DNA from: Mytilus galloprovincialis
Taxonomy: Eukaryota > Mollusca > Bivalvia > Mytilida > Mytilidae
NCBI RefSeq assembly: GCF_965363235.1
Contig: NC_134841.1
Span: 39,213,440-39,277,439 of the forward strand
Direction of reading: 5' to 3'
Length of the DNA: 64,000 nucleotides
The notes under the pieces are model-generated. The model did not search any database. It was not told where the DNA came from and saw only the letters and a list, made by a program, of their open reading frames with translations. Shown here piece after piece: positions 1 through 64,000 of the stretch; within the stretch, counting starts at the first letter, position 1, and each line of letters opens with the position of its first letter. Made by a program: the position numbers and the translations under genes.

Positions 1-2336
1 CGTACCATATAGAAATATCGCACCTTTATTTCTTCACAGATTTTACTTTTCATCTTCTTAAATTAATTGTTAATTTTCCAGACCCTTGATACGCGTAATG
101 CTGAAATATCCCTAAGTATATATGATATTCTAACAGTATTTCCTTTATGGAGGATTGCTGTTAACCAATTTACGTGAACACGAAATTAATTGAGTGTATT
201 TATCAAAACAGAAACAGTCATTCAAACAATGTTATTGCTAGAAGACAATTCAGTAGGAGAGATAACCACTGTAATAGTCCTTACCAAAAATGCCAAAAAA
301 AACAGACAAAAACTACAGCAGCAAAAGTTTCTCCCTATATTGTATTGTTTTTGTTTTTGTTTTTTTAATGCATAATCTTTATTTTCTCCCTGTTATCATT
401 AAACAAATTTTCAGGGAAGGTAAAACTTACAGCAAAAGTCAAATAACAAAAATACCGAACTACGATAAAAATTGAAAACAGAAAGTTACTAAGCAAAAGG
501 CAAAACCAAACGTTCAACCTCATTAAACGAATGGATAACAACTGTCATGTTTATAAAAATTTAAGTTAAACGAAAACATCAAGAATCTCTACTTATACGT
601 TCAAAATCAATTAAGCATAGCTTGAAACAAAACTCGCGTCTTTAAGTAACTCCAGTAAGTTTAATAATTATTTTGATACTGACCCTTTTAGATAATACTT
701 AAATTACATCATAAGAATAATACATACGTAAATACAACTCCTATCAAGTAGAGTGTTTCCTGATGTTTTAATTAAATCATCAGTCACAAGAGAAAGTAGT
801 TTACTATCAAAATTGGACACCGGTTCTCGCATCGTTGTAACTATAATGAGATTTGATGCGAATGTCATACAAGTGAGAGGTTTAGCGCTATAAATACAGG
901 TTCAATCAATCATTTTCTACATTTGAAAATGCCAGTATCAAGTCAGGAATATGACAGTTGCTGTCCATTCGTTTGATGTGTTTTATCATTATATTTTGCC
1001 ATTTGATTAGGGACTTTCTGTTTTAAATTTTCCTCGGAGTTCAGTTATTGGAAACCTATTATTCAATACAATCATGAGATCAATAAATACTTGGTGATCT
1101 TCTTGTTTAGTCTTTTAACAGAATGATGTTTGTTTTTTTTTTTTATTTTGGTTCATTGTGTGTTTTGAAAAGACATTTAAAACAACAAAATCGGGGGTTG
1201 GTTGAACCTGGTTTAACGGTATACCAAACATTACGCTTTATGACAATGTTTGAAATAAGCACTAAAACACTCACAAGAACAATCATAACAAGAGTAACGC
1301 ATAACGAAATAATATACTAGTCGACACAACATCCAACGAACATATTCCATCAACGACAAACACCACGTGATATCAAATACAAAGACGCAATTAAGTAACT
1401 AACAAGCAATCTAGAACTTTATACAATTATTTTCAAAATATTCGTCAAAACTATTTTCCTGACAACAATTGTATGGGAAGGCAATTTTATAATTATTTGG
1501 ATTACAAACGATAAGACATAACAGATTATCAAACCGAAACCATAACAGAAAAATCAAAAATAAATCCATGAATGTTGGATGTACAAAATACAGAGACACG
1601 CCGCACAGCAATGCAAATCTCATTCAGTTTAACAGCCATTGATGTCATCTGATGTAGATAGAATGATAAGTTTGATAACGGTGTTCTTTTCATTGGTTGA
1701 TTAATTAGCAACAAGACAGTCCTTGAATAACAGACCTTAGGTATGCCTTGAAAGAAATTCTTCACAAGTGTTGCCAGCTGAGCGAATTAGAAATCATAGC
1801 TTAGTCTTCAATGAGATCGTAGGTAATGGGAATTTTTGCTTACAACAATAATGAAAGTTATTACATGAAAATAAGTAGAACATAAGATGTAAGAAAAATA
1901 GTGCAAACAGGCATAGTTTTAACTTGTATTTTCTCACCCTATATCTCAACTCTAAATCAATAAGTATAAATATAAAAGTTTATATAGTCATAATTAAAAC
2001 ACACTCGTTAAATTATATGATAAAATACAAAAATCTCCCTTATAAAGGAAAGTTCTATTACACTACATCTTGATAATGCACCAACATACACATTTTAAGC
2101 ATTCATAAAAAGTGAATAAATTATTCTTCTAAACAAAAGACAAATAATTAAAAAAGATGACTAGAAGTTTAGACATGTAGATGATATTATGCAAGTTTTC
2201 TTTTAAAACTCAAATAATATTCAAATGTATAAGCTGAGATCAATTTATATATGCATCCGTAACTTCAAATGACTGCTAGATCTTATGTATGCATGTTATA
2301 ATGGTAATGTCCGAATGAAAATATCTTCCTAATCAC
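1..2336. other. AT-rich stretch with no gene recognised
   Basis: No coding exon with convincing splice sites or family motif was seen on either strand. Open frames here are short and of low complexity. The only recognisable piece is the dispersed repeat at about 830-1045, listed separately. The stretch lies downstream of the 3' end of the minus-strand ankyrin/death-domain gene. Confidence 0.5.
830..1045 (+). repeat. PLE-tail-type dispersed repeat, copy 1
   Basis: This block shares an ordered series of short motifs with copies near 6.7, 14.35, 24.6, 43.4-43.7 and 54.45 kb: AAGTGAGAGGTTTAGC, TTTGAAAATGCC, AGGAATATGACAGTTG, TCCATTCGTTTGATGTG and TCCTCGGAGTTCAGT. At 14.35 kb the same motif series directly follows a Penelope-like reverse transcriptase. 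I therefore infer that the family is the 3' tail of that element, copied as 5'-truncated insertions. No coding content. Confidence 0.6.
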
Positions 2337-2342
2337 TTTATT
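2337..2342 (-). promoter_or_regulatory. Polyadenylation signal of the ankyrin/death-domain gene
   Basis: AATAAA on the minus strand, about 59 bases after the stop codon of the last exon (2401-2471). It is the first canonical hexamer downstream of that exon and so the likely 3'-end signal. Confidence 0.55.
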
Positions 2343-2400
2343 GTAGTTTCATTTTGAATATGATAAAACCGTCTACGTTGAAATCCGTCCTCGGCTACAG

Positions 2401-2471
2401 TCAACACATGGCACACATCTTTCCCATACATACTTTCGGTGATCGAGCTTCCGATTTTCCACGCATTTGTT
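2401..2471 (-). pseudogene. ANKDD1A-like: Last exon: basic C-terminal tail ending in a CaaX-like motif
   Basis: Acceptor TTATTTTCAG precedes position 2471. The first two bases complete the split codon left by the 3767-3895 exon (G+AA, Glu). The exon then reads QMRGKSEARSPKVCMGKMCAMC and stops with TGA at 2401-2403. The last four residues, CAMC, fit a CaaX prenylation box in form. From memory, vertebrate ANKDD1A ends in a similar basic stretch followed by Cys-x-x-x, so a lipid anchor may be conserved; that comparison needs an alignment. The frame is fixed by the split-codon phase. Confidence 0.75.
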
Positions 2472-3766
2472 CTGAAAATAAATATTTATAGATAGTCAAT
2501 TCAAATGCGTTTCTTCGTGGTAATATGAGAGTATAAAATATAATAGTTTAAAGAAAAGTGAAAATGCATTCTAATATATTGCAAGCCTAATAGTTGCATA
2601 TAATTATATTTCCAAACAAATATAAAAAAGTTTGACACAGAGGTAAATATTAAGGTAAAGCATGTGAAAATAATAAAAAAAAAAAAGTTATATGAGGACA
2701 TTAATGAAGTTAAACATACAGTTTAATATCTAAAGATACGAATGTAAAGCGAAAAATCAGATTTAATTAACGGAAACCGTGTTAGACCCTGGAGACCCAA
2801 TGATAGGGGTATAAAATAAATTCAAATTTGACAAGTATAAAATTAATAAAAATCCATGGCAGTAAGAACAAATGCAGTATACGTTTCATATGTCTCTATA
2901 TTTAAAAGTAGGTTCAATAATTTTGAATATGAACTTTGATAGAGTTATCAACATTCAAATAAGGTATGACTTCTGCTACATATAGACATTTTGCCTAGAC
3001 AATAACAAGATATGTTTTATATATGTTTAAGAATACAATTCAAACAAAATTCTACCATATAATCATTATTGCAAAGAATGTCAAACGAATTTAAAGCCAT
3101 ACTAAACGAGTGACCGGTGAAAAATAATGTTATTCCAATTCTTGAACAGATGCATACAAACATCATATACTAAGTCTTCTGCGCACGATTTTATCCTTTT
3201 TTCGCATAAATTTCATATAGTCGTCATTTTTTTTTCAATCGGTCAGTATTGTTGTGAAAATATGGTAGGTAATTAAAGTTTGTGTGTTGAAGCCAGAGTT
3301 TAACTGTCACATGTTTGTCAACAATCAACAAAAAGTTATGGATATTGAGCACGTGTTTAATATGAACAATCAGATAATAGTTTATTTTAAGGACATCCAT
3401 TCGTATTGCGATCACCGGATTTTTACGAGATGGGTCACACTGAGGTCACATTGCATACGGAAAATATGTCGAAGAATTGCTTTCTTCCAGGAAGCAATTA
3501 AAATAAAGTAAACTTCTTCTAAATATGAACAAATTAAAGAATTTTCTTCAGAAAAAAGTATATGTACATAAGTTTAATTTTATAATGAAAACTATATATT
3601 GAGTTATAAAAAAACATATGCCTTTTTTTTTAGGTTTCTTATGACTTTAATCTATCAAATGATATCTAAATCCAGTTTAATAGGGCAAAGTATTATCATT
3701 TCAATAAATCACTAATATCTTGATTTTAGTGAAGATAAGAAATAGAAAACAATTGTCTCGACTTAC

Positions 3767-3895
3767 CTGCTAAACCACGGCGGTCTATGGCGACTAATGC
3801 TTCAAATAAAAGTTAAATTACGATTTCATCTTTCCGCACTCCATGAAGCCAAATCATTAAAAGTCGAAAACCATGCTCTCTGTGACTATTTGTAC
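3767..3895 (-). pseudogene. ANKDD1A-like: Death-domain exon 2, with an in-frame TAA
   Basis: Acceptor TTCATAG and donor GTAAGT give a 129-base exon, phase 1 at both ends. It reads TNSHREHGFRLLMIWLHGV, then RKDEIVI, then a TAA at 3813-3815, then LLFEALVAIDRRGLA. Residues on both sides of the stop match the last helices of a death domain, so the stop is a later lesion rather than a wrong frame. Translation would end before the final helix. Confidence 0.8.
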
Positions 3896-4642
3896 CTATG
3901 AATGACAGTTTAGACTTATTTAAAAAATTAATCGACAAAAGATATGTTTTATTGTATACTTTTTTTACTGAATAAATGGACAAATTTGGCGTAGGAATAT
4001 ATCAGATCTGAATTAAATTAAAATTTAAGAATATTAACACATTGTCTTTAAAGATAGTGAATATTTAAACGAGATCAAACACATAAAATGAATGAGTACC
4101 AGTGGGGAGTATCCTTTTATCAACTATCAACGTATTACAAATGATATGTAAGGGACAAAATTTCAAATTATTATCAAATCAAGCAGCATGTTCTGAACGT
4201 GTTGACGTAAATTATTTATTGATTTTTTTTCTCAAATTAATGAATTGTACAGTTTGTTTTAATTCAACCGTTTTATGCCTCTATGGAGTATATACTTGTA
4301 AGTGTTTAAAAACATGATATGTAAAACATGAATATCAGCAAATGAATTTTCGTATTTTGTGTCTTTTGAACATTTTCTTTTTTTTCAACAATTGTTAAAC
4401 ATTTTGTTTTATGAAAAACACTTACAAGACATAAAATAAGGGTCAACATTAAAAGAAAGACCAAAGACAGATCCCGGCCAAGATATATAACACCGTAGCA
4501 TAAAAGAAATGGTTCAACATGCTTTGAAATTATGCATACACTGAGGAGACTCAATGTGTTTATATGGTTCATGTTTTCATACGCTTTGAAAATCATGAAC
4601 ATAATCGGCCTTTTGTGGTACCATTAAAATCTGAAGACATAC

Positions 4643-4841
4643 CAGTGTACTGGTGTTCAATACATCTTATATGATCCGACGTGAACTTCCAGTGAACGGC
4701 CAATTTTTTCCAGTCTCCTGGTTTTAATTGTTTTGTAGCAAGTTTCCATAAAATGTCTTTCATTTGCGTTGATGATGGATGTTTTGGTGTCCTTAGGTAC
4801 TGGTGTGGGTCAACATAGTCCTACTCCTGTTCCATGTATTC
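4643..4841 (-). pseudogene. ANKDD1A-like: Death-domain exon 1, with an in-frame TAG avoidable by an alternative acceptor
   Basis: Acceptor ATCCTTACAG and donor GTATGT bound 199 bases that start in phase 0, as the preceding ankyrin exon requires. It reads EYMEQE, a stop (TAG at 4821-4823), then DYVDPHQYLRTPKHP, then MKDILWKLATKQLKPGDW, KKLAVHWKFTSDHIRCIE and HQYTG. The W..LA..W pattern is typical of death domains. The stop sits inside a second AG, so splicing at GGAGTAG|GAC would drop exactly 21 bases, keep the frame and skip the stop. Confidence 0.8.
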
Positions 4842-5640
4842 CTGTAAGGATATGATCTTAAAGTACCATGACTGTTATCTAAGTTTATTCAGCTCTTTAA
4901 ATTTTAGTAATCTAAATTAAATGAACATGAAAATGAATTCTATATGTTTACTGAACAGGCACTTTACTATATGATCTTTATACAATTTATGCCTAGGTAG
5001 TTTGTTGTGTTTTATTTTGCCCTTCAGGTATGGTTTAAAACGATAATTACAATTATGTGAAAACTGGGACAATTTACTCGCCCGCATGCCGATGAACATT
5101 TTAGACATGTTGTTTTATATAATTTACTCATAACAGATCATTCGTTGTGTTCCTTTTAAGAATACGTGCAATTTCTTATAAATAGTTACTTTGTTTAAAT
5201 AGAATTTAGGGAAATCGAAACTTGAAGTGTAAGATCTAACTAATGTTTAGAAACATTTTTTTGATAAAATGAAGAACAAAACCCACAAAAATCGGTAAAA
5301 GATGAATATTTTAAAATAAGGTAGAAGTACCATTCATGGTGATAATAGCAAAAACATGTTTGATAGTAAACACAGGTTTTAGTAAATACAAAGTAAGCCG
5401 ACATTAGTTTACAAATGTTAAAATCTCGTACATCGATGAAGAAAAGACAAATAAAAGTAACAAGTTACATTGGCTCCAAAAGGAACGAGATCATGTGCGT
5501 CAACATTGTTTATGTTATGCCATGCGTGCATCATCTGCCATACTCAACATGTCTTTAAAGAACACAAATCGTAATACAGAACAGACGACTCTACTTGTAT
5601 CTAAAGATTTTAAAATCCGATATCGCTAATACGTTGTGAA

Positions 5641-5771
5641 TAAACAGAGGCAACAGTAGTATACCGCTGTTCAAAACTCGTAAATCTATGGACAAAAAAC
5701 AAAATCGGGGTAACAAACTAAAACTGAGGGAAACGCATTGAATAAAAGAGGAGAACAACGACACAACATTA
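5641..5771 (+). repeat. Dispersed repeat of the 'GTATACCGCTGTTCAAAACTC' family flanked by direct repeats
   Basis: It contains AGTATACCGCTGTTCAAAAC, AAAATCGGGGTAACAAACTA and GAGGGAAACGCATT, also present at 43424-43556 and, diverged, at 33598-33760. The stretch AAAATCCGATATCGCTAATA and the bases after it occur just before (5612-5639) and just after (5772-5799) this block with one mismatch, which suggests an insertion with a long target duplication or a local duplication. No coding capacity. Confidence 0.5.
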
Positions 5772-6603
5772 AAAATCCGATATCGCTAATATGTTGTGAC
5801 ATCGACACACGGTTTCAGACACCTAATTTGCGATGATAAAACTTAAGTTGTCTCAATATTTTAAAGACAACACTGATGTATAAAATATTGGTATTAAAGA
5901 GTCTTTTGATTGCTTGCTTGCTTGATAGATTATGTGGTGTTTTTTTACGTTTTATGCGATTTTCAGTTCTTTTACCGTGTTGGGACAGTCAGTTTATATT
6001 GGCAGAAGAAGCCGGGGTACTATGAGAGAACCACCGTCATTCGGGAGGGAAAAAAATGTTATCCTGGTCAACTCTGATAAGAATTCAGCATGCCTAGTTC
6101 AAACAATAACTTTCGTTCTGCTATACATGTAGCAACGAAAACATTCAAATTTGTATTATCTCTTGATTGACAGGGGAAAAAAACACAAAGGAAATATGAA
6201 GAGAAGAAAAAGCAGATACCAGTCTGGTATAAAGTTAAGTGTTGTTATATTCAAATGTTCTTACCAGAAAATCATTTTTTGAACTAGAGTTACCTACCGT
6301 TTATCATGTTCTCGAGAAATAAATATTTTTATGTAAAATATCTTTTAGATCGATCATACTTAAAAAAAGAAATTAAAGCAAATATAGGCAAAGGACCTAG
6401 TATACAGAGTTAAATGCTCCTTCTTGCCTTGAATGCAGATCCTTCTTCTAAAGATATTGGCCTTTATTTTATAACTTAATAACTTAGCAAAAATATAGTT
6501 TGCATGCAATCTTAAAAGAAGAATTTCGTTGAATGATAAAATGATCTGAAATATTGTGCAGTCAAATATTTTTAAAATGTACATTATACACATACTTGTC
6601 TCG

Positions 6604-6960
6604 TTATAGATACCAAACTTCCAAACTGTATACGCCAGACGCTTCTCGTCTAGTATTCAAATATTTTGACTATTTAATTATTATGTCTGTTTACTTTCAC
6701 GCATCATAGTAAATATAACGGAATTTGATGAGACTGTCATCAAAGTGAGAGGTTTAGCGCATTTAAAACTATGTTTAATCCACCATTTTCTACATTTGAA
6801 AATGCCTGTACCAAGTAAAAAATATGACAGTTCTTGTCCATTCGTTTTTGATGTGTTTATGGACTTTCCGATTAGATTTTCCTCTGAGTTCAGTAATTTT
6901 GTGATTTTACTTTTTTCTAGAATAGACTCATCAGTCAAATAAAGTACAAAGTTGAAGTGC
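6604..6960 (+). repeat. Degenerate hammerhead-repeat fragment followed by PLE-tail repeat, copy 2
   Basis: TATACGCCAGACGC near 6631 resembles the stem I/III side of the hammerhead units but the core is lost. From about 6680 the motif series of the PLE-tail family follows: ACGGAATTTGATGAGACTG, AAGTGAGAGGTTTAGC, TTTGAAAATGCCTGTACCAA. It is close to the copy at 14340-14640, including the shared end AAGGTAAGATTTACCTCGCA. Confidence 0.5.
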
Positions 6961-7570
6961 ATTGAGAACCAAAAATTCGAAGAGTTGTTGCAAAACAAAG
7001 GTAAGATTTACCTCGCAAATATCTTTAGTATTTTGAAAAAAACACAAAGTTTTGTAAACAATAATTTTTATTTATGACATATAAATGATAATTCCTGTCA
7101 ACATAGAATATAGCTTACAGCGGCTTGTGATACCTTCGGACATTATACTCTTTGAGGAAGAGTGAGAACGATGATGCATCTGATAAATAGAATTAAACAT
7201 AAAACTCGGGACTGATACCAAATATTTTCGAATTCTGGAATGGACCTTTTTGCAAAATTATCTGGAATCTCCCTCCAATTTATTTTTAATTTTTTATCGC
7301 AGCATAGTGTTTAAAACAAACAACCATATAATTATTTGAAGTATGTAACGAACTAGGTAAACATAAAAAGTTTAACAAAATTCAATTAAATTTCCATTTT
7401 GTTAAAAGTCATTTTGAAAATTTCTAATCACAACTTGAATTTTTTTCTTATTTAAGAAGTGTTAGAATATTAGCTATAACTGAAGACTCTATAAGAACAC
7501 TATGCAAACAAAGAATGCTCACATTCAATTTTCAATATTTTCTTCAAATATTTAAAAATCAAAAGCTTAC

Positions 7571-7666
7571 CCTTGTAACTGCATAGTATCTTTCAGCTTT
7601 GATTATCATATCTACAATCGCAACAAAACTTCCTCTAGATGCTAGTTGTAGCGGTGTTTTTCCTAG
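7571..7666 (-). pseudogene. ANKDD1A-like: Last ankyrin-repeat exon (32 codons)
   Basis: Acceptor AATTTAAAG and donor GTAAGC. It reads LGKTPLQLASRGSFVAIVD then MIIKAERYYAVTR. The TPLQLA and aromatic KAERYY end match the terminal repeat that joins the death-domain linker in ANKDD1-type proteins. No stop; phase 0 at both ends. Confidence 0.8.
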
Positions 7667-8244
7667 CTTTAAATTGAAGAAGACATATTCAGTAAAAATT
7701 TGTACATTTTAGTTTTTATTTCTTTCGTGTACTAATATTAAAATGATTGATTGTCTGTTGCTCTTTTTTATGCATGTTGCGGAGGATGCTCATATGGGAC
7801 TATATGTGATAGTAATTTAAGTTCTAAAAAGTCTGCCCTGGACTTTAATCTATTAATACTAGATTACGTTTTTTCATTTCTTTTCTATTTGTTTGAAATT
7901 AGGAATCTTTTATCTGACACCAAACTATGAATTCGTTAAAAGCTGCATTTTTATTGATGATTTTTTACAGTCATATCTAAATTCGTTTATAATTCGTTTT
8001 GAATAAGTAGTTTGTCTAAGATTCCAATTGCTTTGACATACTACTTATCAATTGTATGTACATTCATCAGCATTATCGAGACAATATTTTAAATATAGTT
8101 GCTATTTGGTTGAATTCCTTTTTATTTTAAACGTGCTTATTCAACACCAATAACTTGTGGAAAAGGATTACCACTGTAATTGAGTATTGCTTTATCTCAT
8201 CAATTGTTTTTATTTCAGACATTCATACATACGATTAAAATTAC

Positions 8245-8343
8245 CTTTTCACGACGGGAAAGATTAGCATCACCAGCCAATAATACTTCAACAGATTCCT
8301 GAAACCCATTTTCTACAGCTACGTGTATTGCAGTTTGCTGTCG
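8245..8343 (-). pseudogene. ANKDD1A-like: Ankyrin-repeat exon (33 codons)
   Basis: Acceptor CTTCACAG and a GTAATT donor, a weaker variant. It reads RQQTAIHVAVENGFQESVEV then LLAGDANLSRREK. TAIHVA and VEVLLAGDANL are ankyrin consensus positions. Exactly one repeat per symmetric 99-base exon. Confidence 0.85.
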
Positions 8344-8599
8344 CTGTGAAGACAGAAAAAGAATGTATTACCTGATATTATGATACATAATTGATTCATA
8401 ATATTGACCAGAAATCAATTTCTAAAAACAATGATACGAACTGAATATTCAACTACCAATGTAAAATACACAGCTGGGTTTATTAAATCATATCCATATG
8501 TGGTTAGGTAGATTGTGGGAAACTGAGACTATTTCCTATTCATTTACTACTATGGTTTACCTAGCTGTAAATTAGCGTATTCATCCAATTATCTAATAT

Positions 8600-9087
8600 G
8601 TATATGTACAAATGATTTGAATATAATTGAAGATGAAAAACATGTTTTATTAGAATGCCCAGAATATGCAGATTTGCGAACGATATTTTTTAACAGTGTA
8701 TGTAATATAGAAAGTAGTTTTAGTAATTTAAGTAATGAAGAAAAGTTTTTATTTATGTTTCATGATGATAGAGTTTGTTATTTTACAGCCAAAATCTGCC
8801 ATGAAGTACTTTTTAAGAGAAAGTGTATTTTATACTCGTAATAAGTGTTTATAATGTTGTTTGTTTTCTTTTGTATAATTGTTTTTAATAGTATGGTGTT
8901 TTATGCTAAAATAAATTGACATATGTAATAGATGTAATATCAATGTATTTTAATCTGTGTTTTTACAGTCTCTCATTACTCTTTTTAGAGTGGCTTTTTT
9001 ATAAATTGTTAATATTATATTGTGTTGTATATCAAATGTTTTAAAGAGGTGAAACTCTAATAAATTATCTGTTTGTTTGTTTGTTTA
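8600..9087 (+). mobile_element. 5'-truncated LINE: end of ORF2 plus 3' UTR
   Basis: The frame from about 8608 to 8841 reads DLNIIEDEKHVLLECPEY, then FSNLSNEEKFLFMFHDD and FTAKICHEVLFKRKCILYS with a stop. EDEKHVLLECPEY is the H..C half of the zinc-binding motif found after the reverse transcriptase of many non-LTR elements. A non-coding 3' region follows and ends in a (TTTG)n run near 9070-9086, as in CR1/RTE-type tails. It lies in an intron of the ankyrin gene, in opposite orientation. Confidence 0.65.
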
Positions 9088-9420
9088 TGTAAGTCGAACT
9101 ATTAGTGTACGCATTCGGTCAGGAGTATTGCCATACAGTGTATTAATCTTTTTTTCTCCATTACTTTATGTATCGTTTTTGTTGTTATCGCGGTAAAATT
9201 TAATATACTACTTAAAATCGCTAACAAGTAAAAACGGTATGTATACTAATAAAGTTACTATGTTGTGTCCTCTGTAAAAAGTAACTGATACACATTAAGC
9301 TACTCTGTTAAATACGTTAAACAAAACTAGATAAATGTTAACTTTCTTTTTGTGCAGGCGCCATTTAGCATGCAGACTCATTTCTTTAGGTCAACGTTTT
9401 TTTTAATGTCATAACTTATG

Positions 9421-9578
9421 TGGTGTTCGTGTTGTTTATTCTTTAGTTTTCTATGTTGTGTCGTGTGTGCTGTTGTTTGTTTGTCTTTTTTCATTTTTAG
9501 CCATGGCGTTGTCAGTTTGTTTTAGATTTATGAGTTTGACTGTCCCTTTGGTATCTTTCGTCCCTCTTTTATGGTTCA
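9421..9578 (+). repeat. Dispersed repeat containing 'GCCATGGCGTTGTCAGTTTG'
   Basis: It contains TTTTCTATGTTGTGTCGTGT, AGCCATGGCGTTGTCAGTTT and GACTGTCCCTTTGGTATCTT. Related pieces occur at 10998-11060, 53970-54020 and 58215-58350. I remember this as a common mussel repeat; the short open frame it contains (MALSVCFRFMSLTVPL) is part of the repeat and not a gene. Confidence 0.55.
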
Positions 9579-9912
9579 AAGTATGTAAGTTATTTGCATC
9601 AAAAAAGATTTCGGTGATATTGCTGTGTCTTTTATTTTATCAATTCAATAAGTCAAGTAAGTGATACCCAAGGCATTACTCTATATTTCTAATAAATCAT
9701 GCCATGTTAGTCTCATTTAAGAACGTCTGTATATATCTAAACTTGTAATGTTGTAAATGTCATATCAGTGACGTTGATCTGATTTTCGTCGTAAATTTGA
9801 CTCCCGTTCTCTATAATGTATACTGTAATTAAATGATGTATGAACAATTAACTATTTTCTCTTGTCAGAGTCATAGTTTCAGATGAGTCCATTTTGTCTT
9901 TGACATACTTAC

Positions 9913-10011
9913 ATTGTTAGCTATGTTGATGTCACAGTAAGCTTGGATCAATATTTCTATAATGTGGCGCAAATTTCCCAAAGTTGCCAAATGTAATGCA
10001 GTGTTTCCTTG
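9913..10011 (-). pseudogene. ANKDD1A-like: Ankyrin-repeat exon (33 codons)
   Basis: Acceptor TTCATTAG, donor GTAAGT. It reads QGNTALHLATLGNLRHIIEI then LIQAYCDINIANN. GNTALHLA is a full ankyrin signature. Phase 0 at both ends, no stop. Confidence 0.87.
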
Positions 10012-10713
10012 CTAATGAAATAAATCATATACAAATTTAAGCAAAAATTTTGAAAAAAACACTTTAAACGTACAGTGTTACTTAGAAATGTTAGAAATTG
10101 CAATACAATAAGTTTTAATTTTTAAATTGAATATGTTTTTTTTTTAATCCAAAAACGAGTACCAATGTATACGATTTAGAAAAAAATTATTTTGATAAAT
10201 ACAAAGTTTGAACCAATTAAGGAAATGTGCTGTATTCAAGAATATGAAAAGAAGATATATCATTAATGACAAGGTACTTGGTCTTCATACAAAACTTTAC
10301 CACAGAGAACAATTATCATTGATATCGATCTATCAATATGTTTGCTAGAAATTATGAAGATAGACAATGACAAACGACGGAAACAAGCAGTTGCTTTACT
10401 TTTGTTTTATATTTTATGGATTTGTTTTATATTTTACACATCACGTACACTTTAAAGTACAAGTGAAGGGGATTTTATTTTCTTAAAATCGAATTATAAA
10501 ATAATTTGTATCGGTTTAAAATACCGTTTACGAATCTTTGGTATATGATTCATATACAAACCATAAAGAAGATGAAGAACCACAACGTCAATTTCTTTTG
10601 AGTGTCAATTTATGTGTCAAACTATCCTATTCAACGTCGTGACTCTTAAATTCTGACGGAACTGGTTTCTGGTATCAATTCTGGTATCTAATGATCAGTT
10701 TAGTTATACTTAC

Positions 10714-10812
10714 AAAATTCTGAGCGTCAATATAAGCACCATTTTTGATTATGGTCATAGCTACTTCGTCATGGCCATTTGTTGCTGCAAAATGTAATGC
10801 GGTCATTCCTTT
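10714..10812 (-). pseudogene. ANKDD1A-like: Ankyrin-repeat exon (33 codons)
   Basis: Acceptor ATTTTTCAG, donor GTAAGT. It reads KGMTALHFAATNGHDEVAMT then IIKNGAYIDAQNF. Clear ankyrin consensus (TALHFAATNGH, NGAYIDAQN), phase 0, no stop. Confidence 0.88.
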
Positions 10813-11278
10813 CTGAAAAATCACAAATTTCGTGTTACAATATATGCATTAAGGTATGCACATATAAGGGACTGAGAGAACATAATATTTATGTAAAATA
10901 GAAAAACTGTTCTTTATCATCGATTGCATGCATGTCTGCAATTACAAAATAGGCGGACGATTCCAAAAGGAATAACAAAAACACATACATTAAAGATATG
11001 GCGTTGTCAGTTTGTGTATAACTTTTAAGTTTGAATGTCTCTTCGGTATCTTTCAATGTTTTTTAAAAATATTTAGAAATTAAAAATAAAAACAAGCACT
11101 CTGGATGGGCATACTATTCAAATCTACTCAACTGTTGCCTTATCTATATAGATGCATTTTTTGTTGTATAAGAATTGTTGGTTTTTTCTATATTATTATC
11201 GTTAATTTCTAGAAGAATCAAATTATTCACTTTAAATGCAGCTAACATATTCCAACTCATTTCATAATTTATACATAC

Positions 11279-11371
11279 TATTGTATCTGTGTCAGCACCA
11301 GCATTAAATTCCAATAATACATCAACAACGTCTGTATAACCATTATCTGCTGCTACATGTAAGGCGGATTT
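11279..11371 (-). pseudogene. ANKDD1A-like: Most upstream ankyrin exon seen, acceptor lost
   Basis: It reads KSALHVAADNGYTDVVDVLL then EFNAGADTDTI up to a GTATGT donor. The expected start, two codons further upstream, has no AG acceptor, and the frame meets TGA at 11375-11377. Sequence further upstream has no ankyrin character. This is the point where the gene is broken at its 5' side. Confidence 0.75.
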
Positions 11372-11582
11372 TGTTCACAAAGGATACCTACACAGAGTCG
11401 ATCATTTATAGCTTAAACCCACATATACGTTTTAAGTAGAATCATTACAGCGTCTATTCATCTCTGGGCAGTTACATAAAATAAATATAGCATACTTATA
11501 TCTTCATTTAAGTAAAGACCTTATATGGGTTGTCGCTAATGATTTTCCATTAAAGCTCATCAACAATACAAGGTTTCTAATT

Positions 11583-11720
11583 TGTTACGCAAGACGAACT
11601 TTCGTCTACGTGAACTAAGTAGATACTAGCCTTAAAAATATTTTCACTAGACGCACATATCGTGTTCAAAAGACTCATCAGTGAACCTCGAATCAGAAGA
11701 ATTACAAAGCCAAATAAATA
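11583..11720 (+). repeat. Degenerate fragment of the hammerhead-bearing repeat
   Basis: ACTTTCGTCTACGTGAAC near 11597 and GACTCATCAGTGAACCTCGA near 11670 resemble the GTTTCGTCTACATAAGACTC and CATCAGTGACGCTC parts of the 359-bp units, but are scrambled and diverged. The ribozyme core is not intact. Confidence 0.35.
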
Positions 11721-11889
11721 ATAAGATCAATACCCTTGGAAATAGAAAATTACAAAAGGTTGAACCAAATGTGCTGAGACTTTATTTGCCTCTTGTACGA
11801 TAGTTAAATGACCATTTGTTTAAACAAGAATGATATGTTTCATAATATTGTTCTGAAGTGAAATGAAAAAAGCAGAAAAATAAAGGACC

Positions 11890-14340
11890 ACCAAAAGCAC
11901 ATACTTTATCTATACCTTCAAAGTAAAAGGAAGGATTAGTTTAACAGAAACCAAGTTAAACGATATATGGTTGTCTAAACATAATTCAACATGAAAATTT
12001 TCGAAAGGTGATTTCTCATGGTCCTAAGTTTAGAGAACCCCAACACATCAATTGGAACCATAACTTCAAAATAATTATGGATTCCATTGAGGACTACGCC
12101 AGAGCATGGGCTTAGCGAGAAGAAGTTGAACTGGACACTTTGTCAGAATGTGTTAAAACTATCAGGTCTCTGATAAAACGTCGCATTCACAAATTGAAAA
12201 ACTGTGTGAACGATCGACCAAAGTCTGTTTTCAGAGACAAAGAGGCCATGAAATGTCTATCATCTCTTCATGATAAGTATGTTGTTGTTCCTGCGGACAA
12301 AGCTTCAAATAATATTGTCTTTGTATGTAAATCGTATTACTACGAATGTCTTGTAAAAGAATTGGGTATAAAGGAGCAATCAGGTAATCCCACATACAAA
12401 GACGTATCATTTGACAAAGATGAGATTTTAGCAAATCATAAGTCCTTCATGGCTTCAATAAACATTACATTGAACACCAAATCGGAGGACTTACCTTGTT
12501 TGTATTGGATACCAAAGCTTCATAAAATTCCGTACAAACAACGGTATATTGCTGGCTCATCTTCATGTTCCACTAATTAAAGAATTGTCCATTAGATTGA
12601 CTAAAATTCTGTCCGCAGTGAAAGAGGGTCTTCAGAAATACTGTGAAACTGTTTACTCGCGTAGAAGTATTAACCATATGTGTATTCTTAAAAATTCTAA
12701 AGAACTTTTAGACAATTTTAAATCTCGGTCTTTTTCTGAAATTAGTTCGATCAAAACTTGTGATTTTTCAACCCTGTATACCACCATTCCCCATGTAAAA
12801 TTGAAAAATCGCCTTAAAGAAATAATCCACAATGCCTTTCAACACAAACATTGTAGCATACGCTATAAATTTATTACTTTGGGATTTCATAAGGCATATT
12901 TCGTTAATAGTGACAAACAAAAAGGTAAAACATGCTACACAGAAGAACAAGTGGTCAGTATGCTGGAGTTTCTTATCGACAACATATTTGTTGAGTTTGG
13001 AGGTAGACTTAGCTTTTCCAACAAATTGTCAGCATTCCTATGGGAACAAACTGTGCGCCTCTTCTTGCCGACCTCTTCTTGTTTTCTTATGAATCGGAGT
13101 TCCTCCAGACACTTGTCAAATACAAGAGGATCAAAGAAGCCAGATTATTTAATTTCACTTTCAGATATATTGATGATGTTCTTTCCATCAACAATCCGAA
13201 CTTTTCTGATTGGGTTCCATTAATATATCCCCCAGAACTAGAGATTAAAAAAACAACAGACACGGCTTCCTCCGCCTCATTTTTAGACTTATATCTCGAA
13301 TTTGACTTACACAGTCATCTCAGTACCAGAATCTATGACAAACGAGACGATTTTAATTTTGAAATTATAAATTTCCCCCACCTAAGTAGCAATATACCAA
13401 CTTCACCTGCATATGGAATATATATTTTCAAACTTATTCGATATTCAAGAGCTTGCAGCTCCTACTCAGACTTTGTAAAACGTCATCAGTGTCTGAGTAG
13501 AAAGTTGATGAACCAGGGGTATGTCAAAGAACGTCTCGTGCTTTTTCTAAAAAAGTTCATCGGAAGGTACCAAGACCTTGTTGATAAATATTCCGTTTCA
13601 ACTTCACAAATAATACACGATGGTCTTGATGTATATATTCTGCGTACTGATGTTGTTTATCATCTTAACATCGTGTTTTATAGTTCTTTCATTTGTCTTT
13701 GTTCTATTATTAATTTTACGTTTACTGTCGAATGGTTTTATGTGATATCCGTTTGACGTGGCTCGGTACTTATACGTCGCGTCAATGTGTTTGTATTGTC
13801 TTTCATATTTTGGTGGCGTGTTTTGTATATGCGACTTTTTGTGTTTCGTTGGTTCTTGTAACGTGACTCTGTACTTTAAAAGATCCCGTCAGTATGATAT
13901 TGTTCTATTTTATGTCATTATGATATATTTCTATCATGAATTACAAAATACGTTGAACAATAAACGTCAAAATCATTCAATCCCGTAGTGTTATTAACTA
14001 TTTGTGGATTCTTATAAATTCTATATATAACTTTTGGACTATTTTCAATCTCTGTCTATTTCTGAAATTTATTCTTACATACTTTTGATATTTTTACCCT
14101 ATATGCTAACATTGCCTTTGTAAATTTTAAAATTGTGTGTATGTACATTGAACGACAAATATATGTGACGTATAAAATTTTCTGACGTCAGACACACAAA
14201 TCAATGAATGTGTTTGTAGATAGATGTTTTTGTGTTCTGTTAAATTGTTCCTTTTAAAATTGTTATACGATGATGACTGATGTACCCATATTTTGACTGT
14301 TTTATTTATTGTGTCTGTTTAGTTAACGCATCAATGTAAA
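11890..14340 (+). mobile_element. Penelope-like (PLE) retroelement, broken
   Basis: A diverged coding body is followed by a long 3' region. From about 11950 the readable order is LNDIWLSKHNS, VISHGPKFREPQHINWNHNF, DKASNNIVFVCKSYYYECLV, LPCLYWIPKLHKIPYKQRY, FDFSTLYTTIP-type text, MGTNCAPLLADLFLFSYE, FRYIDDVL and LIRYSRACSSYSDF. IPKLHK and YIDD fit the PLE reverse transcriptase. No GIY-YIG endonuclease was recognised. The coding part is broken in several places. It lies between the truncated ankyrin gene and the first C1q gene, and may have contributed to loss of the ankyrin 5' half. Confidence 0.75.
12003..13670 (+). pseudogene. PLE reverse transcriptase remnant
   Basis: Open pieces at 12140-12580, within 12549-13223, and 13040-13756 carry successive parts of one reverse transcriptase and overlap in different frames. 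The second piece holds the fingers region (SFSEISSIKTCDFSTLYTTI) and VEFGGR; the third holds the catalytic FRYIDDVLS and the thumb region ending SRKLMNQGYVKERLVLFLKK. The product would copy RNA to DNA in the nucleus. The element is not expected to be active. Confidence 0.75.
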
Positions 14341-14785
14341 TATAACGGAATTTGATGAGACTGTCATCAAAGTGAGAGGGTTAGCGCTATGAAACCAGGT
14401 TTAATCCACGATTTTCTCCATTTGAAAATGCCTGTACCAAGTCAAAAATATGACCGTTCTTGTCCATTCGTTTTTGATGTGTTTATGGACTTTCCAATTA
14501 GATTTTCCTCTGAGTTCAGTAGTTTTGTGATTTCACTTTTTTCTAGAATAGGCTCATCAGTCAAATAAAGTACAAAGTTGAAGTGCATTGAAAACCCAAA
14601 ATTCGAAGAGTTGTTGCAAAACAAAGGTAAGATTTACCTCGCAAATATAAGGATTTGACAGTTCTTGTCCATTCGTTTTAGATGCGTTTTGTTATTTGAT
14701 TTTGCCATGTGATTATGAACTTTCCGAATTGATTTTTCTCTAAGTTCAGTATTTTTATGATTTTACTTTTTATAGTTTAGAGTAC
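14340..14785 (+). repeat. PLE-tail repeat, two consecutive copies (copy 3a/3b)
   Basis: The first copy, 14340-14640, is nearly the same as 6715-7018. A second, shorter copy follows at about 14650-14785, with TGACAGTTCTTGTCCATTCG, TTTGCCATGTGATTATG and TAAGTTCAGTATTTTT. This is the copy that physically follows a PLE body, which is why the family is attributed to that element. Confidence 0.55.
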
Positions 14786-16781
14786 CAAACATTTAAGGGA
14801 CCTTCTAATGTTTAGAGGAGCTCTTATTCTTTGATTTGGTATTATAATGATTGTAAACTATATACATATTTCTCTCTGTGTAGCGTACGGCCTTGTGTAG
14901 TTAATCCATTAATTCTCATGTTTTTATATTGGTCATAACCCATAACGCATTGAGAGGATTTCACGTTCCATTCGAATTCTAGCAATGGATGTATTTATCA
15001 CCCATTTATCATTTTTTTAATCATTTCCTTATATTTTCAATATTGTCTTTTAAATCTTTTAAACTGAGATAACTTGTTGACATTTGAGTGATTTCAAACA
15101 TCATCAATATATTTGAAAGTGGTCTAAGAAAACTCTGTTTAAATTGGGTTTATTTCATTTGTGTGTGAGAAGCATATAATAAGGGACCGTTAAATATTTA
15201 TCAGGAGGAACGACAAACACATTTTTATTCTTCAAAATATTAAAACTTGAAAACATTTTCTGATTTGGAGTCTTTTATTTTGTTTCTCGTATCAGTAATA
15301 CATGTACAAAGCACATGTTTTCCTAATTATGCGTGTCATCAGTGGAGAAAATAAGTTAGATTGTGATAAACAGAAAACAGCTTTTGGGTTTAAAAAACCC
15401 CAACTGTTTATTAAAGTTTTTGTGCTGCACTTTTTAGTAAAACTCTTTGACGGTATATAAAACGATTAATATAACATGCTGTGTTGCACAAGAGCTTTAA
15501 TAAACTGTTTTCTGTTCATCTTTTCGGCTTTCATAAACGTTTTCCTCTTCTGATGACAACGCATGATTAGCATTGAGTAATCATTTATTGATCAAAAAGA
15601 GTTAATGAGTGATTAAATTGACATTTCAACAATAATATCATGATGCAATTACAATCGAAACCCGAATCAATAAATACGATACTTTTGGCATAACTGTGTT
15701 GGAACACAATGCAATGTATGAAACTAAAACATGGCACAACATAAACGATTTTAGTAACATCTTTAATGTTACTAGCTTTTCTTTAACATTGTTCCACGAA
15801 TGAGGTGTCCTAGCTTTTGCACATATCGCATGAACATTGCACTAACTGAAAGTTTTTTTCTTTCTGTCCAAACATTGGTTCTTTTTGAATATTATTGGAC
15901 CATATTTCACATAACATCTTCAACTTAAATACCGTTAACAGATCCAAAATATTGGAAATGGAAGATTTGAACTCGAAATAATTTTACTCTGTAAAATCTT
16001 GTTTTGTGTTTGTACCTCGTACTGATCTTTATCTTTTTAGATAAGCCAATTGCTAATGATTATTTTTTATTTTGTACTTATATTGTGCTGTTACACCACT
16101 GTCCTTAGGGGTTGTTGGGCACTCAACAGTATGCTTAACATGAGTTTAATATTATTGAGGCATAAGTTTCCAGTTTGAAATTTTTCACATTTTCATTTCG
16201 AGGCTTTTTGATATAGCCTACTATACGGTAATGGGTTTTCTCATTTTTGAAGGACGAATGGTGGTCTATCATTTCTTCAGTCCACTTTTGTTTAACTTTG
16301 GTGGATAGTTGTCTCGTTTTCAATCAAACTGTATCTCCTTTATATCTATTATCTTTTCTTTTTTTTTAATTGAAACATATTCTCCTAGGTTATTAGTTCA
16401 AAGGTAAAGCATGGATCGCGAGAAAGAATATTAAGACTTTACCTATATTCTCCCACCGTTATAGGTGATGTTTCGGAAAAAATTTACCATAGGACTACAA
16501 GCAATGAACCAATCGTGTTTGATGGTATAAAGGAAAAACTAATTTTCAATCACAATTTGGCTAAGAGAAACGTACACACAAATTTTAGAGAGATCATATT
16601 TGTGTTTACGAATCACTAACAAATTTTCAGTGAAAAATGAGATAAACAAACATCATATTTTTTGTATCATACTTTATTTAAGTTTCTTGCCATGCCTTTT
16701 TTTTTGCAAATTTGCTACTTTTAATAAAAGGCAATAAGAAAACTAAATAGATGTTACAAACTTTAATTTGACGCATTTTAC
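14786..16781. other. Intergenic, no gene seen; one dispersed repeat at 16178-16372
   Basis: AT-rich, with no exon recognised. At 16178-16372 the text TATAGCCTACTATACGGTAA, TTTTGAAGGACGAATGGTGG and GTGGATAGTTGTCTCGTTTT is a diverged copy of the repeat at 55548-55712. An approximate inverted copy of AACAGAAAACAGCTTT occurs near 15370 and 15500. Confidence 0.45.
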
Positions 16782-17179
16782 TTATATCAAATGACCAGAA
16801 AACATCGAATAATTTTCACCTAGAACATGCCCTAAAGGACGAGGTTGGATGATAGAGATACAATCCCCTTTCTCCAATGCGAGCGTGGCTTGTAGAGATC
16901 CTGATGCATATGGTTCTAATTCAGCATGGCCCCGTACAAGTCGATTGTTATTTTTTGCCAGGGTCAGTTCAAGCCATTCGTTGTTTCTATGACTAGAAAC
17001 AAAACTCACTGCGAATTGGTATGTCCCTTTACGTGGAGCCGTAAACACTCCGGAATTTGCGTTGTATCCATTCCCGATGTTTGTTAAAATAGAATCAAAT
17101 TTAACTACGCTGCCTGATGTTAATGCCACTTCTCTTGGAGTTAAGGTTGCAAGGAACGCCGGTTTTTCGGAGATTCCTC
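16782..17179 (-). CDS. Exon 3 of C1q gene 1: the whole C1q domain
   Basis: Acceptor TTTTATAG, stop TAA after HLI. It holds 131 residues, the normal size of one C1q jelly-roll domain. Conserved positions seen: FDSILTNIGNGYNANSGVF, WLELTLAKNNN, GSLQATLALEKGD and the aromatic MFSGH near the end. A single-exon domain is usual for this family. A minus-strand ATTAAA lies at 16762-16767, just after the stop. Confidence 0.9.
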
Positions 17180-20100
17180 CTATAAAAGAATCATTCTATA
17201 ATAATTGTAAGTATTTAAGTTTTAACTTATTTTATTAGATAATAGTTGTGTTACATTTGGGATGTTACCACTAATATTTTTACTAATATAAGTGTATGGT
17301 TTATACAGCTACATCAAATTTTAGGCACTGCAGGAAAATATATGGTGCACATATTGAAATAATAATTGATTCTTATTAAGTCGTACCATTATCCCCGGCT
17401 TAGTATATGGGCGTTTTTCAATAAAAGCGTAACTTTCAGACCTAAAAAAAATGGAAAATCAGCTTGTCTAAAATTTAATTTCAAGAGTTATTTTGAATAC
17501 CTCTATTATAGACCTGTTTGTAAACAAAAAGTGCAATCTTAAATATTCTTTAAAATGATATTATTTTCATAATTTGTGTACTGTTTCGTAGGGGACTTTT
17601 GTCCCCTACGAAACTTCTTCAAAACACACATATTTTTTGCAATTTTAAATGTTTCCTATAGCCATTCCAGTTTGTTTACTTTAAATACTAGAAAAATCTC
17701 ATTTTTTTCTGAATTGGAAAACCATTTTTATCGTTAAAGATTATAGACAGTATTTCACATATGACGGTACAACTCATGTTACGTAGTGGACATTTTGATG
17801 CGTTACGTAGTGGACAAAACCGTTTCGTAGTGGACAAAAAGTTTCGTAGTTGAAATCAACCCTATTATATGTTAATAAAAACATAATAAAAATTACATGA
17901 AACTAACCCTTGTTATTTGTTTTGCACGAATTAAATTGAAAAAAGATTTAAAAAAAAAGACTGCATGGTAGTGGTAGTGTCCACTACGAAACGTTTTTCT
18001 CCCATACTTGTTTCGTAGGGGACCGTTTCGTAGGGGATATATATTCGCATGTTTTATTTTTTCCCCACAATCCCTATATTGCAATAATAACAAGACTGAT
18101 TGTATTCATCAAAGCATTTATTAAGCTGTACACTAATATTTTTTTCATAATTTTAAAACCAGATACTGAAGTAGATTTTACCCGTTTCGTAGTGGACATT
18201 AACAAAAATACGGTATCACTCTGGTCCATTTGATGTGCTCAATTTTTCTTACCAACAATTTAATTTCCGTTATAAAAGCATCACTTCTTTTGTAAGACCC
18301 TTATCATGCTTATGTTTATATCTCTTGCAAACAAAAATTACATTGATTTTATAAAACTGTTTATTGGCAAATTTTAATGATTTCGTTTCGTAGTGGACAT
18401 TTTGTGAGGGACACACCTTCTGAAATTAAAAATCCTATATTGAAAGCTGTTTATTAAAATATGTTGGCTCTGACATACTTTTGAATTATTAAAGAACTTA
18501 TGTAAAGTAAAAATAACATTATTTCTTTTTTTCATTTTTTTACGATATTTTAGAGTATGAATGTTGAACAGGTGGTCTAGGGACATGCCATTTTGGTTGT
18601 TTTGGACCATTCAGGAGTCAATATCTTATCAATACCTCTAAAATAAACTGTTTCTTTGCTTAAAAATGTTAAATCTAATTCAATGTACTGACTGCAAAAA
18701 AATTACTTGCAAAGATCAAACATATTTTTTTTAAAGTGGCTGGGACAAGAAAATACGTTTTTATTGAAAAACGCCCATATATCTAGGATTTTGATTGGTT
18801 AACGCACGTCGTTACAAAACCCATAGCCCCTGGGTGTTGCTAACCAATATCCCCGGACGTTGCTAACCATTATCCCGGGGAACTTTACACAAGTTTTCCT
18901 TAGTTCCATGATTGCTCCTTGTGAAATATTGAATTCTGTAGATTATCCATGATGTTTGTAATTAAATATTTGATTCATTAACGATATTGTCCTATTATGC
19001 TGATCATTTTCACTCATTTCATTAAATGCATCACTTGACTGCCACATTGAAGGAATGGGACTACTGACCTAACTATGCAAATGACCAACGTTGACGTCAC
19101 ACCATCTATAACGTAACTCTCACAACATTGAGCGCCAAATTTGACTCAATCCAGTGTCTCTGTCTCCATATTAAAAACGTCTTATATTTGAGTACTTGTA
19201 GGGTACTAGCATAGGTAGTACCCTACACCCCGTAAAAAATATGTAAAATTTCCAAATTTCAATAAAACTTTTTTAAATAATGAAAAAAAACGTTGTTTTC
19301 ACGTTACACTTTGTACCCGAATTTGTATAAAACTCGCCCGATTCGGACTAAGACCGGGGATAAATTCGTTATCTACGTTCATATCCGTAGATAACTTATA
19401 TTATCCATAGATAAAGACTTTTACATTTTGATATGAATTCTATACACATAATCAATTCAAAAATCATTAATGATTTACCAAATACATTTCTTTAACTTGG
19501 TTGCCTTTTCCGTTATATTTTAGATTTAATAGTGAAGTAAATTCTTTTTTACAAACAAAAATGTTATTATGAAACTTAAAATAGTTTTTGATTGCCTGTT
19601 TATCCTCTTGTTTTTACAATAAAATAAAACTCAGAAAAATATACATTTGAAGTATAATTGTTAAAGCAAGGGCGGAACAAATATTGGTTCATGTATAACC
19701 TTTTTTAGTATCTATATGTTAAATGAATATGTTTTCCATGTACAAAATTGACATTGGAAAGAGTTGTGGAATATATACCTGATTGACACGTTATCTTCCT
19801 CATGACATTTGTCAAATCTTCGAATTCGTCATTGTCTGAAATATATGACTTTATGAGTACTACATTGTTAGATAAAACTTCCTGCACTTAGTATACCCAC
19901 ATTACCTAAACAGAAAGAGAATACCTATTAGAATTTGAGCTAGAAAATGATAGAATTGCATCAACTCTTTAAGGATGAGTATACTTAAGAGTTTTAACAT
20001 CGCCTATGCAAAATATAAATTTTATATTAGGTCATACAATATGTTTTTTTTTTAATTCAAGAAACTATTTACATTGCATTAGTTAAAATGTAAATTTGAC

Positions 20101-20647
20101 CTGTTATAGTTTTTTGGATATTATTGAAATCAAAGAGTAAAATAATACCGATTAGAACTTGACCAAATTATTAATAAGCGATAAATAATGATAATGACTA
20201 AAACTAGTGTTATCGGTTTGAATTATTTTAATGTTATTGGCCCATTTGGGACCAGAAATTTATTTTGCAGCAGATTTTGAATTAGCCGTGACAATACTTT
20301 TTTTATAAACCATTTTTTCAATCAACAAATAGTGATTTTTAAATATGACAGCATCACCATTTGTAATCACGAGTACTAGTTATTTCGATCGACTATATGT
20401 ACTTTGCAGTGAGTAAATTGTGTGTTTACGCTTTTTATTCACACTGATAAAACACTAATTCGTGTCAACAAATAAATTATAAAAACGACAATTATTACAT
20501 CAAATGAACTGTTTTCGTAATAATAACAATAAAAATCGTTACATTTGCAATAAATGTAGGCAAACACTTACTTATTCTTTGGCAAGAGCTGGCAGCAGAT
20601 GATGCATACAATACAACCAACATAAGTAAGCTTAACTGTAGACTCAT
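16782..20647 (-). CDS. Secreted C1q-domain protein, three exons, 176 codons
   Basis: Exons 20647-20572, 19835-19779 and 17179-16782 join in consistent phase 1. Exon 1 encodes a signal peptide (MSLQLSLLMLVVLYASSAAS) and a cysteine. Exon 2 encodes NDEFEDLTNVMRKITCQS. Exon 3 encodes the C1q head, opening GISEKPAFLATLTPREV, with GVFTAPRKGTYQFAVSF in the middle and ending YSMFSGHLI. No collagen repeat is present, so this is the short secreted C1q type common in bivalves; such proteins trimerise outside the cell and bind ligands such as microbial surfaces. The two cysteines before the head could link subunits. The start is supported by the signal peptide and a TATA-like box upstream. It has the same exon plan as the plus-strand gene at 44.26 kb. 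All splice sites are canonical and no stop was seen, so it looks functional. Ligand unknown. Confidence 0.9.
17406..18779. mobile_element. Non-coding DNA transposon-like element with terminal inverted repeats, in intron 2 of C1q gene 1
   Basis: ATATGGGCGTTTTTCAATAA (from 17405) is matched exactly on the opposite strand by TTATTGAAAAACGCCCATAT (to 18780), with at least 22 perfect bases at each end and TA at both borders, as in TA-targeting cut-and-paste elements. No transposase frame was seen in the 1.37 kb. The interior carries many copies of GTTTCGTAGTGGAC in both orientations. It sits inside a host intron without harming the splice sites. Confidence 0.65.
17585..18408. repeat. Cluster of GTTTCGTAGKGGAC motifs in both orientations
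   Basis: At least nine near-matches are visible, including a perfect hairpin at 17585-17616 (14-base arms around TTTT), direct copies near 17800, 17820, 17836, 18010, 18024, 18183 and 18384, and an inverted copy near 17977-17993. Spacing is irregular, so this is not a simple tandem repeat. It may be an array of protein-binding sites within the element at 17406-18779; function unknown. Confidence 0.6.
19190..19396. repeat. Two short hairpins in the C1q gene 1 intron
   Basis: GTAGGGTAC pairs with GTACCCTAC at 19198-19227, and TTATCTACG pairs with CGTAGATAA at about 19369-19393. The surrounding text (CCCCGG, GGGATAA) resembles that flanking the inverted-repeat element at 17.4-18.8 kb, so the two may be parts of one older repeat. 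Confidence 0.4.
19779..19835 (-). CDS. Exon 2 of C1q gene 1
   Basis: 57 bases between acceptor ATATTTCAG and donor GTATAT. It encodes NDEFEDLTNVMRKITCQS between split codons. The homologous exon of the 44-kb gene reads NDVFEDLMDVMMKLKCQS, which confirms both exons. Confidence 0.88.
20572..20647 (-). CDS. Exon 1 of C1q gene 1: signal peptide
   Basis: ATG at 20645-20647, 25 codons plus one base, donor GTAAGT. A hydrophobic core (LSLLMLVVLYA) and small residues (SSAAS) give a typical signal peptide with cleavage near the SAAS/SC region. Confidence 0.88.
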
Positions 20648-20730
20648 TTTCTTAGACTGGTCTGAAACTAAAGGATGCTCAATCGTAAGAGGTGACAACA
20701 CTAAATTGAAAGAACATGTTCAAATGCAAG

Positions 20731-20748
20731 GCTTTATATCCATGATTG
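20731..20748 (-). promoter_or_regulatory. TATA-like box and CCAAT box of C1q gene 1
   Basis: On the minus strand, CCAAT (20744-20748) is followed by GATATAAAGC (20731-20740), about 84-93 bases before the ATG. This spacing allows a start of transcription near 20705 and a 5' leader of about 60 bases. Confidence 0.5.
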
Positions 20749-22254
20749 GTTGCGTGATAAGATAATTTGATACGACTAAATTGTGTAACATGTGTAGTTC
20801 TGGTGCAATTTAAAGACTTCAGTTACAGGAAATGATAAAAGTAATACTACACATATCCTTGTTGTTAGTAACATGAGTTGTTCTGGGTCAATATTAAGAA
20901 TTAAAATCAATGAACACAAAATAAAACTACCCACACACACACCAACAAGTCGTTTACCTGTATTCAAAATGCACAATTTTCTTTAAGAAGGTGCGTATGA
21001 ATCATTGTGATTATAAAAAGAAGCAAAAAATGGGACAATTCTACAACTCTTTCAGGATCGGGATAGGGTACGTCAACAAGGAAAACGTTTCTGTTGCATT
21101 ATCTTATCATTTTTCGTATTTCCTGTCCAAATCCATATACTGAAAACTCGTATTATTTCCAATAAACAAATATGTATGTATTAAACTGCACATTGATAGA
21201 AAACAAACACATATTTATGACAAAAATTATGAAGAATAAGACCAAACAGGACCAAGATTGCTTACCTTGACTGAGTCTTCTGCATTCAATTAATCACCCA
21301 TCATGCAAATCCAAACTGAGATAACATGTTAATTTGAAAATTTAAACAATCGATTAATTAACTTTTCTTGTAAATTAAGATCTAAGACCACGATGTCTGT
21401 GGTAAGTTCAGTTACATTCAAACCGTATTTGGTGACCAATTTATGATGGCTAGCGTTAAACTAATGTTTATACAAAAGCAAAGGATATGGGGTATCCATC
21501 AATAACAAACAATCAGTACATGCTCAATCAAAACAAAAACAAGTCAAAGGAACAGCGCTTCTATTGCTGTTTTTCATCTCAAATCAGAGCGAGGCCTCCA
21601 CACGGAGCAAAATAAAAATCACCTCACTGCAATTTTAAAACGGCTCAAGCTCCATCTTTTGTCGATTTCATTTTTTAAATTTTCATTTAAGTTGAAAGGT
21701 TTGTTAACTGTTGTTAACAAAATTGTCCAATTACAATCAAGGTATACGAAGAACTATTCAATCTTTGTTTAAGATAAATGAATAAAGATATAACGATTAA
21801 AGGAATGATAATAAATAAGTATAAATGGTCCTTTAAAAGCATAATCTCCATCAAACGATGATAAATGGAAAATATCCGTCATGATCAATATTTGTACATC
21901 TTGTTTTGTTGTATTTTTTTATCTATTATATTTTAGTTGTTGTATTTATGGAAAGAAATACTGTTAATTGGTTAGGATCCTGAAGGGTTCAATTGATAGT
22001 TCCGATATTCGTTTTTTTGTATGGTTGTAGATGTTGCAATGCTTGTCATTACCAGCTTTTTATGCATCTGAAGTACAAAAAAACACCAGGTACATTTGAT
22101 AAGATTCACTTGGTCCAACAACCTGATGGTGATTTGTGACCGAGTTTGTATAACCAGAAAGTAGTCAGCATTGTTCTCGTGACTTAAAAAAAATCATTGC
22201 TACCCATACATTTTCGTTTAGAATGTTTGTTTTTTAATGCTTCTTGTATATGAT

Positions 22255-22306
22255 GCGGCGTTTTAGCTGTTTCGATTCTTATGTATACGAAACTCGCGTC
22301 TTGTTT
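22255..22306 (+). repeat. Degenerate hammerhead-like fragment
   Basis: CTGTTTCGATTCTTATGTAT followed by ACGAAACTCGCGTCTTG aligns with the intact motif at 56992-57035 (CTGATGAGTCTTATGTAGAC, GAAACGCGCGTCTGG), but the CTGATGA box is lost. Probably an old copy of the same repeat. Confidence 0.4.
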
Positions 22307-22464
22307 ACAATAATCATTATGTTTGTATCTTCAATATTTATTTACTGTCTACTATATTATGCAAAGTACAATATCTTGTATCTTGTTTACAATAATCATT
22401 ATATTTGTATCTTCAATATTTATTTACTATCTACTATATTATGCAAAGTACAGTATATTGTATC
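22301..22464 (+). repeat. 82-bp tandem duplication
   Basis: Two successive copies start TTGTTTACAATAATCATTAT at 22301 and 22383 and differ at only a few bases. The overlapping open frames here are products of the duplication. Confidence 0.7.
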
Positions 22465-23384
22465 ATATTGTTCAGATTAACATAGTAGTAGTTTCAAATC
22501 AATCCTAGATCACATATTAATATGTATAATGGATAATTCCTTCCTTTCAGCAATGAGCAGACCTAGAAAAATATCCTATTATGATTTAAGGTAAAGTTGA
22601 TGTTTTTCAAGTTGAACAAAACGAAATAAATGTGTTGAAACTAAGTTGAAGACTCCCTTGATATATATTTGTTCATGTCGTAAGTTCAAGGTAATGCATA
22701 TCGTAATAATTCAATTATTCCGGAAAAAAAGTATTAAAATAAAGAAAAAAATGATAATCGTGGCTTCTATCATTTGTATAAATAGATTTTACAACAGAAG
22801 CACTGCATTTTTTCTCTCTTTTTTTATTTACTTTTTTATTTATTATGTTCTTGCACAAGAGATGCATTCAGTAAGTAAAAATATGAAATACGTTATGGCA
22901 GATTGAATAAGTGTGTCAATTGTTGCAACTTTAATTAATTAAAAGATGAAACTTAAGAAAATGGACTGATTCAGAAAAAAAGATCTATTTTCAATCAAAG
23001 TGGGTTTTTTCTGACTGGTAGTTTGATTCGAGTGAATTATAGGTATATCATATATATATATAAATATATATACATAAAAGTTTATATTCATCATACATTA
23101 AATCTATAAAGAAAACATATTTTAAACACCTACACCACCTTGCCATCTATACAATATATCGTAAATGATGGACAAAAACAAAATAAAAATGAACACGGTT
23201 GTGATGATATCAATACTTTCAAATACTAAAACTAATTTAAATATAACAAAAATAAATTACATTCTTTTGTGCATTTGAATAAAGTAGTATTAATGTATAC
23301 TTAATATCTTTGTCTTTGCATCGGAACTAAACACATTTTTTTTTAAAAACAGTTGTTGGCATGACACGGGTTATGTTCTTCTTA

Positions 23385-23990
23385 TATATTTTATGATAGT
23401 ATGGTACTAAACCCCTAACGGGAGGGATTGTGCCTGATATTCATATGATGAAGACATAATCTTTCACTCAGTTTAATTGAGGTCAAGAGCTGGCATGTCA
23501 GTTAACTGCTAGTAGTCTGTTGTTATTTATGTATTATTGTCATTTTATTTATTTTACTTTGTTACATCTTTTGACATCGGACTTCTCTTGAAATGAATTT
23601 TAATGTGCGTATTGTTATGCGTTTACTTTTCTACTTTGGCTAGAGGTATAGGGGGAGATCTCATCAACATGTTTAACCCCGCCGCAATTTTGCACCTGTC
23701 CCAACTCATGAGCCTCTGGCCTTTGTTAGTCTTTTTGATTTTTAATTTTAGTTTCTTGTGTATAATTCGGAGTTTAGTATGACGTCCATTATCACTGTAC
23801 TGGTATACATATTTGTTAGGGGCCAGCTGAAAGACACATACGGGTGCGGGAATTCTCGCTACATTGAAGACCCATTGGTGGCCTTCTGCTGTTGTCTGCT
23901 CTGTGGTCGGGTTGTTGTCGCTTTGACACATTCACCATTTCCTTTCTCAATTTTATTATTATGTATATCTTTCCATGATGTAATGCCCAT
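23385..23990 (+). repeat. Dispersed repeat ending GCTTTGACACATTCACCATT
   Basis: It contains TGTTTAACCCCGCCGCAATT, TCATGAGCCTCTGGCCTTTG, GACCCATTGGTGGCCTTCTG and TTGTTGTCGCTTTGACACAT. I recognise these phrases from memory as a common bivalve interspersed repeat. The 102-codon minus-strand frame over it (23623-23931) is not taken as a gene. Class uncertain. Confidence 0.45.
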
Positions 23991-24599
23991 TTTATCTGGT
24001 TCTCTTAATCATCAGTAGAATTGTAACGTTGACACGCGACGTTGTTTCTCTAAGTTAACGCTGTGTTCTGCTATATAAGAACTAGGTATTTAAAGAATTC
24101 TATTCACTCAAATTTCTTGGTCAATTTATAGCAACAAAAATCTTTTTTTTTGTGGAAAAATTGGAAACGGTTCACAAAAGAAATGACGACTCGTGTCGAT
24201 ACATGTGTTTTTCTTTGTCTCATCATGCCAAGTTAAATCAGTCACTTTGTTGAAAGATAACTAATGCAACCAATGGTAATCGGTCATTTTGATACTTTCT
24301 TGATATACTTGGTAGTAGATCACGAATGCTACTCATTAATCATCTACGGAAAACTAAAATTAAATCAATGTATACGTATTAGTTGTGAGTGATTACCATC
24401 TAGCTCTAGTCTAGTGTTACAAATCCTTTATGGGTGGATTTTACATATATAAATTAAATCGTATACTAAAAAAGCAAAATGAGGTTGTTTAATTTGATGT
24501 ATGCCTTTTTATGCTTCTTTGTTTTTTGTTTTTATAGTGATAGAGATGATAGCACAATATTGACCGCTGAACCTCTATTTTTGACATTTTTACCTATTC

Positions 24600-24850
24600 T
24601 GTCTGTTTGTTTTGTTCAAGCATCGTTGTCAACATAATGGAATTTAATGCATACAAGTGATAGTTTTAGCAAGCTATAAAACCAGGTTTAATCCACCATT
24701 GTCTACAAAAGACAATGCCTGTACCAAGTCAGGAATATGACAATTGTTATCCGTTCGTTTGATGTGTTTGAGCTGTCGATTTTGCCATATAATTAGGGAC
24801 TTTCCTTTTTGAATTCTCCTCGGAGTTCGGTATGTTTTTTTAATTTTACT
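24600..24850 (+). repeat. PLE-tail repeat, copy 4
   Basis: TCGTTGTCAACATAATGGAA, GCTATAAAACCAGGTTTAAT, GTACCAAGTCAGGAATATGA and CCTCGGAGTTCGGTATG follow in the family order. The upstream text TCTGTCTGTTTTGTTCAAGC matches that before the 14.34-kb copy, so this copy includes more of the tail. Confidence 0.55.
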
Positions 24851-27143
24851 TTATACTTTATTAATCTAGTACTTATTTTTTTTTAAAGGACCTATTTTTA
24901 TTTTTAATATTAAAGACTGTTAATGTAAGGATAAATCTACATTTTCTAATATCGCGGGTGATTTGAATTGTGAATATAAACAATAAAATAGACGAGTATA
25001 GAGTTTTCGGGTATCTAATTTAACTAAATTCTATAAGCAGACAAATTTTAAATTCCCTGATCTATCCCCTTGATAATTGATTTAAATGAAAGGATAACAA
25101 TTGATAGGAAGTACTATGCAATTGTAAACGTAGTCGAGTTGGGGACAAATTGTAATTTGTACAAAAAGTGCTTGTTCAAATAACAATTTGTACAAAATTT
25201 TACCAAAATTCACCAATAACTTGTGCAATTATTTACATGTTATATAAAGTATGGATTTTGTGAATTGTGGCATTGGTATTGGCACAAAATCTTTTGTTTT
25301 TGAATTAACATTTTGAAAAGTTACGCCCCCTTTTACATTTACATGAAAGAAACTCCTGACCGCTAGCTTTTGAACGCCTTTTAAATGATTGACATAGCAA
25401 AAGTTGAATGTCATGAACCGTTGCTTCTTATAAAGATGTGTTTTTAGCAACTTCAATTAGATCTCTTGGCAAATATCGTGTTAAAATTCAATGCAGTACC
25501 CCAATTCTCCAGATCAATAATTACACCTTACATTGACTAAGGTATTTCGAGGATCAGTTTAGTCATAATCCACCACAGCAAGTTAATCTCCGTTTCGTTT
25601 TCTTGGTTCGATGTTTCGCTCAGATCTGTTGGCCAGACTGCACACGCTTCCTGGCACGTATGATTGGTGTTGCAACATTAGTGTTACCCTGATTGTCATC
25701 AGGCCAATTTCTATTATACTACCATGATATTTACAAAGCATCTAATATATTGTGTCTTTGTGATGTTCTGATAAGTTAATAATTTGGATAAACCTTCATT
25801 ATAAGAAGCTTCTTACCATTAAATTTCAAATCAAATGATTTATAACCACTTGAACACGTGCATATGAGAAACTTGTTTATCTTTTCTTCGTCTTTCTGTC
25901 AGTATCACGGATTTGTCAGTTTATCTCCGACTTTTTAATGCCTATTTAGTATCATCTGCGTCTTTTTGATTATTTAAATAATTGCAAATATTTCGACACA
26001 TCAAATTTAGGAATGTTTTACAGATTACATTGTTAGTACTAAAAGGTTGAACACTCAGATGATGATACTTTGTAAGTTTTTGTTATATATATTTATAATT
26101 TAGTTAGATTCCGGACCATTTATAGCATACATACCTGACTAATGAAATAAGAATGAGGCCCTTTTAATTCTCTCTCAAGTACTATTGATGCTTTATGTTA
26201 TTTTGGTGTCCAACCTGCTGCTTACATGTTTACATTGTATTATTACCTTTCCAGCACGTTTCATATAAGAATATGACCAGAACAGTAATTAAAGATACCT
26301 TGACACCAACCCAGGCTTGTACTTAAAGTTTTAACAAATGAACTTCTTGTGATGGGTTTTTCAGCATGCTGAGAAATTATTGACTATAATACTTTATTAA
26401 TGAGGCACATTTTGAAACAAAGGATAAATGTACATCGATCATCTTAGAAACTAATCTATTTAATGTAATTGTTGATGATTTGTTGTTAGTGATGCTAATT
26501 TGTCTCCTTAGAAACAAAGAAAGCGAATTGATTTGAAAGTGCAAACTTATACATGTAACATTTATAAAAACTTATATCTAGGGATCATGTTATTATAGTT
26601 TTTGGATAAAGGTTGCATGAAATGCAATTAAAGTCCTATGTTACTGACTTGATATCTAAATTTTCCATGTTTAAACACTACTTTTGAGATACACACCATA
26701 AAGTGCAATTAAAAAAATTTATATAAAATTTTATACATTCCATCCATGAACATTTCCAGTACAATTATCAATTAAATAAATACTCAGATATTCATGTCAC
26801 AAAATGATGTTATACTTGTTAAGAAAATAACATAACTTTTGCTAGGGGCAGAAATCCAATTCCTGTTTTAAAAATATCAATGATGTAACTGTGAAAGTCA
26901 TCTTTGAAAATTGAAGGTATCTTCCTTTGTCCAGAATTAAATAAAACCAATGCTTTATGTTTAACTTGACACATGCAATATAGCAATATAATATTTCCCA
27001 CAGCAAATAACCAAAAGTTAGTGTGGAATAAATTCTAATATTGCACTAGTACAATAAATGTTCAAAACTAATGACGTCATCAACAACAAAATTTTAGTTT
27101 AAACTAATTTTTACTTTCAAATATTATATTGTTATACAATAAA

Positions 27144-27263
27144 AGGGTTATTGCATGAATATTGGGAAATATTGTCCCTCATAGAACATATAGTGCACTC
27201 GCAAGCTCCTGCCTATAAAATTCTACTCAGGACAATATACCCCAATATTCATGCAACAACCCT
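27144..27263. repeat. Foldback repeat, about 34-bp arms
   Basis: AGGGTTATTGCATGAATATT (from 27144) has its reverse complement ending at 27263 (AATATTCATGCAACAACCCT), with only a few mismatches over 34 bases and a 52-base loop. MITE-like; no coding content. Confidence 0.6.
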
Positions 27264-27493
27264 ATATTATTCCCATTTATCAAATAAATCAATATTTACT
27301 CTTAAGTGCTTACAAGCACTTTGATAACATACAAAACTTTGATATCTGATTGTCATCTATAAGATTTTTCAAAATAAAATGAATGGCATTCTTTAGAAAG
27401 AATTACACATATTTAGATATGCAACTTTTTCCTCTCTGAAGAAATAAATCTAATTTTATTTTATACAATGAAATATACTAGTCATTATAATTA

Positions 27494-29962
27494 GGTCTTT
27501 CCACCTTTCCGTGGAAAGACCTTTTGATTTTGTTCTGATTATTATTATTATTATTATTATTATTATTTTTGGGGGAAAGACGGCTTCAAGCAGTCAATTC
27601 TCTAATGTGGTTGGCCAAAGTTTCATGCCCTCACGTCAATCATTTTGTTTTAATAATTTGAAAACCCCCTCAAAATGTCATACTGAAATTGATGACAAGG
27701 AGAACAGATTGACTTTAAACACTTTTTTACACATTCTCCTTCTGTTTCTCGTGAAATTATCGTATATTTAGCTTCCCCTTACACTATATACGTTTCTTAT
27801 ACAGTCCGGAAAAATCAGTTTTACAAAATAATCTAAATATAATCTAACCTAGTGACGTCATTGTTGGAATGCCACACTACACAGGGATATCCTTTATTCA
27901 TTATAAAAATCATTCGCAGTATTGGTATTCAAATTTAAAATCTGTATTTGTTCAATATAAACCTAATGATGTTTTCTGTAGTGTAGATGATTCACACACC
28001 AACATGCAATGCTTTAATCTGAGGCTATAATTTGTAGGTCAACTTTCGCGGTATACATGAGATTTGGGAGAGAAACGGCAGTTTTCATTCTTTCTGTTAG
28101 TTCTGTTTTAAGAATCTTCTTCCAATTCAGGAGCACCTCATTGGATGAGTAATTATACACTTAAATCAGGCAAAGTAAATGTATCTGAACACTTAAAATG
28201 TTACATTTAGTATATGATAAGTAGTCTTCTATATAAACAAATTTTTGTGTACCAACATAATTATTGAAATGGCTAAAAAAAAAATTTTTAAAAATGTTGC
28301 TTTTTGTAGTTTATACCTATTGAGATTGGGGAGAGCAACTGCAGTTATTATTCTTGTTGTAATGTTTTTAGAATCTTTCTTCAATTCAGGAGCACCTCAA
28401 TTGATAAGTAATTATCCACTAAAATGAAAGTTAATGTATCTGAACACTAAAATGTGACATTAAGTATGTGATAAGTAGTTTTCAATTAAAAAATAATTTT
28501 GTGTACCAACAAAATTATTGTAGTGGTAAATGTTTTTCATTTTTTTTTTAATGTTGCTTTTTGTAGGTTAAAGCTATTTATTCATGAATTTTACAGATAT
28601 ATCAAAATGTGGGATCTGGGAACAAACTTCACACAGCTTATATCAATCATATTGGATTTTATAAGTACATCTACATGTATCCCTGTGATGAGAGTTGTAA
28701 CTGGGAATTTTATCAATGGAAAATTAAAATTGAATAGATATTTCAGTCCTCACTTTCTTGAGAAAAAATTAAGAAATGTTGAGAGTACTGTCACAAAAAA
28801 TTGAGAATGGTCTTAGCCTGCCGTTCAGTGGTACATACTTAAAATTCTAAAATATATTGTAGTAGTTGTTAAATTCAATTGAATTTTAGATAATTAACTC
28901 CCAACTTTAATCAAATGTTTTGATTTAGAAGGTGCAGATCTCATTGGTCCAAATTGTCTCTATGATAAATTCTTGACTAAGGAAATGAAATAACAATAAA
29001 CAACAATTAGTTTCATTATTGTCAACCTTTTTACATGTTCTAGCTGTTCTTTTGCTCATTCTTTGTATGTATACTATCAAAAGATACCCCCCCCCCCAAA
29101 AAAAATAATAGAAACAATGGCCGTCTTTTCCCTCAGGGCTCTTCAGCTCTTTGATTTTTTTTTTCTTCCGCCTAATTTTTTCTTCCTTTTTCTGATATTT
29201 CAAAAGATGTCGCTTAGATATTTGGAATATGATATCGTATAGTTTATACGCTTTAAAAATTGACAAAGGCGGAACCAAATACTTTACGTTGTAAGAGTTA
29301 TCTCCCCAAACACTGTTTTTCTTGTTCGTTATGTCTTCAGGATTTGGAGTTTAATTTTGACCGAAGCTATCCGGAGACTCCATATGAGAGTTAATCCCCC
29401 TTATGTTTTTGATATGAGTGAAATGTGTTTCTAACTGGTAAACCATAAGTGATAGAGACTTAAGGTATTTTGATTTGAAATCCTTGGTCCAAAAAAATGA
29501 AAATAAGGTCAAGGTCAAAGGTCAAGGTCATATTATAAATTTTGATTTTGGCTTATATTCGCTTAATTTCAAACACTGTATAACATATCGATAAATTATT
29601 TTTACTAAATTGTTAGTTGCGACATGTCGTTACTTATATAATTTGGTTGAACGGGTACGTAGACAATTAATGGGAATTTTCAGCCATCCTTTATTTAGAA
29701 TTACGTGTAAAGTGATATAACTCATTAACCATACATATTAACGACCTAGGATCTTTTGATTTAAGGTCCTTTGTTTGTGACCATGAAATTTAGGTCAAGG
29801 TCATAGGCTAGTTGGACGTTCTAGATTTTGACCTTTGCTTCAAATTCATATTAATACATAATAAAGCCATAAGAACTAACATTTTAAACTGATTTTTCAT
29901 ATCTGAATATCAAAATAAATCCTTAATGGTGGAAAGACCTTCAATTGTTCTCTGAACAACTG
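27494..29962. mobile_element. Possible composite non-autonomous element bounded by GGAAAGACCTT motifs
   Basis: The left end has a hairpin (GGTCTTTCCACCTTTCCGTG then GAAAGACC) followed by an ATT microsatellite at about 27540-27568. The right end, near 29928, has GGTGGAAAGACCTTCAATTG and CTGAACAACTGGTTTTTAAT. The interior holds AAGGTCAAGGTCAAAGGTCA-type text that I associate with a bivalve repeat, and a 260-bp tandem duplication. No transposase was seen. Borders are tentative. Confidence 0.4.
28058..28525 (+). repeat. Two diverged tandem units of about 262 bp
   Basis: The first unit starts near GAGATTTGGGAGAGAAACGG, the second near GAGATTGGGGAGAGCAACTG. Both contain TTCAGGAGCACCTCA, a GTATATGATAAGTAGT-type phrase and TTTGTGTACCAACA in the same order. 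Confidence 0.6.
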
Positions 29963-31620
29963 GTTTTTAATTCTTATATGATTTTTGTTTTTTTGTCTAT
30001 ATTTTTAAACTATATTTTGGATAAGAAATCATGAAACTTATAAGAATTAATTTATTGATTATATCAATATGATCAATAATACTATTTTTGAATTATTTTT
30101 AATCACATCTTCTGTTGAGAGCAATCAGCATGTCAAGATATTTTATAAATAATATCGGAGAGTAGATATGGTAAGTCTTGATTAATTTTAAAGTTTATTG
30201 AGATATTTTTTTTATTTTCATCACTCTTAAGAGATTACTTTTAGTCAATCAAGAAGAGTGCAGTCCCATTTGCAATTTACCTTGTTGTATATAGAGGCAC
30301 AGCCGTTTACATCTAAAAATAGAACCAACAGATTTCAATTATCAGAACAAGAGTCAGAACTTTCTGATGTAAGTTGAGGTTCTAAAAAATTACTGAAAAT
30401 GGACACAACTTTCATCCACACTCAATATTATTGGGAACCCAATTATATTTTTCCACAGATTCACCTGCAAGTTACCTGTCGATTTAACTTTTGTAACTTA
30501 TGTTGTCCCATCTAATAAATACAATACCTATTGTTCTCTGTTTAGTTTATTCTATGGGACCTTTATATTTCTTCCAAGAGAAATCTATCACTCACTGATA
30601 AATTTCCCTGAACAAAAAATCGAACTGTTAATGATGAAAATACATGTACAAATACTAAATAAGGACTCACAAAATTGCATATGGTGTTGTATTTATTCAA
30701 TATCAAAAATACATTTTTAATAGTTTCAATATAAAAACTGATATAAAAATTAAAAGTTGATTTCTGATCATAATTTTAATACTTTACCTATTAAAATTAG
30801 CTTTTTTTGTGTGTGTTTGACAAATAAAAACTTGAAAATTATTGTGTTTGAATTTAGGTCTTGATAAATGTATTTTATATCGAGTATCAACAAAAACATG
30901 TAAATTCATTGGAACAATACTAAAAGATTTAGTAAACGTTTTATAATTAAATTAGTGTTTATATTGAACAGATTGAAAATATATTATTGATACTGAATAA
31001 ATACAATATTACATACAGCTTATCAGAGTTTTTACAAGTATTTCTATAAAAAAGAAGATGTTTTTTTGGTCAGGTAGAAAAAATTTTAAGAATAGAGGTT
31101 AAATACCCTGGTCAAGCGCAGACGATTCTGTGGAAAATTTTCATTTGGTTTGCAATAATAAAGAAAAGTTACATTTTTTTTTACCAATTCAAGTCATGAA
31201 TTTAAAACTGTTTATCATTCACAATGCAAAGATTATCATTAATTAAAGATTAGTGAATATATAATGTCAAAAAACACAATTTTAAAGTTTTGTAAATGAT
31301 TCTGACAATTCTTTTGGTGTATTAAGGAAAGCTTGTTATTATTCCTTAATACATCCAACATTCACAAAATTCGAAGAACTTCAGCATACTTATCTATTTT
31401 ATACCACTGCTTGTGGTGTGAAAATTAGAATGTTAAATGCTCATATTTTAGTATATTTTTTCTATTTATTTTAATATATTGATTTAAATGTGATCTTGTT
31501 ATTTGTTTAATTTAAGTTTTAATGTTTATCTAAATATGTTATATTTATTTTACAAATTTATATGATTTTTTTTTTAATAAAAAGTTGATTCAGTTACTCT
31601 TAAGCTTGTCAATTTATTAT
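29963..31620. other. AT-rich, no gene seen
   Basis: No exon, tandem array or recognisable repeat was identified. Many A/T runs; all open frames are short. Confidence 0.45.
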
Positions 31621-31662
31621 TTAGGTGCGTTCCTCAATTCTTTCTGATTGGTCAATTAAGAG

Positions 31663-31822
31663 ATAACTGTATTGTATTTGAAGCTTTAAGGACGTCCATC
31701 GGTAGTTTTACTGTCGCAAATTTAGTTTACCTGGCGACGCGTAGCGGAGACAGGTAAACGGGTATTTGCGACAGTAAAACTACCGATGGACGTCCTTAAA
31801 GCTTCAAATACAATACAGTTAT
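31663..31822. repeat. Perfect 59-bp-arm hairpin
   Basis: The 59 bases 31663-31721 are exactly reverse-complemented by 31764-31822 (for example GGACGTCCATCGGTAGTTTT and AAAACTACCGATGGACGTCC). The 42-base spacer contains a further inverted pair, GTTTACCTG and CAGGTAAAC. Without any mismatch over 59 bases this is either very recent or kept perfect by its mode of spread. It is richer in GC than its surroundings. Confidence 0.9.
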
Positions 31823-31825
31823 ATA

Positions 31826-32206
31826 TATTCTAATGCAAAACAAGTTCATAATTAAAGTTCAATCATTATTTCAGTGTAAAATCTTCATTAAAGAAAATTC
31901 CGCGAAAAGATGTAATCTTCTTTGGTCCCTACACTAGGTGACGTCATAGTTATGCTTCCGGCGTCAAACATAAACACCGGGCGATTTCTGGTTTCTGTGC
32001 CGCTTCAGAATGTGATAAAATTTGATGAAAAGAAGATTTTCAGGTGCAACATGTGAGTTTTTTGGCTTATTATTGTAGAAATTACATGTCAATACATTCA
32101 GCAATTCAAAGTGTCGGCTTTCTTAGTTACAGACAAGGAGATAGAGAATTTTACGCAAACTGTCATCCAATCAGAACCATTGATACAAAATAAATGCATT
32201 AGAATA
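31826..32206. mobile_element. MITE-like element with 12-bp inverted ends
   Basis: TATTCTAATGCA at 31826-31837 is the exact reverse complement of TGCATTAGAATA at 32195-32206. The interior has no coding frame. It abuts the 59-bp hairpin, and the phrases TCTGATTGGTCAAT (31641) and ATCCAATCAGAAC (32165) face each other, so hairpin and element may be one larger unit. Confidence 0.4.
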
Positions 32207-33380
32207 AGGTTTAGTATGTTATCATGTCTTCCTAAGTGTATGTCTGTCTGACCTGTGTTCCATGAACTTGATGTTCATGTTTCATTGATTAGTTTAAGCT
32301 TTCATGAATAAGCTTGTTTCTTGGTTAATATGAATTCTCAGTGTTCATTTTTCTTACTAGTTTCAACTATTCTGTTTTAATGAGGCTTTTTCAAAACATG
32401 AAATATATACAATGGATTTCTGGTCTAATGTAAATTTTGTCCAAGAAAATTAGAATGAAATTGAAACGTTTGCCGACTAGAGTTTGAATAAAAACAAATA
32501 GCAATACTCAATTCTAATATTTGAGAATACAGATGTATTAAGATCGATCGAAAATACATCTATACGGATGATGTAAAAATAAACATAACATGTGTTTATA
32601 TTCATAACTGATATTTTTGTCATTGCCACAATTTGTCATACAATATCATTGATTTCTACTGGTACACGACATTTGTATGTTTATGTATTAATAACACTTA
32701 ATTAATTGTAGCAGATGTTGTTCTGTTTCAGAAAAAAAATGTTGAAAATTTATTGGAGATATTTTTTTTGGATGAAGTTTCAAATGATTTTCATTTACTT
32801 TTAAAAAATAGTTTTGCATCAGCTCCTTCAAAGCTGTACTTACTTTAATAACACAAGAAAGAAAAAAACAATCATAAAACAAGGAATGCAGAGATTTCAC
32901 ATGTTTTTAATGAAACCGTGTTGTCTATTATTTGAAATTGCAACATACACAAACTTTGGCAGTAGTTTTAGTCTTATTACCTTGCTGTTTAGCTTTTCCT
33001 TTGCAGTAGTTTAATTCGTCAAAGATAAATATTTAGAGATATTGATTCCAGGGTTCAGAATTTGGAAAGTACCAAAACGTGATATTTATATCAAATATTG
33101 AAAAAACATCTAAAATTCTAAAAAAAAAAAAAAAAAAATCATAAATCTCAACAAAAATAGCTAACCGAACAAATCGTGTGCTATCTTTGAAAACCAGAGA
33201 AAGGTAAAAGTAGTGTATGTGGTATTATATATTAAAAAGCATATTAAATAAATATCTGTTAACAAGATGATTTGAATATACATACTTCGACTTACAAAAA
33301 CATTTGACTTACACTCGACAAAACAAATGATCGCCTTGCCATGGATAAAGGTTATGTGTAAATTTAGAAAATTTATATTG

Positions 33381-33382
<2 letters not shown>

Positions 33383-33430
<48 letters not shown>
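33383..33430. repeat. (TA)n microsatellite
   Basis: About 22 TA units in an uninterrupted run. Confidence 0.9.
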
Positions 33431-33432
<2 letters not shown>

Positions 33433-33597
33433 TCTATAAGAATCTACCAACCAGTAAACTTAATAGGTATTAATATATATATCAACAAAATTAAATTTCA
33501 AAATGCTCTTCTTAAAGTCCTTTAATTCTCTACATTTTTCTCCAACCGGTTTCACATCTTTGTGATAATCATTATTTTCTTATATTTATGAAGACAT

Positions 33598-33829
33598 CAG
33601 TAGTATACCGCTGTTCAATAGTCAAAAATCGATTTAACTGACAAATATCCGGGTCAGAAACCAAACAAAATCCGAGAAATACACATCAACTATAGGAGGA
33701 AATCATCGAAACAACAGAATCACTGATCTGCTACGTATACAAAAACAAACACTAACATACATAAAAATTGGAAAAAAATCCGTTTAACCTGGTTTTATTA
33801 GTATAATTGTTAAAACAATCAAGGACCAA
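33598..33829 (+). repeat. Diverged copy of the 'GTATACCGCTGTTCAA' dispersed repeat
   Basis: CAGTAGTATACCGCTGTTCA, then CCAAACAAAATCCGAGAAAT and GGAGGAAATCATCGAAACAA; the same order as at 5.64 and 43.42 kb but clearly diverged. Confidence 0.5.
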
Positions 33830-34805
33830 AAGTCGTGTCCTAACTAGAAATTGACAAACCTGAATGAGATATAACGAGTCCAGAACCAATCCTATATATA
33901 CCAATACATATTCTTAGTATTTGTCTTTATTTCATAATCTATTTTGTTCAATTCAATATTTTATCATAAATATTTGTTATTTTTTAAGGTGTTTCGGTTA
34001 AGGTTTAACTACCAAGGCTTTTCCTCATCAGGTATCCCAAGCCTCTAACTAATAAAATAATCAGTTTCAAAGTAAAGTTCAAAGCATCCATACGCATAGA
34101 ATTTAAAAATTCTGCATACCGGGATACTAATGAATGAGATATAACGAGTCCAGAACCAATCCTATATATACCAATACATATTCTTAGTATTTGACTTTAT
34201 TTCATAATCTATTTTGTTCAATTCAATATTTTATCATAAATATTTGTTGTTTCCCGGTATGCAGAATTTTTAAATTCTATGCGTATGGATGCTTTGAACT
34301 TTACTTTGAAACTGATTATTTTATTAGTTAGAGGCTTGGGATACCTGATGAGGAAAAGCCTTGGTAGTTATAACTTAACCGAAACACCTTAAAAAAACAA
34401 CAAATATTTATGATAAAATATTGAATTGAACAAAATAGATTATGAAATAAAGTCAAATACTAAGAATATGTATTGGTATATATAGGATTGGTTCTGGACT
34501 CGTTATATCTCATTCGGTATGCAGAATTTTTAAATTCTATGCGTATGGATGCTTTGAACTTTACTTTGAAACTGATTATTTTATTAGTTAGAGGCTTGGG
34601 ATACCTGATGAGGAAAAGCCTTGGTAGTTAAACCTTAACCGAAACACCTTAAAAAACAACAAATATTTATGATAAAATATTGAATTGAACAAAATAGATT
34701 ATGAAATAAAGTCAAATACTAAGAATATGTATTGGTATATATAGGATTGGTTCTGGACTCGTTATATCTCATTCAAGTCGTGTCCTAACTAGAAATTGAC
34801 AAACC
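33830..34805. mobile_element. Palindromic four-unit foldback element flanked by 31-bp direct repeats
   Basis: A unit of about 255 bp occurs forward (about 33862-34118), as a partial forward copy (about 34132-34250), then twice in reverse (about 34256-34516 and 34517-34774). The copies are almost identical. AAGTCGTGTCCTAACTAGAA plus 11 further identical bases lies at both ends (33830-33860 and 34775-34805), as expected for a duplicated target. In the reverse units, CTGATGAGG is followed 27 bases later by CGAAAC, a loose hammerhead-like arrangement without a good stem II. Confidence 0.7.
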
Positions 34806-35154
34806 ATTTCTCTAGATTCATTCGACGTTCATTAATTATCATTTATCATAAAAGAATACATCATTACAAAACACTTGTTAACTACTTGATCTGTTGATTG
34901 GTTTTGTAATCCTCTAACCACACATTTATATGGTCTCAAAATTATAATCAATATATAAGAAAGTATTTACTGGTTTTGATGCGTAGTTTGTGTTTCAGGG
35001 AATTGGTCAAGGTTTTCGACTTGTCTTTGTGTTAATTAATTTAAAGAAGATTTTCGACTAAAATCTTTTTAATGTTTTTACCATCATTCTCTCCTTTATA
35101 AAATATATTCTTTGGAAACATTTTGATGGGGTTTATTCAACGAGCGGTGTCGAT

Positions 35155-35167
35155 CAGATGTGCATTC
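35155..35167. repeat. Target-site duplication, 3' side of the LINE
   Basis: CAGATGTGCATTC, followed by the poly(A) tail read as T on the plus strand. It matches 42200-42212, and the next two Ts extend the match to 15 bases. Confidence 0.88.
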
Positions 35168-35390
35168 TTTTTTTTTTTTTTTTTTTAACAACATTATATA
35201 TTTATTCATCAAATATGCTTGTTACATTGTTACACCAAGAAACCAAGCTTTTCTTGATGCATCCTGTAATATTCCACAGATTGCCCAGGTTAGCAATCAG
35301 CTGCTGGTATATATGTATATATTATAATAATATGTATAAATTTCTTGAAATACAATTATACAACATTTTAATACATTATGTTTTATTCTA

Positions 35391-37010
35391 TCAATCGTCT
35401 AAACTTCTTTTTAGTGACTTTAGTAATGGATTAAGTTTCATTGTTCTGTTTTCGTTGTATCTTTTTATGTATTCTCGAACAAAAATTTGATAAACATTTA
35501 CCTTTGTCAATTTCTGATTAGATACATAATATGATTTGTATATGGAAAAACCTAAGATTGTTAGGAAATAATTCAGACCAAAATAATTTTTGTCAAAAAT
35601 TTTATATCCAAAGACTAATTGCTTTAATGATACTCTAAAATTTAAATTTGATTTTATCATTAACTCATGAATACTTTTCCAAAATTTTTCTAAAAATCGA
35701 CAAGAAATAAAAAAGTGGTTGTAATCTTCTTCTTCGTTACATACATTACATAGATTGTCATTCGTCTGTTTCCATTTAAACAATAATTGTTTTGTTGGTA
35801 ATATGAATTGTAAAAGTTTCCATCTATATATTTTTAATTTATTTTCTTCTAAATAATGAAACATGAAAACATATAGTTGGTTAATACTAAGGTTTTCATT
35901 AGTTTGTAAAATACGCATCCATTTGCTTACACCAATTGATGGTTCAGTTTTATCTTTACAAATTGACTTATATAATATATTTGTTGAAAAATTTGAAGCC
36001 TCAATGTAATTACCTTTCCAGATTAGTTTCTGTCTAGGAATATTTACAATACTTTTAATAGAACTCTCAGACTGTAACATCTGAAGCCAGTCTTTTGGAA
36101 TGGCTTTTTTTAAAATATTTATTTCTGCAATCCAATTAATCTTGCATTCTAATTTATCCAAAATAAAATGTTGAGATATATTGCCAGTGTCGTCTATAAT
36201 ATCATTGACAAATATCAAGTTACTCTTAATCCAATTTTCAAAAATAATAGTTTTATTTTTAAAATTAATCTGTTTGTTCCCCCAAATTACCTGTTTCCTT
36301 ACTTCTGTGAAGTTGGTAGGTTTTTTTGTTTGTCCACCGCCTGATATTACCCAACATTTAAATACTTCTCTATAAAATTCAGGAATATGTTTGATATAGT
36401 CCAGAATTTTCTTCTTTTCAAAATTCATCTTAAAAATTAACCAATTAATACCAACCACGCTGAGATATTTTAATGGAATCAACTTCCAGTTTGAAATATC
36501 ATTACTAATTAGTTTACTTACCCAAGATGCTTTTAGAGACATAAAATAACTTTGTATGTCGATCATTTGTAACCCCCCTTCTTCGTTTGACTTTATCATG
36601 GTATTTCTTTTAACCTTATCTGGTTTACCATCCCAGATGTATTTATAACATTTACTTTCTATGTCTTTTCTGAATTTCTCTGGAACTGTACAGGCACTTG
36701 CCAAAAATGTAAAAAGTGGTAAAACTAATGTTTTTATAATAAGAATTTTCCCGATTAAAGTTAAATTACGTTTCCCCCATAAATGAAATAGTTTATTCAT
36801 TTTCTCAATTTTATTCTCCCAGTTTAATTTTTCACATTCTTCTCTGTTATGACCAAAATATATTCCCAATGCTTTGACTGGTTTGTTTGTCCAATTAATC
36901 CCAGCTACCTTATCTTTACTATTTTTCAGTTTTCCTATCCATATACCCTCTGTTTTATTTTTATTCAAAGTTAACCCAGAAAATGATCCAAAAATTTCTA
37001 TTTCATTCAT
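35391..37010 (-). CDS. LINE ORF2, C-terminal part: thumb region and zinc-binding motif
   Basis: 539 codons. It starts in the palm with GSFSGLTLNKNKTEGIWIG, continues with RNLTLIGKILIIKTLVLPLF and KRNTMIKSNEEGGLQMIDI, typical of L1/Tx1 elements after the catalytic box. It ends with CNVCNEEEDYNHFFISC, the C-x2-C...H-x4-C zinc motif of RVT-associated C-termini. It is in a different frame from the segment before it. In an intact element it would be part of the ORF2 protein acting at the target site. Confidence 0.85.
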   Translation of the reverse strand: MNEIEIFGSFSGLTLNKNKTEGIWIGKLKNSKDKVAGINWTNKPVKALGIYFGHNREECEKLNWENKIEKMNKLFHLWGKRNLTLIGKILIIKTLVLPLFTFLASACTVPEKFRKDIESKCYKYIWDGKPDKVKRNTMIKSNEEGGLQMIDIQSYFMSLKASWVSKLISNDISNWKLIPLKYLSVVGINWLIFKMNFEKKKILDYIKHIPEFYREVFKCWVISGGGQTKKPTNFTEVRKQVIWGNKQINFKNKTIIFENWIKSNLIFVNDIIDDTGNISQHFILDKLECKINWIAEINILKKAIPKDWLQMLQSESSIKSIVNIPRQKLIWKGNYIEASNFSTNILYKSICKDKTEPSIGVSKWMRILQTNENLSINQLYVFMFHYLEENKLKIYRWKLLQFILPTKQLLFKWKQTNDNLCNVCNEEEDYNHFFISCRFLEKFWKSIHELMIKSNLNFRVSLKQLVFGYKIFDKNYFGLNYFLTILGFSIYKSYYVSNQKLTKVNVYQIFVREYIKRYNENRTMKLNPLLKSLKRSLDD

Positions 37011-38040
37011 AGCAGCTTCTTATTACTGAGAAATAAAGTAGTATCATCAGCTAATTGTGAAATTTTAATTCTATGATTTTTATTATCTAGTTTAACTACG
37101 AACCCTTTGATATCTCTGTTTTTTCGAAGTCTTAAAGCCATGATCTCCACGGATAAAACGAAAAGAAGAGCCGATAAGGGACACCCCTGCCTTATTCCTC
37201 TTGAGTTATGAAATATTTCTGAAATCCATCCATTATTAATAACACAAGTTTGTAACCCAGTATATAATGTTTTTACCCAGTTTATAAAAGATTCATTATC
37301 TCCAAAATGTTTCAAAGTGATTAACATAAAATCCCATTCTAAAGAATCAAAAGCTTTAGTAAAATCTACAAAAACTATTGCCCCTTCAATCGAAAATGCA
37401 TCCGCATAATCAATAATATCTTGAATTTGTCTCAAATTAAAACCAATAAATCTGTTTTTAATATATCCTGTTTGATCTTCATTAATAATTTTTGGTAGTA
37501 TCTTTTTTAAACGTTGCGCTAGAACAAATGACAATAGTTTTAAATCTACATTTAGTAAGGAAATTGGCCTATAATTATCTAATAATAAATGATCCCCCTT
37601 TTTGAATAATAATGTCAAAATACTAGTACGTTGTGAGTGTGATAGACTTCCTTTTTCATTACCAGTGTTTAAAACTTTGACTAGAAAATATCTTATTTTT
37701 TCCCAAAACATCTGATAAAATTCAACTGTTAGACCATCTAGCCCTGGTGCTTTATTTAATTTCATTGTATTAATAGCTGAAGTACATTCTTCAATTGTTA
37801 CTTCTCCGTCACAAACTGATTTGTCAACATTATTTGAATTATTTTCTAATTCAGTTTCACAAATATAATTTTCGACTAAATCTTTTTTTTGACATTTAGA
37901 ACTGTACAGTTTTTCATAGTATTGCTTAATTTTTGTTAATAAATCGGCCTGGTCTGTTGTTATATTTCCATTCTCGTCACTTAGTTTATTTATCGACCTT
38001 TTTACCTGTCTTTGTTTTTCTAAACCTAAAAAATATGCAT
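37007..38040 (-). CDS. LINE ORF2, reverse transcriptase core
   Basis: The open frame starts near 38040 and runs through NKAPGLDGLTVEFYQMFWEK, YRPISLLNVDLKLLSFVLAQ, FVDFTKAFDSLEWDFM, GIRQGCPLSALLFVLSVEI and QLADDTTLF (the catalytic LADD box). These are RT motifs 0-5 in order. It would copy the element's RNA primed from the nicked target. It is out of frame with the endonuclease segment upstream and the C-terminal segment downstream. Confidence 0.88.
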
Positions 38041-39174
38041 TATTTTTTCCCCATATTCAACCCATTTCTCCCTTGACCTAACCTGTGCACCTCTAGCTTT
38101 CTGCTCGTATATCTTACCTATTTTTAGTTCTAAATCTTTTATTTCTTCATCTAAATATGCATCTTCCTGTGGTAATGCATCTCTTAACTTATTTTTCTCT
38201 TCCAGGTTTTTTTCTAGTTCCCGACTTAATTCTCTGTTTGCCTTTGCTTTATTCTTACAATATGCTATGCTTACCTCCCTTATTTCTACTTTTAAAACGT
38301 CCCACAATAATTGACAATCGATATTATTATTTCCATTTGTATATTTATGAATAAGATTACTGATTATCTCTTTGTATTTTTCCTCTTTTAAAATAGAGTT
38401 GTTAATCTTCCAATATCCCTTACCTCTTTCTGACACACCAGTCCTTATACTTAAGAAAACGCTTTGATGATCAGTAGAATTAATTACAGCTGGTTTAATT
38501 TTACAATTTTCTACTAATGACTTAAAATCTGAGCCAATTAGTATCATGTCTATTCTACTTGCCTGAGTTTTATCTCTCCTCCGCCATGTATATTGTTCAA
38601 CGTTTGGATTCAAACATCTCCAGATATCGATTAGTTTGTTTGATTTTAACATTAATTTCAAACTATTTACTGGTTTTGAAATCTGACTATTTGGTCGTGT
38701 TGTTTTTCTATCTATAACATGTAAAGTATCATTGAAATCTCCCCCAATAATCGGTATACCGATACCAAATTCTTTTATATTATCACTTACCTTTTTAAAA
38801 AACGTATTTCTAGATGCTTTATAATTTGGTGCATATATACATACCAACGTAAATATTGTTTCGTCAATCTGTATATTGAGCAGAATTTCTCTCCCGTCAG
38901 CGTCTCGGTTTTCATTAATAACATTAACATTTAAACTACTCCTAATTAAAATAGCGACCCCCCTACTTGCTGTCGTGCCATGACTACAGAATAAATTAAA
39001 ATCTTTCTGTATCGACATTTCTTTACTTACTTTTTCGTCAAAATGCGTTTCTTGCAAAAAGGCAATGTCACATTTATGAGCTTTTAACCATTCGATAACC
39101 CTCTCTCTTTTATTCCTATTGTTTATACCATTTACATTGAGACTACATACATTTATTAAATTTTTTTGAACCAT
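38026..39174 (-). CDS. LINE ORF2, APE-type endonuclease
   Basis: The ATG at 39174 opens 382 codons. Endonuclease motifs in order: SLNVNGINN, CDIAFLQETHFDEK (catalytic Glu), GREILLN, IPIIGGDFNDTL, ASRIDMILIGSDF and STDHQSVFLSI (catalytic His). All are present, so the nickase domain looks whole. A charged linker (SRELEKNLEEKNKLRDALPQ) follows toward the RT. The stop is close to the boundary with the RT segment. Confidence 0.88.
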   Translation of the reverse strand: MVQKNLINVCSLNVNGINNRNKRERVIEWLKAHKCDIAFLQETHFDEKVSKEMSIQKDFNLFCSHGTTASRGVAILIRSSLNVNVINENRDADGREILLNIQIDETIFTLVCIYAPNYKASRNTFFKKVSDNIKEFGIGIPIIGGDFNDTLHVIDRKTTRPNSQISKPVNSLKLMLKSNKLIDIWRCLNPNVEQYTWRRRDKTQASRIDMILIGSDFKSLVENCKIKPAVINSTDHQSVFLSIRTGVSERGKGYWKINNSILKEEKYKEIISNLIHKYTNGNNNIDCQLLWDVLKVEIREVSIAYCKNKAKANRELSRELEKNLEEKNKLRDALPQEDAYLDEEIKDLELKIGKIYEQKARGAQVRSREKWVEYGEKIMHIF

Positions 39175-39442
39175 ATTGTGTTATCTAATTCAATTTTCAA
39201 ACATGTTACATAAATAAAAATACTACACTGTGAAATATATACAATACTTCTACATAGAAGTATCTCTTGTTTTCTTTTCAACATAAACATTATAAACAAT
39301 AACAGAATACTACAATTAAAATGTGTTTTGAATCCGGCATGCGAATTACGTCACTAGATTTAACGATGTGATACATAGCCTTGTCTGTATGTTTACCTAT
39401 CCGTGACCTTATTAATCTATTTAAATTCATGTTGAAGATAAG

Positions 39443-40519
39443 TTAGCCCTCTGGGCACGTGTTTTTGTTGTGTATTTTAAATAGTATCACGACTAGAAAT
39501 GTTATGATGATCATAAATAATAACTGTAAAACTGACGTTTCTAATTTGGATATTAATTCATATATATTATGTGTATTGAAATTTCGAAACCTTTGTGCGT
39601 ATAAGTATCCTAAAAGTGTTCGACTATCAGCGTTAAAGTGGATGTTTTTGTAGCGTATTTTTGCATTTGGATTTAACACTAAGCAAGTCGACAAATAAGC
39701 GATATAAGGTATTTCAATATCTTTTGACAAACAAGTGAAAAGTTGTAATTTGGAGCTTTGCCGCTGAGAAATTCTATGAGAAATTTGTGTATACATTTGT
39801 GTTGTGGTAAAATGAATTGCAACTAAAAATTCGTGTAAATATTGTAATATCAAACATTTCTGTGGTAACTGTAATGTAGTACAAGGTAAGACATTTTTTA
39901 TTACTATTTTATAGTTATTTAATTTAGTTCCAGTATCTTTAATGGATATTTGTTTTGATAGTCTTCTGATAGTTTTATTAGTTTCTATTCTTTCGTATTT
40001 CTTTAAAAAGAAAAGACAACCGTCACGCATGCAATCATCGACTTTTTTTAATTTACATGTATTCTTGTGTTCATAGAGTGTTACTATAAATACATTTGGT
40101 AAAAACCCGTCTAATACAAATATTTTAAATGGAATCACATAATACTTTGGTTTACCATTGCACATGTTGCAGTAGTAAAAAATAATGGAATACAGAGAAA
40201 TATTTTCCCTACATGTCTGATTTAAAGGCATACATAATTTGTTCAATTCGATTCTTTGTAGTCTACTTATAGCATACAACGTACACAGAATTAAAAATAA
40301 CTTTGGGAAAAACCAGTATATCAGTTGTTTGATGTTAAACACAAAATTGAACGAATTTACATACTCTATATCAACAAGACATAGTTTGTTCATTTTCTTA
40401 ACCAGTCTTCCTGTTATCATTTTATATACAACAACATATAATATTTTGGACATCAGTCTTGTATTTCTTATTAAATTTGTTTCATCAATCATTTTTACTC
40501 TACATTTGAGCTTAAACAT
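39443..40519 (-). CDS. Extra LINE ORF: 358-codon predicted two-pass membrane protein
   Basis: An uninterrupted frame between ORF1 and ORF2 of the LINE, same strand, with about 270-base spacers on both sides and an A-rich stretch just before the ATG. Visible features: a hydrophobic segment at residues 66-85 (LIYWFFPKLFLILCTLYAIS), a loop of about 240 residues with at least ten cysteines and N-x-S/T sites at 106 and 181, and a strongly hydrophobic segment at 329-347 (LLFMIIITFLVVILF) before a short basic tail. I do not recognise the family. Its intact length, next to a damaged ORF2, suggests it was under selection until recently. It could be a captured host membrane-protein gene, an accessory ORF of this LINE lineage, or chance, but a chance frame with this topology is unlikely. 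Function unknown. Confidence 0.7.
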   Translation of the reverse strand: MFKLKCRVKMIDETNLIRNTRLMSKILYVVVYKMITGRLVKKMNKLCLVDIEYVNSFNFVFNIKQLIYWFFPKLFLILCTLYAISRLQRIELNKLCMPLNQTCRENISLYSIIFYYCNMCNGKPKYYVIPFKIFVLDGFLPNVFIVTLYEHKNTCKLKKVDDCMRDGCLFFLKKYERIETNKTIRRLSKQISIKDTGTKLNNYKIVIKNVLPCTTLQLPQKCLILQYLHEFLVAIHFTTTQMYTQISHRISQRQSSKLQLFTCLSKDIEIPYIAYLSTCLVLNPNAKIRYKNIHFNADSRTLLGYLYAQRFRNFNTHNIYELISKLETSVLQLLFMIIITFLVVILFKIHNKNTCPEG

Positions 40520-40792
40520 TTTTTTTTTAAATTTTTTTTTTTAGTTTTTTTTTAGTTATGGTATATGTTAAAATAAGACACACAAATAATAAAACATACC
40601 AACAAAAATAAATATAGTTACATAGTAATAATCTTTTATGTTGTTGGAGGTCCATAAACATATTTTGAACTCTGCTTTTGAGCTGAGGCATTGTCATTGT
40701 TTAAATATTTTTTAATTATTTTTAGTATGATAAAAAAAATGTACTATTTTAAAATACTTGATAAGATTGTTATGATGTTAAACACACTTGTT

Positions 40793-42121
40793 TTATTTTG
40801 CTTTTGCTTTCTTTGGTCCATGACTGTCACTTGTTCTATCATGAAGTGCCTCTGGTGGTGTTGGAGGTGTATGACTATGAGTTCTAGAACCAAGACCTTT
40901 CTGGTTGTTTGGAGTTCTCATGAATTTGTCAATTATAGATTGTTGTGACCTTCCAGCGTTATCATCATTTGTTTTCTTTCCACTTTTCTTAGAGCCCAAT
41001 TTTCCTGTGTTGTGCTTCTCTTTAGTTTTACTTTGTTTTTCTGTTACAGGTTCGTCTTCATTGACTTCTGTATGTTCATCATCTTTGCTGTTTTCGTTTA
41101 CTTGTTCTGTATTTGTCTCTTCATGTTTATCATTGACTTCTTGTTCATTGCCATTATGAGTCTGTAGTTCTGTTGGACAGTCTATCATTTTGTGTCCACT
41201 TATGCTACATATCCTACAGACCCAATCATTTGGACAATTGTACATTACATGACCTGGTTTGAGACATTTGTGACACTTTTTGACACCTTCATAGCTCACT
41301 AAATTTGGTCTTCCCTGAAACTCGGGTTGACCTGAATGAAAAATTCTTGCTAGGTACTTCCCAATCTGAAGATTTCTTGGAATGGATTTTTCAAGTAACT
41401 TACTTATAACTAACCTATCCCCTGTTTCACAATTTGTTACTTTTCCATCAACCCTGAGTCTTTCTCGAGAAAAAGCCTGAATATTACACCCCTGTAAAGT
41501 TAAAGCACGATGAATCTGTCCATCATCCGCTGAAAGAGGAACGTTTTTCACTTTTATGCGTATCGTATCAGGTTGTAATAAGTTAGATGGATTATGGGGG
41601 TTTTGTGAATGCAAGGCGACCTGCCTGCCACGTAGGTTTATACCTTGCACTAACAGCGACAGTTTGTCTTCCTCATTATCCATGTAGATACGCCACATTT
41701 CTCTAATGCGTTGGATGCCTTTAATACATTCCGCGGGGACCTTTTCTCCGACAGCTTTATAAATTTCAACATTTGTTATCCACATAGACCGCTCCGGTTT
41801 CACAGAACCATGAACGTCGCTATCTTTAAGAAATATTGGTTTTACAAAATTACTTGAATTTGAAGCTGAAGCTGAAGTTGAGTTGGGATGATTGTCATTT
41901 GTATCATTTGTGGTGACATCGTTGTCATTGTTTTGTTCTGTGTTATTATTTTTTCCGGACAGTGCTTCACTGTAGGACGCCATTTTTTCTTTGTTTTGAT
42001 TTTGAGTTTTAAGTTCACTGTTATATTCTGTGTCTACACCATGTAGACCCTCAATCAACCTCTTAATTCTATCATTTGTCATTTTTCTACACATTGCTTC
42101 TACATCTTTATCCATTTTCAA
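40793..42121 (-). CDS. LINE ORF1: RNA-binding protein with two CCHC knuckles
   Basis: 442 codons, ATG at 42121. The middle holds an RRM-like region (VKNVPLSADDGQIHRALTLQ). Two CCHC knuckles follow: CHKCLKPGHVMYNC and CRICSISGHKMIDC, both C-x2-C-x4-H-x4-C. The C-terminal third is acidic and then basic (TEVNEDEPVTEKQSKTKEKH). This is the usual make-up of ORF1 proteins, which coat the element's RNA. The frame is intact. Confidence 0.88.
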   Translation of the reverse strand: MKMDKDVEAMCRKMTNDRIKRLIEGLHGVDTEYNSELKTQNQNKEKMASYSEALSGKNNNTEQNNDNDVTTNDTNDNHPNSTSASASNSSNFVKPIFLKDSDVHGSVKPERSMWITNVEIYKAVGEKVPAECIKGIQRIREMWRIYMDNEEDKLSLLVQGINLRGRQVALHSQNPHNPSNLLQPDTIRIKVKNVPLSADDGQIHRALTLQGCNIQAFSRERLRVDGKVTNCETGDRLVISKLLEKSIPRNLQIGKYLARIFHSGQPEFQGRPNLVSYEGVKKCHKCLKPGHVMYNCPNDWVCRICSISGHKMIDCPTELQTHNGNEQEVNDKHEETNTEQVNENSKDDEHTEVNEDEPVTEKQSKTKEKHNTGKLGSKKSGKKTNDDNAGRSQQSIIDKFMRTPNNQKGLGSRTHSHTPPTPPEALHDRTSDSHGPKKAKAK

Positions 42122-42199
42122 TTGTGTTTACCTTAATTTAACTATTTTTCTGGAGAGCTATCTCAGTTAGCCTTAACATACCAAGAACGGCAACTCTTT

Positions 42200-42214
42200 C
42201 AGATGTGCATTCTT
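42200..42214. repeat. Target-site duplication, 5' side of the LINE
   Basis: CAGATGTGCATTCTT, identical to 35155-35169. It fixes the LINE 5' end at 42199 and shows the element is not 5'-truncated. Confidence 0.88.
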
Positions 42215-42439
42215 AAAATTCTTCAAATCTTCAGTTAACAACTGCAGTAATATCAAAACCTTCGATTTTCTTCTTTTAACGCTATTATTTTCCATGAAAT
42301 ATCTAAAGCATCGTGTCGATAAATAGACTGTTTTCTTCAAAAATTGGAAACACAGATACAAATTCCTTGCTTTGAGTCATTCAAAATCTTATTTTTATCT
42401 AGAACAACATCGATTCCTAAAACACAATCATTTTTTTTC

Positions 42440-42610
42440 CAAACATTTTTTTTCCATTTACCTAAAATACCGGGGCTTTAGTCGGCTTTTGTATGCAATA
42501 GTTGGCTGTTGCTCCTTGAACTTTATAAAACAACACCAGCATCTGAGCAAAAATTTTATGAACTAGGATAATGTCAAAGAGCCTATCGTACTTTTAAATT
42601 TTTGATATGT
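42440..42610 (+). pseudogene. PLE reverse transcriptase remnant
   Basis: The text HQHLSKNFMN then DNVKEPIVL aligns with HQCLSRKLMNQGYVKERLVL of the 12-kb element, and the preceding bases align with its SRACSSYSDF region. Broken and short. Confidence 0.5.
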
Positions 42611-43330
42611 TTTTTTTATATTCAATACCTTTACTAGTTAGTCCTTTTGGTGTGAATCTGTATCTATATACATTTATGACGCCATTGTGTTATTGTGCCA
42701 TGATCTTTTTTTTTTTTTTTGTATTCATGTTTTCATTTTTTGCTTATTTAGTTTGTGTCGATTGACCATAGATTGTCTTAGGCTATTTTGTTTTTCATTT
42801 GTTGACATAATTGTTTGTTTTATAGTGATTTTGATTAGAGCTATTGACCCAGGGGTAGAAATAATATCAACGTTACATTTTTGTGTGTACTAGATGCGCA
42901 AAATTAATCGAAATCTAACTTTGCCAGTGGAAGTTTAAACCTTTGTTTCAAAAAAATATCCAAAAGGAAAAAGTATACATTTGTTTTGATTTTAATCAAT
43001 TTACATACAGGTATTACTTGCCTTTGTGTTTTTTGTTATAAAATTAAAAATTAAGCAATTTGAAAAGTTTCAATATCATAGAATAAAAATATAGTAAATG
43101 TATGCTAGATAAAGTGCCATAATCTATCAAAGCAACAGACAGGTAAATGCCTTAACCCCTAAAGGTTATTCACCACAACTCAACCGATTAAATCTTTCAC
43201 GTGTGTTGTATGCGCACCTGTGTGTGTGTGTTTGTTTGGCTCACATTAGAAGTCTTTTTGACATTTTATTTTCCTTTGACGTATATTTCAGTACAGAGTT
43301 TGAATAGACAACTGAGTGGTCAGTCCTGAA
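42611..43330. other. Intergenic, no gene seen
   Basis: T-rich sequence that may continue the PLE remnant 3' region for a few hundred bases, then plain AT-rich DNA with a short (GT)n run near 43220. Confidence 0.4.
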
Positions 43331-43369
43331 AGGAGTGTCACCACAACAAATGATGACTTTAAATATCAA

Positions 43370-43690
43370 TATAATGGACTTTGATGCGACTGTCATACAA
43401 GTGAGAGATTATCTAGCAATAAATAAAGGCAACAACAGTATACCGCTGTTCAAAACTCGTAAATCTATCGGCAAAAAACAAAATCGGGGTAACAAACTAA
43501 AACTGAGGGAAACGCATTAAATATAAGAGGAGAACAACGACACAAATTTAAAATGTACGTAACACACACAGCATATTCAAGTCAAGAATATGACAGTTGT
43601 TATCTATTCGTTTGGTGTGTTTGAGCTTTGATTTTGCGTTTTGAATTTTCCTCGGAGTTCAGTGTTTTTGTAATTTTACTTTTTACAATT
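43370..43690 (+). repeat. PLE-tail repeat (copy 5) split by another dispersed repeat
   Basis: The family motifs ATGGACTTTGATGCGACTGT and CATACAAGTGAGAG (43372-43410) and AATATGACAGTTGTTATCTA, CCTCGGAGTTCAGTG (43586-43665) are separated by the 'GTATACCGCTGTTCAAAACTC' repeat at about 43424-43556. The second repeat therefore inserted into the first. Confidence 0.55.
43424..43556 (+). repeat. 'GTATACCGCTGTTCAAAACTC' dispersed repeat, nested copy
   Basis: AGTATACCGCTGTTCAAAAC, AAAATCGGGGTAACAAACTA and GAGGGAAACGCATT are the same as at 5.64 kb with only a few differences. Confidence 0.6.
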
Positions 43691-43747
43691 ATAATATGTC
43701 TTGTTTTTATGCTTTTTAGTTGTTCTATTTAAGTTTAAATATTTTCG

Positions 43748-44277
43748 ATCTGACATGAATAAGTCGTATTGTCCAATCCTATTTTGCATTGAGTACTTCC
43801 TGTTATTTGAAACCATAGAGGTGCATCAAAACAACACGTGTTACACCATGGAATGATAAAAAATTACTTAATTTCTTAAAAAGGAAATCAATCACTGATA
43901 CCTATCTTTTTAATTAGAAACGATCATCGTTATAAATATTGTCATTAATTATCATTACTCATCCATCATTTGTGTTTCAAACACTAAAAATATGTTACTG
44001 TTCAGTATTCTAATCTGACATAAATAATTCGTATTGTCAAATCCTATTTTGCTTTGAGTACTTCCTTTTATTTGAAACCACAGAGGTGCATCAAAACAAC
44101 AAGTGTTACACCATGGAATGATAAAGAATTACTTAATTACTTAAAAAGGAAATCAATCACTGATACCTATCTTTTTAATTAGAAACGATCATCGTTATAA
44201 ATATTGTCATTCATTATCATTACTCATCCATCATTTGTGTTTCAAACACTAAAAATATGCTACTGTTCAGTATCCTA
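43748..44277 (+). repeat. 265-bp tandem duplication of the C1q gene 2 promoter and start codon
   Basis: Unit 1 is 43748-44012 and unit 2 is 44013-44277, with only a few mismatches (shared GTGCATCAAAACAAC, GGAAATCAATCACTGATACC, AGAAACGATCATCGTTATAA). Each unit has a TATAAATA (43931-43938 and 44196-44203) and an ATG about 54 bases later (43992 and 44257). In unit 1 the frame reads MLLFSILI and stops where unit 2 begins, so only unit 2 leads into the gene. Confidence 0.85.
44196..44203 (+). promoter_or_regulatory. TATA box of C1q gene 2
   Basis: TATAAATA, 54 bases before the ATG, inside the second promoter copy. An identical box lies at 43931-43938 in the first copy. Transcription would start near 44226. 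Confidence 0.55.
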
Positions 44278-45532
44278 ATGTGCATGGTTTTATATTCATC
44301 GTCTGCTCAAAAGTCTTGTCCAGGAATAAGTAAGTGTTTTGCTGAATATTATGATTGGTTTTGTTTTTGTTTTGAATTGATGTAATGTGTTTATGATTGT
44401 ATTCGATGCAAATATTATTTTATACGACTTTGTTCGAATAAACTTGATTTTTTTCCTGTAGGCATTTAGATGATATGCATACTAGTTATCAAATAAGTTT
44501 TGAAACATTTTCCAAAAACCTTATAATTTTACTACAGTGTGTCTTGTACTAAAATATTTTAGGCAATGATGTTTTTGAAGATTTGATGGATGTCATGATG
44601 AAACTTAAGTGTCAGTCAGGCCAATCAAGTATGTATTAAACAAAATTATTTCATATACATTTTGTAACGTGGTTATTAAGTGGGCGCTGCTTTATTCAAA
44701 GCTATACACTATTTTGAAGTATAAACGTATCAGCTTCGTGGAGAAAAAATGTTCGTGCAGTTCATAAATATTTGTAAATAATAATGAAAAAAAGAGCTTT
44801 TAATAATTTAAAATTAAAGAAAATGATTTTTTATGATTAGAAGCAAGGATGTTAAATTTGAAACACATTTGCTCAAAAGTCAAATTCAAATTCAAAGAAA
44901 AAGAAGAAGCAAAAATTTATTTAAAATTGATTATGCTTTCTTTTATTTATACATTTAACTTAAAATGATTTGAATGTATTGCAGATACATTAAGTTTGTT
45001 AACAATGACTCATATTTGAACATACAAGACGAGTTAACATTAATTATATACATAAGTAACACTTTGAAAGATTCATTATGTTCAATTATAAGATTGGGTT
45101 TGACTCAAATAAATACGTCTTGCATTTTCAGACAACGGGGAACTACAGTCAAAGAAACCGGCATTTCTGGCAACGTTATCTAAAAATGTCAACTTAGGAC
45201 AGAACCACATATTAAAGTTTGATTCTATAAAGACAAACATCGGGGATGGGTATGACGCAAGTTCTGGAGTGTTTACTGCTCCACGGAAAGGCACATACGA
45301 ATTTGCAGTGAATTTCATCACCGGATATAAAGATGAATGGCTCGAGTTAGACCTGATTAAGAACAACAACATGGTTGTGAGGGGACATGCTGCTTTTGAT
45401 AAACACACATCGGGGTCACTTCAAGCCATTCTTGAACTGAAGAAAGGCGACCGGATCTATATCAATCATCCACGAGGTTCCGGGTTGCTTCAAGGAGAAC
45501 ACTACACGATGTTTTCTGGCCATTACATATAA
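44257..45532 (+). CDS. Secreted C1q-domain protein, three exons, 179 codons
   Basis: Exons 44257-44329, 44563-44628 and 45132-45532, with GTAAGT and GTATGT donors and TATTTTAG and TTTTCAG acceptors; phases agree. Exon 1: signal peptide MLLFSILMCMVLYSSSA then QKSCPG. Exon 2: NDVFEDLMDVMMKLKCQSGQ. Exon 3: C1q head from SKKPAFLATLSKNVNL through GVFTAPRKGTYEFAVNF, WLELDLIKNNN and GSLQAILELKKGD to HYTMFSGHYI and TAA. It has the same exon plan and cysteine positions as the minus-strand gene at 16.8-20.6 kb, so the two are paralogues. No collagen stalk. Probably an extracellular trimeric recognition protein; ligand unknown. Upstream lies a duplicated promoter, downstream a related pseudogene. The canonical AATAAA just after the stop (about 45547-45552) supports the 3' end. 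Confidence 0.9.
45132..45532 (+). CDS. Exon 3 of C1q gene 2: the whole C1q domain
   Basis: 132 residues after the split codon, ending MFSGHYI. Clean frame. The pseudogene exon at 51331-51702 aligns along its full length. Confidence 0.9.
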
Positions 45533-45554
45533 ATGAGATGCACCAAATAAAATT

Positions 45555-46095
45555 GCGTACGAAATGTAATTGGATTTTTATTATTTTTTAATACATTTGT
45601 GATATCAATTTAACCACTTCATCTGTCCGTCCACCCTTTTCAGCGTCCTTTTATGTTTTAACATAGTTAAAGTTCATAAACTAGTCACAACAACATCTAA
45701 GGCACCGAATAGTCAATGCGTCCTTGTTTTTTCCCTTCAGTTTAGTTGAAGGGCTTTAAGCCAACCAAAGCATAGCCTGGTATCCATCTGTGATCATAAG
45801 TCAATGGTTGAACGTTCACTGATTTATCTATGAGGTTTTTGAACCTTGTCACCTTTTATGTAATGTTTTAACAAAAGATACATAGTTTGTAATTATGAAT
45901 ACTAAGTTTAACATTACGCCTTTTTGATGACCTTATGCCTGTCTATAGGGTACACAGAATAATAATATACAACTCACACAATTATTGGCATTTTTGAATC
46001 CTGTATTTGTGTGTTTTGGAGATGGAGGAAGCGAATACTTTAATCCATTGAATAGCAATCAAACCACTGTCAACGTGATATATAAACTCATCATA
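45555..46095. other. Downstream flank of C1q gene 2, part of a segmental duplication
   Basis: No gene. GTTCATAAACTAGTCACAAC (45672) and ACACAGAATAATAATATACA (45951) have counterparts after the pseudogene (GTTCATAAACTCATCACATA near 51852, ACACAGAATAATAATTATGT near 54100). The two C1q blocks therefore descend from one duplicated segment, with later insertions in the second. Confidence 0.5.
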
Positions 46096-46120
46096 GATAC
46101 CAGAACTAAATTTAGTATAT

Positions 46121-46164
46121 ACGCTAGACGTGCATTTCGTCTAAAAAAGACTCATCAGTGACGC
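46121..46164 (-). ncRNA. Type I hammerhead ribozyme motif, core intact
   Basis: On the minus strand: stem I strand GCGTCA, CTGATGA, stem II GTCT-loop-AGAC, GAAA, a short stem III, then GTC and TAGCGT. All core bases agree with the hammerhead consensus; stem I has one weak pair. Confidence 0.7.
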
Positions 46165-47832
46165 ATGAATCAAAAAAGTTAAAAAGGTCAAATAAATTAC
46201 AAAGTTGAAGACCATTCAGAACCAAAATTCCAAAAAGTTTTGCAAATACAGCTATGGTAATCTATGCCTGAGGTAGAAAAGCCTAGTATTTCAAAAAATT
46301 CAAAAATTTGTAAACAGTAAATTTATAAATATAACCATATCAATGACAATTCATGTCAGCACAAAAAGTGCTGACTACTGGGCTTGTAATACTCTCAGGG
46401 CCATAAATCTCCACCAGCAGTGGCATCGACCCAGTGGTTGTAAATAAACTCATCATAGATAGTTATCAAAGGTACCAGGATTATAATTTAGTACGCCATA
46501 TGCGCGTTTCGTCTACATAAGACTCATCAGTGACGCTCATATCAAAATATTTATAAAGCCAAACAAGAACAAAGTTAAAGAGCATTGAGGATCCACAGAT
46601 ACCAGGACTAAATTTAGTATATACGCCAGACGCGCGTTTCGTCTAAAAAAGACTCATTAGTGACGCTCGAATCCAAAAAAGTTTAAAAGGCCAAATAAAT
46701 TACGAAGTTGAAGAGCATTGAGAACCAAAATTCAAAAAAGTTTTGCAAATACAGCTAAGGTAATCTATGCCTGAGGTAGAAAAGCCTAATATTTTAAAAA
46801 ATTCAAAAATTTGTAAACAGTAAATTTATAAATATAACCATATCAATGACAATTCATGTCAGCACAAAAAGTGCTGACTACTGGGTTTGTTATACCCTCA
46901 GGGAAATAAATATCCACCAGCAGTGGCATCGATCCAGTGTTTGTAAATAAACTCATCATAGATAGTTATCAAAGGTACCAAGATTTTAATTAAGTACGCC
47001 ATACGCGCGTTTCGTCTACATAAGACTCACCAGTGACGCTCATATCAAAATATTTATAAAGCCAAACAAGAACAAAGTTAAAGAGCATTGAGGTTTCAAA
47101 ATTCCTAAAAGTTGTGCCAAATACGGCTAAGGTAATCTATGCCTGGGATAAGAAAATCCTTAGGTTTTCGAAAATTCAAAGTTTTGTAAACAGGAGATTT
47201 ATAAAAATGACCACATTATTGATATTCATGTCAACACCGAAGTGTTGACTACTGGGCTGGTGATACCCTCGGGGACGAAACGTCCACCAGCAGTGGCATC
47301 GACCCAGTGGTGTAAATAGTTATCAAGGTACCAGGATTATAATTTAGTACGCCATACGCGAGTTTCGTCTACATAAGACTCACCAGTGACGCTCATATCA
47401 AAATATTTATAAAGCCAAACAAGAACAAAGTTGAAGAGCATTGATGATCCAAAATTCCTAAAAGTTGTGTCAAATACGGCAAAGGTAATCTATGCCTGGG
47501 ATAAGAAAATCCTTAGGTTTTCGAAAATTCAAAGTTTTGTAAACAGGAAATTTATAAAAATGACCACATTATTGATATTGATGTCAAGACCGAAGTGTTG
47601 ACTACTGGGCTGGTGATACCCTCGGGGACGAAACGTCCAAAAGCAATGGCATCGACCCAGTGGTGTAAATAGTTATCAAAGGTACAAGGATTCTAATTTA
47701 GTACGCCATACGCGCGTGTCGTCTACATAAGACTCATCAGTGACGCTCATATCAAAATATTTATAAAGCCAAACAAAAACAAAGTTCAAGAGCATTGAGG
47801 ATCCATAGATACCAGGACTAAATTTAGTATAT

Positions 47833-47876
47833 ACGCCAGACGCGCGTTTCGTCTAAAAAAGACTCATCAGTGACGC
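47833..47876 (-). ncRNA. Type I hammerhead ribozyme motif, core intact
   Basis: On the minus strand: GCGTCA, CTGATGA, GTCT-loop-AGAC, GAAA, CGCGCGTC (cleavage after GTC), TGGCGT. Stem I pairs over six bases, counting wobbles. Stem III is only about three pairs, so it may act best as a dimer in tandem transcripts, as known for minimal stem-III hammerheads. Confidence 0.75.
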
Positions 47877-48344
47877 TTGAATCCAAAAAAGGTAAAAAGG
47901 TCAAATAAATTACGAAGTTGAAGAGCATTGAGAACCAAAATTCAAAAACGTTTTGCAAATCCAGCTAAGGTAATCTATGCCTGAGGTAGAAAAGCCTAGT
48001 ATTTTAAAAAATTCAAAAATTTGTAAACAGTAAATTAATAAATATAACCATATCAATGACAATTCATGTCAGCACAAAAAGTGCTGACTACTGGGCTTGT
48101 GATACCCTCAGGGAAATAAATCTCTACCAGCAGTGGCATCGACCCAGTGGTTGTAAATAAACGCATCATAGATACCAGGACAAAATCTAGTATATCTTTA
48201 TATTAATCATTTGCATTGCACTCAAATGTACATATAAAAAAAGCGACAGGAGATACCAACATCATGATAATCGATAAATAAAAGAGGGAAAAAATACAGT
48301 CAACTGTCTTTAAAACTTTTTTTAAGATGACTTTAATTTTATAC

Positions 48345-48560
48345 CTAGTTACCATGTTTCAAAATTTTTCTTGTAAGTAGCAGCCCGTTATTAGGGAAAT
48401 GAAAAGAAACGCATATTCTGAAATAGATAGCAACAACTTTGATATGTAAAATCAATGCGCAGGCGCTGCTGGAATGTCGCCTAACGGTAAAGTAGTAACC
48501 ATGATCTTCACCTAAGATCATATCTGGATGGCAGGGTATTGTCCTATCAAGGTATAACAA
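48345..48560 (-). pseudogene. PLE reverse transcriptase remnant
   Basis: Minus-strand text GDIPAAPAH, then YISKLLLSISEYAF and LQEKF matches the PLE stretch SNIPTSPAYGIYIFKLIRYS. It occupies the same relative place behind the C1q gene as 54836-55051 does behind the pseudogene, so it predates that duplication. Broken. Confidence 0.5.
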
Positions 48561-48599
48561 TCTTGTCTTTTGTCATATCTTTGAACTTTATTTCAAATC

Positions 48600-50428
48600 A
48601 AATAAGTACCAATATATTAACGTACATTGACCGTTAACTACAGATACATGTATGTATCTACCTTGGTCAGGTAACGTAGATGAAGTTAACATATTATTAT
48701 TACCTAAAATAATATCTTGGCTACATTTTTTGTTTGGTTTTCAAGCCATTAAATTGGTCAAGGTTGATGACAGCTGGTAACGTATTGAGGTTCTATTCAG
48801 AGAAGCGGTGTATTTGTTTTCTCTCTTATCAGCAACTATCATAGAAGTAGTAAGTTAAGCAAGATATCAAACAAGATTGAAACTCACAATTTTCCGGAAA
48901 ATACCTCTTCTAAGTCTAAGTGAGGAATGGCGGTTGTTTTTCATTTGTTCTATTGATTGATAACGTTTGCTTTTGTCAGTTTAGAATGGACTTCCCGTTA
49001 CGGATTTTTCTTGGAGATAGGTATTTTGTGTGATATATTTTTGTTAGTTGTGATTAGATGTAATATGATCCTTTATACGAATAATGAAAAAAAATCAAAT
49101 GCATTTTAAAAGCACACACACGTTTGGATAATGTTATTAGATCAATTCGTAATTCAACATTGGGGAATTTTGAAATAAATTTACAGATCATTTAAGGTAG
49201 ATCATAGGCATATGTTTGCAGAGATAGAATTTTCTAATACTTTGGCAAAATGAAGATTTTAATATTATCTTTTCAAAAATATGACAAAAAGGATGGGTCA
49301 CCGTGCTATTTTTAAAGCTATGAATCGTCGAAAATTGCCTAAATTTGCTTAGAATGATAACGAAAAAAAAAACACATGTTTGTGCATAAAAGAAAATCTA
49401 TGAGATACAATTTTGAAATAAATTATGAGAAGAAAATTTTATAATTTGTTTTAAGAAAATAAAAAGAAAAAATGGTTTCACCGAACTTGTTTTCTTGCTA
49501 CAAGTAAAAACAAATTTCCCTATCAATCCAGTATAAATTTAGTATTAAAAGAAAAATATCCCGCTGTGCGGTTACCGAAATTATTACTCGACTTTTCGAA
49601 TTGCTTGGTGAATGAATCTGTTGTGTCAAATTAAAACATTTTATCTAAAGGTGAACACTATTATGTGTTTAGAAATTACAAGGTTACATGCTAAAAAGAT
49701 AGTTGTGTGAGTTCATGGAAGCCCAGCATCAGTACAACTTTGTGCAACGTAATAAACTCTAATATTAGATATAGTATTATATTTCACGAAATTAATCAGA
49801 CCAAAATGTTGTATCGCATCAAGGTTATTATACTGAAATTATTAAGTAAAAATGAAAATTTTCTATTCTTCATTTTGAACATAAGTCACATTTTTCTCAA
49901 ACATTTCCCGTCAAACTCCTTCCACCAATTTACAGTATATAATAAGAATACATAATGTTAACAAAAGCTGAACAATAAGTTTTGATAAAGATTAAAAGCA
50001 GGAATTTTGACAATTATCTGCAAGGTTTTGTCGCAAATCGAATTAAACGACAATTAAGGAATGTGCGCGTCTGGCAATATACAATTTTAATCCTGATGAT
50101 GAGTTTATGTATACGGTCCACATAATTTAACTTACTTATTCTACAATAAAACAAACACATTGCATAGAGGGTTATACTAGTACCTATTTTCATCATCTTT
50201 TTAAAATTAGTACATGTGGTTGTCACTATTGTTTATGGTATAAATACTTGGTATGTGAAAAAGGAGCAAACTTCGTTGTCTTTTATTCTATTATGCTGTG
50301 TTGTATTAGTACAACGAATTTTAATCATTTATGTCTATTGTGGATAAATCAATTTTGTAAATAATTACTATTTTTTTATATTTTAAAACACATGAACATA
50401 AGAAATATACAAAAGTGATCACTAAAAA
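48600..50428. other. Intergenic, no gene seen
   Basis: AT-rich. A TATA-like TATAAATACTTGG near 50240 resembles a core promoter, but no exon with a signal peptide was found after it before the repeat array. Nothing else recognised. Confidence 0.4.
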
Positions 50429-51275
50429 GTTATTAAAGGTATCAGGATTATAATGTAATAAGCTAGACGCGCATTTCGTCTACATAAGACTCATCCGTGA
50501 CGCTGCGATCAAAAAAGTTATAAAGACAAACAAGTATAAAATGACATTGAGGATCCAAAATTCCAAAAAGTTGTGCCAAATACGGCTAAGGTAATCTATT
50601 CCTGGGATATAAAACTCCTTAGTTTTTCGAAAATTCAAAATTTTGTCAACAGGAAATTTATAAAAATGATCTTATAATGATTTTCATGTCAACACCGAAG
50701 TGTTGACTACTTGGCTGGTGATACCATAGGGAACGAAATGTCCACCAGCAGTGGTATCGACCCAGTGGTGTAAAAAATTATCAAAGGTACCAGGGTTATA
50801 ATTTAATACGCTAGACGCGCATTTCGTCTACATTAGACTCACCAGTTACGCTCCGATCAAAATAGTTATAAAGCCAAACAAGTATAAAGTTGAAGAGCAT
50901 TGAGGACCCAAAATTCCAAATACGGCTAAGGTAATTTATTCCTGGAATACTAATAGTTATCAAAAGTACCAGGATTATAAATTAGTACGTCAGATATGCG
51001 TTTTGTCTACTTAAGACTCATCAGTGACGCTCATATCAAAATATTTATAAAGCCAAACAAGTACAAAGTTGAAGAGCATTGAGGATCCAAAATTCCAAAA
51101 AGTTGTGCCAAATACGGCTAATTTAATCTATTCCTGGGACAAGAAAATCCTTAGTTTTTCGAAAAATTCAAAGTTTTGTAAACAGGAAATTTATAAAAAT
51201 GACCATATAATTGATATTCATGTCAACACCGAAGTACTGACTACTGGGCTTGTGATACATCCTAATACACTCTAA
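50429..51275 (-). repeat. Tandem array of hammerhead-bearing units, array B
   Basis: Three type-B units start near 50435, 50778 and 50948; the middle one is shortened. Hammerhead motifs on the minus strand all have core damage: CGGATGA near 50490, CTGGTGA near 50850, and AAAA instead of GAAA near 51005. More diverged than array C. It lies directly upstream of the C1q pseudogene exon and replaces any exons 1 and 2. Confidence 0.7.
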
Positions 51276-51330
51276 ACATGTTTAATGTTGTTATTGAATA
51301 TGACACATATTGTTTAATCTTACATTTTAG

Positions 51331-51702
51331 ATAAACCGGCATTTTTTTGCAACATTGTCTACAAAAATGGTCAGCGTAAGAACGAGTAACGTAGTGAAGT
51401 TTAATAATGTAACAACAAACATCGGAGGTGGTTATGACGTAAGCTCCGGAGTGTTTACTGTTCGAACAAAAGGCACGTACGTACGAATTTCATTACTAGT
51501 AATAGGCACGAGTGGCTCGAACTAGATCTGATTAAAAACAGTTGTTGTAAGGGGACATGCTGCTCATGATCAATTTACATCGGGATCTATTCAAGCCATT
51601 CTTGAACTGAATGTATGCGATCGAATCTGGGTCAATCATCCACGAAGTTCAGGGCTGCTTTATGGTGATAATTTCACGATGTTTTCTGGCCACTATATAT
51701 AA
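51331..51702 (+). pseudogene. C1q-domain exon, pseudogene
   Basis: After TACATTTTAG, the text aligns with exon 3 of C1q gene 2: KPAFF, TNIGGGYDVSSGVFTV, HEWLELDLIK, VVVRGHAAHDQFTSGS, IQAILELNVCDRIWVNHPRS, then FTMFSGHYI and TAA. There are frameshifts near the run of Ts at 51345-51351 and around 51480-51540, where several codons are also missing. No exon 1 or 2 was found upstream. A dead paralogue in the duplicated segment. Confidence 0.8.
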
Positions 51703-51909
51703 GTAAGACGCACCAAATAAAAAAATTATCAAAAAAATTTAATTGTCATTCTTCTTTTAAATCCACGATTTTAATTTACCACTAACAGACCACCTGTCCT
51801 TGTGTCTGCCCTTCTGTGCAGCCTTCCATCTTAACCCTTTTCAATAATAAATGTTCATAAACTCATCACATATACATCCTGGTAACCGACTACAACTATG
51901 GTATTAATG

Positions 51910-52570
51910 AATGGGTGTTTTTATAATGGCCCTTTTATATGTCCAAGGTCTGTAATAATGGTCGAGGAAGTCTGTAATGGCCCGAGGCAACGCCGAGGGC
52001 CATGACAGACATCCTAGGCCATTATTACTAACCGAGTATATATAACAGGGCCATTATAAAAACACCCATTTCTTAATACATTTATTAACCAACTGAACAA
52101 AAGTATATGTCTTGCTACCGACTTGATGTACTCTCTTACTCTTTTAATGACAGTTTAGTTTGAAAAAAATAGTTTGTACTTCACCATGATAAAGCTTTAA
52201 ATATACCAAATATCCAAGATATCAAGTTGAAAGAAGTTATGTGTTGAAAAACAGGATGAACAGTGATCCCTTTATATGGTTCTTTATAACTCTTTAATGG
52301 TTTACTCTTTACAACTTAATTTTATTAACTTTATTAAAAACCTTAACTGGGCTTAATACAGACAAACTGGGCATTAATACAGGGCCATTACAGAAAACAG
52401 GGCCATTACAGAAAAAACAGGGCCATTACAGAAAAACAGGGCCATTACAGAAAAACCGGGCCATTACAGAAAAAAACAGGGCCATTACAGAAAAACAGGG
52501 TCAATACAGAAAATGTGTAATTTTTAATAAATAGTCATTTTTGGCAATAATGTACTTAGTTGGTTAATAA
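51910..52570. repeat. Nested inverted-repeat element
   Basis: AATGGGTGTTTTTATAATGG (51910) pairs with CCATTATAAAAACACCCATT (to 52070), 23 perfect bases. Inside this, TCTGTAATGGCCC faces GGGCCATGACAGA. A wider pair, TTATTAACCAACT (52080-52092) and AGTTGGTTAATAA (about 52557-52570), encloses the minisatellite at 52378-52515. It inserted into the flank of the C1q pseudogene, since the corresponding flank of gene 2 lacks it. Confidence 0.6.
52378..52515 (+). repeat. About 19-bp minisatellite ACAGGGCCATTACAGAAAA
   Basis: Seven or eight units with small length differences in the A run. The unit shares GGGCCATTA with the ends of the surrounding inverted-repeat element, so it probably grew from it. 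Confidence 0.8.
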
Positions 52571-53171
52571 TACAATGTATTTAATGCTTCGTTAGGTAGA
52601 CATACTGTAATGCCGGCTTTCCCCATTTGTATAGTAAACCTATGTCTGTATAGTTTCTTGAAAGTATTTAGGATAAACGATAGATGTTAGTGAGATGTCT
52701 AATGCTGCAAGTAATGTAAAACTTGTAATTTGTTAAATTGGCTGTTGTTTCCATGAGACGACAGATTTGTGTATGTTAGTTTGTTAAGAAGTTTTATTTC
52801 ACGTACTGATCCCGTATTTTCGCGGTAGTTACCTTATTATACTATAAACTCAAATAAAACTATTCTAATGATCTACTTATGAATTTAAAGTCAAAACGCA
52901 TTTTTATTGATGAAGATCAATCCATGTTTACAAACAATATCAACATTACGGGAATTTCCCTTGTGTGATTCATGGTTTCCGATTGGTAAACACTATGTAA
53001 AAAGCTCTGCCATTGGTCAGTCGAAAGTATAAATACAAAAACAACAACAGAAACGACGGAATGTTGGGTTGACAATGAATGGGAAGTGACAAACTTAAAT
53101 ATAAGCTGGAATAAGTCTGAAAAATACAGACAAGCGTTGAAAGTTAATTTTGTTGTAATTTAAGATTGTCA

Positions 53172-53255
53172 GTGCCGGTGACGGTGCTATGTACGTGTAC
53201 CGGTGACGGTGCTAAATACGGGTGACGGTGACAGTGTCGGTGACAGTGCTATTGA
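53172..53255 (+). repeat. GTGACGGTGCT-type short tandem repeat
   Basis: Irregular repeats of CGGTGACGGTGCTA, GGGTGACGGTGAC and CGGTGACAGTGCT. GC-rich compared with the surroundings. Confidence 0.6.
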
Positions 53256-53259
53256 AGGT

Positions 53260-54435
53260 GCACATTAAGAGTTCTGTCGGCGGTTTTGACATTTTAATAT
53301 GTCATTTAATGTGTTATATTAAGTTATTGTCTTCTTAGTTCTTTAATGTAGAAGGGTGTTTTGATCCTTTAATTGAGAATATAGAAAGATACAAAATAAG
53401 TGACAACCTTGTTACTTGACTGTTGAACTATATACATGAACTAGTTGTGTGTGTCTATGTAAGACCAACCTTAACCGAAAACCTGACCAGACCTGTGACG
53501 GATCCTGCAAGACCCATTCTCTCCGGAGTGGATTATTTTTTATATTAATAAAATATGAAACTTTATTTTATTCAGATATTTTATTTCATAACTGAGAATT
53601 ATATATATATATACAAGTATACGTTTTCCCTTTCTGTAACGTGTTTTGGTCCGACGGCAAACAGTGGACGTTGAACCTTACACTTTATAGATCCTTTTAC
53701 TCTCTTTTTCTTTGTGACCCTGGGTTCTCTGGTGGCCGACTCTAGCACCAGGGAGGCGGCGTTACAATACTTCGACGCTATCTTTTTGTTAAGTTTCGTT
53801 GTTATGCTTAAAGACAACCGCAGCATATCCTGGAATATATCTATGGTTGTTAAATCTAAACATATCGTCTGAAGGCAATGCTTTAGTGATTTATTTTCCA
53901 GATTATTGAATTATGTCACCTATATTTCATGACTTTAATAGCATTATGAGTTGGTTGACCATTATGGTATCCGTGTTGTTCAGTCTTTAGTTTTCTATGT
54001 TGTGTTTTTTGTACTGTTGTTTCTCAAGTTTTTTTTATACTTTTCTCTTTATATAGAAATTTATATCATACAATGTTTGCAACATGACGACCATTATGAC
54101 ACAGAATAATAATTATGTACAACTAACACAATCAGTGGTAGTTTATCATGTTCATGTGTCTTTGTGTTTTGTAGAAGAGGAGGGACATACTTTATTCTCT
54201 TGACTAGAAACTAACCCGCTTTTATTGATATATATTATTCGTTTGCAATGTACTAACATTTACCCATAAAAGCGACAGAAGATACCTACCGAATAATCCA
54301 TCAACAAAAACATTAATAACAGACATTAACATGAGAAAAGAAAAGAAAAAATAACGACAATACAAACAACATATGAAACAAAGCAAGTCAAATCGCACAT
54401 AAAAAACTCCAGTGTAATATTAGGTTCTCATGATA
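53260..54435. other. Intergenic; partial dispersed repeat at 53970-54020
   Basis: No gene recognised. TAGTTTTCTATGTTGTGT near 53988 is a fragment of the repeat at 9421-9578. Sequence around 54095-54290 is the counterpart of 45940-46040 and 48190-48270 in the C1q segmental duplication (shared AAGCGACAG, GATACC). Confidence 0.4.
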
Positions 54436-54439
54436 ACTC

Positions 54440-54620
54440 AGGTTTAGCTAGCTATAAAACCAGGTTCAATATAAGAAAATGCATGTACCAAGTCAGGAAT
54501 ATGACAGTTGTTATCCATTCCTTTGATATGTTTCAGATTTTGATGTTGCCATTCGATAAGGGACTTTCCATTTTGAATTTTCCTCGGAGTTCAGTATTTT
54601 TGTGATTTTACTTTTTTCTT
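54440..54620 (+). repeat. PLE-tail repeat, copy 6
   Basis: AGCTATAAAACCAGGTTCAA, GTACCAAGTCAGGAATATGA, TCCTCGGAGTTCAGTATTTT in family order, shorter than the other copies. Confidence 0.55.
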
Positions 54621-54835
54621 GTATCAACAGTTGCTTGTCCAAGTAAGTTATACCTGTCATATTGATTATAGCAAGTAAATTCATGTGATAAGACAGTCAC
54701 AATTGACGAAAAAGAATACTGGATTTTAGCTAAAGCGATTTAAAGATATTATGGTCGTTTATGACAAATAAATTTCAGAACAGTAAACCATATCGTGCTA
54801 GCGTCCGTAAAACTTCCAAAACGATTACTGTAATA

Positions 54836-55051
54836 TTAATCTAAGTTACCCCTGTTTCCATAGATTCTTTTTAAGTTGCAACACTTTATCAAGGAAATCA
54901 TGAAAAGCTCTGAAATATATCGCAATAACTCAGATATACAGACGCAACTAGAATGTTGCCTAGCAAAGATATCACCATGGCCTTTTCCAAAGGCCAATTC
55001 ATAAAGTAGGACAGCATAATATTGAGATTCTTGGTCACTCCTATTGGACAC
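54836..55051 (-). pseudogene. PLE reverse transcriptase remnant
   Basis: Minus-strand pieces CVCISELLRYISE and HDFLDKVLQLKKNLWKQG match the thumb region of mussel PLEs (compare GIYIFKLIRYSRACSSYSDF at 13.4 kb). It is the likely partner of 48345-48560 through segmental duplication. Confidence 0.45.
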
Positions 55052-55228
55052 AATTTAGATATGTAAGTAAAAATATGATTATATGCAAAATATATTCTAG
55101 CCGAAACAATCTAAGAGCTAATCTTATTCAAATGCAAGGGAATAGAAAATAAGCAAAAGAAAACAAAAAAGTTAAAACTATAATTTGTATTTGACTGTGT
55201 ACACATTGTAATTTGTACACAAAGTCAG

Positions 55229-55440
55229 TAGTTACGATTGTGAGAATGGTCGAGTAGTTACGATTGTGTTGTGAGAATGTCCGAGTAAGTGCAATTGTGT
55301 TGTGAGAATTGCCGAGTAGGTACGATTGTGTTGTGAGAATGGTCGAGTAGGTACGATTGTGTTGTGAGAATGGCCGAGTAGGTACGATGGTGTTATAAGA
55401 ATAGCCGAGTAGTTATGATTGTGTTGTGAGAATGACCATT
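55229..55440 (+). repeat. 31-bp minisatellite, about seven units
   Basis: Consensus unit TAGGTACGATTGTGTTGTG then AGAATGGYCGAG. Units differ at a few bases and the first is shortened. The minus-strand open frame over it (HNTIVPTRPFSQ repeats) is a by-product; there is no evidence for a protein. Confidence 0.85.
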
Positions 55441-55547
55441 CTTTGCAGTACAATACATATCGTTTGACTTCTTTCTTGTGCCTGTATTGATAGATTGTTT
55501 CCAGTTGTCTACGTTAACATGTCAAATAAACATTCTCGTTTGAATTG

Positions 55548-55712
55548 TTTTACATTGTCTTATCGAGGCCTTTTATAGCTGACTATGCGGTATGGACTTT
55601 GCTCATTGTTGAAGGCCACACGGTGACCTATGGTTGTTAATGTCTGTGTCATTTTGGTCTTTTGTGGATAGTTATCTCATTGGCAATCATACCACATCTT
55701 CTTTTTTATATA
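55548..55712 (+). repeat. Dispersed repeat ending CAATCATACCACATCTTC
   Basis: TTTTATAGCTGACTATGCGG, TGTTGAAGGCCACACGGTGA and TGGATAGTTATCTCATTGGC are phrases I remember as very common in mussel DNA. Diverged copies: 16178-16372 (same strand) and 63024-63070 (opposite strand, CCAATGAGACAACTC). Confidence 0.55.
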
Positions 55713-56880
55713 CTAGCTATATGTAATGTCGGATACAGCGCACCTTTGTTTGTATAGATTACAATTTCTAACATAAAAATTTCAAAAATACAGATGTCTT
55801 CAAGTAATTGTTTCTAAAACCAAATAAAGCTATGTTTGTACACCTGCAACACAATAGAATATTGCACGCTGACATTTATTTTGTGCTCTCAAGGAAATAT
55901 GTTGCGTGACAAAAATATTTAACAATCATTATCTAAAAAACCGAAACCTTAATTTTTCCGCGTAAATATTCAACTACTAACAAGAAATAACTTTTGCCGA
56001 ATTCTTTAATACTTCATATGTTAGGCAATAAGTAGTGTGATCTTAAAATGATTTTAAAGTATATACACGTAAGATAACTAATTTGATGTAAATATTGTAT
56101 ATACATACATATGTTCATAGATTTTCAGACCTTTTAAAAAAATATGATTATTCCATTGAAAAGGCTATTTTAGACAGTATATCCATTTTTATATGACTAT
56201 GTTTTTTTTCTCAAGCAACCCTATATTTTCGAGGACGTCTATGTTTGATCAAGTGAAAACATTCCTATGGTTAAAAACAATAAGTGTTAGAGTATGTACA
56301 ATGTACGTTTATACAACAATGAAGAGGTAAACATAAATACATTGTAATTAAAAAGCAAAGCACGAAACCAATGAATAAACCCAGTATGATAATACTGTTC
56401 TACCACTTGAATAAATTGTTGTTTATAGTCTTATAAAATCTATGCCAAAGTGGGGCGTTTGTTGGGCTGTACGGCTGTCCAAGTTATCAGCCACGTCCGG
56501 TTAGAATGGCGCGAGTAGAGAGAGCTTCACGCTCTCTTCATGTGAAAGTAAAATTACAAAAAAACAACGAAATCAAAGGGTAATTAACAACTAAAAAAAT
56601 TAAAAGCTCAAACACATCAAACGAGCCTTGCAGCAACTCATGGAGTAGATCTTAGGTGAACTGTTGGAAGGCGAAATTTATATGCCTTACTTATATTGAC
56701 TCATTTTACATTGACTAAATTTCCTTTTGGACGTTAGGCAACCAACAATTATTTTCTAAAAGTGTCCGTTCCTACATTTTCAAAAGTTTTCAAAGTTTTA
56801 CCCTTGATTGATTTGGCTATTGTCTAGTCTATTTACATATTTTATACAGCTCTTCAACTGTCTGGTTCTTAAGATTTTCT
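55713..56880. other. Intergenic, no gene seen
   Basis: AT-rich, with no exon or repeat unit recognised except a possible PLE-tail piece in reverse near 56550-56620 (GTGAAAGTAAAATTACAAAA). Confidence 0.4.
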
Positions 56881-57043
56881 TATTCCAGGCATAGATTACC
56901 TTAGCCGTGTTTGGCACAACTTTTTGGAATTTTGGATCCTCAATGCTCTTCAACTTTGTACTTGTTTGGCTTTATAAATATTTTGATATGAGCGTCACTG
57001 ATGAGTCTTATGTAGACGAAACGCGCGTCTGGCGTACAAAACT
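56881..57043 (+). repeat. Solo fragment of the hammerhead-bearing repeat
   Basis: CAGGCATAGATTACCTTAGC, TTTTTGGAATTTTGGATCCT, CAATGCTCTTCAACTTTGTA and AATATTTTGATATGAGCGTC are the reverse of type-B units. It is a single partial copy outside any array and in the opposite orientation to the three arrays. Confidence 0.75.
56992..57035 (+). ncRNA. Type I hammerhead ribozyme motif, best-preserved copy
   Basis: Plus strand: GCGTCA, CTGATGA, GTCTTATGTAGAC (stem II of four pairs with a 5-base loop), GAAA, CGCGCGTC with cleavage expected after C57029, then TGGCGT pairing back to GCGTCA as stem I. Every invariant core base is present. Stem III is self-complementary and very short. Known family feature: such minimal type I hammerheads work mainly in dimer or tandem form. 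No activity is shown here. Confidence 0.8.
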
Positions 57044-58144
57044 ATCTTATACATCTATGGCTCTCAAATTTTCGTCATTTGGTGTTCAGAATGAATATAA
57101 AACAGAATTGTGATGAATACAACTGAAGCAAAATATACTGGTAAGGATGATCAGTAATATGATTAAAAAACTTAATAAGATAAATAATTCAGGGAAAATG
57201 GAGAACTCATTTAATTGTAAACATACTGGTAAGGTTTGTTTTTATGAGAAAAAAATATAGGCAAACAATTTGATGAAGACGTGTTAAGCAAATTTTAATG
57301 GCAAGGATTTTCAGTTCAATGACTGAAGTGTTTATAAAATAAGAATAAAGAATGATAAGGAACACTTCTGAAAAATGACGTATTGGTAAGGATTTTAAAT
57401 AAAATGATCTCGAATCAAAAATAAAGTGTATCCATTGTCTGTATGAAATGATTTGTGGGATATACATCAATGATACAGCAACACAACAATAAACCATAAA
57501 AAAAAACCTCTTAGTTGTGTGTTTTCTATTCGTTATTTGTTTATGAATTTAGAACCTGCATAATGGTTCAAGCCATTTGAGAAAACATTGAAACATACAA
57601 ATGAGAAGAACGTGTCTCATTGCCGATGGGAAAACTATCACTAGTCTAAAATTCAAATTGTATAATAGACTAGTCGAACTGAAGGTCACCCACCCAACAG
57701 CTTTCAATACAGAGCTTACGCATACCGTATTAAAAACTCTAAGAGATCCTGTCATGACAAAATTAAAACAAATTCAAACTAGAAATTTGTCATTTTAACA
57801 AGACTTAGTTTTTAATCATCCGTAATTTATAAGTATAATTGATAAATGATCCTTTTCATTTTGATCATTACTTGGATCATTATTTATTATAGAAAAATAC
57901 AATTTGGATCCTTATTTATTGTCGAAAAATACAATTTACAGAATTTGAAAATCTTGTGTTTTTCATTCATTAAAAATATTTTATCCAATTATTTGCCCAT
58001 TGCTTTTATTTTATATTCCGGAAGACATATCTTGCTTCTTTCTAACTATACCTAACATTTTACTAGGAGACGCTGCATTTAAGAAAGAAAAAATACCTGA
58101 ATATCCTGTATTTATGCATTTTTCACTGAAATCAAAAATTTTAG
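57044..58144. other. Intergenic, no gene seen
   Basis: Short open frames only. A 31-bp duplication, GGATCATTATTTATTATAGA and the following bases, repeats at about 57871-57933. Nothing else recognised. Confidence 0.4.
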
Positions 58145-58350
58145 CATATCTATCACATAAGCAACACGACGGGTGCCACATGTGGAGCAGGATCTGCTTA
58201 CCCTTCCGGAGCACCTGAGATCACCCCTTGTTTTTGTTGGGGTTCATGTTGTTTATTCTTTGGTTTTCTATGTTGTGTCATGTGTACTATTGTTTGTCTG
58301 TTTGTCTTTTTCATTTTCAGCCATGGCGTTGTCAGTTTATTTTCGATTTA
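58145..58350 (+). repeat. Longer copy of the 'GCCATGGCGTTGTCAGTT' repeat
   Basis: CGGGTGCCACATGTGGAGCA, CTTCCGGAGCACCTGAGATC, GGGGTTCATGTTGTTTATTC and CAGCCATGGCGTTGTCAGTT. The 9421-9578 copy continues with GAGTTTGACTGTCCC, but here the LINE coding text starts instead, so the LINE inserted into this repeat. Confidence 0.6.
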
Positions 58351-59038
58351 TGTTATATATAATTCAGAGGAATATTGGAAAATACTTAAAGAATTGAAAA
58401 AGACCACAAAACGTGAAAATAACTCTGAAGAAATATTTAAAAACTTAGAAGAGCTAGAAAAACATTTTCAAAACCAAGGAAACTGCTCTTCTGTCAACAA
58501 AGAATTTCAAAAAATTATAGAAACAGAATTTATAAACATTGAAGATAAAATTTTATATATAAACACCACTGACAAACCTTTTACACTATCAGAGGTTAAA
58601 ATTGTTATAGATAAACTTAAAACAGGTAAATCTTCAGGACCTGATCAAATTTTAAATGAAATTATTAAATTCAGTAGCCCTGATACACTTAAATCTTTAA
58701 CAAAACTTTTCAATGCTATACTAAAATCTTGATGCTATCCTAAATTATGGGAAAAATCATATATTATTCCAATTCATAAATCAGGAGACAAATATGATTT
58801 AAATAACTATAGAGGAATTGCTTTAATGAGCTGTTTGTCAAAAGTATTTAGTGCATTGTTAAATAATAGACTAAACAAACTTATGGAATCCAAATATAAC
58901 CCCTCACAGTTTGAATTTCGAGAGAATCATAGAACTTCTGATAGCTTATTTATTCTTAAATCTATTATAAATAAATACCTTCATAAAAATAAAAAGGAAA
59001 TATATATTTGCTTCATAGACTTTAAAAAAAACCTTTGA
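58350..59038 (+). pseudogene. LINE reverse transcriptase, N-terminal part
   Basis: EEYWKILKELKKTTKRENNS, then KTGKSSGPDQI and, after an in-frame TGA near 58731, WEKSYIIPIHKSGDKYDLNN, YRGIALMSCLSKVF and FRENHRTSDSLFILK to FIDFKK. These are the fingers and first catalytic Asp motifs. No endonuclease domain, so 5'-truncated. Confidence 0.75.
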
Positions 59039-59992
59039 CTCTCTTTGGCGGCTAGGACTAATGTATAAATTGTGTAAACAAGGAGTTGGTAAACACATCT
59101 TTAACATCATTAAAGCACAATTCAACCATACTCTTGGTTCTTTCAAACATAAGAATTCAGAGTCTAGACATTTTATTACAGATAAAAGTGTAAGACAAGG
59201 AGATTCTTTAAGCTCCATTTTATTTAACATTTTTATTAACGACTTAAGTCAGATATTTGAAAAGCAAAACTGTACCCCTGTAAAACTTATAAATTTAGAC
59301 ATAGGAAGTCTCCTATTTGCAGATGATTTAATCATATTATCAGAGAGCGAAAACGGTCTGCAAAATAGCTTAAATAATCTCTCGGAGTATTGTGATAAAT
59401 GGCAATTAACAGTTAATACAAAAAATCTAAAACCATGATACTACAAAATAATCCAAGTAAAATAAATAAACCCTTTTTGAAATTTAAAGGAAAATACCTT
59501 GAAAAAGTATATGAATACAAATACATTGGATGTGTTATAACATCTAATGGCAATCTAACTAGCAAAAAAGGCAAGAAAAGTTTATTTGCTATTAACTCTT
59601 ACTCATCAGGCTTTGGACATCTTCCTGTGAGAGTGTCTTGCAACCTTTTTGAAACTTTGGTCAAACCTATTCTAACATATAATAGTGAAATATGTTATAT
59701 GGACACTTATATTCAATTTTATAGAGCTAGACTCCGAGCTAACAAAAATAGCTCATCACCAGATGCTATTCATTTTATTGATAAAACTATTTTAGAAAAA
59801 AACCAGCTACATTTTATTAAACAAGTACTGGGGACAAAAAGAAGCTCAACAAATCTAGCTGTTAGAAATGAACTAGGACTTCTGCCATTAGAAACTTTCA
59901 TAAAAACCCAAACTATGATGCACCTATCTAGATTAAATAATGAAAATCTAAACCACTTCTTAATGAAGCCTTTAAATTCACTAAAAGTTTAA
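59035..59992 (+). pseudogene. LINE reverse transcriptase, palm to C-terminal part
   Basis: Two overlapping frames. The first has GVGKHIFNIIKAQFN, SVRQGDSLSSILFNIFI and LLFADDLIIL (catalytic FADD). The second has FKGKYLEKVYEYKYIGCVIT, LVKPILTYNSEICYM and RNELGLLPLETFIKTQ. This is the usual thumb/C-terminal order of CR1/Jockey-like elements. Confidence 0.75.
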
Positions 59993-60366
59993 ATACTAAG
60001 TAAACATACTCTTGGTATACTTTTGCAAAATATGTGTCACAAGATATAAATATTGACATCAAACTTATTGAGGAACTAAAACTTTAAAACAGACTAAAAT
60101 GTTAAACCCCGATTAAAAAAGGGTTATAATAACTATTATCAAACTCTTATTGATGACAAATTAAATAACTTAAACGAAAATAATAAAATATGTCTATATA
60201 AATTTCTTAAATCTAATATAAATTACCAAATGAAATACTACCTATCGCACCCAAGTAAAGAAACAAGAAAAATGTTAACCAAATTTAGAATTAGCGATCA
60301 TTGTCTCTTAATAGAAACTGGACGATATACCAAAATACCACGAAATGAAAAAAAATGTAAAATATG

Positions 60367-60372
60367 TTATAT
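60367..60372. repeat. Target-site duplication of array C, left copy
   Basis: TTATAT, also at 61270-61275. The LINE zinc-motif text is continuous across the two copies once the array is ignored. Confidence 0.65.
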
Positions 60373-60404
60373 AGTTATCAAAGGTACCAGGATTATAATT
60401 TAGT

Positions 60405-60448
60405 ACGCCAGACGCGCGTTTCATCTACATAAGACTCATCAGTGACGC
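60405..60448 (-). ncRNA. Hammerhead ribozyme motif, array C unit 1
   Basis: Minus strand: GCGTCA, CTGATGA, GTCTTATGTAGAT, GAAA, CGCGCGTC, TGGCGT. The core is complete; the pair next to GAAA is G-T instead of G-C, which may slow cleavage. Confidence 0.7.
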
Positions 60449-60763
60449 TCATATAAACATATTTGTAAAGCCAAATAAGTACAAAGTTGAAGAGCATTGA
60501 GGATCCAAAATTCCAAAAAGTTGTGCCAAAAACGGATAAGGTAATCTACTCCTGGGATAAGAAAATCCTTAGTTTTTCGAAAATTTCAAAGTTTTGTAAA
60601 CAGGATATTTATAGAAAAAAATGACCACATTATTGGTATTCATGTCAACAACAAAGTGTTGACTACTGGGCTGGTGATACCCTCGGGGACGAAACGTCCA
60701 CCAGCAGTGGCATCGACCCAGTGGTGTAAATAGTTATCAAAGGTACCAGGATTATAATTTAGT

Positions 60764-60807
60764 ACGCCAGACGCGCGTTTCATCTACATAAGACTCATCA
60801 GTGACGC
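60764..60807 (-). ncRNA. Hammerhead ribozyme motif, array C unit 2
   Basis: Same sequence as in unit 1, exactly 359 bases further on. Cleavage at both sites in a minus-strand transcript would release a 359-nt RNA. Confidence 0.7.
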
Positions 60808-61122
60808 TCATATAAACATATTTGTAAAGCCAAATAAGTACAAAGTTGAAGAGCATTGAGGATCCAAAATTCCAAAAAGTTGTGCCAAAAACGGATAAGG
60901 TAATCTACTCCTGGGATAAGAAAATCCTTAGTTTTTCGAAAATTTCAAAGTTTTGTAAACAGGATATTTATAGAAAAAAATGACCACATTATTGGTATTC
61001 ATGTCAACAACAAAGTGTTGACTACTGGGCTGGTGATACCCTCGGGGACGAAACGTCCACCAGCAGTGGCATCGACCCAGTGGTGTAAATAGTTATCAAA
61101 GGTACCAGGATTATAATTTAGT

Positions 61123-61166
61123 ACGCCAGACGCGCGTTTCATCTACATAAGACTCATCAGTGACGC
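61123..61166 (-). ncRNA. Hammerhead ribozyme motif, array C half unit
   Basis: Same sequence again, 359 bases after unit 2; the unit stops about 100 bases later at the LINE border. Confidence 0.7.
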
Positions 61167-61265
61167 TCATATAAACATATTTGTAAAGCCAAATAAGTAC
61201 AAAGTTGAAGAGCATTGAGGATCCAAAATTCCAAAAAGTTGTGCCAAAAACGGATAAGGTAATCT

Positions 61266-61492
61266 ACTCTTATATCTTAGACGATGAATTCCATTCTTTC
61301 ATTAACTGTAAAATAAATAAAAATAAAAGAGAAATCTTTCTGAAATATTATATTCAAAAATATGTAAATTTTAATACACTTAATTTTACTGAAAAACTGG
61401 TGATTATACTAAATCCATCAACACCAAATGATGTAACAGCAGTTGTTTCTTTTATTAAAGAGTCATTAGAACTGAGGAAAGGAAAACAATAA
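61266..61492 (+). pseudogene. LINE C-terminal end after the array
   Basis: SYILDDEFHSFINCKINKNK, then KYVNFNTLNFTEKLVIIL and VVSFIKESLELRKGKQ with TAA. EFHSFINC is the second half of the zinc motif whose first half lies before the array. It is organised like the 8.6-kb LINE tail. Confidence 0.7.
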
Positions 61493-61620
61493 CTGTTTTT
61501 ATCATATCTCTTATAATATTGTCGAGTTTTCATTATGTTTGATCATGTTTGTTTTGTCAATGTATTTGCCATAACCAAAATTGGTTTTTGTCTGTTTTGG
61601 AAATAAAGATTTTTTCTTAA

Positions 61621-62640
61621 TTGGATCAAGATGATTATAATGAATCTGTTAAAAAGTTTCATTTGGTTTGCAGTGACTAGTTTTACATCGTTATTTGTAA
61701 TCTCCGATACTCATATTTTGGTTTCAGTATAATTGTTATTTTTTATTTAAAACCTAGGAAGACCGAATGAATTAAATTATTTCAGTCAAAATTGATATAA
61801 AGAACGAAGCAAACTTTTATAAAAAAAGATGCATTTAATTAAAAGTTGTTACACGTACGTTGTTTACGTAATGTACTTTTCTGTTGTGTTTTTGTTTTTA
61901 CTTTCTATTATCTTCCGTGTATAAATACGCCGCTTTATAAGGCGATCCAGATTCTTTTACTCATTTAAGCTTAAAGAGTTCAAACAGTATTGTTAAGTCA
62001 CCTTTAAAACATACTTTGTTAGGAAATAATTAAAAAAAACGTACAAAAATAAGATATTCACATCGTGATATCAAGCAACAATGAAAGACAGAAGGAAACG
62101 AAACTTAAGAAATGTTCACATTTAAATGATTTAGATAAATTTTCCTCAGGGATATAATAATTCTAAAACCAATAGAACAATTAAAACAATTAAAACAATA
62201 GAACATGTGTCGAGTGTCGTGCTTAACATGCTTGATAAAAGAACAAAACCGATCAAAACCGGTTCTTAAGATTTATAAACTTTGGTAATTATTGATTTTA
62301 TCTGCCGAGAACGATTCGTTTACTTTGTAAGATACCCCCATGGTTAATAAATGAGCTGTTAAACAAGAAGTCAGTTGGATCATTAGTTAACGTTATTCAA
62401 CATGGCATATTAAAAGGAAATACCTATATGGTCCAACAACTCATATGGTACGGCCTTATGCGTTTGAGTGTATGCAAATTGTCATAACCAGTCGTCGCGC
62501 ACGATTGGGCAATATGAGTTTATGCAAATAATCATTACCACCCGCAAATAATCCAAAGAATCATATGGTCTAGAAAAGAGGGACAAAAGCTACCTGATAG
62601 GAAATACAAGCACGGGAATATCGTATCGATTGGAAGATAT
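61621..62640. other. Intergenic, no gene proven
   Basis: TATAAATACGCCGCTTTATA near 61920 looks like a core promoter, but no convincing exon follows. ATGCAAAT-type octamers occur near 62473 and 62523. Nothing else recognised. Confidence 0.4.
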
Positions 62641-62647
62641 TTACTCC

Positions 62648-62854
62648 CTATGCAGGCACTGCTGAAATGTTGCTACACAGAAATGAATAGTTCACAATTG
62701 GGAAGCCGAAATCATAATTATCTTTTGTCGTAAAATTTTGTTTTCCACCGAAACTCATTGTCAATTTCATGATGTCAAGATATAAGGCCAATTTAAATGG
62801 AACAAAAGTTACATCCCCATAGCAGTTCAATTTGTTGTCCTTATCACATTCCAC
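62648..62854 (-). pseudogene. PLE reverse transcriptase remnant
   Basis: TTKDNYDFGFPIVNYSFLCS then NISAVPA aligns with YDKRDDFNFEIINFPHLSSN then IPTSPA of the 12-kb PLE. Short and broken. Confidence 0.6.
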
Positions 62855-62899
62855 GTTAGTAGTTTATGTCGATTTTATATTGAAAATACAGGATAACAA

Positions 62900-64000
62900 C
62901 ACTATTCATTTTTCTTTCTGTTTCTTTCTTGTAAAATATATTTTATATTTTCCTGCGTTGTATGAATATTGCACATATTTTTATCTGATTTAGTTAAGAA
63001 ATAAGAAGCTGTATATGTGTTAAAAAATGCCAATGAGACAACTCCATTACAGAGATTGAATGATGTAGGCGTTAGTAACTGTAGGTCGAACTACGGGCTG
63101 AATAATTAGCAAAATGGAATAGAAAGTAAGGGTAACAGGCCATGCCAGGATAAATGTTAATCAATTCGAAAAAAAAAACCCCAAAAAACAAGAATTATAT
63201 GTAGAAACAATAAACGAAATACAACTATTACAATAAATGGCAACAGTACTTGTTTGCGAAGATTGGGACTTTTGTATTTACAATTGATTTAAACGATAAT
63301 CGGACTTTGTGGGATTTATTTAGATTTAGTGACCATTCATTATTAATAGAGGTCGGTCATTTAAAAACGTATCTACCGCATCGTATACGTTGACGTATCC
63401 GCATCTGCAGATTTATCAAAAATTATTATGTGATCCAGAGCTTAAGAACACTTTACGTTCAAAACAATCAAATATTCATTTTCACAATTTGCCATATTGG
63501 TGTTTTGTAAAAATAATAATAAGGGGGCTATCAACTACTTTTGCATGCCCTTTAAAAGGAGCCAATGTAGGGCAGGTACAAGAATATCGTACACAATCCT
63601 TTAATAATCTAGTTTAAAAACATATAAGATCTTACATGAATACACACACAAAAAATCAAATGTACTCCTTATATAGATGTAAGGAATTTTGAATAGTGTT
63701 CATTTGCGATGTTATCATAAGAGGTAATAGAAACACGAGTTGTTTTCAGATGTCATATAAATAAATGTACATTTAATAAAACAGTACTGAGTATCACTCT
63801 ATTTGTCAAATAACAATTTGGTTCTACGTGAGCACAAGTTAGCACACAAATAAACAAATTTACCGTATTTACTCATATCATGCCTTTAAACTGTTCAAAC
63901 TATCCGGAATATCGTTAAAAGTCGGATTATATGTTCCACAAAAACTGAATATTTCTTAATTTTTTGTTAATTTTTGCATTAAAAATTAATCAGTTGATCA
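62900..64000. other. Window end: no gene recognised
   Basis: About 63024-63160 contains AATGCCAATGAGACAACTCC and GTAGGTCGAACTACGG, a reverse-oriented relative of the repeat at 55548-55712. An open frame at 63390-63617 (MTYPHLQIYQKLLCDPELKN...) has no family motif and no splice context, so it is not called. Confidence 0.4.

Follow-up and report, generated by a model that had tools for sequence, protein, structure and literature searches.

Retrozyme copies in a 64,000-nucleotide stretch of Mytilus galloprovincialis DNA (hereafter the window) tend to end at one point of their unit: seven of the 12 loci whose nhmmer match stops inside the unit models share a single 3' stop, 40-45 nt past the hammerhead cleavage site. 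In our view this common point is probably where reverse transcription begins within the RNA, rather than a terminus of the RNA, and a fixed copying start about 40 letters beyond the self-cutting site would give a hint as to which enzyme mobilises these elements. The element family itself is not new, since a published Mytilus galloprovincialis family fits it closely; the insertion anatomy of retrozymes, with its fixed 3' end point, seems to be what is added here.

Results

Three arrays (46.1-48.2, 50.4-51.3 and 60.4-61.3 kb) and one solo copy (56.9-57.0 kb) had been described earlier as carrying type I hammerheads, and both their positions and this identity held, the Rfam type I model Hammerhead_1 matching the cores with a best score of 33.0 bits (E 5.7e-5). 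Five of the six cores named in that preliminary description match the model at E 5.7e-5 to 0.0023; the sixth, at 46121, has Hammerhead_3 as its sole Rfam match (E 0.17). The best core stays below the Rfam gathering score of 34, as do all others, and a scan of the whole window at the gathering threshold gave no match; at E up to 10, hammerheads make up 10 of the 11 Rfam matches in 45.9-61.5 kb. The pattern CTGATGA-N(6-20)-GAAA occurs 12 times in the window against 1.02 expected from shuffles (largest shuffle 4), with seven of the 12 inside the arrays or the solo copy. Searching with a 44-nt core at up to 13 substitutions found 15 occurrences, 14 in these regions and one at 11644, and none in 20 mononucleotide-shuffled windows. 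The three-stem form did not appear when three such cores were folded by themselves, isolated short cores being a poor test.

Five of 14 cores are intact, with all stem positions paired when wobbles are allowed (47833, 56992, 60405, 60764 and 61123). Intactness had been claimed for 46121, 47833 and 56992; the latter two are indeed paired throughout, but in 46121, which keeps the invariant positions, stem I holds a C-A mismatch and stem III a U-G. Three cores had been said to differ by one G-T stem pair; those of the 60-kb array each have one G-U in stem II. Others had been called decaying; in nine of the 14 an invariant position is broken or a stem position unpaired. Compensatory changes in stems I and II, to which the preliminary description had looked for a check, were not seen by inspection of the 14 stem-checked cores, where the alignment holds 12 distinct cores from this window only and the copies are few and alike.

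A unit length of 350-360 bp was given previously, but there are two unit types: B-type units have 348-359 bp, and A-type units 362-363 bp when measured from end point to end point. From cleavage site to cleavage site, seven of ten monomers in the arrays have 348-373 bp and three are short (130, 130 and 179); two monomers of 372-373 are mixed, with a B tail and an A body. The GC content of the units is 33-39 percent, and the longest stop-to-stop frame in ten doubled monomers is 63 aa, which leaves no long frame. The two clearest cases have target duplications of 6 bp and 8 bp, two weaker ones have 4-5 bp, and array 2 shows none that is clear. The earlier assignment to mussel retrozymes is supported by the type I hammerhead, the arrangement in tandem of units of about 350-360 bp, the low GC, the lack of a long frame and the duplications above 4 bp in the two clearest cases; judged from sequence, it appears essentially right to class the elements with the published Mytilus retrozymes, as non-autonomous non-LTR elements. 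Pattern scans of prokaryotic and viral contigs, which say little here, found no relatives outside the window, and a literature search with sequence strings returned no paper.

The 3' ends were counted from nhmmer scans with rotated unit models, taking the better-scoring model and stops from -4 to +7 nt of the point. The seven loci lie at 46.08, 50.42, 50.95, 60.37, 6.6, 11.55 and 22.3 kb; none of the 12 stopping loci stops at the hammerhead cleavage site. The end point follows ...GATAACTAT in B-type, 40 nt past the cleavage site, and ...GATGAGTTTAT in A-type, 45 nt past it. The junction of a B-type insertion in an A-type unit (B-in-A, below) is an eighth case, and two BLAST-only fragments, for which nhmmer gave no match at E up to 1, agree. 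The 5' ends vary among copies. When ends were placed uniformly in a simulation, a 14-nt interval somewhere held at least seven of 12 in 21 of 2,000,000 trials and eight of 13 in none of 2,000,000, where the interval was picked after the data were seen and the sample is small (one stretch of DNA); a closed estimate of 5e-11 for eight of eight ends was set aside, as it ignores the misses.

These misses, five of the 12 loci, are of several kinds. The pieces at 6.93 and 14.55 kb are carried within another repeat, the piece at 11.62 kb has the next copy directly behind it, and only a weak match (E 0.3) marks the locus at 42.84 kb; the solo copy agrees with the end point only under an assumed 24-nt deletion. 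Among the agreeing loci, that at 6.6 kb is a weak match, and at 22.3 kb the models disagree, B stopping at the point and A well before it. A related older piece at 22064-22176 continues beyond the end point. On the 3' side of the point the unit shows only TTT, neither a longer stretch of T nor poly(A), and the 10 nt preceding it are more open than 90-96 percent of windows in the predicted circle of four units.

The domain just 3' of the end point folds with z values of -4.06, -4.23, -3.34 and -2.72 in the four of seven copies that were folded. Three of its 31 pairs differ on both sides, amounting to 7 cells where shuffles give 3.2; 156 of 500 shuffles reach this number of two-sided pairs, and the structure used is the fold of one aligned row, so that covariation is thin. 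Rfam at E up to 10 gave no family in the domain, hence no second ribozyme was found there and that candidate was dropped. An origin of the domain from a SINE core domain (MetaSINE) was considered as a possibility. The whole circle folds only weakly better than its shuffles do, with z from -0.31 to -2.77 over six units, and the antisense is about equally stable; as a sign of viroid-like structure this stability is weak and was not used.

Array 1 is a composite, with a B-type insertion nested in A-type units. The 839-bp insertion is flanked by an 8-bp target duplication, CATAGATA on the plus strand (46957-46964 and 47804-47811), as read from the junctions; the automatic finder with initial boundaries gave only 3 and 5 bp. 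At the 132-bp second copy the duplication reads CATAGATA / CACAGATA, one base apart. Near 50952, in array 2, the 3' end point is joined to a 5'-truncated unit, and the short copy at 50065 stops at the common 3' point with a possible duplication ATGT. The youngest insertion splits the presumed downstream frame of a LINE; its flanks, when joined, give KCKICYILDDEFHSF as the empty site, in frame. Pfam gave no match for the downstream LINE frames themselves. Recent unequal exchange, or the assembly, could also have made the units of this insertion identical. Because duplications of 5-6 bp are frequent by chance when boundaries are searched, we rejected a target duplication as sole proof of insertion.

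Table 1. Features of the window discussed in the text
Feature	Positions	Strand	Remarks
Array 1, A-type units (362-363 bp) with nested B-type insertion	46079..48195	-	RNA sense is the minus strand
B-type element within A-type unit	46965..47803	-	839 bp, about 2.4 units of 353 bp
Second copy of B-in-A insertion	46462..46593	-	132 bp, 707 bp shorter; junctions identical
Array 2, B-type	50423..51258	-	no clear target duplication
Solo B-type copy, 5'-truncated	56872..57045	+	intact hammerhead core; possible duplication TCTTA
Youngest insertion	60373..61269	-	897 bp, 2.50 units of 359 bp; units without any difference
Target duplication TTATAT, left copy	60367..60372		6 bp
Target duplication TTATAT, right copy	61270..61275		6 bp
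Decayed LINE	58733..61492	+	RVT_1 in two frames at 58733-59435
Hammerhead core, C-A mismatch in stem I	46121..46164	-	
Hammerhead core, intact	47833..47876	-	32.5 bits
Hammerhead core, intact	56992..57035	+	33.0 bits
Hammerhead core, G-U in stem II	60405..60448; likewise 60764-60807, 61123-61166	-	28.2 bits
Folded domain with flanks	60633..60729	-	just 3' of common end point
Folded domain, further aligned copies	48060-48156, 46850-46946, 46347-46446, 47221-47316, 47573-47669, 50680-50773		
Short A-type copy, 5'-truncated inside hammerhead	50065..50108	+	BLAST only
Old weak 5'-truncated A-type tail copy	6599..6653	-	E 0.007
Weak A-type tail fragment	10681..10706	+	E 0.004, BLAST only
Old 5'-truncated tail copy	11553..11608	-	adjoins older piece 11620-11797
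Old tail copy	22274..22345	+	nhmmer

Discussion

We consider a full retrozyme model reasonably probable. Transcripts of tandem units would cut themselves at the hammerhead motif, and a host ligase, as in the published model, would close the monomer into a circle. The reverse transcriptase of another element might then copy this presumed circular template into a nicked AT-rich target, beginning at one fixed internal RNA point just 5' of the conserved folded domain, the likely enzyme-binding site. Copying would run past the hammerhead and might halt anywhere, leaving 5'-truncated solo copies, and copying round the circle more than once would leave tandem units. The most likely enzyme is perhaps of the Penelope-like type, which has an internal start and leaves the same kind of 'tail'.

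More tentatively, and as a possibility that we would not yet call probable, the circles might carry a dedicated start for reverse transcription, made of a loop that lies open about 40 nt beyond the hammerhead and of a folded domain bound by a Penelope-type enzyme. If so, a circle with no 3' end would be copied round and round directly into the nicked target, and the fixed start would explain how an endless RNA circle becomes tandem DNA copies. According to a 2020 review (PMC7761336), metazoan retrozymes lack any conserved motif that would reveal which enzyme mobilises them; a fixed start beside a conserved folded domain would supply one, and the enzyme question would become testable in any mussel assembly, about 5000 mussel hammerheads having been published.

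A common 3' end with 5' truncation would be equally expected from a SINE-like linear RNA, multimer or monomer, that has its 3' terminus at the common point and is copied by a LINE enzyme, with circles uninvolved. The window does contain a LINE at 35.4-39.2 kb, whose overlapping frames match endonuclease, RVT_1 and zf-RVT. However, only TTT follows the end point, where a long T run or poly(A) is lacking, and ARAGORN found no tRNA gene in 45.5-61.5 kb. Moreover, the published mussel RNA is mostly circular in the parts of Cervera and de la Pena (2020, PMC7229834) that bear on it, where northern blots of M. galloprovincialis retrozyme RNA show abundant circles, with linear RNA below 5 percent in one assay set and up to 10-25 percent in another. 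We regard a linear template as rather unlikely.

It seems very improbable that the arrays are a satellite enlarged at the DNA level, through unequal exchange or re-inserted extrachromosomal circles, with the hammerhead as a passenger. The two B-in-A copies differ in length by 707 bp, which corresponds to two B units and resembles exchange or duplication, but target duplications, one 3' end with variable 5' ends and truncated solo copies would not be expected of such a satellite. Nor do we give much credit to a hammerhead decaying in all copies, with present mobility independent of it. The failure of every copy to reach the Rfam gathering score and the damage in most cores speak for decay; against it, five cores, including the three of the youngest insertion, keep the checked invariant positions and all stem pairs, and a cloned mussel repeat cleaves with a kobs of about 0.1 per min, as given in the consulted part of PMC7229834. 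We find this scenario highly doubtful, and return to the retrozyme model with an internal start for the comparison with known systems.

As far as the consulted parts of Cervera and de la Pena (2020, PMC7229834) describe them, the Mytilus retrozymes are alike in the type I hammerhead, in two similar ribozyme groups (two hammerhead families in M. galloprovincialis), in tandem repeats of about 350-390 bp, in low GC and in being non-LTR elements; a common 3' end, a folded-domain signal and a nested insertion are not reported in those parts, the comparison being one by description. Plant LTR retrozymes, according to the portions of PMC7229834 and PMC7761336 that treat them, are likewise hammerhead-bearing and non-autonomous with circular RNA, but differ in their type III hammerhead, LTRs, primer binding site and 4-bp duplications.

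Penelope-like elements differ in being autonomous, with RT and GIY-YIG domains. No such element was confirmed within the window; frames at 12116-13756, tried as a Penelope candidate, gave three pieces that matched nothing in Pfam (E to 0.01) or NCBIfam (E to 1), and for one of the three a search of PDB sequences brought up nothing better than E 0.11. In the Anolis element the start lies, by the published positions, 85-92 nt past its cut and uncut RNA was used in vitro (PMC11167929); hammerhead mutants left insertion unaffected and uncut RNA was the main substrate, so that a Penelope-type enzyme need not use circles. Yet the Anolis protein starts reverse transcription in vitro internally, past the hammerhead and following cuts that are AT-rich, and this accounts for the 30-40-bp tail (PMC11167929). 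Our copies resemble Penelope-like elements (Poseidon of Anolis, PMC11167929; Adineta vaga, PMC3846280) in partial tandems, 5' truncation and AT-rich targets, and their common 3' end past the hammerhead may correspond to this fixed internal start with its tail; in the lizard a hammerhead, too, lies near the start.

Results

A pattern scan of the window bore out the preliminary description of hammerhead-like units: CTGATGA-N(6-20)-GAAA occurs 12 times against 1.02 expected, with seven of the matches inside the regions which that description had assigned to the family. Rfam gave no match at the gathering threshold; with E up to 10, the 15.6 kb scanned yielded 11 matches, ten of them hammerheads, the best being the cores (44-nt ribozyme sequences, named by start position) 56992 (33.0 bits, E 5.7e-5) and 47833 (32.5 bits), compared with a gathering score of 34. 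Counting as intact a core with its stems and the invariant CTGATGA, GAA and cut-site H, wobble pairs allowed, we found five of 14 intact. Two of these, 47833 and 56992, had been called fully intact together with 46121, which proved to carry a stem mismatch; the other three, 60405, 60764 and 61123, have one stem II G-U each. Invariant positions are kept in 46121 and in 46493, which also has a stem mismatch, and broken in seven of the 14. The window has 30.7 percent GC; this value and its two C1q-domain reading frames are consistent with mussel DNA, though no proof of it. The units are of two types: A-type, with 362-363 bp between successive end points (defined below) and stem-loop II GTCTTTTTTAGAC, and B-type, 348-359 bp, with stem-loop II mostly GTCTTATGTAGAC.

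Positions of retrozyme copies and neighbouring features in the window
Feature	Position	Strand	Remarks
Array 1	46079-48195	-	
Nested B-type element	46965-47803		839 bp
Duplication flanking nested element	46957-46964, 47804-47811		8 bp, TATCTATG (RNA sense)
Second B-in-A copy	46462-46593		132 bp
Array 2	50423-51258	-	
Solo copy	56872-57045	+	
Youngest insertion	60373-61269	-	897 bp
Decayed LINE, RVT_1 matches	58733-59435		E 2e-11 and 2.9e-18
Old unit piece	22064-22176		
Tail fragment at end point	50065-50108		BLAST, E 7.7e-6
Tail fragment at end point	10681-10706		BLAST, E 0.004
Another repeat, two copies, each holding a retrozyme-unit piece	6914-7144 and 14531-14644	-	
Tandem Repeats Finder array	46962-47805		Period 353, 94 percent matches
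Tandem Repeats Finder array	60371-61269		Period 359, 100 percent matches
265-bp unit	43748-44279		Two repeats, 95 percent matches
19-bp unit ACAGGGCCATTACAGAAAA	52379-52513		Seven copies
Three overlapping frames	12116-13756	+	YWIPKLHK, RYIDDVLS
LINE-like frames	35391-42127	-	Exo_endo_phos, RVT_1, zf-RVT; CCHC frame beyond
C1q-domain reading frame	16782-17195	-	
C1q-domain reading frame	45113-45532	+	

In RNA sense, the last nucleotides of the B insertions are ...CCTTTGATAACTAT and those of the A-type array ...TATCTATGATGAGTTTAT; these ends are homologous and lie 40 and 45 nt, respectively, past the hammerhead cleavage site. We call this common 3' stop the end point; 5' ends vary between copies. 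The window was scanned with two unit profile models, rotated to place the end point inside (24 rows each). Rows reaching the model end or nearly so, including the old piece, were left out, as were the two A-type units that the nested insertion interrupts. Of the 12 stopping loci that remained, seven (46.08, 50.42, 50.95, 60.37, 6.6, 11.55 and 22.3 kb) end within -4 to +7 nt of the end point by the better-scoring model, and none ends where the hammerhead cleaves. The A model, which scores lower at 22.3 kb, stops earlier there. Among the loci that miss it, those at 6.93 and 14.55 kb are pieces inside another repeat with a shared junction, the one at 11.62 kb directly adjoins the copy that follows it, the one at 42.84 kb has E 0.3, and the AACTAT ending of the solo copy requires an assumed 24-nt deletion. 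The two tail fragments were unreported by nhmmer. With uniformly placed ends and window widths picked after the data were seen, at least seven of 12 fell in some 14-nt window in 21 of 2,000,000 trials, eight of 13 (nested junction added) in none of 2,000,000, and four of the five large insertions within 9 nt in 520 of 2,000,000.

The 50.95-kb locus is an internal junction of array 2 (50952), where a 5'-truncated unit directly follows the common 3' end, the arrangement expected of a template jump. From CTGATGAG onward both copies of the other repeat continue into the same unrelated sequence; we read the retrozyme piece as captured by this other element or as a donor to it.

The nested element interrupts an A-type unit of array 1. 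The second B-in-A copy has identical junctions and is shorter by 707 bp, or two B units, with a single base change in one duplication copy; we read the pair as one insertion, then duplication, then loss or gain of two units. The youngest insertion comprises 2.50 units of 359 bp without any difference, compared with 95.5 percent identity for one pair of adjacent B units in array 1. TTATAT flanks it on both sides, and joining the flanks with a single TTATAT yields an open frame through KCKICYILDDEFHSF, which we take for the downstream part of the decayed LINE; the downstream frames have no Pfam match of their own.

Directly 3' of the end point, CCACTGGGTCGATGCCACTGCTGG... lies within the 30-column stretch best conserved between A and B (0.88, against 0.86 over most of the hammerhead). 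Four of seven aligned copies of this domain, when folded, gave z = -4.06, -4.23, -3.34 and -2.72, and the structure of one folded row pairs in 93.1 percent of cells over all seven. Two-sided changes occur in three of 31 pairs (seven cells, shuffled mean 3.2, as high in 2 of 500 shuffles), a number of pairs reached by 156 of 500 shuffles; this pairing support comes from what amount to two lineages. When four B-type units were folded as circles, the 10 nt leading up to the end point were predicted to be more open than 90-96 percent of windows. Predicted whole circles are only weakly more stable than shuffles, and the antisense folds about as well.

As to reverse transcriptases in the window, the LINE on the minus strand looks slightly broken, judging from its overlapping frames. 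The three plus-strand frames had no Pfam or NCBIfam match, nor one piece a good match among PDB sequences; they are recognised as Penelope-like solely by YWIPKLHK and RYIDDVLS, which we take to be reverse transcriptase motifs of that type.

Discussion

Target-primed reverse transcription characteristically leaves target duplications and a 3' end that is constant among copies whose 5' ends vary. In these insertions, reverse transcription would start internally at the end point, which lies beyond the self-cleavage site. As a template, a linear monomer released by self-cleavage does not suit: copying begun at the end point would give a 40-45 nt product lacking the hammerhead, and copying begun at the monomer's own end would stop at GTC. 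Insertions that hold both hammerhead and tail agree with neither product and call for a circle or an uncut multimer. For the identical units of the youngest copy we favour a single circle copied 2.5 times, while recent exchange or assembly could have produced them as well.

Taken together, a fixed internal start on a retrozyme RNA circle, most likely used by a Penelope-type enzyme, is probably the right account. We consider it rather unlikely that a linear RNA with its own 3' end at the end point was instead copied, SINE-like, by a LINE enzyme. Our confidence in this account is kept at this level because the internal start is inferred, and because the lizard enzyme described below used uncut RNA.

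Elements of this kind are already known, particularly in mussels, the units here being likened to published mussel retrozymes by description. In the open-access literature searched, we found neither a start signal nor a fixed start point described for animal retrozymes, and a 2020 Cells review states that the retrozyme enzyme cannot be deduced from any known conserved motif (PMC7761336). The window offers, from a small sample, a lead toward the enzyme that mobilises retrozymes.

In the lizard study, reverse transcription by a purified Penelope-like protein begins internally, beyond the hammerhead, once the protein has cut AT-rich DNA, and it depends on RNA located 3' of the starting site; the authors tie the 30-40-bp tail of genomic copies to this internal start (PMC11167929). 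There, uncut RNA is the main substrate and hammerhead cleavage is dispensable, so this system by itself is no argument for circles (PMC11167929). Penelope elements of Adineta form partial, 5'-truncated tandems with a 31-bp tail and 9-10-bp duplications in some copies, absent in others (PMC3846280). By their anatomy, the retrozyme insertions in the window appear to match this Penelope-like scheme.
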